Assembly: GCF_020360975.1 (NCBI RefSeq)
Contig: NW_025408673.1
Location: forward strand, 1,612,001-1,676,000
Reading direction: 5' to 3'
From: Hirsutella rhossiliensis
Taxonomy: Eukaryota; Ascomycota; Sordariomycetes; Hypocreales; Ophiocordycipitaceae
DNA: 64,000 bases
Below the pieces are notes generated by a model that saw nothing but the letters and a program-made list of their open reading frames with translations, did not search any database and was not told where the DNA came from. The position numbers and the translations under genes are program-made. Shown one piece after another: positions 1 to 64,000 of this stretch. Numbering within the stretch: the stretch's first letter is position 1; every line of letters starts with the position of its first letter.

Positions 1-260
1 TGCTGATCCCCTTTCTGTTTCGTCTCAACCCCATCTATGTCCCGCGTGAACCAATGTCCCGTCAGCCGGGTCACACGCGCAACATCCAAGTAACGCAGCT
101 CGGGCGCTAACGTCGATGCCGCAGGTCCGGAGGAAGCAGATTGACCGGAGGTGGCAGGCGTTTCTGTGAGAGGATCCGTGTATGTACGAGGAACACGTGG
201 GGAATTAGATGGGAACTGGTCAGGGGCTGAATAGGGCTTTTCTTTCTTCGGCGCCCGCAT
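1..260 (-). CDS. 5' part of an unidentified gene, cut by the window edge
   Basis: An open frame runs leftward from an ATG at 260-258 to the edge without a stop (about 86 codons). The first 55 residues are rich in Ser, Pro and Thr and look disordered, possibly a mitochondrial or regulatory leader. They are followed by a more ordered stretch beginning LRYLDVARVTRLTGHWFTRD. Local composition and the shift from a low-complexity leader to a structured segment suggest a true coding exon. I do not recognise the family, and the rest of the gene lies outside the window. Confidence 0.5.
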   Translation of the reverse strand, partial: MRAPKKEKPYSAPDQFPSNSPRVPRTYTDPLTETPATSGQSASSGPAASTLAPELRYLDVARVTRLTGHWFTRDIDGVETKQKGDQ

Positions 261-760
261 GACTCATTCGTTGGTGCAGCGAAGTGTAATTGCGAGTGCG
301 AGTGTGCATGTTTATCCTTTTGACGAGGCCTCGGGCTATGGTGAGCAAGCACCCACGCCCCACGATTCATCTCCGCTCTGGAATCCCCCGTTTGAGAGCG
401 GCCCCTCTTCTCCCACCGAAGGAGCCGGTGTCCGTCTTGCCTTTTTCGGGCTGCGAGCGAGCAAAGTTGCCATATAGTCCAGTGTATTCGTAGTGTTCAA
501 TGTAAATGCGCATGATGTAAGTTTATATATCGCCGAATGAGCCTCGGCCACTCGCGACACAGTCGGCCTCCTGTCGAAGAATACGCCAAATCCCAGTCAC
601 CCGTGATGGAACTGGCAAGAAACCCAAGGGAAAGAGCGAGCATAATATCAAAAAACCAGACAGGACCCAATGACAGCGCCCAGGTATCCTCCCTCTCACA
701 CTTTGCATCTCAGTGAACAAAAGAATGCATTTGCCGCTTCTCGACGAGACATTGCCCTCT
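261..760. other. Intergenic, between the partial gene and the phosphoesterase 3' end
   Basis: No supported gene. It holds the upstream region of the leftward partial gene and the 3' flank of the phosphoesterase gene. Short open frames here have no recognisable domain. Confidence 0.5.
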
Positions 761-2661
761 TCAGCAATCACCCTTCCAGTTGCCCTCGATCCACTCGCCC
801 AGCTTGTGCGTCAGCGTCTCCTCCATATACACCTGCACGTCGCCGTCGCCAAAGTCGCCGCCGCTAAACTTGAGCGCCGGTACGATCCAGGGCTGGATGA
901 AGTCGACAAAGACAAGGTCCACCGTGTCGGGATCGCCGCTCTTGGGGAAGGCGATCTCGGACTGGATGCAGTTGGGCACGTGGTGGAACGTCAAGGGCTC
1001 GTGGACCGTGTCGTCGCCGTCGTCGCCAATGTCGTCCTTGGTTGTGTACCCGGCAATGAGGTCCGGGGCCGAGCCTTGACGGGACATTGGCCGGGGCTCC
1101 GGGACGCTGCGCAGCTCGAGACTCGGCTCGTCGACGGTGGCGGGAGACGGGGCAAACATTTGCTGCGGAATGGTCAGGAGCCGCGTGTCGGCGATGCCTC
1201 CTCCCAGCACCTTGTCGGCGCTGTTGAGGATGCCCAGAACCTTTTGCGCGACACTGTAGGGCACGTCGGGGACAAATTTGAACGAATTTGCAAAGGGGCT
1301 GACGGTGAAGGTGTTGTCTCGCGTAAAGGGGCCCTTGAAGATGTCGAAGCGGACACCGCCAGTGTTAAGGATGGCGAGCCGCGCCTTTTCCCGGCGCGTC
1401 ACGTTGACGATAACGTCGGGGAGGACCTCGTTCTGGAGCCAGGAGTAGATGCTCGCGTTGCTCGGGTACTCGGCGCGGTTCATCCAGAGGTCCCGGGGCG
1501 CGCAGCCGTGGCGGTCGTCGAGTCGCATTTGATTGCGGGCCTTGGCGATCATGTTGCTGACGTGCTTGCCTTGCTTGGTGGGAAAGGTGGACTTGTTGAG
1601 GCCCGTATGGTAGTACATGCCGAGGAGGTTATTGTCCATGTATTTCCGGCTAAAGGTGAGCGAGGCAGCGGCCGACGGGCCGTTTTCTTGGCTGGCCGAC
1701 TTTGGCTTGATGCCGTCAATCGACATCCAGCCAATGGTCTCGAGGTAGCGGCCGGAAGCCATGGCAAAGGATTGGGAATCGTAGCTGAGGGCGTCGCGGA
1801 CGTGGGCGTGGCCGCCAAAGAAAACAATGGGTATGTGCCAATTTTGCTTGCGCAGGGCGGTGAAGATGGCGCGAAACTCGGGCATGCGGAGGCCGACGTG
1901 GCCGATTACGAGGAAGAGGTCGGGCTTCTCGCGCATGGCGCGCTGGAACCAAAGCTCCTTGATGGTTTCCTCGACGGGCTGTACGATGGTGTTGTTGGCG
2001 TTGCCGGTAAAGTCGAAGAGGAAGCCAAAGGCAACGACGTTGAGGCCGAGGTTCTTGGTCTTGAATTTGCGGTAGCGCTGGGCGAGGGCCTCGGACTTGC
2101 CGGTGTCGGGGTCCGTGTAGTTGACGTTGGAGGCAATGTAGGCGTCCTTGAAGTGAGGGAGGGTCGTGTTATGCTCGCAGGCGGCCGAGTAGGCCTTGTA
2201 GAGCTCATGGTTGCCTATGGTGAGGACGTCGATGTTTTGCTGGGCAAAGATGTCGTACTGGAAACGGCCCTTTGGGACCGAGGCGTCGTAAAGGCCGTTG
2301 CCCTCGATGCGATCGCCCGTGTCGATGACGAGGAGGTCTGCGCCGGCGTTGTCGGCTCGCTTACGCATGTGGTGGGAGAAGGAGACGTAGTCACCCCAGT
2401 CGGCCGAGTACTGCGGTCTGACAGGCAGGCTCGTGAGGTTAGCACTCGAGAGGTTCTAGAGAGGGCATTGAGAGGCTCAGCTGACTCTTGAAGATGGCCG
2501 CCGAGCCATCCGTGGGTATCTGTCGTGTGCAGAAAATTAAGCTGGCCCCAAGATAGGTCTCGCATCGGGGCGGCGACGGGCTCGACAGCTCCGGGCTGGG
2601 AAGCGCGCACGACGCGGGCGAGGGCGAGGAGAGCGCCGAAGACGGCAGAGCTTGGAGCCAT
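761..2661 (-). CDS. Secreted calcineurin-like phosphoesterase / 5'-nucleotidase (yeast YHR202W type)
   Basis: Two exons: 2661-2486 and 2417-761, giving 610 residues. The 68-bp intron (2485-2418) has a GT donor, a TGCTAAC branch site and a CAG acceptor, and splicing restores the family motif [14 protein letters not shown]. The N-terminus is a signal peptide (about residues 1-20). Metal-binding motifs of the calcineurin-like fold follow in order: DTHGW (residues 48-52), DTGDR, GNHE, a GHV histidine and GGHAH. The C-terminal half carries the 5'-nucleotidase signature NTGGVRFD and a SPFANSF loop. By family, a metal-dependent phosphoesterase acting on nucleotides or other phosphate esters in the secretory pathway, vacuole or cell exterior; the exact substrate is not known. 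The gene looks intact. It starts at the first Met, directly ahead of the signal peptide. Confidence 0.9.
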
Positions 2662-3422
2662 GGCGGCGGCGCTGGACAGGGAGACGGGATGAAATCAGCG
2701 GCGGGACGCGTTTCGAGTCATGGAGCTGTCTGTTGTTGGATGGCAGGACAGGAGGTGGTGGCGTCGAAGCAGCTCCCGGGCAGAAGACTGGAATGGAGAG
2801 GGAGTGAAAGGGAGAGGGAAAGGTGAAGAAGTTGGGAGGTTGACGTGAGATGGTGCAGATGGAGCTCGGAGCTGCGTAATGAGTGGGTACCTGCGTCTCA
2901 AGTACCCACCCGCCCGCTCATCACCGAAACGGTACTGGGCGCGGGGTATCCCTGCAAGAGGTACCGGCATAGCACGTGCTGATCGGAGCAGAGCGCCCCG
3001 AGATGCTGCCTGCAAATGGCAAACGCCACTGTAAACGGCGCTACAGAAGGCTCAGTTTTAGCGCTCCAGGGTTGACTGCTGCCAGTAAACAGCTATCTAC
3101 GAAGGGGGGCTTCGTATATTAGAACTTTTAATAGGAGAGCCATGGCCGTGGAATCCGAGACCCAAGATTGGTGGCAGTGCCAAGTAGACTTGAAAAAGCG
3201 GAACAACCACTTAATTATTAGGTAACTTAGAGACTAGAGAGATAGATGCCATGACTGAAAGTACCCTCTCACTAATTAGACGATACTTGCTGATAACTAC
3301 AGCTCTCAGTGCGCGGCTTGCATGTACTGGCAGTTAGGACAACGCCAGCTGCCACAACCTTCGCAAGACCATGTCGTAGTAACAAGAAACGGACCCTGGC
3401 TGCAGTGACACTGGGTAAACTG
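2662..3422. other. Promoter region of the phosphoesterase and an empty intergenic stretch
   Basis: Contains the upstream region of the leftward phosphoesterase gene, including a GGTACC/GTACCC-rich stretch near 2885-2965. The rest up to 3422 shows no supported coding sequence and borders the 3' end of the zinc-finger pseudogene. Confidence 0.5.
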
Positions 3423-4925
3423 TTATTTCACAAAACTCCCCGTGAGCGGAGTGACACCTACACATAACCATACGTGACTTGATGATGAGCAAAAACCACC
3501 TTGGCTCGTGCCTCGCGGCGGAGTGCCCAGAGCATAGGGCCGTGCGTAATAAGCTGGTCCCGTGGTCGGCGTGTCGCTGCTCATCTTCGACTTGTCTTCC
3601 TTGCGCTCTATCGAGGGCAGGGCGAACAGGGAGAGCTCTCGCTGGTGACGGCCAACGTGCCACCAATACTGCTTGCTGGAGGTGAGCATCTCCTGGCACA
3701 TGGGACACTTATGGACTCCGGCTTCGAATCTGAGAGGCCGCTGGTTCAGACTTATCAAGGCCTTCCGTTGGTCGGGCGGCACCGCCGTATGACATTCCGT
3801 CATATGCTCCTCGCATTTTTGCGCAGAGGCAAAGGCAGTGTCGCACTTAAGCGGGCACCAGTATTCCTTCCAATGGTTTTCCAGCGTGTGCTTCATCCAC
3901 TCACGCCGTCTTGCGTACTCTCGATCCGGGCCCGCACAGTCGGCAGAGAGGCAGACGTATGGCCGCAGGCCACCGTAAACATGTTTCCTTGCACATGTCA
4001 GCCACGTCGCGGGCATTCAGACAACCACTACTTACACCCACGAAGCCGTCGTACTCGCCTCAATCGTCACGAAGCAGAGCGGACACTCAAAAGGGCCCTT
4101 GCATGCCTCTTCAGGCAAGTCAGGCACCCGGAGCTTCTCGGCACCGGCCACGGACCTGGCGCAAGAGGTCCGGGTGCTACTACCGTCCGAGTTGACGGCT
4201 TTCAACGAAGCGGCATGCTGCTTCACGAGACTACCGGGTATCGAAGACGTAATTGCTCTCTCAACCACGGCTCCCGTCCTCGTATCGGGGGCTGCTTTGG
4301 GCTCGAGATCGCCGGCAAGCTTGGCGCGATGGGCCTCCATGCAGTTGAAGTAATGCCGCCGCCGTGAGTTGGCCTTGCCCAGACGGTCCGCAAGGTCCCC
4401 GCTCAAGCGAGGGAATTTATCCTATACGTGTCGTACGTCAAACGGCTCATACATTGATGCGTCTATTATTCCGGAGGCAATAATTCGGTCATAAGGTGTC
4501 GGGTTCGTAATGGCGACACTGAGTCGGCCGAGGCAGTCGACGACTTCAGCAACGTCCGTTGCGATCTGTGCTAGTTCTGAATCCGAGTCTGGCTTACCCT
4601 CGAAGCCGCTGATCGATTCTTGGTCTTCCGGAAGCTGGTCCTAACTCCTAAGGCGTCTTCTCGCCGGACACGATGGCCACTGCATCCTCAAGGGATCCAG
4701 CAAGGTCCTGGAGAAGCTTCGATACCTGTTGCCGGATATGCGATGCCTCCCGGAGCCGGTCTTCCAAGGAGCCAGTCCCGGTCCGGCGCGCACCCACGTT
4801 GCCCGACCATAATTTGAACTGTGTGAGCTCATCTGCCAGCCTGGGCACCAGCGACAGTTGCGACGTGTCGTCGCCTGACACCGGAATAGACCCCAAAAGA
4901 CGATTGAAGGCACCGAGACAAGCGC
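3423..4925 (-). pseudogene. Decayed fungal C2H2-like zinc-finger protein
   Basis: Leftward remains of a large fungal family with an N-terminal helical domain, a disordered middle and C-terminal C2H2-type fingers. The N-terminal part (about 4920-4648) has the family pattern around RLADELTQFKLWSGNVGA and LREASHIRQQV. The middle reads through a helix ending RLGKANSRRRHYF. The C-terminal part has finger motifs such as FECPLCFVTIEA, LRPYVCLSADC, YWCPLKCDTAF and HKCPMCQEM. A 48-bp intron (4035-3988, GTAAGT...AAG) joins two of these blocks. Disablements: a TAG where the family has Trp near 4637-4640 with a nearby frame change, a second in-frame TAG near 4411, and no usable start codon, because a stop lies just upstream of the first family-like residues. 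Both stops fit C-to-T or G-to-A changes. In intact relatives the role is unknown, often in accessory or incompatibility-type gene sets. Confidence 0.65.
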
Positions 4926-4934
4926 CAACATCTC

Positions 4935-6008
4935 ATGACACTATTCCGAGACGTCTCCAGTAGCGCATACAGCGCCCTTCGCGCTAACATGCCCTGCACC
5001 TGTACCCGCGACGTCCACCTGAAGTTGGAGACGCAGTCAGTCGGCATTGCTTACGGCGACGACGTCGAGACCATTATACGTCGCTTCGAGTTTGGGATTG
5101 TGTTGACCGTTGACATCAATGCAGTTTCGTTTAAATCCTTACGAGGCTCTCTGCATGTCACAGTTTGTCCTTCCCAGATCGCGAAACATAGACCATCCAA
5201 GCGGGCGCTCGACGAGACGCCGTCGTCAGAACAAAGTTGCATGCCGAGCCTGGCCATAAAACCGGAATATCGCGTCGGCTGCTGCGGGAGCTTCTGCCAG
5301 AGAAAATTCAGAGCGCAGGCATGGGATTCGAGCTTCCCGCGCGCCATCATAGACCAGCAACAACACCCACCGAGGAGCTTTGACGTGTGTATGATGGCGA
5401 GTGTAGGCCTCGACGATGGGTCCTTTGTATCGCTCGGGCAGATCCTGGAGCAGCCCTCCCAGTATCCACGGTTGACTCTTCGAGATAAGCTGCAACTGTC
5501 AGTCATAATCTCGTCGAGCGTTCTTCAACTCCACCAGACACCCTGGCTTCCGGACATCGTTAGCAGCTGGGACATTTTCTTCTTCGTCGGGGACACGTAC
5601 CCTCCTTACAGCAGCGCCTTTGTCGTCAAAGAGTTCCTTGATTGCGGCCGCCGGGCACGGTGCGGCGACTCGTCCCGGCTCGGTCGCCAATGCAATGCCA
5701 CCCTGCTGTCTCTCGGGATCCTGCTCATCGAGCTCATGCTTGGGAAAACACTGAATTCGATGCACGAAGAAGACGAGGCCTTCTCAGCGGAGGCGCCAAG
5801 TCTGTTGCAGAATTTCGTGACGGCATAAAGATTGCTGTTTAAGGTGAGGCAAAGGAGCTGGAACTATGGCAGTGCGGTGCAGCGGTGTATCTATGGTGAC
5901 TTTTCGACGCAAACTCATGATTTGGCGGAGGAGGACTTTCGGCAAGAGGTTTATTCAAAGGTTGTCGCATTGTTGGAGACAGACCTCGAGAATGCACGAT
6001 TCCTTTGA
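4935..6008 (+). pseudogene. Truncated DUF7580-type fungal protein
   Basis: The open frame from 4935 contains the C-terminal half of a DUF7580-type protein. It has a Cys-rich segment near the start (ANMPCTCT), the helix LRDKLQLSVIISSSVLQLHQ followed by TPWLP, and LLSLGILLIELMLGKT near the end. In-frame TAA at 5826-5828 interrupts it; the same frame then continues to a TGA at 6008 with the family C-terminus, including GSAVQRCIYGDF and FRQEVYSKVV. The N-terminal 200 or so residues usual for the family (HeLo-like helical region) are missing, because the frame starts right where the opposite-strand zinc-finger pseudogene ends. Both a nonsense change and a 5' truncation argue for a dead copy. The family is fungus-specific and resembles degenerate kinases. 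Confidence 0.65.
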
Positions 6009-7176
6009 TTTCCTTTCTACGTGGCACCTGCAGTTCTCGGCAGGCCTTGAACAAAATACGCCAGAGCTGATATTTAGGACCTGTTATATAATGAGCTTTC
6101 TTTTACAACATGTGCTGGTATTCGCACTCGAGTTGTCACTCAAGAGCGAACGTCTCCATTATTACCTGCCATCTCTCGGTGCAGCAAAAGCTTCCCGCCC
6201 ATCAGTACATCAGCGCCGAGTATACCGAGCCCACCTTGGGCACCGCCGATGCCCGCCTCCACAAGGTCCCCAGCCTCCGGTGTGGTTGGTGATGGGCCTA
6301 AAATGAGAATCTCGCCGCCGCGGGAACACGCTGTCGGGAGTCTCGCTGAAGTCGGAATGTCAGTCTCGGACAATCTGGTTAGGCGAAGAATCAATTTGTC
6401 TGGGAAGCCGTCATTATTTACGTTCTTCCAGTCGATGCCGGGAGGCATCGTCAACAAGCCGCCATGTGGGGATGAGTCTCTCAGAGTGACTAACCGATCG
6501 AGGCGAGGAATCGGTGCGCGAGTACAAAGGAGGCCGCTTGTTTGGACATCGTGTTAGTGGTTTTTAGGCTATGAACCGGACTCGTAAATACAGGCATTAC
6601 CCTTGTCCGGCTATAATGTGGCTCGTCTCGTATAAGACTACGTTATGAGAAACTCTAGAGGGTAAAGTGCCTTTAGGGCTGTGCTAGCGTCTTTATCAAG
6701 TGCCGACACCATATAACTCCGATGCCCCGGACCAACAAAGCCGTTGCCCGGACACCGGCCCACAGGGCGTGCGGCTCCCCACCGGGCCGCGCCGCGCTAC
6801 CGGCCCCACTGCACCGGAGTCCCTCCGGCGCGCCGGACCCAGCCTTAGCACAGCATGTTGCCACGCCACTCCTCGTTACGGCGTTCTGTGATTCTCATTT
6901 CCTTCCTTCGGGTCACTGACAACTGACAGCCCAGGCTGTCAAGTCATGCGACCTTGGACCAATTAGCCCCGAGTCTCTGTCTCGTCCACCTCCAGTCTCC
7001 TATGCCGCCACTTCAGAGTCACATTTGATATGATTGGCCTTTCCTTCTTCCGAGGTTGGAAAGGACTCCACGAATAGCAAGGGTGCAGACGAATGCTAGA
7101 TAGGATGGCTTATGCAGCTTCGGTCGTACAAGTCGCACCTACGTTGCATATGTTCTCAGGCGAGCACCCGACGTCG
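6009..7176. other. No identifiable gene; flank of the Copia insertion
   Basis: A leftward open frame of 105 codons (6457-6140) includes NVNNDGFPDKL and a Gly-rich stretch, but I cannot assign it to a family and it may be chance or a relic. The GC-rich part at 6720-6860 also holds no recognisable protein. The last bases, CGTAC at 7177-7181, are the left copy of the Copia target-site duplication. Confidence 0.4.
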
Positions 7177-7181
7177 CGTAC

Positions 7182-7696
7182 TCTCGCGAAGAAGAGAGCA
7201 TAAGTGGGCATAAAAGTGGATAAAGGGACTTTTCGTAGGTAGATTCTCAGATGATCTGATAGTCGGTGATGTGCATGTGTTTTTTTTTTCTGTCCAGTTG
7301 CCCTGTATCCGTCTAGCCCTCCTTTATATCCTCTGTGCCTTCCCTATGTTCATATCCCGTGTTCAGGTATAATATACATTCTATCAGGAAGAGGGCACTC
7401 CTTGCCTCTCACTGAAGGCCGCGTAAGCCATCTACGTCAGCACATTCAGCTCGATCTCCCCGATCAATAGCTTTCCAAGCTATTAGGTCGATAGTTCAAT
7501 CTCTTGAGGTCCCCGAGCCAGTAAAAGATATACCGGACTCCTTGGAGGATCCCGATCGAATAGGAGATCCTCCGGACCCCTCAGTGGTCTAGGAAGAAGA
7601 AACAATAGTCTGCAGACTTCCCTTCTTACCTGGTTTCAAGCTGTATTACCTAGAGAGACCTAGGGACCTCAACTCGTTCGGACCTTCTTCTCGACA
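7182..7696 (-). repeat. Copia 3' LTR
   Basis: This 515-bp repeat matches the copy at 14069-14584. By eye the two differ only in run lengths: T10/T9, C2/C4, T3/T4, C2/C3, C4/C3 and A4/A3. I see no substitution. The element-sense start (TGTCGAG) is at 7696. Confidence 0.92.
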
Positions 7697-7706
7697 CACC
7701 CCCTTA
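7697..7706 (-). other. Copia polypurine tract
   Basis: The minus strand reads TAAGGGGGTG immediately before the 3' LTR, the expected position and composition for the plus-strand DNA primer. Confidence 0.75.
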
Positions 7707-7806
7707 GCTATGAGCCGTCCCAACGGGTCAAAGCTACAGCCAAAGGGTTATAGGTCCTCAACGAGGTTACCGTGTAGTCGTGGCCAGGAGACCTCCCCTA
7801 ATATTC

Positions 7807-9567
7807 CTATGCGGTCAAGGGCCTCTCTCCTAACCGTCCTACTAGAATCCGGTCTCGTAGGTCTTCCATCCGGGTCTCAAGCCGAAGCCTGGTTTTTAAG
7901 TCAACTATTCCAATAATCTCTTGGAATTTCTGTAGTTTCTGACGAGGGAGTGCCTTGGTTAGGCCGTCTGCTTTCATCTGTGCCGTTGGAACCCAACGGA
8001 CTTGAATTCTTCCTTCTTGAGTCTCTTGGCGTAACCAATGCTGATGGATATCAACATGTCGTAGTCTCGTTGATAGCTTCGCGTTCGTTTCTGCAAGCAG
8101 TCTTATCGTCTGACTATTATCACATTCTAGCTGCAAAGGGTCCGGAATTTGAAGGTATAGGGCCCTAAGCATCCGGCTAAGAAAAATAGCTTCTTTTGCT
8201 GCCTCTGAAATAGCCAGCAATTCGGCTTCGGTGCTAGAAGTAGTGACTGTTGCTTGTTTCGAAGCTCTCCACGCAATAGGTCCACCGAATAGGTCATAAT
8301 ATAACCCTGTGAGCTCTTTCTGTCAAGAGAATTATCGGCAAAGGAAGAATCACTAGAGCAAATAAAGATATCGGCTCTCTTGTCGGTTGATCCTCCTAGG
8401 CGAATTCCAAAGGAACGGGTATTATAGAGGTAAAGAATAACCCGGTCTGCTGCCTTCTGGTGTGATTCGTTGGGGTTCTGGTTATGTCTAGCTAGCCGAG
8501 AGACCGCAAAGGCGATATCTGGTCTCGTCGAAATAGCTGCAAAGAGGATAGATCCTACCTTCTGTAGGTACCTATGAATTTCCTGTTCGCTTGCTCGGCT
8601 AGTAGAAGGGAGTAGCTCTTCTGTTGTCATTGGTGTGTCTGGAAGCTTTGAGGAAAGTCGGTCCGGTCCTAATAGCTTGTGGGCTATTTTCTCGATATAG
8701 GCATCTTGCGTCAGCCAAATCGTCTTCTTAGTCCGGTCCCGAAGGATGTGTATGCCTAGGAACCAGCGGGCTCCCAAGCAATGTCATTTTATATCGTTCT
8801 TGCAGTCCTCGCATAGCCTCCATAGCTATTCCTTGGTCTTCTTTCTTATAGGCCCAGACAATATCGTCAACGTAGAAGAAGACAATGACTGCCCCTTCTT
8901 CATCACACAAGGTTCTTGTGGGACCTTTTCGAATCCTAATTCCTCTAGGGATCGGGTAAGGTGCTGTTGCCAAAGCAAAGGGATCGTCGTAGACCGTATA
9001 GGGCTTTCCGGAGCAAAAGAATTCTGCCTGGTTTGCTAAACCCGGAGGCATCCTCATAAAGACTACCTCCTCCTCGAGTGGACAGTTAACGAAGGCGTTT
9101 ACTGCATCCATTTGATCAAGTTCGAGGTCGAATTCTGCTGCAATAGCCATGAGTGCCCGGAAAGACATCCCTGCTAGGGTCGTTGCTCGAGTCGGTAGAT
9201 CCCCCCTTTCCTGCTGGTTGCCGCAGACCACAAGGCGGGCTTTGCACTTTAGAAGGAACCCATGCTTATTCGTTTTATAGGTAAAGACCCATTTGCAGTA
9301 TAGAATTTGCTTGCCCGCAGCCTTCTTCCAAGGAACTTCGATAAAGGACCCCATCTCCTCGTGAGAGGCTAAGTGGTCCTTTTGAGCTTGAACAAATTCC
9401 TCTTTAAAAGGGTGCTTTTCTAGCTGCTTGGTGTTTTCTGGTGGGTCTGGTAGGTCCTTCTTGTGTACCTTGGTCCTTGGTTTTGGCTTGAATAGTCGTC
9501 CAGCAATAAAGGCTCCGTGTACCCCGTCCTCTATAGGAGTAGGATAAAAGTCATTAAATCGGTCCAA
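7807..9567 (-). pseudogene. Copia reverse transcriptase and RNase H
   Basis: Reverse-transcriptase motifs appear in order: CKARLVVCGNQQ, LELDQMDAVNAFVNC (first catalytic Asp) and VIVFFYVDDIVWAY (the YVDD active site). A frame change near 8730-8780 leads to the thumb and the Copia RNase H domain with DSSFADNSLDRKSSQGYI and LLAISEAAKEAIFL. It ends with the usual KADGLTKALP tail. The enzyme copies the element RNA into DNA. Two frame changes split it, one of them inside RNase H near 8220-8290. Confidence 0.85.
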
Positions 9568-9593
9568 AGTCGGCAGTGGTTTGAGTTCCGGAT

Positions 9594-10518
9594 CTACCCT
9601 ATCATCTGATCAGACGATTCCTTGGTAGACGATGTAGAAAGAGGTCTGTTTGACTCGTCGATTGATAAAAAGGAAGCTTTCCAGGAGTTGTCAAACCGCC
9701 CCACCCCCTTAGGGGTAGCAACCGGAAGAGAGACCAAGAATCCTGCCTCAGGATCTTCTTCTGTCAGTGGAGGTGTTATAAGAGAAGCTTCTTCAAGCTC
9801 CCTAGCCCTCTTATAGTCTTCTTCGTTATCGGTAAGGTCGGTCTGTTCCTCTTCTTCTTCCTCCGAGTCTTCGTCGAACACGCTCTCAAGCTCCGATTCT
9901 TCGTCAAGGATTTCCTGGTTGATTTTCTGGTCCTCCGGTATCTCAACGCGTTGAATTAGGTCATTGATGCTAGGAAGCAGCGTCGGCTGCTCGAATTTCC
10001 CATCAAAATAGGTAAATTCATCGAAAATAACATCCCTTGTCGAAATGACCTTTCTTCGTTGTGGAATCCAGATTCGGAAGATATTCGTTGAATTATATCC
10101 AACCAGGTATCCTATATGTGACCGTGGATCAAGCTTCTGCCTCTTTTTCTTGCCTAGCTGTGCGTTAGAAGTCATGGCATAGGCTCTGCAGCCGTACGCC
10201 TTGAGCTGGGCATGCTGTTGAGGTTGATCCTTCTTCGTAAAGAGCTCAAGAGGTGTTTTCCAGTCTTCCGACGAATTCGAAATCGAGTTCGTAGTCCTAG
10301 GGGCTCGAGGTTCGATTCCGTAGATAGCAGGATGCTTCCACGGTCTCTTTCCATAGGTCGTGAGGAAGGCCTGCTGCAATCCTCATCTTGCGAGCCCTTT
10401 CAATAACAATTCCACCGGACCGCTCTGCCCCTCCGTTCTGGGCTTGTGTATTCGAGGCTGATTTTTCTGCTGAAATTCCTCTCTTTCGTAGCCACTTCTT
10501 AATCTTATTAGTGAATAG
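9594..10518 (-). pseudogene. Copia integrase, second half, and acidic linker
   Basis: The frame resumes with TNKIKKWLRKRGISAEKS and then NTQAQNGGAERSGGIVIERA, the conserved integrase segment holding the catalytic Glu. Removing the inserted element with one 5-bp duplication rejoins it in frame with the upstream half. It continues through the integrase C-terminal region (GYLVGYNSTNIFRIW) into an acidic linker ending near TDLTDNEEDY before the reverse transcriptase. Confidence 0.8.
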
Positions 10519-10739
10519 TGTCACGACCCTGGGCGCCAGCGTAGAGCCGCCAGCGCAGCACCTCACCAGTGTCACGTGCCCAAGCAGCATCACGTGCCCA
10601 CGCGCGACCTCGTGTCTATATAAGGCCCGCTCGGTCGTGTAGTCTAGTCTTCCTTTCTTGCTCCTTAGCTTTGAGTCTTCGTTCATAGTGCCAATACATC
10701 TTTATAGCCGTCAAGGCTCGTATGTGCCTGGCCGTAACA
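10519..10739 (+). repeat. Left LTR of the nested element
   Basis: 221 bp, starting TGTCACGACCC and ending GGCCGTAACA. It has a TATA-like TCTATATAAGG about 110 bp from its start, a probable promoter. It is identical to 11612-11833 except for GG versus GGG after the TATA box. Confidence 0.95.
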
Positions 10740-10749
10740 CTACTCAAAG

Positions 10750-11266
10750 CTCAATCTTCGCGTGCCCCGCGAAACAAATATAGGCAACCTTCGCGTGCCC
10801 CGCGATAAACAAATAGGCACCCACAACCTGGTCCTTCGCGCTGGACTGAAAACTCGTGCACTCCGACCGACCGTTGACCCGTTGCACTAAGGACTGTGCC
10901 CCGACTCAACACCGACCGACCCTCCTGTGTGTGATCAGGAGCCCGACCGATTCGCTTCGTTAAGGACTGCGTTGCGAATCACTTCCGACCCCTCTGTATG
11001 TGATCAGAGGGTTGACTGTCCGTGAGGACACTCGACCAAGCCCTCCGAAGGTACTGGAGGCACCTGTCGACTCGTCGTGTGCAGCTCGGCTCGGCCTTGA
11101 CCCGCGCACGCACTAAGGACTGTGCAGCGCATCGACCCGTTCCTCTTCCTAAAGACTGGAAAGGAACAACCTCCGCCTGTCGACTTGACCTCCTGTGTGT
11201 GATCAGGAGGTTTGGCCCACCGATTCGCTTCGTGGGATTCGACCCCGACTCGCCCTTGACTAGGTG
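10750..11266 (+). other. Hairpin array in the leader of the nested element
   Basis: At least a dozen short inverted repeats lie one after another between the left LTR and the Gag-like ATG. Examples: TTCGCG-TGCCC-CGCGAA (twice, the second imperfect), GCAC-TAAGGACT-GTGC (twice), CTCCTG-TGTGTGAT-CAGGAG (twice), CCTCTG-TATGTGAT-CAGAGG, CCTCC-GAAGGTACT-GGAGG and TTCC-TAAAGACT-GGAA. Stems vary while two 8-nt loop types recur, so the paired bases appear to be under selection. A packaging, dimerisation or translation role in the element RNA is an inference. Confidence 0.65.
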
Positions 11267-11524
11267 ATGCCGAAGAAACTCGACTACGGACCCCCGACAA
11301 GGAAGTCAGTCCGTACGGCATCGCAAGTGCCTGATCAAGGCCCCTCGACCCAAGACCAAGACCAAGACTCGACCCCGACTCTCCAGCTGCAAGAGGAGAC
11401 GTCGGCCTCAATCGAAGACCCGCCAACGATGGCCCAAGTGACGGCTCAGCTGGCCGCCCGTCAACCTGCAATACTGGATCGAATGTGCTGCAGCGGAGGA
11501 GGGCTGCGAGGAACGAGACGATGA
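11267..11524 (+). CDS. Short Gag-like reading frame of the nested element
   Basis: The 85-codon frame starts MPKKLDYGPPTRKSV and is rich in Gln, Asp, Ser and Thr, like the disordered start of fungal Gypsy Gag proteins. A one-base change near 11490-11510 would join it to a second open frame with an acidic stretch that runs on into the right LTR. No nucleocapsid knuckle or enzyme domain is present. Most likely a deletion remnant, keeping only the two ends of a larger polyprotein. Confidence 0.5.
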   Translation: MPKKLDYGPPTRKSVRTASQVPDQGPSTQDQDQDSTPTLQLQEETSASIEDPPTMAQVTAQLAARQPAILDRMCCSGGGLRGTRR

Positions 11525-11611
11525 CGACACAGCAGAGAAAGCCGTGAAACCAGAAGCCGCCGCCACGACTGACTACCTTGATACGCATATCAAGGCCTTA
11601 GACGGGGGTAG

Positions 11612-11833
11612 TGTCACGACCCTGGGCGCCAGCGTAGAGCCGCCAGCGCAGCACCTCACCAGTGTCACGTGCCCAAGCAGCATCACGTGCCCACGCGCGA
11701 CCTCGTGTCTATATAAGGGCCCGCTCGGTCGTGTAGTCTAGTCTTCCTTTCTTGCTCCTTAGCTTTGAGTCTTCGTTCATAGTGCCAATACATCTTTATA
11801 GCCGTCAAGGCTCGTATGTGCCTGGCCGTAACA
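11612..11833 (+). repeat. Right LTR of the nested element
   Basis: 222 bp, the second copy, followed by the AATAG target duplication. Confidence 0.95.
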
Positions 11834-12739
11834 AATAGCTCTCCGTCAGACCGTACGATTTTCACCGTGTAGTCAAAACGAAGCTTCATCCAGCTAACGA
11901 AATCTCGAAGTGCGGCTAGGTGATGCTTTGAATGATAGGTCTTAAGGAAATAGGGGAAAACCATGCCCGAATATGCGTCTGTGATAAACATCACACGGAC
12001 ATAGCCCTCGAAATCAGGGTAAGCTCGGTCCAGTCGATCCAAATCTCTTGGCAGGGCTCTTGACGTTCGTCTCGAATAGGGGTTCTTCGAGAAACCTGTC
12101 TTATTGCCCTCCCTTGAGCGCAGTGCTGGCATTCATGGGTCTTCGGACCTCGAATATGCACTCCTTTTCGTAGTCCTAGCTTTAGTAAAGCTAGGGTCCC
12201 GGGTGACCTAGTCGGGCGTGCCAAAGGCTAGCTTCTGCTGACGCTGTCGGTCTTGGGTCCCGGGAGCCTCTTCTTCTCGGCTTAGAGGCTTGAAAAGCCG
12301 CTTCTTCGATATCCTCCTTCTGAATAGGCTGGAAATCGAGAACAAACTGGCGATATTTCCGAAATAAAATACAAATCGGTCTCTTGTCTCGGTAGACTAG
12401 CCGTGTTGGCTCTGTGAAGGTATCCCAGTAGATTCCTTCGTCTCGAAGAGCCTGGAAAGATACCAGGCTTGCTGAAAATCTCGGCAATAAGCAACGGTTT
12501 TTAACCGTAAAGACCGTAATGACCCGTCTAGGCCGTGACCGTAACGTTGACTCTGCCATAACCTTCGATCCGGACTTCTGAATCCCTGTGACTAGGTATT
12601 CGTTTCTTGCTTTTCTAAAAGACCGGAATTTCGATAGGTTATTGCAAATATGTAAAGAAGCTGCTGAGTCTAGCAGAGTCGACTTTCGAAGAGGGTAGTC
12701 GTTAGAGGCGGTCGTTTGGCTAGCCTTAAAGACAAAGGC
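11834..12739 (-). pseudogene. Copia protease, GAG-pre-integrase and first half of integrase
   Basis: Read leftward, the frame shows an aspartic-protease site LLDSAASLHICNN (the usual form is DSGAS). Next comes the GAG-pre-integrase motif LWHARLGHPG with a downstream CQHCAQGR, which with the histidines forms the integrase zinc domain. The integrase core starts with EIWIDWTE and VMFITDAYSGMVFPY and reaches IVRSDGELF. There the reading is interrupted at 11833 by the nested LTR element and resumes at 10518. A few single-base frame changes lie within. Confidence 0.8.
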
Positions 12740-13929
12740 AGGGTTTGCGTGCCCAACGATTCTTCCGACTATCCGATTCTTCGGTAGTTGCTATGCCTCC
12801 TTCTCATGACGGGTTTTTCCACCTTCTTTCTCAAATCTGGGTCATTTTCAAGGGCCTTTTGCACCCTTTCTTCTATTCGAGGATTCGAATCACACCACGA
12901 GGGGCGTTTATCTTCGAAGAGAGCCCAGCAGTCAGAAAGAACATGACTTATCCGTCCACACGCAGGGCATCGGTTTTATCGGTTTTATCGGTTTTCTGTG
13001 TTTTTGGTTGTGTCAGGTTTCTTCCTTTTCTCTTTTTCGGTCTTTCTTCAGAAGGGTCGTTTTCATCAGTTTCTTTATCAGCTAGAAAGCCGGCACCTCT
13101 CTTGATTCCTCCTTTCTGCTGGTGCGGCTGTTGCTCTGCAATTTCTCTGATTTTTCTAGCAACAAGCTGAAAGGTCCAGTGAGTCGAAGAAGGTGGTACT
13201 GCTGCCAAAGTAGGCGTGCTTCCGATAGAGTCTGGTCGAAGAGCTTGATAGACCCTATATTGAGCAGTTGCTGCTTCTTCATCGATTCTTCGGCTGTCTT
13301 CGTAGAAGATAGTGGCGTATCCATCGCTAAGAGGTCGGATGACGCTAGCTATATCTCGTAGCCACTGGCCTGTTAGTGCCTCAGTTAGGAAGTAAAGGTC
13401 AGCTTCTTCTATAATCTCTTCCCACTTAGTCAGCCAGTCTAATATGTTAGTCTTAGTACTAGTACGAAGGTGACTCGAATACTGCTTCCTAATTCGGTCA
13501 GTCATAAAGCCGCGTGAAGGAGCAGTCGATGCTTCTAGCTTCTGCAGCCACTGTCTAAGCGTATCCCCTTCTCGAAGGGAGGTTAGTTTAGCAGTGCTAA
13601 TAGACCTGTAATAGCTGTCCTGGCTGCCGTGATTAGCTTAGTCTCGTAAAGGTATTCCTTACGCCTGCCCTCATATTCATGAAGTGCCGCCGAGTAAGCT
13701 CTTTGCTGTTCGCTGGTTAGATTAACAAACTGTCGAACGCCTTGTGCAAAGTCGTCAAAGTCGGGCGCTCAGGTAGCTCCATAGCTTCAGAGCCATCTTG
13801 AAAGATCAGCTTGTGGATAAGCTTATCCACTCGTGCTCGGAGCTCCTTGACCCAACGGTCCCAGTCCTGGGGTTCAGTTAGAATTGTCCGCTTCGTCGGC
13901 GCCATAGCCGAGGTCTTCGACATCTTCAA
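12740..13929 (-). pseudogene. Copia Gag region with zinc knuckle
   Basis: The first Met at 13929 opens a Gag N-terminus containing TEPQDWDRWVKELRARVDKL. After small frame changes the main Gag helix domain follows (13505-12948), with TNILDWLTKWEEIIEEADLY. It ends in a basic tail and a nucleocapsid CCHC knuckle, CPACGRISHVLSDC, at about 12970-12928. In retrotransposons this protein packages the RNA. The frame breaks fall at short homopolymers, so they may be sequencing errors rather than decay. Confidence 0.8.
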
Positions 13930-14057
13930 CTGCCGTAGAGGGGCCGAAAAGGTGGCGAAGATAAGCCGAGGTGGTGTGAAGCGTGCGGGGAAGAGGGGTT
14001 CTTTCTCAAGGTTGCAATTTTGCCACCGGAAGTTACAGAAACAGGTCTGTTTCTCCC

Positions 14058-14068
14058 GGGCTCATAAC
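14058..14068 (-). other. Copia primer-binding site (initiator tRNA-Met anticodon region)
   Basis: Directly after the 5' LTR, the minus strand reads GTTATGAGCCC. This is the complement of GGGCTCATAAC, the anticodon stem-loop of fungal initiator tRNA-Met. Priming from an internal, cleaved half of this tRNA is known for Drosophila copia and fits here better than a site for a tRNA 3' end, which would begin TGG. Confidence 0.75.
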
Positions 14069-14584
14069 TCTCGCGAAGAAGAGAGCATAAGTGGGCATAA
14101 AAGTGGATAAAGGGACTTTTCGTAGGTAGATTCTCAGATGATCTGATAGTCGGTGATGTGCATGTGTTTTTTTTTCTGTCCAGTTGCCCTGTATCCGTCT
14201 AGCCCTCCCCTTTTATATCCCTCTGTGCCTTCCCTATGTTCATATCCCGTGTTCAGGTATAATATACATTCTATCAGGAAGAGGGCACTCCTTGCCTCTC
14301 ACTGAAGGCCGCGTAAGCCATCTACGTCAGCACATTCAGCTCGATCTCCCGATCAATAGCTTTCCAAGCTATTAGGTCGATAGTTCAATCTCTTGAGGTC
14401 CCCGAGCCAGTAAAGATATACCGGACTCCTTGGAGGATCCCGATCGAATAGGAGATCCTCCGGACCCCTCAGTGGTCTAGGAAGAAGAAACAATAGTCTG
14501 CAGACTTCCCTTCTTACCTGGTTTCAAGCTGTATTACCTAGAGAGACCTAGGGACCTCAACTCGTTCGGACCTTCTTCTCGACA
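14069..14584 (-). repeat. Copia 5' LTR
   Basis: This 516-bp repeat matches the copy at 7182-7696 and is followed by CGTAC at 14585-14589. As the 5' LTR of a minus-strand element it should carry the promoter that reads leftward into gag. Confidence 0.92.
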
Positions 14585-14589
14585 CGTAC

Positions 14590-15156
14590 CTCAACACGAA
14601 TTTAAATCTCACGATATAAACAGATCCGCATTTATCTGGGACATTTGGAAAAAGGTAATGGGGGCAATTTGCAAGGGACATTCTCACATCGCCCACAGCC
14701 ATCTGGCGCATTGCGTTCACGTATCCTGCTCTCGGGCCGGATATTCCATCTCGCCTAAGACATACATACTCCCCCCAAAGAGAGGCAGCGCCTTTCCGCA
14801 CCCTGGCATTTCGCATGATCAAGTAAGTAATCGAATGAATTTTAAGTTACAATGAAGGAAGAAAGGCCTCCCTAATGGTGACGCACGTCGGTATATACCG
14901 TGCCTGCATAGCGTAGTCAGATGCTATTAGAACCTTGTCGAAACTCTCGCGCTTTATAAGTTTTCATGAATCGCAACGCGACTCGAACTTGGAGCCACTT
15001 ACTGGGAATATGTCCAACTGCATCAGTAGGGCCACAGCCTTCTTCCCCTGCACCTTCTTCCCCTGCATATCTACAATCACCATTCCTCTAAACCTCCGCG
15101 CTCAGCCCGGTTCGAAATCAAGGCCCCGCGTGAAAGCCCTTTATCTTGAGATCAGA
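14590..15156. other. Flank of Copia element, no gene seen
   Basis: Apart from the right target duplication (14585-14589) nothing is recognisable. It includes the upstream region of the terpene-synthase-like fragment. Confidence 0.4.
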
Positions 15157-15456
15157 ATGGATGCAAACATCTTCAAGCAGCAATACGCTGACATGGTCCG
15201 GCAATATCTCCAAGACATCTCGTTCCAGATCCTGCCCGTGACGACATACGATCAGCTCATTGAAAAGGCCGTCGTCCATTTCTTCCAGACGCGGGGCTCT
15301 GATCCTACCTCGATCGACCACATGAAGCCCATTATTGAAGCCGCGGCTTGGATCTCAACGAGCACATACCGCTTTGTTCCGACCAACGTAAGGGAGACAA
15401 TTGCCGTCTTAGACGACTACTTCCGCGAGCAAGCCCATGATGCTCGTCATGGGTGA
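15157..15456 (+). pseudogene. N-terminal fragment resembling a trichodiene-synthase-family terpene cyclase
   Basis: The 99-residue frame from ATG 15157 contains FKQQYADMVRQYLQDISFQ, a long helix, and AAAWISTSTYRFVPTNVRE followed by an LDD. The arrangement (helix, a short VHFFQ segment, helix, then a V-LDD end) resembles the first quarter of trichodiene/longiborneol-type sesquiterpene synthases. In those enzymes an Asp-rich motif follows such a helix. Here the frame stops shortly after LDDYF, so about 250 residues of the catalytic domain are missing. An upstream extension of the same frame exists but looks non-coding. The assignment rests on motif memory only; it could be an unrelated small protein. 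Confidence 0.35.
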
Positions 15457-16787
15457 AGTCGTGTTGGGAGGAGGAGGGAGTTTTACCCGTGATACTTAGA
15501 CATATATACTCATGCACTTATTAATACTCATGACCGTTCTACGCTATATAGCTGCTCCTTCTCGAGATATAGACGTGCTAGTTACGGCGACTTCCCACCG
15601 TGCACTCTGCTCACGTAAACACAGAAGCCACGCGACGACGGACGGACGGACGTGGTGTATGTGTATATCTAGCTCTATAGATATTTAGTCTCTCTATAAA
15701 CCCAAACCCCTTTTTTATTGTGCTGCTCGTCCCGCGCACCCGCGCTTATCTAGAGCCCGCCTTACTAGGTCCATAGCCTGCCACTCGACCTCGCACTATT
15801 TGCAACGAGACGAGGAGATCCAAAACGACTTCTCGAGCGGCGACTTGTTTTGCATGCCCGCATTTCCGTCCTAGCATCAGATAGAATACGTAAACTCGTT
15901 GCTAAAGCCTATTAGCAGTGAGCTTAGACTCCGGGGACTTTGAACGTGACATGGTCGAAAATGCGGTTCAGAGATTGGTTAACCGGGCATACACGGATCC
16001 GCTGCTATAAAGTAGCCTCGGCCTCTAGGGATCGTGAACTTCGAGAGACATACAATCTCGGTACAACCAATGATCCCATATCCGAACCCTTGGCTCTGCG
16101 AGATTTCGGCCTCCTTAAACCTTTGCCGGTAACTCGGCCGGTGAGGCTCTCGAACTAATACCACTAGGACATATTTAGCGGCGAATCGACATTCGCATCT
16201 ATATTAGGACGATCAGAGAAAGAAATCCTGCCCCGGTTGCCGTTGGTCAGCCCGCAATGGCGTATTTATAAAATCTCTATACGTAATAGAAAGAGGCCTA
16301 AAATAGCCGACATTAAGAGGCTGTGGGATCCAAGACGAATAGACAGGCCATATTCCACCCCGCTTAATTCCATCGCTAATCGTGGATCCTTACTTGCGAA
16401 TCTCTACGTGCTGGGTACCGCAGCGACCCGTTTCTTATACACTGGACGAAGTCTCCAATGCAATACATCACACTGTGGTTGCTCTCGGATACAGGGAACT
16501 TTAACTACCAACCGCAATTCGAGATGAAACGAGACTTTGTTTATTCTTCGTTTCCGAAATAATTTTTCCCTATAATTGGACCTTTGACAAAAAGTTCTCC
16601 AGTAACGCTTTAGAAGCACTGCGAATTTTTCGAGCATCCCGTCTATCCACCGAGCACGGCCAAAGTTGAAAAAGTTACAATTCACACTAGGCCCAGCAAC
16701 TTGACGACAGCAAACTCTGCCACCCACGTCGATGTACTGTGAAGGAAAGTTGTTTGAGCATATTACTCAAGGGACATAAACCGTATG
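15457..16787. other. AT-rich intergenic stretch
   Basis: No supported gene. It has simple-sequence bits (GACGGACGGACG near 15639) and runs of short, stop-rich frames. It separates the terpene-synthase-like fragment from the 3' end of the acyltransferase-hydratase gene. Confidence 0.5.
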
Positions 16788-19243
16788 CTATAATAGGACG
16801 AGCTGCCGACCGCCTAACTTTGAGTTGCTGCGGTTTTTAGAGGGTCTTGGGAGCAGCTTTGTATCCTCTCCGACAAAGTCTGCCAAACGTTTTTCACGAA
16901 AGGATAACAGGCCCTCGAAACGATCCGTAGTATCCAGCAACGACGCGTACGCGGCTTCTTCTACCGCTGGAGAGCCATACGAGAGAGCACTCATGGCTGC
17001 TCGAACGGCAAGAGGTGCGCCGCCAGATATCTGGGTAGCCAATCTAATAGCGGCTTGCAAAGTGCAACACCGTGCCGTTCCTGACGAGTTGGGGAGTTCG
17101 GCTTGGTCAATATTAACCAGACGATTGCATAGTCCGATGGAGAATGCCTCTTGTGCCCCGATACGACGGCCCGTCAGGATAAGATCTCTGGCACGCGAAA
17201 TTCCAACAACCTGTGGCAGTCGGTATGTTCCCCCCGCACCAGGTATAATGCCAAGTTGGGTCTCTGGTAGCCCAACGATGGCCGTCGATGAGAAGACGCG
17301 CAGGTGACAGCACAGAGCTAACTCTAATCCGCCACCAAGGGCCGCACCGGAGACCGCAGCAATAGTTGGTATAGGCAGCGCCGCCAGCCTCGAAAGAGTT
17401 CTGCGTAGCAAGGTCAAGAACTCCTCAAGTTCTGCGTCACTCATAACCATGCGCTGCTTCAAATCAGCCCCTGCACAGAAGACGTCTTCTAAAGCACTCG
17501 CCAGAATGAGGACTCTCGTACCACCAACCGTCCTTTCATGGTGTATTCGCTCCACCTCCTCATTTAACTGGTGGAGCATTTGCAGTGAGATCGCGCTATT
17601 GGCTCTCGGACGATTCATTTCAATGACCTTGATCGTTCCAATGTGAGCGGCTTGCATAGTGATCACGTTCAGGACGGATGGAGTCGTGGTGCTGAAGCGA
17701 TCTTCTAGATTGGTAGTGGCGGGGATTTCTGCAGACGTTAGGGCATCCGAGTCTGCCTTGACGTCGTGGTCTGAACAAGGCGGAGATGGAAGAAGATGAG
17801 GATCTAAAAGCGCAGACTTTGCCATCTTCTTATTCTCCGCTGCAAATCGGCAGAAGATTCCGTCATCACTGAGGCAGTCCATTGTGCGCTCTTGCTCGGT
17901 GATCATGAACTCGCAGCTTCCGTCCAGTAACTTAGGAAGCACAATAACTGCACCGACCATGGTCGCACGAGCAGGGAAGCGAAGAGCCTTGACGTGGCGC
18001 CCCTCGAAGGCTGGACCAAAGTCAACTGCATGAAGTCCAAACTTGAAATGGCTGGTCAGGATAATTCCCCCGGTCAAGACCTCGTCGATAATCCTCATTC
18101 GGGTTTGCTTCTCTTGTCCAGTTCGCTCGGCGTAGCCGACAAGATCTCTGAACTGTTCTGCCGTTGCGGTTTGAATTTGGGCACGAATGGTTTGTGCTGC
18201 GGCGGAAAGCCCAGTCGCAGGATCGGCCAGGTCAGAGAACGGCAAAGAGCCTTGGGTCATGTAAATGGCATTGCCGAAATAAAGCTCGTCAAGGCCAAGC
18301 AGTGCCCGACAATCGACGGGCTGGGCAATATGGACCTCCTTGTCAGCGTCGAGGAACCCGGCGCGATGACGTGCGACCATAATACTGCGCCAAATGAATG
18401 CAGATATGGCATCGTTGGTTGAGATCCAGCTATTAGGTGAAGCTGACGTCAAAGTCGCCGCGCTCTTAAGTGCTACTAGAGCGTCTGCGTCAATATGATA
18501 CGTACGGCAGGAAGTCTCAATGTCCACGGGCTGGGAGTGGGTGTTGGCAGCTGTCGAGGTCCAGGCAGCATGAGCCTCTATTGAACCCGGGATGCCGTTT
18601 CCTGTGATAATTTCGGTTCTATCGGAGTGATACAACTCTTTAGTCGTCTCCAAGGGATAGCCAAGCAGGCCCGACTGTGCCTTGCGGAAGTTCTCCGCAA
18701 ATATCTTTACGATTTCTGTCACTCCACGGCCGTCGGCGACAATGTGAATAATCGAGACAACCAGCAACAGGCCTCCGTCGATGAAGTTGGCCTGAAATCG
18801 GCAGACATCCGCAGTGTTATCCTCGACGTCAATGACTTTGGGGGATGAGTAGAACTCCTCAGCCAGTGAGCGTTGCGAGAAGTTTTCTTCCACCAGTCTA
18901 TCGAAGCTGAGCGTATCTGAAAGATCTTGTACGTCGGATGTGCAGCTCCCTGGGGGATGAGCTTGCGAAGCCAGAGGCGGCTTCCTTCCTCTGGAGAGAA
19001 TGGGACGATTGATCCAGCCAGAAATGGTATGCGTTGAACGGTGTTATGAAAAGCGACATGTAGGTGGCCGACTATGCTTTCCTTGTCTGCATTTTGCGGA
19101 AGGGAAAAGCAATGGATTCGTGTCGCATGGCTTGGTGGGAAGGTTTGACCCCAATGTGGAAGAATTGTGTCCCAATGCGAAAGCTTGAGGTTGAACGGAG
19201 GGCATTGAATCTCGAACCATCTGTCCATGTTTAGGGCACACAA
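16788..19243 (-). CDS. BAHD-type acyltransferase fused to enoyl-CoA hydratase/isomerase
   Basis: The protein starts at 19243 (MCALNMDRWFEIQCPPFNLK). It has the two BAHD signatures: HIVADGRG (HxxxDG) and VDFGPAF (DFGWG-like). After a Ser/Pro/Asp-rich linker it continues, in the same 701-codon frame, into a complete crotonase domain. That domain has VFCAGADLKQR (oxyanion hole), IAAVSGAALGGGLELAL and LPETQLGIIPGAGGTYRLPQ, including the catalytic Glu. By family, the first domain transfers an acyl group from CoA to an alcohol or amine (trichothecene 3-O-acetyltransferase type), and the second hydrates or isomerises an enoyl-CoA. One single-base frameshift near 18925-18935 separates the first 105 or so residues from the rest. 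One extra G in the run there would restore the frame, so it may be a sequencing error. Confidence 0.8.
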
Positions 19244-19779
19244 TCAACATATTTGGATCGAGAGCTGGCAGGTTGATATGGCATGGGGGGGGGGGACTTG
19301 TACGCAATGGGGTCAGCCAAGGTTATATATATGAATCTGTCTGCCGCCAGCTGTACAAGGGGGTCTCAAAAACGGCCGCAAACCACCCCCCTTCGGCCCC
19401 CAACTGACGGTCGATTAGCCAAAGAAAAGGCATTTCACAACTCTGCTCAAATAGTAGGTGGCATAAGTAAGTTTATTCATGCAGTAGCCGCGCAGCAAAC
19501 TGCACCCCGTGACAGCAATACCTCAATCAGGGTAGGTGGGTGTGTATAGTAAGGAATGCCTCCTTATTGAATCGCCAGCAGGAAGCCGCCCCAGTGAGCA
19601 GGGCAAGCTTTGATACTCGCCCCTGGATCTGCCATCACCAGTAGTTTGGCCTACGCTCTGGGCAAGGGGCCCGGCGAGCTCTGATTCCCAGCAGGTACAT
19701 GCCATGAGCAATTACATGCCTAAGGGCTCCATCTCCGCCACCACCTCGGGCATCTTCTATCTGGAGAAAATCGATTGTA
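19244..19779. other. Intergenic, upstream region of the acyltransferase-hydratase gene
   Basis: Contains a G run (GGGGGGGGG near 19286) and no supported coding sequence. Confidence 0.5.
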
Positions 19780-20533
19780 TGATTGCGAGCGGTCACTTGG
19801 TTGGGGCTTAACTCAGTTACATGCCTATGGATGGGAGGCGGTACAGGGGAGACGGCATATCACATGAGTCTTGGCCATACGCGGCTGAACAGCCATATCT
19901 TTTGGCTCAATTCTCCGCAGTGCCGAAGAGAGCACCTTGGGGTCAGGAACGGTCGACTTGATTACTGCATGTGAATGCATTCACTGGACCGACACGATTG
20001 CCGCTCTCCAAGAATTTGGCAGGCAACTCAAACCTGGTGGCACGCTTGTGCTTACACACTACGGTGTAGCACAGATATTGGGCAATGACTCGGCTCAGAG
20101 GATTTGGAAAGCCATTTGGGGTGTACATTCGACCAAGGCCAAGGGTGCGCTGTTTGATCGTGCTTTTCAGCTTTGCAATAAAGCACTAGAAGGCCTTGAG
20201 TTTCCCGAATTGGAATGGGAGACTGTCAAACGGATATACATCAACGCGAACGGGAACCTTGAGTCCTTCATATTTAACGAGCGAGTCGGTGAAAGTAGGA
20301 GGGTCAAGAATGGAGAGGAGAAGGTCTGGGAAGACGGTGACGAGCAGTGGTCCGACCAGCAAGGGATTGATTGGTTGAGAGGGTATTTTGGTACATGGAT
20401 GCCTCGAATCCCGGAGTCCGAAATTCAGTTTCTTTGGCATGACATGGAGCTTGTCCTGAAGGGAGAGAAAGTGAGAATTGAGTTTCCGGTGGTGATGGTT
20501 TTCGCTACAAAGACACAGCACAGCCCCTACTAA
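19780..20533 (+). pseudogene. SAM-dependent methyltransferase, broken N-terminal half
   Basis: From about 19937 to the TAA at 20533 there is an uninterrupted frame with methyltransferase features. It has SGTVDLITACECIHWTD (motif II region), the helix ALQEFGRQLKPGGTLVLTHY (motif III) and a C-terminal part typical of fungal class I enzymes of the trans-aconitate-methyltransferase type. The SAM-binding Gly-rich motif appears upstream only as a degraded GGGTGETAYHMS in another frame (about 19830-19865), and the first 40 or so residues are missing or scrambled. So the cofactor site is broken and activity is unlikely unless frameshifts here are sequencing errors. It lies about 0.7 kb from, and divergent to, the acyltransferase fusion gene. 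Confidence 0.65.
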
Positions 20534-20751
20534 ACCCCTGTTGCAGACATTCGTATATGGAATACTACTATTTATGTACTAAATCACCGCTATCCGCAAG
20601 AGAAAACCTCTCCGCCTTTCAAATTTGAATCACTAGATGTCCCAAACTATTGTCAGAACTCAAGATTATAAATACGAAAAAGATGTCAATTTATAGAGAA
20701 ACAAACCTTCTTATATAAACCGAGGCCTTTTCCACAATTCTCCCCGAACTA

Positions 20752-20797
20752 CCATGCCCCACCCCCCTTTCGGTAACACCCACCTTTCGGTAGCGCA
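20752..20797 (+). repeat. Left terminal inverted repeat of the pogo element
   Basis: 46 bp starting CCATGCCCCACCCCCC. It contains two close copies of a CACC(n)TTTCGGTA subrepeat, which may be paired transposase-binding sites. Confidence 0.93.
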
Positions 20798-21007
20798 TTA
20801 GGAAATATCCCCACCAAAACCCATCAATTTCACTTACACCGATTCCAGCCAGCTTTGAAGATATTCACAAGCCGTCACTTGGAGTAGATAGAGGATTGAT
20901 TGAATTCTACTTTTCGATGGTTGAATGTTTGTACAGGGTCTGTGGCCTGTGCGTACCTTGCACGCGAAATTACCATCCAACCCCTAATCTCCTTCCGCCT
21001 CCTGACG

Positions 21008-22779
21008 ATGATTCTTCTCGTTATTCCTCCACCACATGACCAAAATGACCTTAAAGCGGCCTCGGGTATTTATACGGAGGATATTATGGCTAATGCGATA
21101 ATTGATGTCACAAAAAACGGCTTGTCGCAGTACCGCGCCGCCCAAAAGTATGACATACCTCAGCAGTCTATTTCCGACAGACTCAAAGGCCAGGTAGCCC
21201 TGGCTGATCAGATCCAGCCTCGTCAACTCTTGAGTAAGTCTCAGGAAGCTCGCTTGGTTTCTTGGATCCTCCGCCAAGAGTCTCTCGGCTATGCTCCTCC
21301 CACAGTCAGATCCGCGCATGTGTGGAGGCTCTTATGAAGCAACTGAACAACGAGCGGACAGTGGGGCGCAACTGGGTCTCTAAATTCATCAATCGCCATC
21401 CGGACATCAAGAACAAGCGTGGGAGACGTCAGGAAGCTAACCGATTTAATGCTTTTACGCCTCGTGCGGTTCACTGGTTCTTCGATATCAGGAAAAGGAG
21501 TATGGATGGATTAAACCAGAAAATACCGTGAATGTTGACGAAGGCGGTATTATGTCTGGCTTTGGTGAGTATTTGGCTTGTCTTTCATTACTTTTACTAA
21601 CCAGACTCTTTTGCCAGGTTTGGATAGTCTTGTGGTTGGGAGTGCAGACCCAAAACGGAAGGCCCTTCTGAAAGGGCCACAGTCCGCAACTGGACCTCAT
21701 TTATTGAAGCTATCACCGCGGACGGCCGTGTCCTTACCCTGGCATTATCTTTAAGGGCAAAGAACTTCAGAAACAGTGGTTCTTGACGGAATTCGGCAAA
21801 ATAGCCGACTGGCATTACATAACGTCGCCCAACGGATGGACGGACAACCATATCGCTATTGAGTGGCTTGAGAGGGTCTATTTGCCCCAGACGCGACCAG
21901 CCGATGCCTCAGATGCTAGACTGATCATATTAGATGGACATGGAAGTCATGCAACGGTGCGTTTCTTTATCCACCTCTGTAGGAATTACCGTTAACCGGG
22001 ACCAGGATGCATGGATGGCCACATGCTTTTTGAACAACGTTTATTGCTGTTACCTTCCTGCCCACTGCTCATGGCCTCCAGCCGTTAGATAACGGTGTAT
22101 TCAATGCCTCCAAGGCAGCTTACCGGAAAGAACTTCAGAAATTGACCTGTTTGACCGATTCTGCGCCTGTTCATAAGGTCAATTTTATACGGGCATATGC
22201 TAAAGCGCGCGAGGTTGGAATGACGGCAAAGAATATATTGTCCGGCTGGAGGGTCACTGGGAATTGGCCGATCTCACGATCCAAGGCATTGCGGCATCCA
22301 GAAATTCACGCGGACATTGTAGAGACGTCTCCAAAGTCCGCGCCATTTTTGGGTTCTGATGATACGCCAAGAAACAGCCGCCAGATTCGCGATTTCGGAA
22401 AGAACAAGACTCCTGGCACCCGGAGACGATACGCCGTGATAGCTAGAGGCTTTGAAGCCCAGAACAGACGCTTGCCGAGCACAGCAACAGAATCGCGAAG
22501 CTAGAGGAAGAAGTGGCCCGGCTGCAGAGAGGCAAGAAGAGGAGAGCAATTCCGAACCGGAACAGACGGTTCATGACTCTCAGTGAAGCTTTGGTGGCTG
22601 AGGAAGCCATTCCCCAAATTAAAAGCCAAGAGATAGCCGTTGTGCTGAATTCTGACACAGAGGAGGAGGCGGTCTCAGAGGTGGAGACAGCTTCAGTGAT
22701 CGAAGTCAAGGTGGCACCCGAAGCCCTTCCAGTCACCACCAGATCCGGGCGAATGGTAAAAAAGCGCCGGTACATATAA
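21008..22779 (+). pseudogene. Fot1/pogo transposase with frameshifts
   Basis: The first block has a psq-type helix-turn-helix (GLSQYRAAQKYDIPQQSISDR) and a CENP-B-like domain (VGRNWVSKFINRHPDIKNKR). The DDE domain shows NVDEGGIMSGFG (first Asp), LIILDGHGSHAT (second Asp) and, after a frame change, QPLDNGVFNASKAAYRKEL (third Asp). Two introns are likely: 21565-21617 (GTGAGT...CCAG) and one starting just after HGSHAT (GTGCGT...ACCAG, about 21957-22005). At least three single-base frame changes remain (near 21682, 21735 and 22070), at least one at a C run. A coiled C-terminal tail ends with RSGRMVKKRRYI. The protein would cut and paste the element at TA sites if the frames were intact. Confidence 0.8.
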
Positions 22780-22888
22780 GAGCGTCCATTTCTCTACGGA
22801 ATGATATAATTTTTGTGTTTATAATGTTAAGTTCTGATCATATTTCATGTAGTTCAAATGGTAGACTTTTGGTGGAGAATTTTTCAAT

Positions 22889-22934
22889 TGCGCTACCGAA
22901 AGGTGGGTGTTACCGAAAGGGGGGTGGGGCATGG
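22889..22934 (-). repeat. Right terminal inverted repeat of the pogo element
   Basis: Exact reverse complement of 20752-20797, ending GGGGTGGGGCATGG followed by TA. Confidence 0.93.
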
Positions 22935-22936
22935 TA

Positions 22937-25900
22937 ATGGTAATAGGAAGGGCCTCGGGAACGACGTCAACTTATATAGCCTCGAGATGCAGGGAACTGG
23001 AACCGGCTGCTGGGAGCGTGCTTCAAGCGTGTAGTGTACTGTATTAGAGCGATTCAACTGGATCCTCAGGGGAATTATCGTGATTGTAGGTCCAAGAATC
23101 CGATCTACCCCCGGCATAGGGAGTCAAGGACGTTTTTTCAAGCGAGAGGAGTTCCGAAACAGACATAGGAGCCAGTGTACTGAGAGACAGTCATCGCCCA
23201 AGAAAGAGACGTGGCATTTGACAGTATGGAGTTCAAGGATGGCGAGGACTTTAGCTTTCCTGCAGCTGCCGGCCAGTAGTTCGGTTGCCCGGCTGGGGCG
23301 CTGTAGAAGGGCTGTGCGGAGAAATCGCCCAAGTATTTCCCCCAGAACTCCCTTGGTAGGTAGAGACTGTAACATATTTCGCTTCTAGGCTCGAGTCGGA
23401 CAGTGCTATGAGTCCCTCCTTCAATAGGGTATAGGAAGAAGCGTCTCTCTGTCAGTATTTAGAGCTTGTCGTTTAACGGAGCTACTCAAGAAACCGTCAA
23501 TCTATCCTTAGCTTCGATGCTAATCTTATAACTCTCGTCTGCCCAACTTCCCGGTGGGATTGTCTTGAGTAGTAGTTAAGGGAATTATAGTAGAAGAAAT
23601 TATACGGACTAGTTATTGGGCCAGCATTCCCTAATATTCGGCCACTTCTTTTCGATTCCCACCAAATTTCTAAGTAATACCCTGAAGTTAATCTTACCGG
23701 CACGTCCACCACGATAGACTCTGCCACCATCTATCGCGCGCTATGGTTAGGGCTTCCGCCGCCTAGGCATCATCACTGCCGCCTATTACCTTTATTACTC
23801 CCTATATTTACTGCCTATTACTTTGACCGCTTGCTACGTTCATGGGCAGCTGCCTTTATTGCTGTACCTTTTTCCCTCTTACGCCTCGTCCGGGCTATAC
23901 AAAAATGAACCTGTCGGTTCTTCGCGTTGGCGCGGGTTACCAAGGGGCGTAATAGCTAGTGGAAAGAGTGGCAATCGAAGAAAGGGGGGCCGAACTGCGG
24001 GAGTGGGTGGCATGTATACCAACCCCGAATTATATATGGCGGAAGTCAGGTGGCCGGGTCTATCGTAGCTCGCTCAACCAGCCGCCAAAACATTTTCCAG
24101 TAGATAGTTCCGAGCTAGTGACTTTTAAAGGAGCCCTGAATTGCTCGAGATCATGAATGCATCGATGCATTATCCCCGAAGTCTTCTCATTTCATGCCGA
24201 TCACTTCATGAGATTACAAGCCGATGGAGCTTAGAGTGAGCGGTCCTCTTGGGTCAAGATGTACGTGACAATACGTCTAAGGTTGTTAGCCTATTTCTCA
24301 TAGAGGGCAGAAGTCGTATACTGCAGCGAAATACTCAAGTTAATGCCGACTCCACGTGCTTGAATGATCACACTGGAACCTACTCTAACCTGTACAGGGT
24401 GATAGCTTTCATGCTTGCATACTGCAAAGTCACTGAGCTCATTCGTAGCGCTGGACTAACATGGCCAAAGCACAACTGTCTTTTATCGACAACTCAAGTC
24501 GTCATCTGAAGAGCCGGCTCTTCGGTTGATGATTCTTTTCACCAGTGTCAGAACGTCAAGGCCCTTTGACAAGTACAGACATTTGTAGAGTCGGCAATTT
24601 GTAGAGTCGGCAATGGGTAGAGCCGCTGTCATGTGAAGACCCCTGGTCAACTTCGTACATGAACCAAGGCCTGTCCGTGCCTGTGTAGGATCGGTGGCCA
24701 ATACCCCATTCTACTTCCAGCAGTTGCATAGAGGTAAATTCATGCTCCTCCCTGAACTCGGTGACGGTGGAATATCGATCGGAACAGCGACGCGTCGGCT
24801 AGCATCGGCCTCTGACGAGTTTGCATTTCGTATCGGGAACAGACACGCAGCGTTCTCTGCTGGCGCCAAACCAGCTTGATTCTTGTCGTCTTCTGTGTTC
24901 CGGTCCTCGGCATTTCGCGGCACCCTAGTCCGGATCCTGGGGTCAAGGTCAAACGTAGCAGAGATGGATTCAAGGTGAAGCCGCAGGTGCACAGCCGGAG
25001 AGAGTCTCCTAACAAAACGCCTCGTGCCAGGCTGCCATGCAGGGCTTCGAGGCGCGGCAGTGTGCCACCCAGCAGGGAACGGCATCATGGCTCAACTGCT
25101 ACATGAATATGCAGGCTAGGACAAAATTGGTTCTCCCATTACTCCGTACTTCAACCACTACCTGTACCCTGCGCAGTCGGGCCAGAAAAGGCGGTCAATA
25201 TCGTGGATCTAGCTGGTTTGGGCTTCATCAGCCTCAGTAATCTGCATTGCACTATTGCATAGCGGATCGGCTCGAGCGGCCACTTCCCCACTGCGGTCAC
25301 AGCGCGTTGTGATGTGTCTTTTTTTGTTGACCTGGTATTATCCGGATCCAGTACGTATACGGAGCAATTACATTGGATTTTGACGTCAGAACGAGTGATT
25401 GATCAATAATCGTACCTCCTCTGCATTTAATCTCAGATATGAACTCGCAGCGCTGTGTGGTATTTCATAATCTCTGCCGCCTGAGAAGTCAATAATCGTG
25501 CAGATTAATGATTCCTTTTCTCAATCGTCTCAGTTAACGTGGGAGGTGTGGACATATCAGCGAGTGCGATTTCGTGGAACAGCTGTGTCTCCTGGTCATC
25601 AGGCGTCATTCTATGGAGTATGCAGGATGGCAGGCTGGATTCTTTGGGCCTTACCAATCGTTCAGCTCGAGCTTACTGGCAATGACTTACAGGCCTGGTG
25701 CTAACCTACCTACTAGTCTGCCAATGCAGCTCTCGATCTACGTGCAAGTTGACATTATTCTTCCGACCCGATATGCTCATGCAAACTGGGACACGCAGAT
25801 CTAACGGCAGTGCAATCCTTAAGCCGCGAGCTGCAACGTGGTGGGGTTGCAGAATCTCTCACATGGCCGAATAGCAGAATCAGGTTGTTAGCGTTTGATC

Positions 25901-27646
25901 CGCCTGTGTTCCACGAGAGCATTCCCGAGTACATCGTAGACACTGTCAACAAATAATGCTATGTGGGAGTATTTGTTGTGCCTGAGGGTTTCCATCCTGC
26001 GTTCCGAATACGAAGGACATGACATGGATTGGTTTTTATGTATTCCTTTACTTGTTTTGTATCCGCCTTCGGAGTGGGAGATGGCCCAGTTGTTCCCCTG
26101 TGAATGTGACGCCGAGGGCAATTGCCTCTGCTTCATTGCCGGGTCATCTGTGTACACAAACTCGAACCATGGATCAACGAACATGTCAGACAACTTGTGG
26201 CGGACTAGACGCATCTGGGGGCTTTGAATCTGCTAAACCGGCACTGGGAAGAGAAACCCCCTGAAAAGAGAATACTGTTAACTAGCTGGCGCTTAGCCCA
26301 GATTCTCCTCAGAGATGATGAAATACCCTGTGCTTGTCCAAAAGCAGCTCGGTAGAGTAGGTAGAGGAAAACACATTTAAAAATTCGTACGAGGGTACAT
26401 GTCACTTCCTTTTGCATACTTGCATTGTGGCTTTGGAACTGCGTAGCCCTCGCGATGCCGACTTGCTTGCACTCCAGGGCACTTGACTACATGTAAGACG
26501 TTGTGAATACCAATATTAGATTTTCGGTACAATTTCTTCGTTTTTTCAGGCTACATGGAGCTTGCCCATCTTCGCCGCCGTCTTCGAGAGGAAGTTAGGA
26601 ATCCTTGCAAGCATGCACCAATAAGCCATTGACCCGGCAGGCGCGGGATAGACCATCAGCATCTGCACGTCGCGCTCTCCAAACGTACGTACACGTACAC
26701 GTACATTACCTCAAACTGCTTGTCTTAGACACACGACCGGCCCGCCACTGCCGCCCCCCAAAGTCGGATCATGGATGCATCACGACCAAGTGACTGCGGC
26801 GGACGCCGCGCCGCTCGGACTGCTTAAGCACCGTCCTTAAGACAAAGATGGGCTAAGTTGGATGTGTTACCCGTAGGCGGCCAGCAGATTCTCTGCCATT
26901 TAGCTGGGCACAAAATCCTGGTACAAAGCAGGCAAGGTACTTTACCTGAGAAACAGTACCAGGTAGCGGTGCTTCTCATACTTCTCTCCGGTTTCTATCA
27001 GCCTCGACAAGTAATATCTATTAGTCTTAATTATAACTATACACTGAGTTTCTCGAAAAACCTCAATCGGTATTCAAGTATCCACCTTTGAAGCCCAACA
27101 AATATCTGGTATATAAAAGGGAGCATGAATAGTTACAACATGGTACTCAACGACACGATGATGATGCTGCAGCATGACGTCTGTACCCGAATGCACTTTG
27201 AGTGCTTGCACTAAAATGTCAGCTCTCAAACTCTTAGCTGAACCCTTGTTGCCCAGCCAGGGTCTCGTCCATTAATCCATGGGGTCTAAGGTTAATCTAA
27301 GGCGGTTGAGAAGGAGCTAGATGTGCAATGGGATTGGTGACGTGCCCGGCTTCACGTCAACTCGGGGCGTAAATTGAATTGATCGCCTCCTAATCCTTGT
27401 TTATATCTGATATATGATTCTCCGAGCGACCATTCAAAAAAAGCAATACGAATCATGCGGGCTTCTACGAGTTAACGCCTTACCCGCCTCATCAAGTCAT
27501 TCTCTTCGGGCATTAATTTATGTCTATAAAGGCCGGAGCGAACTTGGCTTTGCCGCTGATGCCATCCCGTTGCTCTTCATCCCCATATCAAATACCGTTA
27601 TAGTCTCGTTAGGATATACCGATAAGTCTCACTCTTACTAGTCACA
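22937..27646. other. 4.7 kb without a recognisable gene
   Basis: Only short, stop-interrupted frames. Features seen: AT-rich tracts at 23560-23900, a 16-bp direct repeat (TTGTAGAGTCGGCAAT) at about 24581-24612, and an alternating GTACAC stretch near 26680-26705. A leftward 108-codon frame (26214-25888) with FVDPWFEFVYTDDPA looks like a decayed protein but I cannot name it. Probably relics, and possibly a barrier between the transposon-rich left part and the secreted/RiPP genes. Confidence 0.45.
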
Positions 27647-28309
27647 ATGCTCCCCACCTCTATTAAGGGTAGCCTTACGGCCCTCCTAGCTGTCTTAACC
27701 GTTGAGCCTCGATATGCCTCAGCCTCTCAAGACGCACAGAAGAACATGGCACAGATAGGTAGCTCCTCGCTGCTTCGGTATGGCCACTGCTATACTATCA
27801 ACACCACCGACGGGCAGGTCTTAGGCCACCAGCCTTCGGACTGGAACTATCTGCGGTTCGGGACCGACACCAAGCCGGCCCATTTCAAGGTCTGCCAGAG
27901 CATTGGCCAATGCACCGCCCCCAATACCGATTACCAAATTCTCCCTAACCGCTCCCGCTTCTGGCTCTTCGACGTCGAGGGTAATGCCTATTCACCCAAC
28001 GGGGACTTTGTCGCCGCCAACTCCCCCCCCTTTGGCGCCAACCGCAATCTGTATCCCGCCGGCGGCGCCTATCGCTATTACGTTAATTTCTGGGGAGATA
28101 ACGACTGTTCCAACGCCGATTTTCGCTTCTTAGGCAAATGCTCTGTCAAGCTACGCGTAGACAACCTCCGGGACGACCAGGGATTAACGATGACCGATAG
28201 GTACCTTACGTCGGCCGTTTCAAAAGACCAGTATGTCACCGTCACTTTCCATGAAGCAGAGTGTCCCCAGAAGAATGGCGTCTCTAGCGTGGCAAACGTG
28301 GAACTCTAG
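27647..28309 (+). CDS. Small secreted cysteine-containing protein, unknown function
   Basis: The 220-residue protein begins with a signal peptide (MLPTSIKGSLTALLAVLTVE..., cleavage probably after ASA near residue 26). The mature part has six cysteines (GHCYT, KVCQSIGQC, NDCS, GKCSV, AECPQ), suitable for three disulphides. Repeated aromatic patches such as SRFWLFDVEGNAYSP and YRYYVNFWGDNDC point to a beta-rich fold. Single exon, start at the first Met, stop at 28307-28309. I do not recognise the family. Size, secretion and cysteines are compatible with an extracellular effector-like protein, which is an inference only. Confidence 0.7.
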   Translation: MLPTSIKGSLTALLAVLTVEPRYASASQDAQKNMAQIGSSSLLRYGHCYTINTTDGQVLGHQPSDWNYLRFGTDTKPAHFKVCQSIGQCTAPNTDYQILPNRSRFWLFDVEGNAYSPNGDFVAANSPPFGANRNLYPAGGAYRYYVNFWGDNDCSNADFRFLGKCSVKLRVDNLRDDQGLTMTDRYLTSAVSKDQYVTVTFHEAECPQKNGVSSVANVEL

Positions 28310-28852
28310 AGTGTATATATGCAGCCTTTGTTAAATATATAGGCGTGCAGGCGTATACAGCATGACCTGCAGAAGGTGGAAGTGGCTGGGAAGGGACAGA
28401 GAAACAATATAACCTGTTCTAGGGGGCTAATGTACGCATGTACATTAAATCCGGGCGTTGGAGTGAAACTCCCCAAACCTCCAACCAGCAACGACGACGC
28501 CAGGACCTCTGCTCCTTGGTCCTTAATCTAACCCCCAACATCAGCTCGGAAATTGTCTCCCTGCTGAGAATAGCAGTGATAGGCGGTGTGTCCTCCATTG
28601 CTCCTAGGCGGTTGTATGATTCCGAGACGTTGGACCCCTACGTATATTCAGAGATCTACGCACCACACCAGGTGGCTAAGTACATGGAGACTGCTTGAGC
28701 CGCCCAGGCATACAATTGAGAAGAAGTCTCCCCTGCTCCCTGTTTCTTTGTCGTACGCGGCCTTAGGCTATCTAATTCCGAAGCTGGAATAGCTCGGGTC
28801 ACCTGCCTGCTCTGACAGGGCTCACCAGCGGGAGCGACTTTACGCTCGTCGG
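28310..28852. other. Convergent intergenic region
   Basis: Lies between the 3' ends of the secreted protein gene and the CAP gene. An 86-codon frame at 28438-28698 (with GGVSSIAPRRLYDSETL) has no recognised domain. Confidence 0.4.
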
Positions 28853-29871
28853 CTACGAGGACTTAGGCGAAGTAGACGGTGGCAAAACATTTTTCTCGTA
28901 AGCCCCCGCCAAGTTGCCTGCGAAAGTTAGTACTAGGAAAGGCGCCGCCTTAATAGAGTCCGAGACTTACCGGCCTCCTTGTAGTTGCACACTACAATGG
29001 TTCGCCATTGATTCTTAGGGCAGGCAACAGTGTTCCTGGCGCAGCCCACCTTGGTGGTTCCCTCCCAGACCAGCTGTGTGAAGTGTCCGGCCACGCCAAG
29101 CTGGCGAGGCTCACCGTACCCGGTGCTAGCATATTGTGGTTCTTCGCTATACCAAGACTGGGTAGGCTCGCTGAGGTAGTCATCTTCAGGGCCTAATTCT
29201 ATGCTGCTGGCATAGATGTTTTGGCCCGTTCCCCTTTCAGTGCCCCCGTGTGCAAATTTGCATAAGTTGACCCAATCTTGAGCCATTTTCTCGAGCCCCT
29301 TATCCCATGTCAGGGAGGGAGCGCTGTGGAGAGCTCGCAAGTCGTTAACCTTGGCCAGACCGGCTTTGGCATTCTCGGGGACGGGGCCCGGAGTAGAACC
29401 AGTGCCGTTACCGGTGGCTCCGCCGGCGGGCTGTGGTCGGGCCAGCTTGGGAGTCGAAGAAGGCCGGGGCTTTAAGTCTTCGTCGGGCTTGCCGTCATCG
29501 CCGCCTGGGCACGCGAGTTCGTCGCCGTTGTCGACTTCTGCGTCCGGGGGAGGCATATCGGCAGTTGCCGGGCGCGGAGGCATGGGAGGCTTAGAACCGT
29601 TTTCCCCCACCGGTTCGGGCCTTTTGGTCCCATCCATTTCCTCGGGCAAGCCTTTTCCCTTTGACCCGTCCGTGTTGGCCTGAGGACCCCAGTACGTGAT
29701 ATCCGGTTTCGACCCGCCCGTCTCTCCTGCAAGACCATTCCAGATGGTCTCGCCCAGTTCACCCTTCGAGGGTGTCCACCTCATCTCCTTGTTTTGCACG
29801 GGCACTGCCTCGTCAAGGGGTAAGGCCGCGATAAGCGGCAGTGCCAGAGCAAGAAGCGTAATGGAGCGCAT
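28853..29871 (-). CDS. Secreted CAP-domain (SCP/PR-1) protein
   Basis: Two exons: 29871-28971 and 28917-28853, separated by a 53-bp intron (GTAAGT donor, TACTAAC branch, CGCAG acceptor), giving 321 residues. The chosen start gives a clean signal peptide (MRSITLLALALPLIAALP). An ATG 30 bp upstream (29901) would add ten residues. A Gly/Pro/Asp-rich low-complexity spacer of about 150 residues follows. Then comes the CAP domain with NDLRALHSAPSLTWDKGLE, WVNLCKFAHGGTERGTGQNI, GHFTQLVWEGTTKVGCA and WRTIVVCNYKEAGN, which includes both conserved His residues. CAP proteins in yeast bind sterols and fatty acids outside the cell and are common in host-associated fungi. The gene looks intact. Confidence 0.88.
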
Positions 29872-29901
29872 CTTGTGCAGTGAAAGAAGGTGGTTAAGCA
29901 A

Positions 29902-31513
29902 AGAACGAGCAAAGAGAATGATAAGGTAAGAGAGCGAATGGGTTCAATAACGACAGGGGAAGAATGAATGAAATTCAGCGCCGTGGCCGTTATCGAACGA
30001 AACAGGCTCCTTAATCGAAAGGGGACCAATTTCTTTTATACCAATATCAGGTGCGGCCTATGCTTGCTGCTAGGTCACGTCCAAGGCCGTCGCGGGCAAG
30101 GTACGCCTCCCTATAGTTTCTTTCAGAGATCATCGGCGTGCCGCGGCATGATTTCATGCGCTCTAGAAGCTCTCCGCTTGCATCTCGACAAGTGCCGAGG
30201 ACCGCAGAAGGAGTCGGAGCGGCGCCACCGAGTTGAGACGAAGAAATTTGTGCGGGGGCAACGGAAATAACAGGAGGACTGGCTGGCTCCCACGGGAGAG
30301 GAGAGCAGATGCTGAAAGACAGGGATGATGGATGTCCAGCTGTTCAGGAAACCTAGGGATGCGCGTTTTGTTTGCAAGCAAATGAGGGATCATCTTATGA
30401 TCCACTTGCTTATGAGTCGGACGTTTGGTTTAATCATCATTATGCGAGCAGATACCTCGTCCGTTACGAAACCTTGGCTACAAGTCAAGTCCTCGTAGCC
30501 TGAGTATGTGCAGGGTGCATCGCCGCAGCGAAGAAGGACATCAGATGCGGAGCAGTGGATGGGAGAGTCATGAGTAAATAGCTGATCGGGCGGGGACAAA
30601 GCTAAGACGTCGCAACTAAGTGGGTTCTGCTTGACGAGGGGAACGGTGGGGGCGGAGGTTTCAGACGCCATACTAATCTCCGGGTTAATGGTCGGCTCTC
30701 TTTGGTTACCCTGATATGGAATATGGACCGGGCTTCAGCTCAAATGCATAAGCTTATCCGGCATTACAAACAGGGTCCAGGAGAAACGCGTGTTGCCTTG
30801 ACTAGTGACTCGACAACGATTTTCATCGAGGATATGCCTGACAACTCCGTCGAAACTTGGACTTTCTTCCTAGCTGATTCCTCCTCTTTGTGGGACGAGA
30901 TCAGGGCGTCAGCAGCGTTTTAATATCTGCCGTGCACGATTCCCGACGACGTAAGCACAACAATTGGCACGAAGGCGTTTCGCTAAATCAAGACGCGGAG
31001 CTTTTGAACTACAAATGTGGCTCTCTCAAGTTGGGAATGAACAGCCCTCTGGCGAGCGTCGGCATTACTGGCTCGAGGCATTAGTGTTCGCTAAAGGCCA
31101 AATGGAAGCTTGCAAGTCCAGGGAGCAGGCTTAGAAAGCAGCCAAAGCCATCGAGCAGAGAATCTTCATCTCCATGCAATATCTCGACGAACTGCTCGCC
31201 TAGGTCTACCACTTGGCAGACTCTCGATGTGATCAGTGCTATGTCGAGCATGCCGCTCTATATGCTGTGGTTGAGTGATAATTTCGACCACCAAGGTTGA
31301 GGTTCAGTGCCTAGACCTGGAATCTGCTCGTTGTCGCCGCCGTAAGCAGTATATTGAAAGCATGGTCGATAAACTTGAGCGTGCGTGTGCTGCGAATGAT
31401 GCATTTCGGCCGACCCCTGGTCAATTTCCGGTTCGACTGACTCTCCAGACGCGCGCGCTGCCCCCCAACGGGAACCCATGCCTTGGAAGGGCAGAAGTTA
31501 CTACCAGCTCATA
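29902..31513. other. Intergenic with unassigned open frames
   Basis: Two candidate exons stand out but cannot be named. One is a leftward 93-codon frame (30671-30390) containing SASDVLLRCGD, faintly like the start of a BTB domain. The other is a rightward series near 30702-31200 with RASAQMHKLIRHYKQGPGET and later WLEALVFAKGQMEACKS, interrupted by stops. These may be decayed genes. The right part is the 3' flank of the M3 peptidase gene. Confidence 0.35.
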
Positions 31514-33874
31514 CTAGCTGCAGTGGTTTTCCTTTTCTCGCACTTCGTTGTAGCAAAGCTCCTTGTATAGACCTGTCATGTTGAGAGGCCGGCCCAGATA
31601 ATCCTCCATGGTCTTGAGCTCGTCCTGGCTGCCACCTTTCTCAAGCACTTGTTGGCGAAACCTGCGACCTTCTGTCGCGCTCATGGGGTCATGTCGAAAG
31701 TATGTGTTAAACATGTCCGCGGAATACGCCCGGGAGCTACAGCCAGTATCAGCAAGACAGAAATCAAGACAAGAAGGGTAGAGTGGGGACAACAAAGCAA
31801 GCATCGCAACGCGGAAACAGGAAACGTCATGCACACTCTTAGAACACTCACAAAAGATAACTGTACAGCCCTGCGTCGTAGTCTGAGCTGATGAGATGCT
31901 GGAGCTTGGTCTGATTGTGGCCCCATTCGTCGCCTTCTGGCTGCTGAAGAGGGTACGTCTTTCTCAGCGCTTGGTTGTAAAGGGCAGACATGTTGCTATT
32001 TTGCACGTCTTGCTGACTCTTGGCTTGATGGACCGTCATGTCGTAGATGCTGAGCGCAAGCGTGAGCAAATGGGTGATGGCGGTTCCTACGTGTTTTGCC
32101 CTCAAGAGGGAAGCAATCATGTCATCCGGCATCTTCTCCGGGGGCTGGTCCCTTGCAGTTGCTCCTTGCTCTTCTTGCCACATCTGATAGTACTCATTCG
32201 AAAGGTATGAGTAGTGTCTGCTGAGCGACTGGACTTGCGAAGGGACCCAGGTCCAGTTCTCGAGCAGCTGGCTCGGCGCCTCTCCAAAGTCGACTGAGGT
32301 GCCGCAAGATCCGTGAAAGCAGGCGTAACGCGTGTGCGACACCATGTCGTGAACGCCGTGGCCGAGCTCGTGGAAGAGCTGCACAAGCTGACCATGATCC
32401 ATGAGCTTTGGGTGTCCCGGCTTAGGCTTGGAAAAGTTCCAAATCAGGACGGACACGGGGTAGTTATAGTCGCCCGTTTGTCGACGATAACCCTGACATG
32501 AAAGCACGGTCAACGATGGCACCGCTCAAGCTGTGCTTCAGGGTAGCAACTTACGGGCACCACGTTCAAAGCCGACTGGATGCCAGCCTTGGCGTCGCGT
32601 TCAAACATGTCCAGGTAGAGGTAGCCGAGAAAGGCGTTATCTCTATCGCTGTTCCAAACGCCCAAAAGCTGTACGTCGTCACTCCATGCACCGCATTCGC
32701 TGGTTGAGAGCTCGACAAATGTCAGCCCGAAAAGGTGCTCAAATATGCCTAGCAAACCCGAAACAGTGGGTTCCAAGCAGAAATATTCGGACACGGCCTT
32801 TTGGTCTATGGAGAACTCCTTCTCCCTCAACATGGCCTGGTAGTAGTGGAGATCCCACAGGTAGACGTTGTCATCACTGACATCATCCCCGTGGTTACCT
32901 CTTTCAGCATCGGCTTGCTTGACGCGTCTCAGTTCCTCCACTTCGCTTTTCCCAGTGATAGAAAGTCGAGACGACAGCTGCTGAAGAAAGCTGTTGACCG
33001 TGTCTGGGTCGCGTGCTAGCTTGGTCTCGATGCGAAATGCGGCGTGGCTGGGATATCCAAGCAGTCGCGCGGCCTCGTCCCGCAGCACAACGACCGCCTT
33101 GAAGAGGGGGACGTTTTGGGGAATCCGATTATGCGATTCCATTTCACATCGCCTTCTGGTCTCTCCGCGCTTGGCGTGTCTCATTACCAGTGCCGGGCTG
33201 GTCACAAGCAGCTTATCTTGATCCCCGTCCTCAACCTTGCCGCGGGGCAGACGAGACAAGTTGTCATCGGGAACACCATGAAGCTCCTCGTGGGTAAAGC
33301 AAACGCCTCCACTCGTTCTACTTTGCAAGAGATTCTTCTTGAACTCGGATTTGACAGTATTGATTCGCGCATTAATCTCTTTGAGCCGATCCTGAGCACT
33401 CAGTGGTAGGCAAGTGCCGCTGCGAACAAAGCTCTGGCACATTTGCCGCACTAGGTGCTGCGACTCATCGTCGAGATTGTCGAGCTGTGTCTTGACCGGG
33501 CCGACCAGCTGGTATAAATCTTGTCGGAGGCCGGACTCAAGGGCGAATTGATCAAGGCGCGCCCGGGCCTTGCTAGCAGCTTCTTGGACGTCGGCATCGG
33601 AGGACAACAGGTCGTACAAGTCCAGTGTACGTCCGTGGTGAATACGACTATTGTCCCCGTGGACAAGAGGAAGAATTACATTATCGAAACGGGCGTCTTC
33701 TGGCGTGACTTGTCGTGAGACGCGATCATGCGTCTCGAGCAGACCTTGCAGAAAGAAGTCGGTTTCTTGGACAATGGAGTCGGCAGTCGCCGTGAACCCC
33801 GGAGGCTTCTGCGGCGGCGACTGCAGGTGGTTGGGAATGTTTGCCAAATTCATGGGGGCACGCTTCGACAGCAA
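31514..33874 (-). CDS. M3-family metallopeptidase (thimet oligopeptidase / saccharolysin type)
   Basis: Three exons: 33874-32555, 32492-31852 and 31736-31514 (introns of 62 and 115 bp, GTAAGT and GTGAGT donors), coding 727 residues, the normal length of the family. The zinc site is FHELGHGVHD (His481, Glu482, His485) with the third ligand Glu511 in DFGEAPSQLLENW. Splicing restores NVVPGYRRQTGDYNYP and YLFSRAYSADMF, both typical. There is no signal peptide, so a cytosolic enzyme is expected. By family it cuts peptides of up to roughly 20 residues. It sits 0.7 kb from the tyrosinase-like gene and divergent from it. Intact housekeeping saccharolysin is normally present elsewhere in a genome, so this may be a cluster-dedicated copy that breaks down leader or spacer peptides (inference). 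Confidence 0.9.
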
Positions 33875-34583
33875 GTTGCAGTGTGTTTAGATGACTATAA
33901 GGCAATTAGCAGTCAGTCTGGTCGACGAGCACCAATACTGCGGCAGACTGAGACATTATCGTACCCGTAAGCATGTTCACGTGTCAATGCTTGGTGAGAG
34001 ACGACAACAACAGGGAATGATACCCGAGACGAAAGACATAAAGTCGTCCTACCGAGGCAGTGCAACGTAAGGGTCAAAAGTACGTGACACTGCGGACCAA
34101 CAACGCTATCCCACTCGTTTGTGAGACCAATAGGATGAGCAAAAAGTAGACAACGTTAACTAATACGTCACTCACGACGATTATGTATGCCGTAGATCAC
34201 CCAAAGACAAATTCTAGTAATCACGTACCTGGCCCTTTAGTTAGACATGTTCTATGCAGTCGTATCACACGGTGCGCAGGTCGTGCGACAAGCTTATGTA
34301 CATCTTCTGCAGCACGTAATACTCTTGGGCACGAAAGGGTAATATCATGACGCCCCGCAACACGTCTCACGTCATTGTCTCCCGCCTATGACAGAGAAAG
34401 TGAACTCTGTGGTTGCCAATACAGTGCTCCGAACTTGGAGCTCTCACTCTTGTCGAGCAACATTCCGCGAAATGTAGCTTTGCAAGGCTTGACGTACTTT
34501 GGACCTCCGGAGCCAGTATCTCATCAATTTTCGTACTTGCATTGCTAGAGACGGGTAAACAGTCGACGGCGCTGCCATTTACC
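33875..34583. promoter_or_regulatory. Divergent promoter region between M3 peptidase and tyrosinase-like gene
   Basis: 709 bp between two divergent starts, without coding signal. It would hold both promoters. No specific binding site was recognised. Confidence 0.5.
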
Positions 34584-36050
34584 ATGGGCATGTTCAACAG
34601 AGTGCTCTCCTTTCTGCCTGGACGCCAACAAGGAGCCAAATACGATGCTTTAGGGGACGAGGAGTCGAGTCCCCGAGGCAGCAGCGTTGAACCAGGCCCT
34701 GGAAATCACACCTCAGCCACGAAAGAAACACAACGCTTCCACGAGACCTTTCTAACGCGGAAACTGTCACTCGGCCCCATTCCTCTAGCTGCATTTTGTC
34801 TCTTGCTCCTAAGTCTGGGCTTCCTTGCCGGCGAGTTCCTCCAAGACAATGGTCTTATTGCCAAGATACAGCATGAGAAAGAGCACCGTGACAGCCACTG
34901 CGAGAACCCACAGAAGCGAGTTGAATGGCGAAGTCTAAGTGCCGCAGACAAGGACGAGTACATTCGTGCCGTACAATGTTTGTCAGCCAGACCATCCAAG
35001 ACTCGAAGTCATGGCAATCTATACGACGACTTTCCGTTTGTTCGCGCATACCTTGGCCGTCATAGTAGGTCACCTTTTCTCTGACCTTGACCTGAACGAA
35101 CAGGGACTCTCGGTCTTAACTCAATGTCACAACTTAGCCACTGGTGCCGCATCTTTTCTGCCTTGGAACCGATACTTTCTTCATGTTTATCAACAAATGC
35201 TGAGAAACGAGTGCGGATATAATGGCAGCTTGATGTGAGCGCCCCTATCTCGACATTGTTCCGTGTGGTAATCGCTGACGTGTCTTGCTCAGGTATTGGG
35301 ACTGGACAGTCGACTGGTGCGTATCATTTCAGCGATAATTCTCATTCTCGGAATCTCATTTCATTTAGGGAGTCTATGGCCTCATCGGACGTCTTCTCCG
35401 CAACTGTCGGCTTTGGAGGCAACGGCAATGCATCGTCGAAACAGGGCGTCGATGAAGCATTCTGTGTCACAGATGGCCCGTTTGCCAACCTCACCCTGAC
35501 ATTCGCTTCCTCATCATTCGTCGACCCAAAGATCCACTGTCTTTCGCGTCGCTTCCATGACGGCCAAATAGAAGGCAGAATTGCAGGCGACCAGGCAAAG
35601 CCGGCCGTCATTGAGCAAATTTTGGGCCAAGAGGACTATGACAGGTTTCTAGTCCAGTTGCAGTCCGGCCCCAGTCAATCAATAAGCGCGAGCATTGGTG
35701 GAGATTTTTCTCAGTATTCCGGGCCCAATGATCCGCTCTATATCTTGCATCTCAGGTACAGCAGTCCTTTGCCCTCCTCCTAGTTTCTCACGAGCTTCCT
35801 GGTCGTTTTTTTCTTTATCGCCTGGAGCTAACTTGCCGCTGCTACCAGTCAGCTCGATAGACTTTGGTGGACGTGGCAAAATCGGAAGCCCGATAAGCGC
35901 GTCAACGAGTATCACGGTATATCGCGAAACGATGAGACGACCCTTGCGCGACTGACAGATGAAATTTCTCTCGGTACTTTGCTGGCCCCCACGGTCCCGG
36001 TATCTGATGTGATGGCAACCGAGGCTGGGGTTCTTTGCTATACGTATTGA
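34584..36050 (+). CDS. Membrane-anchored tyrosinase-like protein lacking most copper ligands
   Basis: Five exons: 34584-35064, 35138-35234, 35293-35316, 35369-35755 and 35849-36050. All introns are GT-AG with consistent phases, giving 396 residues. Residues 64-85 form one membrane segment, so the catalytic fold faces the lumen. The tyrosinase scaffold is clear: LYDDFPFVRAYLGRH, GAASFLPWNRYFLHVY, LRNECGY, WDWTVDW, HCLSRRF, SIGGDF, PNDPLYILHLSQLDRLWW. At canonical copper-A positions there is Arg153 (usually His), His160 (kept) and Asn171 (usually the His of WHRYF). At copper B the PHxxI(H) region reads PSQSIS, and the HH pair is His328-Leu329. So four or more of six ligands are gone while the rest is well kept. 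Tyrosinases (UstQ type) belong to the ustiloxin pathway; here a non-copper or structural role is likely. Start in good Kozak context (ACCATGG). Confidence 0.85.
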
Positions 36051-36445
36051 TAATTTGTACGTTGAGGGCATGAATATAGACCACGTGTTGCCATGAGTGA
36101 GGAAACAGTGCTTGCGCTAGTTCACCCGGCCCAGATAATGCAGACTCGTTCTTTGAGACTCTTCTCATATTGTCAACGAGCAAATTGTGTGAGACAACTT
36201 GATTCGCGACAGGGAAGAACAGACAACTGGAACTCGGACAAAGGCAAAGTAACTGCTCCATTATCTGTAGCGGAACTCTACCCATGTCGCGGCAAGAATC
36301 GTCAGAGCGAGGGATACAATGGTCGGCGGCTTTTGTCTTAAGTGGCTCAAATGGTCTTGCAAGGCAATTCAGGATACCAGTTCTACTCCACACGATGAAT
36401 TGCTGGTCAAACAGGATATCGTTACTGGAAAATGCAAACCAACGC

Positions 36446-37621
36446 CTACCGTCGAGGTTGAAAACCACCAGTTTTCCGGTACCTTTGAGAGTTTTCGCGT
36501 ACACTCCGCGCACCCTTGCCGTCCCTGTTTTTAGCCCAAGCCTTCAGCTCGCCAAAGTCTCTGCACGTATGGACCGACTCAAAAACTGGCATCAGCCAGT
36601 TTCTGTTTGCTGACCATTCTACCGGGAGCAGAGTCATGTCGCCGGTGCACATTAAGCTCAGACGGAGACTATCGATGCAATGCTCTAAGAGATTGCCCAA
36701 CGTTAGCGGGACCGGCACAGTGGAACGGTCCAAACAATACCAATGTGCGGCTGGAGAGTGTAGTCATCCATTTCCGTGTAGTAGTCAAGGTGCCTCGACA
36801 TACGAAGCATGTTCTACGAGGGCAGCTCTTTAGTGATGGATTTCTTTGCCAACTCCCTGCGCGACGTACCAGACAATGCAGGTCATGCATAACGGTCAGC
36901 CTTCATCGACACTAGATTAGCAATCAAGGCCAGTATCCTACTCCGTTTCAGGGACCATCAAAACTCACTGCGCTAGATGCAATCCTGTCTCCGGATCCAA
37001 AAAGAGATCGGCACCAGGAAAGAGTTTCTTTTCTTCCGGAGACACTAACAGGGTAACGGCTGATGAGGACGAACAAGTCAGTATTCAGTCGCACAGCAAG
37101 GTGTGAGAAAGCTCATACGCCCCACAAGCTCGTCCCACGCCTTGTCGATTTCAGGACTCGGATCTCCAACGTATTGCGGATACGTAACTGGCCGATAGAG
37201 CATGTGGCTCTCGTTATACTTGAGAGTGGCTTCGAAGCGTCGCGGCTGCAGGGCCGGAGCAATCTCTTTTTTGGCGGTGTCTAGTTATCGTTAGGGCTGC
37301 TACTGGCCTCAGGAGGAGCATGCTCTTGTTACCGAACTCAGCCTCTCTCCAAAATCCTTGCCGTCTGCAAGCTTGCGACGAAGTATGTTGAGAGAGCAGA
37401 AGGGCTATGAGGAGAACAAAGGAAATGCTCCAGGGGACGACTGTTTTCCAGGGGCGACGAGGGTGTAAGCTGTGGCACTCATGTCCGCAGTGTGATGGGC
37501 CAATCGGAACACCCATGTCTAGCATTCGTTTGCCCTCACGACTTGATTCCCAACTTGGTCTCGGAGATTGTCTCGTCGTGGGATTCATCTTCAAGGCATG
37601 GTCTTGCAAGACTTCTGCCAA
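36446..37621 (-). CDS. UstYa-family (DUF3328) cyclisation oxidase
   Basis: Six exons: 37621-37333, 37280-37119, 37059-36969, 36900-36870, 36813-36741 and 36684-36446. All have GT-AG introns of 52-68 bp, and phases add up to 294 residues. One membrane segment (about residues 62-78, VPWSISFVLLIALLL) anchors it; the rest faces the lumen. The family signature of two HxxHC motifs is complete: HDLHC (186-190), split from the rest by an intron right after the following Leu, and HIEHC (214-218), followed by IDSLRLSLMC. Typical flanking motifs are also present: QYVGDPSPEIDKAWDELVG before and HTCRDFGELKAWAK after. UstYa proteins are membrane-bound oxidases that form ether or C-C cross-links in dikaritin peptides and related products. 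It is convergent with the tyrosinase-like gene. All motifs intact. Confidence 0.88.
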
Positions 37622-37949
37622 GATGTTGTAGGTAATTCTGGCTGGTGCAGGAACTTCACATCAATGACAGATTCTTTGCGTTGCATACTACGTGGATCCG
37701 CATCACATATGTACTCTACCTCGTCTTATCTTTTTTTTTGGTCTCACGTCATGTCATCACCCCAACTGCAATATTGGGAAAACGTAGTAGCTGCGCGGCT
37801 GAACGTGCCGTAAGGAGCGGGCAAGACTTCCACGTACTGTCATGGGCAAAATAACACGAGCCTCGTCGACATGGGAAGCAGTTTAGCACGTTTTCCATTC
37901 TTCCATTTCGCCAGCAAAGCGTGACATACACTATACAGACTCGCAAACA

Positions 37950-38666
37950 ATGCCTCAACGAATCCGCTTCCTGTTCTCCAGAGGACCATACAGAGTCGTG
38001 CCAATAGCATATCCGGAAACCGCCCTCGAAAATGACAAAATTCTCTCAGCAAGCGGCACAAGTGGACAGCAAGAACGACCGACCAATAAACGTCGGGCAA
38101 TGCTGTTCACTTTCCTGGGCGGCGTGGTCTGCGGATTCCTCGTCGCCTTCGTCATTACCTGGTCGTTTTGGCTGAGACACTCTGGGCCCCAAGGCCTTTC
38201 AATGAGCAAGAAAGAGTCAGCCGAGGTCGCGACGGCGTCTTTGTGTGGAAATTCATCAAGGGAGGCTGTGGAGCGTGGCTGCTCATTCGACCATCTGACT
38301 TGGGCGTGGTCTCCTCCAGGCTGCCCTCATTACGCCAACGATGAGTTTATCAGTGTGCAAAATTGGACTTACTATCTCGATGGCTTGGGCAAGGAAGTCG
38401 CAGTCGGGGAGAACTGGTCCAAGGCTCTGGATAACGAGATCAGGCTTTACGGCCAGCGGGGAGAGCACCTGACTCACTGCGTCTTCATGTTTCTGAGCAT
38501 GGCCCAAATAATCCGGGACAATGCATCACAAATTACGCCAAAGCTAAAGGAATATGAGCATGCCCATCATTGCGCATATTTCCTCCTCGAGGCCATACAG
38601 AAAGACGAGAGATGGGAACGGATCGAGACCAGAGTTCCTAAAGTCAACTACAACCAGCATTGCTAG
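37950..38666 (+). CDS. UstYa-like membrane protein with two HxxHC motifs (238 residues)
   Basis: Intronless. One membrane segment at residues 50-75 (MLFTFLGGVVCGFLVAFVIT...) follows a basic N-terminus. The lumenal part has the pattern CGNSSREAVERGCSFDHLTW with a WSPPGC, then HLTHC (173-177) and HAHHC (204-208), two HxxHC motifs in the arrangement of UstYa proteins. It shares the Cys pattern (CG...GC.(F/Y)D...W.P..C), length and membrane segment with the gene at 40572-41288, so the two are paralogues of a divergent UstYa branch. By analogy with the family, an oxidase acting on the peptide in the secretory pathway. It lies between the classical UstYa gene and the precursor gene. Confidence 0.7.
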   Translation: MPQRIRFLFSRGPYRVVPIAYPETALENDKILSASGTSGQQERPTNKRRAMLFTFLGGVVCGFLVAFVITWSFWLRHSGPQGLSMSKKESAEVATASLCGNSSREAVERGCSFDHLTWAWSPPGCPHYANDEFISVQNWTYYLDGLGKEVAVGENWSKALDNEIRLYGQRGEHLTHCVFMFLSMAQIIRDNASQITPKLKEYEHAHHCAYFLLEAIQKDERWERIETRVPKVNYNQHC

Positions 38667-39176
38667 CTAGATGATTTAGAAAGAACATCGTTTCACGTAA
38701 TCCAGTTCCGGAAATCCATCTTAAGATTATTCCAACCGGATATATGAACATTAAAGCAACTGCAAATAACGTGGGTTCGACCTCATGTTTCGCAAGAAAC
38801 TCTCTCTTTCGATTCATACCGGGTGATATGGACACGGGAAGATAGACGGGAACGTGGGCATGATGCCGTAGGACCGGTGACTATTACCATGGCAATAGCT
38901 CTGAAGTACAGGACGAGTGTATCTCGGTACACTCAAGCCAGTCCAGACCACGTAAGTCAGCGGTCAATAACGTGTTGTCATAGTTTTATGATGACTCTGA
39001 CATGTCTATGTCCAAGTTGCTTCGTTCTCATAGTTTCTGGGGGCGAGAAAGCCGGTTTAAAGCTGAGCCCGAGGAATAAATCATCTTACCAAGACGATCC
39101 AACACGCGGCATCCTTCTGAGACTTCAACTCGTCCTCAAAATTTGACCTCCCAACTTATTATTCTTCCAAGACAAG
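38667..39176. promoter_or_regulatory. Upstream region of the precursor gene
   Basis: 510 bp without coding signal between the UstYa-like gene and the precursor ATG. It includes an AT-rich ATAAATCATC near 39076, a possible core promoter element. Confidence 0.45.
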
Positions 39177-39773
39177 ATGCGTATCTCTCTTGCAGTCGCG
39201 GCCAGCCTGCTTGCCATGACAAGCGCAGCACCTCTGGCGCCGGGCAAGGGGCTGACTGTTGTCGCTGCCGCCTACGTTCGCGACACGCACCACGCCAACC
39301 CTGATGACAAGCGGGATGGCACGATCTATAGCAGGGCCAACGGTCATGCCTCGCCTGACGACAAGCGAGACGGCACTCTTTATGGCAGGGCCAACGGCCA
39401 TGCCTCTCCCGATAGCAAGCGGGATGGTACGATCTATAGCAGGGCCAACGGTCACGCCTCGCCTGACGACAAGCGAGACGGCACTCTTTATGGCAGGGCC
39501 AACGGCCATGCCTCTCCCGATAACAAGCGGGATGGCACGATCTATAGCAGGGCCAACGGTCACGCCTCTCCCGATAACAAGCGGGATGGCACGATCTATA
39601 GCAGGGCCAACGGTCACGCCTCTCCCGATAGCAAGCGGGATGGCACGATCTATAGCAGGGCCAACGGTCACGCCTCGCCTGACGACAAGCGAGACGGCAC
39701 TCTCTATGGCAGGTCCAATGGCCATGCCTCTCCCGACGACAAGCGAGACGGTACTTCTTACGGCAAGCACTGA
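39177..39773 (+). CDS. Secreted repeat precursor with KR sites (candidate dikaritin-type RiPP precursor)
   Basis: The 198-residue protein begins with a signal peptide (MRISLAVAASLLAMTSA, cleavage about residue 17) and a short leader to Lys45-Arg46. Then come eight tandem 18-residue units (residues 47-190) of the form DGT-(I/L)-Y-(S/G)-R-(A/S)-NGHASPD-x-KR and a shortened ninth ending DGTSYGKH. KR is the recognition pair of the Golgi protease Kex2, so each unit should be released as a separate peptide. Signal peptide, KR-bounded near-identical repeats with one Tyr each, and UstYa-type genes on both sides are the hallmarks of dikaritin precursors (UstA, PhomA, AprA). The unit does not match the cores I know for ustiloxin, phomopsin or asperipin. 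Units of two kinds alternate (TIYS and TLYG), so two related products are possible. Single exon; start chosen because it opens the signal peptide. Confidence 0.85.
   Translation: MRISLAVAASLLAMTSAAPLAPGKGLTVVAAAYVRDTHHANPDDKRDGTIYSRANGHASPDDKRDGTLYGRANGHASPDSKRDGTIYSRANGHASPDDKRDGTLYGRANGHASPDNKRDGTIYSRANGHASPDNKRDGTIYSRANGHASPDSKRDGTIYSRANGHASPDDKRDGTLYGRSNGHASPDDKRDGTSYGKH
39315..39746 (+). repeat. Eight 54-bp tandem coding repeats in the precursor gene
   Basis: Eight in-frame units of 54 bp, nearly identical at DNA level, with alternation of TIYS-type and TLYG-type units. A partial ninth follows. Such uniformity implies recent expansion or gene conversion. The other frames are also open across the array but only because the unit length is a multiple of three. 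Confidence 0.93.
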
Positions 39774-40571
39774 GTCGAAAAGAAGAATGCTCTACAAGAT
39801 GGCGCGGATGGTGCCCGGCGAGATGGTTCCATCTCAGGCGGGTGGGACAGCAACTCTGAAGAAAAGGAACGTTAAGCCACTATGGGTTGAGGGACATAGC
39901 CACCGGTCATGTAGCCAGATCACTCTCTTGTTGGTTAGCAACCTAAATTCTTGAAAGACGCATTCGGTTACTTTCTCAGTATTGGCGTCAACATGCTGTT
40001 CTTCAGGTCATTCCATTTATATGGTTACTTCTATCAGCTCGCTGATATAAATTAAGGAGTTTCTCTAACTTGTTCAAAGCCCTCATGAGCGCTTCTCTAA
40101 GTTTCAGTTTTACTGCTCATATCGCGCGCTGATACCTACTTTCAACTAGAGACGCGCTCGCCACTTGTATTATTCGGAATATTGCAGTTGCTTGGGCGAC
40201 TGGAAGTAAGAACTTGAGATCTTCGGCAACTGGATGATGAAAAGCAGCCAACGTTTCATCGTGGACCTCTCTGGTCTTTCCATCGTCAACGGCAAGACTC
40301 CGAGGCCAATCCGCGGGGCTGAGCGCATAAATTTACATATTGAGTGAGATTGAGCTGGAGCCTGTTTGCAATCACCCTCACGTCGGGTGACCACTGGTTG
40401 CTATCTTAGCTTCATCAGGCGAAGATGGAACCCGTTGGCAGATGTTGTATCAAAAAGCTCCAAGACGGCCCTAACTCTTCCTTGGGCCATGTTACCGGAC
40501 ACTATCACTCGATACATTGCTGCTCCATCAACAATGGGGTTCTCTCATCCTTACATACACGCACGAATTTC
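39774..40571. other. 3' flank shared by precursor and second UstYa-like gene
   Basis: About 800 bp between convergent genes, with only short frames and no recognised domain. Confidence 0.45.
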
Positions 40572-41288
40572 TCACCCTCTCTTCAAGCATCCCGCGAATC
40601 CGACCTCGACGGCAATAGACCTGTTCCAGTAGTCCATTCCGTTATCCGTCATATCCACAAGAAAGTTTGAGCAATGCATCGTATGCATTGCATCCGCAAT
40701 TATTGAATCGAAAAAGCGCCTGTTCTCGGCAAAGGCTCGGTACTGCTTTCTCCAGAGTGCCGCACAATGGACAATGTGGTCGCGCGTTGATGTATAGTAA
40801 ACACCGAGATCGCCCATAGCCTCTGTGCTAGGTATCAGCTTGGTGCGGTTCTTGTCCGCGTAGCCATGCCACGAGCCGTCCGATTGGTAGTCACGTATGG
40901 CCTCGTCGTCCATACACGGCTGCGGCACCCAATGATTGCTTAGGATATCGTATTGGCACCCGGCGGCCTTGGCCTCGACGGCAGAGCGGCCACATCCAGA
41001 GAATGCAGCTTGCTCAAAAATGCTGTGGTTCGTTCCCAGGTTCCATTCTTGACCTGGTGTAGCTCGGGCGAGGACAAGGCGAAACGAGAGGAATACCGCG
41101 ACCCAAAAGATGGAGGTGACGGCGACTACTAAGAATAGATCGACACGCCATGAATTGAAGGCGCGCGTCAGTCTTCGGAACCGTGCAGGGACGCGGATTT
41201 GAGAATTGGGCAGAGTGACGGGGGAGTCTCGTCTTGATTCGAAGCTGGAAGCCTTGAGAAACGCCTCGGTCTCGTCGGATGATGCCAT
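40572..41288 (-). CDS. UstYa-like membrane protein with two HxxHC motifs (paralogue)
   Basis: Intronless, 238 residues, the same length as the gene at 37950-38666. Membrane segment at residues 50-73 (VDLFLVVAVTSIFWVAVFLS...). The lumenal part has FSGCGRSAVEAKAAGCQYD, a WVPQPC, then HIVHC (171-175) and HTMHC (202-206), again the paired HxxHC motif. N-glycosylation sites (NHS, NRT, NRS) fit a lumenal location. By analogy with the UstYa family it would take part in oxidative cyclisation of the secreted peptide. It is convergent with the precursor gene. Start at 41288 gives a cytosolic, acidic/basic tail of about 48 residues. Confidence 0.7.
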   Translation of the reverse strand: MASSDETEAFLKASSFESRRDSPVTLPNSQIRVPARFRRLTRAFNSWRVDLFLVVAVTSIFWVAVFLSFRLVLARATPGQEWNLGTNHSIFEQAAFSGCGRSAVEAKAAGCQYDILSNHWVPQPCMDDEAIRDYQSDGSWHGYADKNRTKLIPSTEAMGDLGVYYTSTRDHIVHCAALWRKQYRAFAENRRFFDSIIADAMHTMHCSNFLVDMTDNGMDYWNRSIAVEVGFAGCLKRG

Positions 41289-41941
41289 TGATGATTGTCA
41301 AAAATGTGATTCCTCGGATGGTGATTTGGCCGTAGTAAATGGCTGAGAAACTAGGGGACGAGTCTAGATAGAGTTGTCTTTGAGTTTGTGTGTGTGGTCA
41401 TGATGCGACCAAGCGCTAATCGAGGTATGTGCACAGCTTCAGGCACGCATCGTCTTGCGTTGTGCCGCTACATGTTTGAAGTAAGCCTCCAAAGTACTGT
41501 CCTCTACGTTACGTGTATGGGTAACGTCATGAGCAAGGTAAAGAGAAATTGTCGTGACTAAAGCGGTAATCCTTACGTGGACCACGACAGTTGCATACTA
41601 CGATGACAAGAACCATTATGCCATGAGGTGATGTTGCTTTGTATCAACTACACACGCCGTCATTTCAACTACGATGAAGTAGTCAGCCGTCGGCAACCAA
41701 TCAGTGTTTCGCATTCAGAGTGAGGCGAGTAATTAAGAGTGACAGTGCAGCAAGGTGGACAAAGAAACGGTTTGGCCTAGTTGCCTCGAAGCCCAAAAGT
41801 GACATCAATGAGTGATTCCTGATGTTTATGTCTCGGCTTGGTATGCCACCAAGCTCATATATATCAATACCTGACAAACACTCCCTTTGCATTCGCTTAT
41901 CCGCACCACGTTCCATGGACTCCAAAGCCAAAATACCACAC
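41289..41941. promoter_or_regulatory. Upstream region of the second UstYa-like gene
   Basis: About 650 bp without coding signal, on the 5' side of the UstYa-like gene and the 3' side of the regulator gene. Confidence 0.4.
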
Positions 41942-42967
41942 TTAAGCGTTGATGTTTGCGCCGTTCTTCAAAAGCAAGCTCGTCATCGACACGGAACCCC
42001 CTTGCACGGCGACATGTAAAGCGGCATTGCCGAAGCAGTCTTGGACATTGACGTCAGCCATGGCGTCTAGCAACAAAATCCGTGCAACAGCTTCGTTGTC
42101 GTTTTGAACAGCCATGAACAGCGGCGTCTGGCCCATGAGGTTGGCCTCGTCTGGGTCCGCGGTTTTCCGGAGAAGAAGCTTGACAACGATCTCAGATCCC
42201 ATGGCCGCGGCCACATGCAGGGCGGTATTGCCTCTTGAGTCCCGCTTTGCAATGTCGGCCCCGTGATCCAAGAGTAGTCGCACCATGTCCTCGTTCCCGC
42301 CGCAGACGGCAACATGAAGGGCGCCCTGGCCCTGGCGATGAGTCGGACTCGAGGGCGCCTTGCAATTCCATTCAACGTCGCCTTCCCAAACAGCCCCGTC
42401 ATGGTCTTCATCTTCGAGCCCAATCAGGGATAAAGCCGGATCAAGAGGGCCGGAAGCAAAAAGTGAGTCTTTTGGCAGATCAACCGACAGCGCAGCATCA
42501 GGGGGGGAAGAGAAAGAAGGAGGGGTGAGAGGGATAGCAGGAGCGCAGTCACGGCTTGTAGTCGTGGGAGTCGTCATGGTTGAAAGTGAAGGCGTCATAC
42601 CAGCCGAGGCATCTTCAAGGGGAGAAGTTGCACAAGCAGTGCCAGTAGATGCAGATACATGGACTCTAGAATCGAGGAGGGGCTCTGTTGCGGCCGACAG
42701 AGACTGTGCTGCCGCCGCCTCGAGTGCTATGATGCGTTGCTTTTGGTTCCGCCCTGAAATGACCAAAGACTGTCAGTCATTTCCGGCTCGGCAAAGCGTC
42801 CTACGACTTGAACAGCGCCAGCAGGGACAAGGGCATCAGGGGGCCTAACTATAATTCCGCTGGGCGATCCGGTTAAGCTCCCGTTTGCGCTCCAACTTGC
42901 TCAGACCTCGCCGCAGCTCTTGTTCTGGCTGCTGGGCAGCGTTTGTTGCTGCCAAAAGTCGCGGCAT
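41942..42967 (-). CDS. Basic-region/ankyrin (bANK, TOXE-like) transcription factor
   Basis: Two exons: 42967-42850 and 42753-41942, with a 96-bp intron (42849-42754) that splits the DNA-binding region. Joined, they give 309 residues. Near the N-terminus is a bZIP-type basic region, with KLERKRELNRIAQRNY ahead of the splice and RNQKQRIIAL after it, not followed by a clear leucine zipper. A Ser/Thr/Pro-rich middle is followed by four ankyrin repeats (QGALHVAVCGGNEDMVRLLL, GNTALHVAAAMGSEIVVKLL, GQTPLFMAVQNDNEAVARIL, GNAALHVAVQGGSVSMTSLL). This basic-plus-four-ankyrin layout is that of TOXE, the activator of the HC-toxin cluster, and of similar regulators beside fungal metabolite genes. It borders the UstYa/precursor genes and is their best candidate regulator. 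The start at 42967 is preferred over an upstream in-frame Met because family proteins begin close to the basic region. Confidence 0.85.
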
Positions 42968-44520
42968 GGTGGGGAAGTCTTCACTGATCAGTAAAAAGGT
43001 AAGGCTGGTTAGGTTGGTTAGGGTGAAGGAGGTTGGATACAAGTGTTAGCCATGATGAGGTCCGGAGCTTAGTCCTCTTCGACCGTGGGTTCAAATCTCC
43101 AACGAGAGCCTCGTTTTCGGATCGGGGTAAGCAACTTGGACCTCAACGGCGGTTCCCAGCCACATTCAAGCAGGTAGGACACCTGTATGCCCAACATGCA
43201 CAAAGGGACCTATTATTGGTCGCGTCTCACCGTGTACAATTGCCGAGCAGTGGGACCGAGTGAGACTCACCCATGACTGCAACAATGGACGAATTCCGAA
43301 ACAGCACGTGGGCGAAACCGAACTGTATGTAAGCCCTTTCTCTTTTAGTTGACCATAGGGGGTTGAATTGACTTATCCATCGAATGTGCGCTCAAGAACT
43401 TGTAAGGAACTAAGGATGCACTCCATCACATCGCGTTCTGCGCTACGCATTGCACAAAGCGGCCAGAGAGCTCGGCCCGATAACCTGTCAGCTTCGGTGA
43501 GATGGTGAACGTGGGCATGCATTATGCTGATAACAATCTGCAAGGTAAGCGGAGGATATGCTCGGGAAAAGGCACGTAGCCGCGGGAAAAAAGGACCTCT
43601 ATCCGTATCTGCATCAGATTTTGGTCAGCCTACAATCTGCTGCTCCATTATTAGTGCTTACCTGCTTGTCTGGGGGGCACCAAACCGGCCCAAGACTTCC
43701 GAATCATTTTGTCCAGGGGTGTAATAAGTTACACAGCATGCTTTTAAGACGACCCTGGAAGCCTGGACCAGGCACGCAGGCACCCGTCTGCCGTGATTTC
43801 CACCTTGGGCATCATCATGTGTAATGTGTATTACTCGGTGACGCCGTCTCTGACACTTGCTCGGCGTCTGGAGAGAAGAAGCAGAGGCTTCGAGGTGCTA
43901 GGGCGCTTGAGGCAGGTACACGTAGCCTGGGAATCATGACAGTGGAGAGTGGAGACTGGCGGCATGCCGAGCGGGCTCCGGCTCGGAACCTTTTGAAGGG
44001 ATCACTTCATACAGTGGATGCCCTGGTTAAGGAAACGCTGAGATCAGATGAAGTACAAAGAGCAGTGCGTGACGATTGTGGAAGGTGCATATACAAAGTA
44101 CCGCGAAACTGATCATATAAGAACTTTTGGATATTGAAAGCCACTATTATTAGCCGCATTTGTTGGTTGAGAAAAACGCTGTTCTCGGCCGAAAAGCACC
44201 GAATGCTATCGCACTGTCGCGCAAGTCGCTGCCGTGAGGCGTTGGGCGGGCACCGGACGCTACCTATGTCTCCGTGCCCAGCTTGTACAAGCTGTGGGCT
44301 CTAGCAAAACTACATAAATCGCCCCTTATCACCCAAAACTTTTGCCATTTGTCTTTCTTGTAAACCCGAACAACACTATGCGCGACACTTCGAGCGACAA
44401 CGTCGAGCGATAGTTTGAGCGACTCTGCCACCGGTAATGACATCTTGTGCTCAACGCCAGGCCAAACGGGAATAAACTTCACTAGCAAAGACGGCGACGG
44501 CGACATAATGGTAGAAATCT
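42968..44520. other. Intergenic, no supported gene
   Basis: Upstream region of the regulator gene and about 1.3 kb of stop-rich sequence. A GGTTCAAATC at 43089-43098 resembles a tRNA B box but no cloverleaf can be drawn. Confidence 0.45.
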
Positions 44521-44943
44521 CATCTCAGAATCACTCACACCTACCGCGGCTTCAAGGTTATGCGTTTCTTCACTGGGCCTAATCAGACAGAGAAATCGTC
44601 CTTTCTCCAACACATTCGGCACCAGACCTTCGTCAACGTATACACCATCCTCCCCCACCGAGAGGGAGACAACTCCACCGTGCTTTTCAACCTCATGCCC
44701 ATAATGGTCGTTGTCGTGTGCGCGCAAGCGTACGCCGAACTTGGCGAGCTGAACCTCACGGCAATCCTGGGTCAAGTAGGTTTCACGTCCTAGCAGGCAA
44801 TGAGTTCTATTGATAGCTGCTGGTGCTGCAAGGCATAGCATACCTTGAGGATAATGGGCTTCGGAATACGAAATTCTACAAGTTCCAAGTGCTAGCCGAC
44901 TTGGCTGGCAATGTTAAGATCCGTTCATCCCACGACAATAGGG
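44521..44943 (+). pseudogene. Relic of a fungal kinase-like protein
   Basis: Two frames in sequence give pieces of the degenerate fungal kinase-like family. The first has EKSSFLQHIRHQTFVNVYTI, FNLMPIMVVVVCAQAY and LTAILGQV. After a frame change and stops near 44790-44820, the second has GIAYLEDNGLRNTKFYKFQV with LADLAGNVKI. In relatives the second block carries the catalytic-loop region (usually HGSLTCSNILL). Here those residues are lost. The N-lobe and the C-terminal end are missing, so this is a dead fragment. Confidence 0.5.
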
Positions 44944-47277
44944 CGTGGTCATTCTAACGTGCACGTAGGCGGCCAAGAATGGTGCAACGTCGGTACAATT
45001 TATTCCGTCCTGAATGGCCGGATGTCCTTCACCAGCCACGTGATGTTCCCTTCGATATTCAATGGCAAAATAGTCGGAGGCAATGGGCTTCTACAGGGAG
45101 TTGACTACCGCTGCATCGGCGAAGACTCTCTTCGCGGCATCTGCATCCCAGTCTTCAAATGCACAAGACCTGACGTTATTCAGTACCCGTTTTCGCAACT
45201 TTCTTGCCAAACGAAACATGTAAAAAACATGATCTTTATTGCGATTTGGAAGCAAAACATGCTGTCAGGTCGACTTGCGCGATCTGTTTAACCGGATGGG
45301 CAATCGTGACTGCAGCCAGTAAATTAAGCAATACCGGGCGAAGAACGAGAGAAAAAAGCCATCAGACTGCTGGAGGACTTTCGACCAGAGAGACAAGGTA
45401 TACCAGCCGAGCCCATAACGTTTCTCAGATCGCTCGCCACTGTCGCAAGGATCTCAGTACGACGTCGTAAACCCAAGCAGTAAGATTCCAGACACAATTG
45501 ACTTCTAAGCCTTTTAACCTGCCTTTTTCCACCTTGGGCAGCCACAGATGACCTCATTGTGTCCATTTATTTGCGGCCCTAGTGATCATTCCTTGTCGCT
45601 ATTAAGCAATGAAAGATACTTCTTTGCACAGTGAATATTACTCCATCGTTAATATAACACAGAAACTTTCTCTTGCCTCTGAGAGCCACTATGAGCTTAA
45701 CCACCTCGATAGGCAACTGGGCGAGGTCATCACACCTCAGACTGTTTGCCTCATTGTTAGCAGAATAGTTCCGTAAGTCACACGCAGCCAAGTTAGTCTA
45801 GGTGCATAAGTGGCGCCATGTGATGTAACCACCCTCGTCATCGTCTTAACTGCCTTCAGCAAGCTGCCGCTTAACTTCCTAGGCAGGACGATAATAATAA
45901 TATCGATATTGCCGTCGAACAGCTTTCTTGCACTGTGCCCTCATGTTTAAATCAGTCTTTCGGGGTCCTCATATATCATCCTCATATTCGGAACCTCAAT
46001 CTAAGTCTACCCTTCCTAAGCTACTCTCTTCTCCCCTTCGGCGCTACAGCTTCAGGATCAGGAGTCAGATTACGCAATATTTCGTCGGGCACCTCAAAAC
46101 CGTCGAATCCACGAAATATTGTCTCTTGCCACCGGATTGGCGTGCACCGAGTGCGACTTAGAGTCCAAAGACATTTGGTGCAAGTCTCTATCTCTATAGA
46201 CACTATGCGTACGCTCCCTTTCTCGGATCGTAAAACATCCGGAACTATCTTATGATCCACCTCATTTTCGTCAGTTGAATCATCATAGGTTGATTAGGGC
46301 TAAGTTCCGTCACTAGACAGTTAATCACAGCGTATTCATATCTACTGTCCACTGTAAGCGTGGGAAACTCAGAACGTCATTAAATTGGCAGTGCAGCTTT
46401 AGGACGACGAAGAACTAGTTTATTGCGTAATTCTATAGAGCCATATGCTCCCCTTGCAGCGACTCTAGCTGATCATTTGCATACAGGGTTATAGCTAGAA
46501 GTGCGGACAAAGAGGGTAACAGCCCTGGCCAAGCAGATAAAATTGAAAGTAAGGTGATAATGCCGTACAGACGTACTTGCATCTTACGCGGAAGTAAACT
46601 CGGTAAGTATTACTATTCTAGGGGGTGATGGCAGATGCAGGGTCACCTATCATGTTTATAAGCCAGAGCACTATTTTGACGTCTATGATGATGCTCACTG
46701 GCCGGCGCGTATAATCTCCATTGCACAGATGTGGTTCTCCAAATTTTTCTCGGTGACCAATTCAACTCCCTTGCGGCCGCAGAAGGAAAGAATCATGTCG
46801 AGGCTGGTGAATAGTTGGGCGCAAGCTTCGCATAACGCCACAGTAGGAACGTCCTGTAGCGTAGGCATCGTACAACATGGAACATAATCCAAATCTTTAG
46901 TCTTGCGCAACTAGATTTCTGCTGATCGGGGCCGGACGACGAGTCGTGATGCACATGGGCAGGTTCCCGGTCGATGAGGGATTCACCCGTCATCTATCTG
47001 CAGGATCGCACCACACACCGTACTCATACCGACATTCTATCTACTCAAATCAGTAGACAACAGCTCCCGCCTGTCGAGACTGATATTATTCGGCATCATC
47101 ATTCAACTATTTGCCTGTTCCTTCACCTGTACAGTCACTCCTTTTACCTCTAGAATTTATTATATTACATCCGTCACGGTCTTGGCTCAAATTCGGGACT
47201 CCAGGCAAAATAGCCGTCGATATCCAGCTTGTGCATTTGCCTCGAGCAAGTTATAAACCAAGAGTCTCAAGGCCAAA
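44944..47277. other. Gene-poor stretch
   Basis: A 126-codon frame at 44911-45291 contains GGQEWCNVGTIYSVLNGRM and several cysteines but no domain I know. The rest to 47277 has only short stop-rich frames and is AT-rich at 45880-46330 and 47090-47170. Confidence 0.4.
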
Positions 47278-49332
47278 CTAGCCGCCTTGGGGCTTTGCCT
47301 GAGACGGCTGCGAAGTAAGACGGTCTCGGGCACCATTGGGCGTTCCCGGCTGTTCCCGCACGAGTCCCGGCCCAAACTTTTCGCGGATAAACTGCTGTAC
47401 GTCGGGGTTGCCTCCACGCCCGACAGCCAGCCCGTCTGGGTTCCCCTCCACCTTCAGTCCCTCCATACTCGTCGCCCGACTCAGCGCAACGTAAACCTGG
47501 CCCTCTTCAAAAGCCTTGGTCAGGTTGACAATGACGCGGTCCAGCGTTATGCCCTGGCTCTTGTGGATGCTCATGGCCCAGGCGGCGACAAGAGGAACCT
47601 GTGTGCGGTGCAGGAGGGAGTAGGGCTCCTGGTTGCCGACCGAGTTGACGACACATCCAGCGTAGATGGTGCGCTTCTCGCCGCAGTGGAACAACACACG
47701 GGGCCAGACCTTGTTGCTCTGCCCGCTCATGAAGCGCATTACTTGTCGTTCTCTGAGCTCCTCGTGGTTGTTCCTACGGCTTGTGGGCTTATCTTCATCG
47801 GGCGCCGGTCCTATACCTGAGCCACTGCATGATTTGGCTGTGGATGAGCCATGGGATGATGGCTTGGCTGTATGTGGACCATTGTATGGCTTGGCTCTCG
47901 GGATTTTGGCAGGATCGTGGTCTTCGAATCCGCAGATGATGCCTTGACTGCCATTGCAAAGACCCGCCCGGAGGTCGAGATTGACCTGCAGCACCACGAG
48001 CATGCCTACCCTCAGCTCCACGCGTCGTTCCAGGCGATGGTCCTGCAGAGCCGCCAAGGAGCCGTCCGGGAGGCGATCGTTGCAATGCTCCAGGTGAGGA
48101 TGCTCGACGTGTTGCCACACAAAGCCGTCCAAAGTCTGATAAGTGACGATCGGGGTCCGTAGCTTGCTGAAGTTCTGCAGGTTGACCTCGGTGACCTCTG
48201 CCCTTGTTGAGAAGAGGCGGGTTGCGTTGGTAACATTGCACGGGTGGTTCATCAACGTCATGGTCTCGTCTGGCGAGAATGGGATTCCAAGGCGGCATTT
48301 CTGGAGCATCTTGATGAAGTGTTGGTCGTTTTGTCGATGAATCTGCTTCAGGTGGACGTGAGTGAAATCGCATTCTTCCCATGCGTCGCTCATAAAGGCC
48401 CACTTCTCGTGCTCGCGGAACGGCCCATGGTTGTCCGGGCAGTTGTACTCGGTCCCGTGCTCATCCATGGTCATCTCCTGGCCGCAAGTGATGCAGTGCT
48501 GAAAGGGCTTGACCGGAGGCAGCTGACAGAAGTCGCCCGTGACGACGACCTGTGCTCCGCCAAACGCGGCCACGTTGTTTTCTTTCCAACGCCTCGCCTC
48601 CTTCATGCAGATGTTGATGCGCTCTAGGTGATGGTTCTCGACCATGCTGATCTCGTCGATGATGAGTACATCGGTGCTCTTGAGGCGTCGCCGGACATGC
48701 TTTCGAAAGGCCAGTTTTGTGAGCTTGTCCATGGGGACCTTGTGGTGGTCGGGCGTCCAGCCCATGTAGGACCACGTCGTGGTGCCGTTGACTTGGAGGG
48801 CGGCTCGGCCGGTGGGCGCCAGGGTGTGGACGATGAGACCCATGGCCTTGAGTCTCTGGAGAGCATCCTTGAGGACGGTGGACTTGCCACATCCCGCCGA
48901 GCCAGTGTAGAAGACATTGCGGCCGCTGGCAATCAGGTCGACCAGGTCCTGCTGCTCCTGGCACAGCTTGGGCTGAGGCTCGAGGGGAGTCTGGGGTACA
49001 GGGTCTGGCTGATGCGGGAGGGAATGAAGCGTTGCTGCCCGGAGCGGCTGCTCTGACGGCGGATCGGTCAAGACGACTGCCTGTGGTTCTCGGCTCGCGC
49101 CCCCCGAGGCAGTCGGGTCGAGCGAGTCGGAGCCGCTGTCTGGCGAGACACGAAGGAAGCACGGCGGCTCGGCGTCCCACCTGCGCTTGCGCTTACAGCT
49201 CGGCGGACTCGAGGGAGACCAACAAGTGCCCGTGCGCGACGAGTCGGCCATGGAGCTCTGGGGGCTGCCAGCTTCGAGTGGCGCACACGTCGGCGCCGCC
49301 AATGCAAGGGGGGGGCCAGGGACCGGGATCAT
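47278..49332 (-). CDS. PIF1-type DNA helicase with zinc-binding insertion
   Basis: Single 684-residue frame. Motifs in order: Walker A GSAGCGKST (144-152), Ia LAPTGRAA, Walker B LIIDEIS (223-229), VVVTGDFCQLPPV (about 262-274). A SIHKSQGITLDRVIVNL block and QVYVALSRATSMEGL, the last helicase motif, follow towards the end. The disordered N-terminus carries a KRKRR nuclear signal (47-51). Between motif III and the next helicase block sits an insertion with Cys280, Cys283, Cys298 and His302, a likely zinc site. A low-complexity Ser/His/Lys stretch (PSSHGSSTAKS) splits the second RecA-like domain. By family, a 5'-to-3' DNA helicase acting on G-quadruplex or replication structures. Fungi of this group carry many PIF1-like copies, some from mobile elements; no Helitron Rep domain is seen nearby. 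It looks intact. Confidence 0.85.
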   Translation of the reverse strand: MIPVPGPPLALAAPTCAPLEAGSPQSSMADSSRTGTCWSPSSPPSCKRKRRWDAEPPCFLRVSPDSGSDSLDPTASGGASREPQAVVLTDPPSEQPLRAATLHSLPHQPDPVPQTPLEPQPKLCQEQQDLVDLIASGRNVFYTGSAGCGKSTVLKDALQRLKAMGLIVHTLAPTGRAALQVNGTTTWSYMGWTPDHHKVPMDKLTKLAFRKHVRRRLKSTDVLIIDEISMVENHHLERINICMKEARRWKENNVAAFGGAQVVVTGDFCQLPPVKPFQHCITCGQEMTMDEHGTEYNCPDNHGPFREHEKWAFMSDAWEECDFTHVHLKQIHRQNDQHFIKMLQKCRLGIPFSPDETMTLMNHPCNVTNATRLFSTRAEVTEVNLQNFSKLRTPIVTYQTLDGFVWQHVEHPHLEHCNDRLPDGSLAALQDHRLERRVELRVGMLVVLQVNLDLRAGLCNGSQGIICGFEDHDPAKIPRAKPYNGPHTAKPSSHGSSTAKSCSGSGIGPAPDEDKPTSRRNNHEELRERQVMRFMSGQSNKVWPRVLFHCGEKRTIYAGCVVNSVGNQEPYSLLHRTQVPLVAAWAMSIHKSQGITLDRVIVNLTKAFEEGQVYVALSRATSMEGLKVEGNPDGLAVGRGGNPDVQQFIREKFGPGLVREQPGTPNGARDRLTSQPSQAKPQGG

Positions 49333-52300
49333 CGAGTCCAGTGAAGACGGTCATGAAGAGCGCGGATTCGGCACCCACATTCGCTGTCTCGTATTGGGAG
49401 GCAAACGACGCCTTATTGCATCGCCTTGAACATGCGTGTCGTCTGTTCACTGAGCGGCGCGATGCCTCTGCTATAGTGCTGTGCCGTGGATTACCCGGCC
49501 GTTGCTGGTCACGGGACCTTGGCACCAAAATGCAGCGCGACGAACGACGAGAAACTCGCTCCTGGCGACTATGAGCGCGCGCTCATCAAGGCTGGTTGAC
49601 AACATGGACAAGACCAGCAATAATAGCGAGGCTTCATCAGTCCTCGGCGACCTGTTGATGCTTCTGTCCTCGCTCGTCATCGCCTACAGCGACGGTTCGG
49701 CCCAAGCACTTTACAAATTGCTTCTCTAACAAACAGCTACCTAAACCGCCCGCCGAGCTTGACACGCATCAGCATGACGAGATATTCGGCGCCATCCTTG
49801 CGCTTCCCTGGCTGTTGGTTCCGATCATCGCTGCAAAGCAGGCCGAGTTCACGGCACCACAGTTCGAAACAATCTTGGCCCTGGTATCCGAGTCAAGCTA
49901 CGACGAGCCAGCTACGCCAGGAAGCCTGACCGGACGCCTCGGCCGCCCGAAGTCCACAACTTCAGGTCATGGCACCTCTCCCACCCCCAAAAAATGTTCA
50001 TTGCAGGCTGTAATGGTTCTGTTCAGCCTTGGTTCCCATGGCGTGCTGCGCAACATGACGTGCCATTGGCACTACTTGCTGTTTGAGATCATATAGAGCT
50101 TCTCTTTCTTCCTTTTCCCCCCAGACCATCTGGCCTGGTCAGCCCGCATAAAGTCCTTTTGCCGCGGCTCCAACCAACGCCGCTTATCTTGTCCTGTTAT
50201 ATCCTTGACAATATAGGACGTCCACCTTCGCGGTGGCTCCCAAGGGAGCTTCCTTCCGCCTCAAGCTTGGGTAGCAAGGCAGACTGCCAAGACTGTATTA
50301 ATGTGTGAGTGTGACTAGGTATATACAAGCAATTGCCTCGTACAAAGTAGGGTATCGTCTATAGCACTGAACGAATTCGGGATGTCGCGTCTCACCTCGA
50401 CTGTACATTTGAGGACCCATATAATCGATCTCAGCTCCGCATGTTAGTTGGTTCCCACGGCACAAATGGACTATTTCGTCATGGGAAGCTTATTTCCATC
50501 GGTGGTGGCCGACACAACGGTATGAGACCTAACTCGTCGTCGGCCACATGACGCCCGTAACGCGGCGCGGATAGCTCGAGAGCGAGCTCCTCTGCCTTGG
50601 GTGGCTGGTCAGGTTCTGCCACAGAGCCCGGGAAAAGACCCTAGCGTTAACACATGGCGAAAATGCTTCCTATCATGAGCGGTGTACTGAAATTGAAGTC
50701 GCTCTTGAGCGGTGCAATAGCATTCTCCACTTGCGACAGATTCTCTGACCCGGTATCGGTTTCTGCCGACAGATATAGGAAAGTGAGCTTGCTCGAAGGG
50801 TATAAAAATATAGTATCTTCTGTCCTCCCGAATAAACTGCTAGTCGCTGTCGCCTTATTGGTAATTTCTCGGTATTCCTTAGCTTTGAAGGCGTTGTAGA
50901 TTTGTTAGCCGGTTTAGGGATTACGAGTGCGATGGCCCCCCTTTCGAGGCTTCTAATTCAGGCTACGACAATTTTTCCGACAACAACCGCGACTTTAACG
51001 GTGCGATTAGCGCCTGTATTTGCTGGAGCCCGACTCCAAGCCTACCGTTACAATTTACGAAGATGCTTTCTTTAAGGGCGGGAATACTACAGTCGAAACC
51101 CCTCCTAAGCATGCGGTATGCTCTCTTATTGCCAGGGCCCGTACTCCAATACTCGCATATAAGTATCCGCTAATATCCGCTAATATTTATATAAAGTCGA
51201 TTTACCTACGGATTATAACGATATGACATCTCCCTTCCAACCTAGCAAATCTTCTGGTACATGCCTGTTTTTTAGGGAATTTTCTAATATTTATTATTAT
51301 TCGTCCTCGTTCAGTCCTTTGAGAGATAAGGACTAGCAACTTTGGGATTTTCGCTGAATTGGCCCCTCTATAGATGCATCTGTCCCGGGCCAGGACGATC
51401 TTCCCGACTATGACACCGGACGGGACGATGAGTTTAGCTCTATTATTTGCTCGAAAGAATCATTCCAGCTTGTTACACTCTCTATGGATATTGGAAAGAA
51501 AACTGAACTAGACGAGATATTTAAACGGCAGTACCTTGTGAATTTTTCTTTAAGTTTGCGGTTTTATAATGTGCTGCACTTACAGGCGCCTGGAAGGCTT
51601 CAAGGGCCAGAGCTGTCATTGCTAAACCCAAGAGAGTGTAAGGGAACAGTCACTTTTAAGGGGGATGCTACGGCTCCGAGGCCTTTTGATGTTGGCATAA
51701 AAGGTTTCCTCCATGGCTTGCAGTGTTGCAGGCTCGCTCGGCTCGCTCGGCCGGCCGGACCCAGCTCGAACGAGTGCCGCGCATGTCGCCTGTCGGCAAG
51801 GTTTCCTCTTCCATTTCGGCCGTGCCTTCGGGTCGCCGCGCCGTGTCTCGGACCCCGTTGGAGTGGATGTAAAACACTTGGCTCGACGGCTTCGTGCGCG
51901 TTTCCCTGCCTCACCATCGTCTCAAACGGGAGCCAATCACCTTCGCCTACTCGCACCCTCAATCGAGAAAATGATCACCGCCAGGATGTTTACGTAGCTC
52001 CCCAACATGCCGCTGGAATTTCGCGACTGCTGAGGGGACGTCAAGAACTGGCCTGCAAGGTCAACCTCCTCGAGACGAGATTTGCTGTGCAAAGCAGAAC
52101 AAACAGCCTTTGCCGAGGCGCCGTGCGTGCGGGGGCGAGCATGGCCGCTAGACGTCCACGGGGGTCTTACCTGTGGCTTGTAACATGCGCTGTAAACTTT
52201 CTCAAACTTGCGCAGGCTCTCCGTGAGTGTGTGTGTGTGTAGTCGACTAGTAGAGTGGACGGGGATTATGGGCACCCAGATCGGCAGCTGCGCAACGCCT

Positions 52301-52525
52301 CCGACGAGACGGACAGATATAAACCGGGAAGACGCGGTCAAAGGTCTCTAAAGGTGACGGCTCCACCATCTTCCTTCTTTTCGGCATGTATACATATAGT
52401 CTTTGAGGCTTTGATGCTTTTAACCGGCTGTGCCCTGTTCCCCTTACAAGCTTGCTCGCGTCACGCGCTTTGAGAGCGTCATAAATTCATAACTGAGAGC
52501 CGATACAAGGGGCGAGAACGACAAT
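49333..52525. other. 3.2 kb without a supported gene
   Basis: Several short frames but no complete gene. One, near 51020-51130, with TVTIYEDAFFKGGNTTVETP, faintly resembles a beta/gamma-crystallin-like secreted protein and is followed by stops, so at best a relic. A rightward frame at 49815-50096 (KQAEFTAPQFETILALVSES) is unassigned. A short GT run lies at 52222-52239. The right end is the promoter region of the ferric reductase gene. Confidence 0.4.
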
Positions 52526-54497
52526 ATGTCTTTGCCTTGGCTGACCCAGCCTGTCATGCTGCACTCGAGCCGCAATGCGGGCCGTTGCAGCATGACGGCA
52601 GAGCAATGCGCTTACAAGACGCGATACTGGGTGTTTTGGTACGAGGCCGACCACCGCTATGGCTTGCCGACGACAGCCCTCTTCCTCGCCACCATCATCG
52701 TCTTTGCCATTGCCCATTTCGTCTCTCTTTATGCGCCGCGAGGGCTGAAGAACCGGACTGCGTGGCTCCGTGTCGTGTCCCTGAACCGGTTACTGGCCTA
52801 TAAGAGTTGGCGCATTGGGCGTTGGAACTCGCAATCGATGGGCGTCTACCTGCTCGGTGCAGTCGGTCTCATCTTCTTCATGGGTAAGCTGGCAAAACAA
52901 CTCGGTTGCTGTGCGGAGATATGATTCTCACCGGATGAAAACCAGCCATGACGCTTGGCCCGCGGCCGTACTATTGGCCAAACACGAGAGAGATCAGTTT
53001 TGGGGACTCGCCTCCCATCGCCACGCGTGCCGGATACATGGCCCTTGCATGCTTGCCCTTCCTTCTGTAAGACCATCACGCCCCTTTGTATAATATGGGC
53101 ATGTTCATGGCTGATATTGTCAAAGCATACTTGGGACCAAGGCGAATCCCGTCACTGCCCTAACAGGCATTTCCCACGAGAAGCTCAATGTCTGGCACAA
53201 CTGGATTGCTTGGGCCATGTTTGCTTTGGCCATGATACATACATTTCCCTTCATTGTCTATCACAACTGGAAGGGAGATATCAGGGCGCAATGGGACACT
53301 GGCGGTGTCTGGGTTACTGGTGTAATCGCCATTATTGCGCAAGCGTGGTTGACAATCATGTCCATTCGCTGGATACGGTGCGATCTCTTCCTCACCTTCT
53401 CCCCTCAGGCATCGGGTCTGCTGACACGTCGCTTGCTCAGAAACCGCTATTATGAATTCTTCAAAGCCACCCATTTCTTCTTCGCCGCCGTCTTCGTTGT
53501 CTTCTTCTTTCTCCACTGCGATTTCCGCATGACCTCGTGGGACTATTTCATCGCTGCTGGCGTGCTCTACTCCGTCTCTTGGTTCTACTCCCAGCTCAAG
53601 ACATACCTTGAGCATGGCTTTTACCACAGAGCCCGTCTCTTGCTCGTTACGAACCGCACTTTCAAGATCGTCGTGCAGACAAGTGCGCAGTGGCGGCCTG
53701 GCCAGCACGTATACCTGCGATTTCTCACCGGCGACATGCACCTGCTGGCGGCACACCCGTTCACCATTTGCTCGACGCCGCGGGCGCGAGGGCCTAGTGA
53801 GATGGTCTTCTATATCCAGCCTCGCGGTGGCCTTACTGGACGGCTTGCCAAAATGGCGTCCAAGGAGCCCAACCCGACCATTGCCGTGCTTCTTGACGGG
53901 CCGTACGGTAGCATTACGAACCGATGGTTCGACGGCTTCGACAAGACCCTGGTCGTCGGCGGCGGTGCAGGTGCCGGCTTCACCTTGTCGCTCATTGAGT
54001 ATTTCCTGCAGTTTAGGGCCCAATTGGAGAGCGGCCCGGAGCTGACGGTGGTCATCGCAACACGGGACTTGGGCTTGCGTGACTGGTACCTCGAAGCTCT
54101 CGCAGAAACGGCCGCGCGACATCCGCTGGGAGAAGCGAAGACGGCAGCCGTATCTATCCAAATCTATGAAACGGGCAGCATGGGACCACTTGAACGGGGC
54201 GCTGATCTCGAGTCGAACGGCAGCCAGAAGACGGAAGAGCCCTCGGTCGAGGGCAAAGAAAGCCAGCTGGACAGGTCGGGGGTTTTTGATGTCCGGTTTT
54301 TCAAGGGGCGGCCAGACATCAAGTCCCTTTCGGAGAAATTGACAACGCAGGAGGGTGCTTCCGTGGGCTTGGTTGCCTGCGGGCCATCGTCCATGGTCTA
54401 CGACCTGGGCCATGCTGCTGCCGTTGCTCAGCAGGGCATACTTGGAGGCGGCACGGGCGCCAGAGAAGTCTGGTTCCACAAAGAGAGTTTCTCGTAA
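52526..54497 (+). CDS. Ferric/cupric reductase, plasma-membrane (FRE family)
   Basis: Three exons: 52526-52883, 52946-53066 and 53126-54497, with GT-AG introns of 62 and 59 bp; 616 residues. The N-terminal half has several membrane helices with the haem-binding His residues in LNVWHNWIAWAMFALAMIH and THFFFAAVFVVFFFLHCD. Then come the FAD motif HPFTICSTP and the NADPH motif VVGGGAGAGFTLSLIE, and a C-terminal Cys-Gly pair (VACGPSSM). By family, it moves electrons from NADPH through FAD and two haems to reduce Fe3+ or Cu2+ outside the cell. The stop used is TAA at 54495, but TC-GTAAGT at the same place is also a good splice donor with an acceptor TTTGCAG at about 54544-54550, which would give a C-terminus two codons different. 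It is followed, in the same direction, by a copper transporter. Confidence 0.9.
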
Positions 54498-55231
54498 GTG
54501 ACTGGGATCGTTCTGACCTCGACGACAAACCATTGACACAAATTTGCAGGATTTGAACGACACGAGTGTTTTATTTTCCCTGCATATGGACACGAGATTT
54601 AGCCGTTCATCAAGTTCACATAGAATACCTATATTTGTAGTATTGTTCGGTGGCATGTCTTGAACATCGCCTTGCTTTCCCCAATTGCCTCGATGAACAT
54701 TGTAAATAAATTCCAAATCCACATGCCGCTTTAAACGTCGTGGAAAACACGACAGAGAATTCGCAGAATTATTAAACAATGTGTGCCAACCAATAGCTCA
54801 CCCCGGGTTATTAACGCATGGGTTTTTTCGGCGGCAGATCGTCAAATCGTCCCGTAGAGGCCTGGGCGTCCACGGCCCACTAGGCAAAAGTAGAAAGCTC
54901 TAACAAACGCCTCTATTAGTGCGTGTTATAGCTGATTTCCTTGTCTGCTCCGTCTGACAGTACCGGGTGAGTGTCTGAGTCCGTAGTCGGTAGCCGACTC
55001 GAAAACTGTCTGTGAGTATGAGGTGAAACACGCTCACCCCATGGAAACTTGCTCAACCCACCATTTCACGACGCTCTATTTGCGCTCTGCATGGAGCCAT
55101 CTTTTCTATTTCTGCCCGGCATCTGCCTCGTTATGATCTCTCAAGGCCCTGCCAGACCGGCTCGACACAGCACCCCATTCGACTTACCTCCACCCAGGCT
55201 CTTCTTTCAGCCGTTTCGCGTAGGCTCGTGA
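54498..55231. promoter_or_regulatory. Intergenic between reductase and copper transporter genes
   Basis: About 730 bp with the reductase 3' flank and the transporter promoter. No supported gene. Confidence 0.5.
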
Positions 55232-55912
55232 ATGACAGACGGCATGTCAATGTCAATGGCGACATCCTCCGAGGCCATGAACATGGCCATGACTACGGGC
55301 ACGCAAAACATGGCCATGCCTTCGTCCACCGGCGCATCTGGCATGGGAGACATGTCCGGCCACGGCATGAGCGGCATGATGTCCATGGCCGACATGATGA
55401 TGGTGTTCTTCACCTCGTTTCAGACACCGCTCTACTCTACCGCATGGACGCCGACCACCCAGGGCGAATACGCCGGCACTTGCATTTTTCTCATTGCCCT
55501 GGCCTGCATCCTTCGATTCATGCTCGCCCTGAGACCCATCTTGGAAGCGCGCTTCTGGAGAAACGGCCATTTGTTCCACCCAAACGGAGACCCCCTCCTC
55601 GAGGCCCTGGACGAGCAGAAAACACCAGGGCGGCGGTTGCAAACGGTCAGACACGACATTGCCGGACAATGGAGTGGATGGCGTGCCAGTGCGGCGGCGG
55701 CGAGGGCAACGTTTGAAGTATTGATTGCGGGAGTCGGATATCTCTTGTTGGTCATCCCTCTCGATGTTACGGTCTCTTCATGTGCAAAGGAAAGCTAACG
55801 TGCCATCAGGATGTTAGCGGTCATGACAATGAACGTTGGATACCTCCTATCAGTACTGGGCGGAGTCTGGTTGGGCACGTTTCTCCTCGGTGGCCTTGCG
55901 AGTGGCCGGTGA
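55232..55912 (+). CDS. Ctr-family copper transporter
   Basis: Two exons: 55232-55746 and 55810-55912 (63-bp intron, GTTGGT donor, CCATCAG acceptor); 205 residues. The N-terminus is rich in Met (MSMSMATSS, MNMAMTTG, MGDMSGHGMSGMMSM), the usual outside copper-binding part. Three membrane helices follow. The last one carries the Ctr signature MLAVMTMNVGYLL (MxxxM) and a GG...G helix-packing motif, restored only by splicing. By family it forms a trimeric pore for Cu+. With the reductase gene just upstream (same strand) it makes a logical reduce-then-import pair, though coregulation is not shown by the sequence. Confidence 0.9.
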
Positions 55913-56059
55913 GCTCACTGCTACCGAGTCACAATATCGTCTTGCCTTGTGACTGGATAACGGCGGAGGCCATAATTTCTGTCAGTCAGCGGTTTTCTCG
56001 TGTCATTAGCAGAACGTTTCTCTGGTAGTTTCGAAATACAAGATCCCATGTCGCCGTTA

Positions 56060-56360
56060 TACCTGGACTAGGAGTGAGACGTCCCCGGGACACATTTTCA
56101 CTCAGTCTGTCGAGGACCAAGGCCCGTGCCCTCGGCACGATGCGCATGTGGACAGCGAGAGAGACAGTTGATCACCTGTTCCGATGCCCAAAGAGGGCTG
56201 CGTACCGAGCTGAGATGCTCCAGGGCATCAACATGCAAAGGGGCAATATCTCATTCTATCTGGGAGGAAAGCCACCATGAGACGGCGGAGACTGGAAGCC
56301 AAAGATGGGAGCAGTTCGCGCCACGACGAGAGCTGCACGACAAGGCGTGACCCTGAAGAC
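56060..56360 (+). mobile_element. LINE (Tad1-like) 3' relic
   Basis: In shifted frames there is ARCACGQRE, then TVDHLFRCPKRAAYRAEMLQ with GNISFYLGGK, then KMGAVRATTRAARQGV. This order is the zinc-knuckle-like C-terminus and end of fungal LINE reverse transcriptases, whose C-x-C...H...C motif precedes a helix and a final AVRATI-type segment. No reverse-transcriptase motif or poly-A tail was found, so only a 3'-end fragment remains. Confidence 0.55.
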
Positions 56361-58057
56361 GGGTCCGCCACCCTTTCACGACCAATTCTACCACTCCCAA
56401 CACCTCTTGACACCAACAGCAGGCACTGCTTCAGCCGCCGGAGATGGGACACAGAATCCTTGGAGAGTTACCGTCAAGCTGGTTGGCTTACGGCACGCCA
56501 ACCCCGCGAGATGCCGCGAAGAGACGGTGAATGGGAATGCAAAAGCGGAGATAGGATGAAGCCCAGTAAGCGACTACAAGAATATTATATCCCTATTATA
56601 GAAAATCCTAGACGCCGTGAACCAGCTACAAAATGCGATCCTGCCAAGTTGAAGATTACATGTTCGAAAGACGGCCGTGGAGCCGCTGGCCCAGAACGTC
56701 CAGGTGGCCAAGATTGGCCGGTCGCTGGCGCCGGCGGAGCCGAAACGCCGTCTTTTCCCCGACCGCCTCCCGGTGACGCGGCCCTGGAGCTCGAGGTCCG
56801 TGGCAAAGACCCTCAATCCACCGATACGGCCGCCGAGGAACCGCGCGTGGTCGTATCTTCCCTTCTTCCGGTGCCGAACTGCCGCAGGACTGCCCGCCCC
56901 AGCTGGAGTGACGGGTGAAACGGGGCTGTCTCGGCTATAAGTCGTCGTCATTCACCACCGCCGACCAAGCGGCCGCCATGGTGGCCAGTTACGTAGGCCA
57001 CCGGACTAGTAATCGGCGCACGGGCGCGCAAATCGCAAATCCGGAGTGAGGCTGACCGACTCTCTGCAGCGGCTGGACGCGACTTGATGGTCGTTTCCTG
57101 GGCTCTCCGCGGGTAGTTGTTGCTGTCAAAAGCGCCGCCTCGGCGTGGACAGCGACGCCGGATGTTTGCGGGAATTCTACCGCGGACTGGCCGTTCGCCT
57201 GGAAGCTGTCGAGGCCGACGGGAGACTCCTCGAGATTCCTGTCGAACTACTTGTCGTGACTCGTCATGCTTCTCGGCTTGAGCGTCCGGCGACTGGGAGC
57301 TTCGTCCTCGGGCCGCGACACTCCAGACCAAACGTCGGATAAAAACCGTCCCCGAACCTTCCCCCCGCCGCGTCCGGAAGTCGGCTTACATCTGACCCTC
57401 CCTGACGGGCGATGGCAGCCTTCTGCTGATCCGCACTCGAAGTGTCCATCGCCTCGAACAGGACGACCGCCGTCTCTCTGCCGTGAAACAACCCTCCACC
57501 ATGGACGCGAGGTCCCTCGACAGCAAGCATTCATCCAGCTTCCGGAGCTAGGCCTGACACTCTTACACGGCAACGGCTTTGCCCGCCTCGAGGGTTGGTG
57601 AGGCCATCACGAGGCTCGCCATCCACACCTCCTGGCCTTGAAACCGCACGCGTCGCGAGCGCTGCTCTCCCGGGAGGCATGAACAGCGTCCCGGCACATC
57701 ATTGTCCAACGGCGCTCTCCCGACAACAGCTTCTGCTTCTCCTGGCTGGCCTCCCTCCCGGCCTCGGCCGCCGGCGCTCAGACTATTCTCGCGAAATGAC
57801 TGTTTGGTCGGCCATGACGACACGAGCGAGATGGCTATCATGCTGGAGTATAAAGACGAGGCTCGCTGTCCGCTGAACCATCCATGCCTCATCACCGTCA
57901 TCGCTAGCATCTTCACAGCAGCTACAAGCACTAACTCTTAATTCCGCTCTCAGAATTCTGTTCGTTCGCTTGCTTTCTTAATCACACAGTCTCGGCTCCC
58001 CGCCGGCCAGGGGTCGAATAGACAAACCTCCTGGTTCAATAACAACAGCGCTTCCAA
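56361..58057. other. Intergenic, GC-rich, no supported gene
   Basis: Long open frames occur on both strands but overlap and lack family motifs. Composition alone probably explains them. The last 100 bp are the promoter and leader of the Egh16-like gene. Confidence 0.5.
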
Positions 58058-59233
58058 ATGTATCTCAAGGCCGCTGTTCTCTCCCTGGCCCTTTTGGCTG
58101 CGGAGCTCGTGGCTGGCCACGGCGTCATTATCAAGGCTGTTGGCGACAATGGTCAAGGCCAGTCCGCGGGTCTCGGCATGGACCCCAACACGCCTCGTGA
58201 CAACACGCGACGCAACTCGGGTCAGCAGGATTCCACCCGCTTCAATGGCCCGACGGCCCGGACCGTCGGCGAGACCCTCGGGGGCGGCCCCAACGACATC
58301 GAGTCGGGCACCCAGGCCATCATGGCAATGACGGGCCAGCCACTGGCCCAGGTCAAGGCCGGTGGCACGCTGACCATGACGGTCCACCAAGTCAACGCCG
58401 ACGGCGCCGGCCCCTACTCTTGCATGATCAACTCGGACGCCACTGCTCAGAGCTGGCAGAAGGTAGACGTCACGACCAACCTCCCCGGCAACCGGCAAGG
58501 CCTAAACCCGCCCACCAACAAGCAAGACCAGCCTCTCAAGGTGCAGATCCCTGCCGGCCAGCAGTGCACCGGCACCGCTGCCGGCCAGCAGAACGTCTGC
58601 ATGGTCCGTTGCCAGATCCCGGCCCAGGCTGGCCCCTTTGGCGGCGTTGTCCCGGTCCAGATGACCGCTGCCGCCGCCGCCGCGCCTGCCGCCGGGGTCG
58701 CCGGGACCGCCGGGACCGCTGGTGCTGCCGCCGCGCCTGCCGCCGTTGGTGCCGCTGGCGCTCCTGGTGCTGCCGGTGCAGCTGGTGCCGTTGCGGGTAC
58801 TGCCGGTGCCGGTGCTGTTGGTTCCGGTAATTCTGGTGCCGGTGTTGCTGGTGCCGGTACTGCCGGTACTGCCGGTGCCAGTGTCGGTGCTGCCGGTACT
58901 GCTGGTGCCGGTACTGCCGGTGCTTCTGGTGCTGGTACTGCTGGCTCCGGTACTTCTGGTGTCGGTGCCGGTACTGTCGGTGCCGGTACTGCCGGCGTCG
59001 GTGCAGCCGGTGCTTCTGGTGCCGGTACTGCTGGCTCCGGTACTGCCGGTGTCGGTACTGCCGGCGTCGGTGCTGCCGGTGTCGGTGCTGCCGGTGTCGG
59101 TACTGCCGGCGTCGGTGCTGCCGGTGTCGGTGCTGCCGGTGTCGGTGCTGCCAATTCTGTCGGCGCCGGCGCCGGCCAGAACAACAAGCGCGCTGCCTTC
59201 ATCAAGACCCGGGCTGTCGAGTTCTCTGCTTAA
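58058..59233 (+). CDS. Secreted Egh16/Gas1 (MAS3-like) protein with Gly/Ala repeat tail
   Basis: The 391-residue single-exon protein starts with a signal peptide (MYLKAAVLSLALLAAELVAG) and the mature N-terminal HGVIIKAVGDNGQG typical of the GEgh16/MAS3 family. Family landmarks follow: GTQAIMAMTGQPLAQVKAGG, TMTVHQVNADGAGPYSC, WQKVDVTTNLPGN and a Cys-rich CTGTAAGQQNVCMVRCQ. From about residue 205 the protein becomes a 170-residue low-complexity tail of AGVGAAG/AGTAG units. Family members in Magnaporthe and Blumeria are expressed in appressoria and needed for penetration, and insect pathogens have homologues. The tail looks like a cell-wall or adhesive extension and is unusually long. The sequence ends in a short charged stretch with a KR. 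Confidence 0.85.
   Translation: MYLKAAVLSLALLAAELVAGHGVIIKAVGDNGQGQSAGLGMDPNTPRDNTRRNSGQQDSTRFNGPTARTVGETLGGGPNDIESGTQAIMAMTGQPLAQVKAGGTLTMTVHQVNADGAGPYSCMINSDATAQSWQKVDVTTNLPGNRQGLNPPTNKQDQPLKVQIPAGQQCTGTAAGQQNVCMVRCQIPAQAGPFGGVVPVQMTAAAAAAPAAGVAGTAGTAGAAAAPAAVGAAGAPGAAGAAGAVAGTAGAGAVGSGNSGAGVAGAGTAGTAGASVGAAGTAGAGTAGASGAGTAGSGTSGVGAGTVGAGTAGVGAAGASGAGTAGSGTAGVGTAGVGAAGVGAAGVGTAGVGAAGVGAAGVGAANSVGAGAGQNNKRAAFIKTRAVEFSA
58690..59160 (+). repeat. Imperfect Gly/Ala-coding tandem repeats
   Basis: Roughly 30 short units, mostly GGTGCTGCCGGTGTC and GGTACTGCCGGTG variants, all in frame. The unit changes gradually, consistent with slippage. Length is likely to vary among strains. Confidence 0.85.
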
Positions 59234-60878
59234 GCTCCGATGGACCGCGTCGACAGCTGCGCTGTCTTTTGTGTCCTTCTCTGTCGGCTCCAGCTGTGTC
59301 AATTCACATGGGCAACGGTGTGACTGCCCAACAGGCGAGGAAGTCCGTGTACAATATAGCAAGACTAGTATAATCAATGTAATACACCATGTTTTTTTTT
59401 TGAAATTATAACATAAAATCCTGTACCGTCCGAAATCTGTGGCAAGATCTGGCTAGGTCTACGAAGTAAGGTGCGGCTCCGATAGAATTCGGCGGTTACT
59501 TGACGGCAATGGAAAGATTAACTAGCCTTTACAGCGCAGTATGCAGAACCGATCAGTCGTGACCGAATCTCATCAGTCGGCGAATCTAGCTATTTTCCAT
59601 CCTGCCCCTGACGCTCGTCGACTTGCCCGATCCGATAATGGTTCCCGCCGTGGTACCCTTGCGGTCAGTGGCGGTAGTTGACGCCTGCCTATTTTGAAAG
59701 ACTGCTTAATACCTTCCATTGCCTTTATTGTCAGAACACGGACGAACAGTTGCGCAATTGGGACATTGACGGAACTTGAGCTGAACGAGTCGCTTTAGTT
59801 GAGCGAGCCCTCGAGAACGCTACGCAGGCACTTCCAATGGTGGGCTATACTCGGGTATCTTCGATCATCATTTGGCTAAGAAAATGCCTGAGATGCTCGA
59901 CCCAGGCAAGACCCAAGTCGCAGTTGCGAGTTGTCACCCCCCGACTCGTGTCTACAACAAGCTCAGACAACCTTGGTAGCTGAGTATAAGCTTCGACTTG
60001 ATTCGCCCTTTCATCGTGCCAGGTCTGGGGGATGATGCAAGGTGGGCCGGGTTTAAGCATGACGCGTTATCCCTATTCTTGAAGAAATCCCATCTCCAGA
60101 TTTATTGTTTGGACTCTTTGTCCATTTTCGTGGCAAGTTGCAGTTATCCAAGTCCCTCTAATGCCCCATGGACGGTCATCTGCACCACCCACAACTCGCT
60201 GCAAAACTCCTGGAAGGTGGGCTTGCGAACAACAAATACCCAAAAAGGGGCCCTCCCGCTGCTTCGAAATCTTGCATCTGCGGCTGGTTTATGGCTGCAC
60301 ATGTTAAATGCTCCGATTTCATAACAACGCAAGCTCTGTGCCGTTTGCCGACTTTGATTCTTGGATGCCAACGGTCAACGCACGTGAGCACGAGCTTGCA
60401 CTGTCTGTCTTTGTTTCGTCAATATGCCCAGAGTTGAACGAGGCAGATGTCCCAACGCGCCCTCCCTGGCAAGGGTTGTCTGGGCTTTAGACCTCGTGAC
60501 AGATTTCCGAGTCGTTTATGGTGTTATGCCGCTGGTGAAAATCGAACACGGCATCCGCCCGGTCCATCATCTGCCTTGCTTGTTTAGCTGCCGAATGAAT
60601 GCACTTCTGCCGCAGTAAGGAGTCGCCGAAACAGGCTCTGAACACGTCACAATAGGCAGCAACCGAGAAAATGCGTCTATTGAGGCGGGTTGCCTTGGAG
60701 ACTGCTTCGCGCGAGTTCTACCGTCTCCCAGGCCAGCAGAAACCCCTTTTCCTTCCCGCCGTCACTGAACTCTGCAGCAAACCTCCTCTCACTCCCAACC
60801 TTGTCCTGGGTCAACAACAGTCTGGGAAACCTCGAAAAGACGCGTCCAGAGTCCATCTGGGCCGCGTCAGTCGCCGCC
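59234..60878. other. Intergenic, no supported gene
   Basis: Includes a T run near 59390 and only short frames. A frame opening at 60690 leads into the F-box gene in the same frame, but its N-terminal 63 codons look unlike protein and are probably the 5' leader. Confidence 0.5.
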
Positions 60879-62393
60879 ATGGTCCTGAGCCGCCTGCCAA
60901 GCGAGCTCTTGCTCGCCATCATGCAAGCCCTCGACCATCCTCGCGACCTCGCGGCCCTCGTCAAGGCATCGCCCTTGTGTTGTCGACTCTACTTTGCCGC
61001 GCCCTCACTCGTCGTCTCCTGTATCCTCCGAAATGCCATCCAGCCAGACGCCCTCCATGATGCTCTTGCCGTCTTACATGCCCCGTGGACGCCAGACCCC
61101 GGCGCGCTCAGCTGGGCCAGGCCTTCCCGGGAGCCGCTCAGGGCTTGTCTCGAGCAGTACTTTGACAAGGCCAAACCCTTTGCCTTCCCAAGTGAGTGGA
61201 AGGACCTGATGGCTCTGGATCGACTCCTTTTTCGCGCCACCTACTTTGTCAACGACTACTCGTCTGAAGCAAGGATGGTTCTGTTTAGTGATGGCGGGGC
61301 GGACCCCTCGGCCCCCCTGTCGCCCACAGAGCTTGCACGCTTCCAACGAGCCTTCTTTCGCTACGAGCTCTACTCCCGCCTTTTCCCTCCTGACTGCCGG
61401 GAGGCCAACTACTCGCTTGAGCCGGCGCAGGAGCAGTTTGATAGGTTCCTGGCTCGGATCGAGCCCTGGGAGGCAGAGGAGATGAGCTGCGTCCATTGCT
61501 ACTATACCTCCCTCATCGGCAAACTCGTCGACGACATGGAAGACGGGGCTGTCGGAAACGTTCACTCTTATGACGGTGTGTGCCATCTCTCCGATCTCAT
61601 ACTCTCGCCCGCAGCAACAGAACGCTTGGAGCGCGGTCTCTCGTTGACTGAGGATAACTTGGACGCTAATTTTTTCCCCATCACGTCCTTGTTCCCCGGG
61701 GATTGGGACGACGATGCGTATGACGAGAGGCACCAGGACAAGCTGGTTCTCTTTGAGAACCTCGAAGACACCGATCTCGATCTCTTTTCCGAGGACAGCA
61801 AATCCCAGTCAGCGGGCTACGTCAGCTACCTTGCCTCCCTCGGCTGCGCTTTCATCCATGACCTTGCCGTCATTAACACGAGATCGCAACTCACAGAACT
61901 GATCCGAGCCAACGCGCCCAACGTGCGGGACTTTCTCCCCGAGGCCCTGGTTTGCGCCCCCGCTGGTGGCCCTGGCGGTATCGTTGTGCCAGCCGGGATT
62001 GGAGACAACGACGCTCGCTATGCAAATGCGGGCTGGAAGCTGTTCAAACGCTCCGAGCACGACTGTTACTTTAGCATTGACGACGACGATGGTCTCATGC
62101 ACTGTCCCCTCCGCGAACGAGCGTACGTTTTCTGGGATGCGCAAAGAATCGGCGTGGGCGCCGTCACAGACAGCCTCCGAAAGGCAAAGCGTCCAGATCC
62201 AGAGACGGTATTCACCACGTTCGACCGGAGCGGGCGCGTGAGCGTCGAGCAGCGGCTCGAGGGCGTCTGTCTCCCCAAAGGGCTGATGGAGCTGTTCATC
62301 TTGCAGTATGGCTCGACCTTTCTGTGGCCACCGCTGTTGACGTCGTGGAACGAGTTTCGCGGAGTCATGAGGGAAGACTCTCCCGAAATGTAA
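60879..62393 (+). CDS. F-box-like protein, unknown target
   Basis: The 504-residue protein starts at ATG 60879, in good context (GCCGCCATGG), and begins straight away with an F-box: VLSRLPSELLLAIMQALDHP followed by DLAALVKASPLCCRLYF. The remainder is a long helical region without a recognised repeat, with acidic segments (DDDAYDERHQD, DTDLDLFSEDS) near residue 270 to 320. An F-box binds Skp1 in SCF ubiquitin ligases, and the C-terminal part would select a substrate. Many fungal proteins of this layout remain uncharacterised. The gene is intact. Confidence 0.75.
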   Translation: MVLSRLPSELLLAIMQALDHPRDLAALVKASPLCCRLYFAAPSLVVSCILRNAIQPDALHDALAVLHAPWTPDPGALSWARPSREPLRACLEQYFDKAKPFAFPSEWKDLMALDRLLFRATYFVNDYSSEARMVLFSDGGADPSAPLSPTELARFQRAFFRYELYSRLFPPDCREANYSLEPAQEQFDRFLARIEPWEAEEMSCVHCYYTSLIGKLVDDMEDGAVGNVHSYDGVCHLSDLILSPAATERLERGLSLTEDNLDANFFPITSLFPGDWDDDAYDERHQDKLVLFENLEDTDLDLFSEDSKSQSAGYVSYLASLGCAFIHDLAVINTRSQLTELIRANAPNVRDFLPEALVCAPAGGPGGIVVPAGIGDNDARYANAGWKLFKRSEHDCYFSIDDDDGLMHCPLRERAYVFWDAQRIGVGAVTDSLRKAKRPDPETVFTTFDRSGRVSVEQRLEGVCLPKGLMELFILQYGSTFLWPPLLTSWNEFRGVMREDSPEM

Positions 62394-63575
62394 GCGTCGC
62401 CTTCGGAAACATGATTCTACGACGATGTGCGAAAGTCCCTGAGCGTTGGTTGGCCTGGTGCTCTTCTCCGGTATCTGCATCAGTGGGTGGGGAGGTAAGG
62501 GGGTAAGGGGGTTGCGGTTGACTTGCCCTGGCTTGACAGGCCATTGGTACTATCACGACTGGAGATCGGGGGCCCGTATGGGGCAGGCAGGATTGAGGAT
62601 TCATGGCTTCGTGTATTTCTTTGTTCATATTGGCCGTCATGATCAGCCAAGAGCCGGCAGCAACGAGGTGATGATGGCTTAGCTCTAGAGGCGAAGAGCG
62701 TCTTGAGTCTGAACATGTAGCCTCGCAGCCTTTTCGTCTAGTGCTCGCTCTATAGTTAACGGTTACACAACTCGGGCCTCTCCGGAGAGTCGTCTGGCAG
62801 AGTCTCGGCAGTCCGTGTCGCCCGTCCGTGTCGCCCGTCCTTTCGAGAGCGCGCTGCGGGCGTTGTTGGCTGAGGTGCTGAGGTGCCGTCGACGCCTTGA
62901 GCTGGCAGTGGAACGACCCTCTGTATTACCCCTGTATTGCCCCTGTATTGCCCCTGTATTATTACCCCTGTACCTAAAAGATCGCCTGTGGGGCTCATTG
63001 GCTGGCCACCGCCCGCCATGCCTTACTGGGGCTAGGCCAGCTCAGGGTCCTGCCGAGCAAGACTTTCCTTTCTTCCCCTCCAGGCAATCCGACGACGTGC
63101 CTCGAATCCCCCGCTCCGCGCTGCCTCGGTTCCCCTCCTCTCTTCCCTTTCCCTCCCGTCCATCCATCCATTCATCTGCTCCGTCGCCGCCGCCCATGTC
63201 GACTCGCCGCCGCGCCATCCCCGCCTCTTGCTCGACCTCAGCCCCGGCACAGGGCCGCCTCATGTGCCGCCCGCACCCTTGACCTTTCCGGCAAGCGACT
63301 TTTGAGTCTTTGCGCTTGCTGCCCTTTGGGGACGAAGAAAGACTTGAGTTGGCTGCACTGTCCAGCCATCTTTGATTGGTACCGGTTGCCGAGGATCCTC
63401 GTGCAACAGGACTCTCACTTTTGTCGGAATCGCTTCTTCCAGGACCGGCTTGTTCTTGCTTAGCGACGGGACAAACCCCCACGACGCTCGGCGCGATACC
63501 CTCGCATACGCGTGCCAACGAGTGCCGCCAAGCATCAATCGCCATAGAGCCAAACACTGGACGAGACACTCGCCA
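62394..63575. other. Intergenic with short CCCCTGTATT repeats
   Basis: About 1.2 kb with no supported gene. At 62918-62973 the unit CCCCTGTATTG is repeated about four times, the last two slightly changed. CT-rich, probably 5' leader, sequence lies at 63055-63240 ahead of the transporter gene. Confidence 0.5.
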
Positions 63576-64000
63576 TGCAGCCACACGAGCACAACCCCCC
63601 GCCCGCCAAGGACAGCTTCGGTGACCCCGTCGCGCACTCGGCCAACGATGACACCGCCGGCCTCCCTCCGCCGTATCGTCGCTCCGCCGCCTCGACCGCC
63701 GCCGACGACGACAGCCACCGCGGCGCCGTCTCCCCCCTGCCCCCCCCCTCCGACGCCGAGGCCGCCGCCGCCGGCCAGGGCCTCGACCTGCTCGACGCCC
63801 GCCCCGCGCGCTGGTACAGCTACCTGGCGACGGCCGACTTCTGGCTCGTCGTCGGCATCGGCCAGGTGCTGGCGCTCTGCATCACGGCCACAAACACCTT
63901 CACCACGCTGCTCACCGCCGCCGACTTCAAGGCCCCCGCCTTCCAGACCTTCTTCAACTACGCCTTCCTCGCCCTCGCCTACAACGCCCTCTTCCTCGCC
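63576..64000 (+). CDS. SLC35F-type transporter, 5' part, cut by window edge
   Basis: The frame from ATG 63576 runs off the edge after 141 codons. The first 78 residues are disordered and acidic (PPPAKDSFGDP, PLPPPSDAEAAAAGQG). Then comes RWYSYLATADFWLVVGIGQV, with membrane helices and the SLC35F (DUF914) landmarks ALCITATNTFTTLL and FQTFFNYAFLAL. By family, a multi-spanning carrier of the drug/metabolite transporter fold with unknown substrate. Only the first two helices are visible, but the pattern is quite characteristic. Confidence 0.75.

Follow-up and report, generated by a model that had tools for sequence, protein, structure and literature searches.

A probable dikaritin-type RiPP cluster of Hirsutella rhossiliensis with an unmatched core peptide and a probable pseudo-tyrosinase

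The closest described systems to the locus considered here are the ustiloxin cluster (ustA, ustYa, ustYb, ustQ and others), the phomopsin cluster (phomA, phomQ and five DUF3328 genes) and the asperipin-2a cluster (aprA, aprY, aprT, aprR). In the sections of PMC6514808 drawn on here, ustiloxin and phomopsin require a tyrosinase besides their UstYa proteins and asperipin-2a does not; macrocyclisation of the latter proceeds without a tyrosinase gene, the DUF3328 protein AprY being essential and copper-dependent (PMC6514808, same sections; PMC12435403). The DUF3328 copper enzyme CctR contains two copper ions per chain, and mutation of its paired motif abolishes activity (PMC12435403).

The window, meaning the whole stretch of 64,000 nucleotides analysed from Hirsutella rhossiliensis (NW_025408673.1, positions 1,612,001 to 1,676,000), holds a cluster spanning 31514-42967. 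All seven genes which the initial annotation had reported there were recovered in place, with the M3 peptidase and regulator models ending exactly at its outer coordinates, 31514 and 42967. Continuous open splice models were obtained for the canonical UstYa, the tyrosinase-like protein, the M3 peptidase and the regulator. The features are as follows.

31514-33853, minus strand: M3 oligopeptidase, 720 aa, three exons (33853-32555, 32492-31852, 31736-31514)
34584-36052, plus strand: tyrosinase-like protein, 396 aa, five exons (34584-35064, 35138-35234, 35293-35316, 35369-35755, 35849-36052), PF00264 at 94.6 bits
36446-37588, minus strand: canonical UstYa (DUF3328), 282 aa, six exons (37588-37333, 37280-37122, 37059-36969, 36900-36870, 36813-36741, 36684-36446), PF11807 at 129.4 bits
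37950-38666, plus strand: dual-HxxHC protein C, 238 aa, one exon, membrane anchor, motifs HLTHC and HAHHC
39177-39773, plus strand: Kex2-repeat precursor, 198 aa, one exon, signal-like leader
39309-39773, plus strand: repeat array proper, from the first unit KR (precursor residue 45) to the stop codon
40572-41288, minus strand: dual-HxxHC protein A, 238 aa, one exon, membrane anchor, motifs HIVHC and HTMHC
41942-42967, minus strand: bANK-like regulator, 309 aa, two exons (42967-42850, 42753-41942)

The locus shares a Kex2-repeat precursor, UstYa-type proteins and a tyrosinase family member with the ustiloxin cluster, and a repeat precursor, several UstYa homologues and a tyrosinase relative with the phomopsin cluster. 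Unlike ustiloxin, its repeat unit is unrelated by inspection, its tyrosinase lacks conserved active-site His residues, two of its three HxxHC proteins score under the PF11807 cut-off, it includes an M3 peptidase, and no P450 or flavin monooxygenase domain occurs in the scanned neighbouring ORFs. It differs from phomopsin in that PhomQ1' retains the His columns lost here, that no S41 peptidase was found in the scanned ORFs and that the only methyltransferase is a fragment 11 kb away. Where asperipin-2a has a single HxxHC protein, the present locus encodes three, together with a probable pseudoenzyme of the tyrosinase family and another core; the scanned flanking ORFs showed neither a transporter nor a reductase domain. 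The domain scan of the flanks covered 48 of 52 ORFs of at least 85 aa, at 19.9-31 kb and 43.5-47.3 kb, two of the four left out overlapping a CAP protein gene that was scanned separately; its only domain matches were pieces of transposases and, at 19889-20530, a fragment of a methyltransferase. Transposon remains are present in the window.

The precursor combines a leader, whose signal-like N-terminus was judged by eye, with repeated units bounded by Kex2 sites, as expected of a dikaritin precursor. Nine KR-DGT starts follow the leader at a spacing of 18 aa, bearing out the Kex2-type repeat precursor first proposed. Eight units of 18 aa conform to KR-DGT(I/L)Y(S/G)R(A/S)NGHASPD(D/N/S) and are followed by a short ninth, KR-DGTSYGKH; at the DNA level this is a tandem repeat of 54 bp in 8.2 copies (score 585). 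The claim that nothing matches this unit held within the protein database, the organism's own genome, a plasmid collection and the papers searched, the DNA of other fungal genomes lying outside this search. Scoring of the 7993 database candidates sharing most words with the precursor gave no relative beyond one weak match (P0001, 153 aa, E 0.38), which is taken as chance because it has no Kex2-bounded repeat. Chance is likewise taken to explain a Pfam match between the precursor and a Toc75 POTRA domain, which at 19.9 bits stays under the cut-off of 27. No second place with the precursor was found in the rest of the genome, tblastn against the plasmid collection gave no match, and a text search of the available papers for NGHASPD returned 0 occurrences. 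The word 'Hirsutella' does not occur in the main text of PMC7329392; the unit could nevertheless match one of the repeat types shown there as logos. The single core described in the part of PMC7099791 used here does not resemble the unit. As no precursor relative was found, the core borders are a guess.

The three UstYa-type proteins initially proposed proved to be of two kinds. The gene at 37588-36446 passes PF11807 comfortably (129.4 bits against a cut-off of 25), providing the UstYa/DUF3328 gene expected of a dikaritin cluster, and its HDLHC and HIEHC motifs are both intact; exon 3 is open from either 37059 or 37044, and the longer form was chosen. No PDB relative of its sequence was found. 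The proteins at 37950-38666 (C, 13.9 bits) and 41288-40572 (A, no match) fail the same cut-off. They belong to a family that has no Pfam model yet is built like UstYa, with a membrane anchor and two HxxHC motifs. Both motifs were present in 70 of the 73 proteins returned for this family, which include 22 database relatives of C type; at E<=1, weak PF11807 matches appeared in 5 of 23 C-type and 14 of 50 A-type sequences (best E 0.0011 and 0.0029, respectively). CctR and other DUF3328 copper enzymes likewise have a membrane anchor, two HxxHC helices and a lumenal domain (PMC12435403), whereas A and C, besides scoring below the PF11807 cut-off, carry a region of their own, CG..S..(E)A...GC...W.P..C. 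The UstYa-like architecture of a membrane helix and two HxxHC helices is predicted for both. In the AlphaFold model of A (mean pLDDT 84.7) a helix spans residues 35-75 and each motif sits in a separate helix, HIVHC (171-175) in 168-187 and HTMHC (202-206) in 200-216, with block-mean pLDDT of 92-96 at these two helices; the model of C, though less confident (mean pLDDT 72.1), shows these elements in the same sequence.

The gene at 34584-36052 encodes, as initially reported, a protein of the Pfam tyrosinase family, but its copper-site residues are replaced. The model, with an N-terminal hydrophobic anchor judged by eye, matches, with 100% identity across 83% of its length, an NCBI entry named 'tyrosinase [Hirsutella rhossiliensis]'; over 73% of the query it is 41% identical to P0038 (annotated ustQ, Aspergillus parasiticus) and 40% identical to PhomQ1' (P0085). 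The losses are confined to 7 of 53 conserved columns, comprising 5 of the 7 conserved His and 2 of the 3 conserved Glu, and all 43 other conserved columns are kept. The lost His columns are those taken as copper ligands. By this sequence test the protein lacks the make-up of a functional dicopper tyrosinase of the ustiloxin/phomopsin type and is probably a copper-free pseudoenzyme. With the presumed copper-holding residues gone, the chemistry is probably carried out by another protein.

The M3 oligopeptidase was confirmed by PF01432 (347 bits, residues 223-706) and an intact HELGH zinc motif. M3 genes were found at three sites in the genome, the other two on C5 and C2, so the cluster copy is an extra one. 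For the proposed bANK regulator the ankyrin part is secure (Ank 109.8 bits, cut-off 21.1), and for a basic DNA-binding region near the N-terminus there is a weak bZIP_1 match at residues 24-55, under the cut-off (17.3 bits, E 0.0054, cut-off 27.6); we presume a resemblance to bANK/ToxE.

Taken together, the Kex2-repeat precursor with its conserved units, the canonical UstYa, the two dual-HxxHC proteins, the additional M3 peptidase and the bANK-like regulator lend good support to a RiPP cluster of dikaritin type whose core found no match in these searches. We put at roughly 80% the probability that this is a self-contained cluster of the ustiloxin/asperipin type in which UstYa-type copper proteins oxidise the peptide and the tyrosinase-like protein is a non-catalytic partner or a relic. 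The precursor would enter the secretory pathway, where Kex2 (and Kex1) would release peptides of 16 residues. As linear molecules these 16-mers would have [M+H]+ values of 1675.73, 1674.75, 1647.74, 1617.73, 1644.74 or 1661.72, less 2.016 for every two hydrogens removed; cores that had been trimmed would be smaller. The anchored UstYa-type proteins, acting as dicopper enzymes, would then oxidise the region around the tyrosine to give a cross-link or a dehydro residue, and the M3 peptidase may trim the peptide ends. The bANK-like regulator presumably turns the cluster on, and the I-Y-S and L-Y-G unit types would yield two products. The tyrosinase-like protein may have been retained as a scaffold, chaperone or substrate holder, or may be a relic; the product may be a new cyclic peptide. 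Some observations run against this reading. Comparison by hhalign of the A/C family with canonical UstYa, the latter represented by one sequence and then by four (one a fragment), gave a probability of about 2% both times and hence no profile link, and Foldseek with the model of A returned no solved relative in the PDB at E<=0.001. Moreover, M3 peptidases are usually cytosolic or mitochondrial, which makes a role in the secretory pathway a poor fit.

Rather unlikely, though the best placed of the alternatives, is a decaying cluster in which the tyrosinase gene is on its way to becoming a pseudogene and little or no pathway product is made. Such decay would agree with the lost catalytic residues, with a long end branch of the tyrosinase-like protein (0.99 changes per column; median 0.54), with the truncated last precursor unit and with the transposon remains. 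Against it, none of the remaining 46 conserved tyrosinase columns has changed, the gene models are uninterrupted, the M3 peptidase retains its zinc motif and all three UstYa-type proteins their HxxHC motifs, and variation among the precursor units lies mostly at silent positions (pN/pS 0.14). Slightly less probable again is a precursor of linear secreted peptides, with a signalling or effector role, the oxidases encoded nearby having a different substrate. Of 7878 surveyed Kex2-repeat proteins, 6120 have no DUF3328 neighbour (PMC7329392, main text), so that linear products may well be frequent, and the unit has D/N/H-rich stretches and no obvious ring partner; yet the canonical UstYa and both dual-HxxHC genes are no more than about 3 kb away from the precursor, and tyrosine, present in 65.6% of DUF3328-linked precursor repeats against 38.2% of the rest (PMC7329392, main text), occurs once in every unit here. 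The classical UstYa and tyrosinase chemistry of the initial annotation is unsupported, as the putative copper-ligand His columns are missing, and an active tyrosinase binding copper through other residues is very improbable: His257, His328 and a His160 displaced by two residues persist, and ustiloxin and phomopsin depend on their tyrosinases (PMC6514808, sections as above), but other residues occupy five of the seven conserved His columns and, at the four of these that aligned reliably in the wider set, none of 119 other homologues has the same change (gaps in 3, 0, 0 and 6; one homologue with another replacement).

The reading of UstYa-type oxidation beside a non-catalytic tyrosinase relative may be extended, tentatively. 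A selected copper-free pseudo-tyrosinase could serve as peptide holder or assembly factor for UstYa-type dicopper cyclases, A and C could represent a second family of copper oxidases with dual HxxHC motifs, invisible to Pfam, whose regular task is to act with canonical UstYa on Kex2-repeat peptides, and the product could be a cross-linked peptide with a new core in a nematode parasite. If so, the loss of active-site columns alone, with the other conserved columns kept, would mean that nature has separated scaffold from catalyst, and the cluster would allow a test of whether such tyrosinases are important for catalysis or for partnership; if a family of UstYa build that has no Pfam model is a recurrent partner, DUF3328-based surveys would also miss part of the machinery. 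A nematode-related role is plausible, as this fungus lives as an endoparasite of juveniles of the soybean cyst nematode (PMC4507137); transformation of Hirsutella species by Agrobacterium is reported in the same paper.

Within this genome, a canonical UstYa gene lies within 10 kb of the A/C family at four of six sites. Comparison by eye of the locus tags of tyrosinase and A/C relatives found no adjacency. For P0141 (A type) and P0172 (C type) the longest contig recorded is in each case 145008 bases, a hint, short of proof, that they share one contig. In favour of the RiPP reading, the H. rhossiliensis genome contains four further ORFs for repeat proteins in the neighbourhood of UstYa genes, and KR sites are clear in two of these ORFs.

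The precursor gene lies within the cluster (31514-42967) of a window on contig C7 (1612001-1676000) of the 81.8-Mb assembly of Hirsutella rhossiliensis, a member of the Hypocreales (Ophiocordycipitaceae). This single-exon gene (39177-39773, + strand) encodes 198 aa. A short basic-hydrophobic leader, taken by eye for a signal, precedes eight 18-residue units, KR-DGT(I/L)Y(S/G)R(A/S)NGHASPD(D/N/S), and a short last unit, KR-DGTSYGKH. In the eight full units the I/S and L/G choices are strictly coupled, five carrying I-Y-S and three L-Y-G. Comparing the full units in all 28 pairs gives 0.416 synonymous and 0.056 non-synonymous differences per site, a ratio of 0.14 from pairs which are not independent, being repeats with a common history. 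Nine positions vary in silent bases alone and four change the amino acid, evidence that the peptide itself is what has been conserved; the most variable position is the residue preceding KR. The Kex2-type repeat precursor proposed in the initial annotation is borne out by KR-bounded units of 18 residues. The array was found at a single location in the genome by a DNA search that leaves out simple repeats, and the precursor was not returned by a search of a protein database from which proteins A and C, described below, were both retrieved.

The tyrosinase-like gene (34584-36052, + strand) encodes a tyrosinase-family protein, membrane-anchored as judged by eye. Over 83% of its length, our 396-aa model shows 100% identity to the 338-aa NCBI entry ‘tyrosinase [Hirsutella rhossiliensis]’, which runs into our intron 4 and misses the last exon; our model extends through the DRLWW region to the ...LCY.Y end, both present in relatives. 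The closest proteins among the matches listed are two Colletotrichum sequences and a Trichoderma harzianum one (48–50% identity), and a quick tree groups it with these and one other protein (SH-aLRT 98).

An alignment of 57 relatives of at least 300 aa yielded 53 columns conserved at 95% or more. The window protein departs from seven of these: of the seven conserved His columns it has lost five, and of the three conserved Glu columns two. All 43 columns of other residues are kept. The chance that at least five of seven losses fall on the seven His columns is 1.4e-4, and in a leave-one-out control any other relative loses three conserved columns at most. In a wider search, the best 120 of 287 matches including the protein itself left 119 others, none of which shares its change at four reliably aligned His columns (gaps in 3, 0, 0 and 6 of the 119; Ser at one column in one relative, P0113). 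The other His columns are misaligned in that set, so the first-but-one His (residue 162) is judged from the 57-relative alignment only. Alignments to two solved structures, 4j3p (catechol oxidase) and 6z1s (tyrosinase-like protein), agree: in the numbering of our model, His154, His171 and the second His of HH are replaced relative to both, and His303 relative to 6z1s. The lost His columns are presumably copper ligands. A further ligand position, residue 307, varies within the family: of the 121 rows from the best 120 of 287 matches, 64 have Pro there, 50 His and 7 Ser. One His displaced by two residues and two other conserved His are still present.

This pattern argues for a protein that has lost catalysis and kept its fold, and on sequence grounds we put the probability that it is non-catalytic at roughly 0.85. 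Early decay of the gene is a possible alternative, since its branch is long (0.99) and the pattern is known from a single genome. The non-catalytic protein might, tentatively, still be required as a partner.

Three UstYa-type proteins had been proposed in the cluster. One is canonical, the six-exon gene at 37588-36446 (PF11807, or DUF3328; 129.4 bits); the other two, neither of which is a Pfam UstYa, are dual-HxxHC proteins, A (41288-40572, - strand) and C (37950-38666, + strand), each of one exon and 25% identical to one another. A profile comparison of their families gave a strong match (E 8e-16). Database searches with both retrieved at least 73 proteins, the queries counted, of which 50 are A-type and 23 C-type according to whichever query matched better; most lack informative names and 70 of the 73 carry two HxxHC motifs. 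A CG.S..(E)A...GC...W.P..C region lies N-terminal of the motifs in 12 database members aligned with the window and genome paralogues. Profile comparison with a small number of canonical UstYa proteins detected no relation, so common descent with UstYa is no more than a possibility. The predicted structure of A (mean pLDDT 84.7), with an anchor helix and two motif-bearing helices, agrees with a UstYa-type architecture. CctR, a DUF3328 enzyme, is an anchored lumenal dimer in which HxxHC...HxxHC binds two copper ions per chain (PMC12435403).

The A/C family recurs beside UstYa genes. At least seven family genes occur at six sites, four of them with a PF11807 gene within 10 kb (both family counts are lower bounds, from best-scoring candidates only). 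The 19 PF11807 matches merge into 12 sites, whose ±10 kb surroundings cover 0.29% of the genome, giving P of about 1e-9 for at least four of six. The window is one of the four and is also where the family was first spotted; without it, three of five sites remain (about 2.5e-7, hand arithmetic). The two others, C5:1926495 and C3:5523612, have zero PF11807 matches within 10 kb, and stretches of 6.5 and 7 kb around them revealed no repeat ORF. In the C5 frame, one motif is an exact HxxHC and the other is HYTHHC-like. Eleven of the 12 PF11807 sites were inspected (ten with about 10 kb each side, plus the window; C3:5732553 was left out). Five have repeat-protein ORFs and three have clear KR-bounded units (the window, C1:6.67 Mb and C4:6.74 Mb).

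Repeat ORFs at PF11807 sites outside the window (contig and position, strand)
C4:6739087, - strand: repeat protein, 15 copies of DEAWT, units DEAWTNALKEKRGSA, signal-like start
C3:4251876, - strand: repeat protein, 15 copies of NDYAV (NDYAVRSEN/DT), single Arg, no Lys-Arg
C1:6671178, + strand: repeat ORF, units AVEAINNQAGWGKRDT x4, with two canonical UstYa genes and an A/C-type gene nearby
C17:72040, - strand: short repeat ORF, 87 aa, ESSIVDNNWKTYVDDK-like units x4, flanked by two UstYa matches, clear signal absent

The C4 locus appears to be a further RiPP-like cluster, tryptophan-containing; a PF11807 gene lies about 6 kb and an A/C-type dual-HxxHC gene (C4:6743439) 4 kb from its repeat protein. 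A single-exon canonical UstYa lies about 2 kb from the C3 repeat protein.

In the window cluster, the units would very probably be released by secretory Kex2 processing, and UstYa-type copper proteins would probably modify oxidatively the region near the unit's tyrosine, possible bond partners being the neighbouring Ile/Leu, Thr or Ser. The M3 peptidase (zinc motif intact, 347 bits), itself a third M3 site in the genome, is a plausible trimming enzyme. Such trimming is nevertheless doubtful, since the usual compartment of M3 peptidases is at odds with this role in the secretory pathway.

Dikaritins, in the printed definition within PMC10512285, arise where a UstYa homologue cyclises a Kex2-repeat precursor, and the gene content fits, the product part apart. 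The cluster is alike in gene content to that of ustiloxin but may work most like that of asperipin, which is without a tyrosinase gene. In a survey, 1758 of 7878 Kex2-repeat precursors have DUF3328 neighbours, and tyrosinase genes show no overall enrichment around the precursors, with a small peak two genes off when DUF3328 genes are present (PMC7329392). Such clusters are therefore common, and a new core by itself would be unremarkable; this one stands out for its erased tyrosinase site and for the A/C partner family that recurs in the genome. A limited search of openly licensed PMC papers found none on either.

The remaining cluster gene encodes a bANK-like protein, in which ankyrin repeats come after a weak bZIP match. 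A domain scan of 48 of the 52 flanking ORFs of at least 85 aa detected transposase pieces and, 11 kb off, a fragment of a methyltransferase, but no other domain.

Other features of the window
16791-19043, - strand: acyltransferase (TRI-like) and enoyl-CoA hydratase domains in one open frame
28936-29943, - strand: CAP/PR-1-type protein, immediately outside the cluster
47281-49350, - strand: PIF1-like helicase ORF, which we take to be possibly part of a Helitron
58043-59230, + strand: Egh16-like (PF11327) protein, then a long tail of low-complexity tandem repeats
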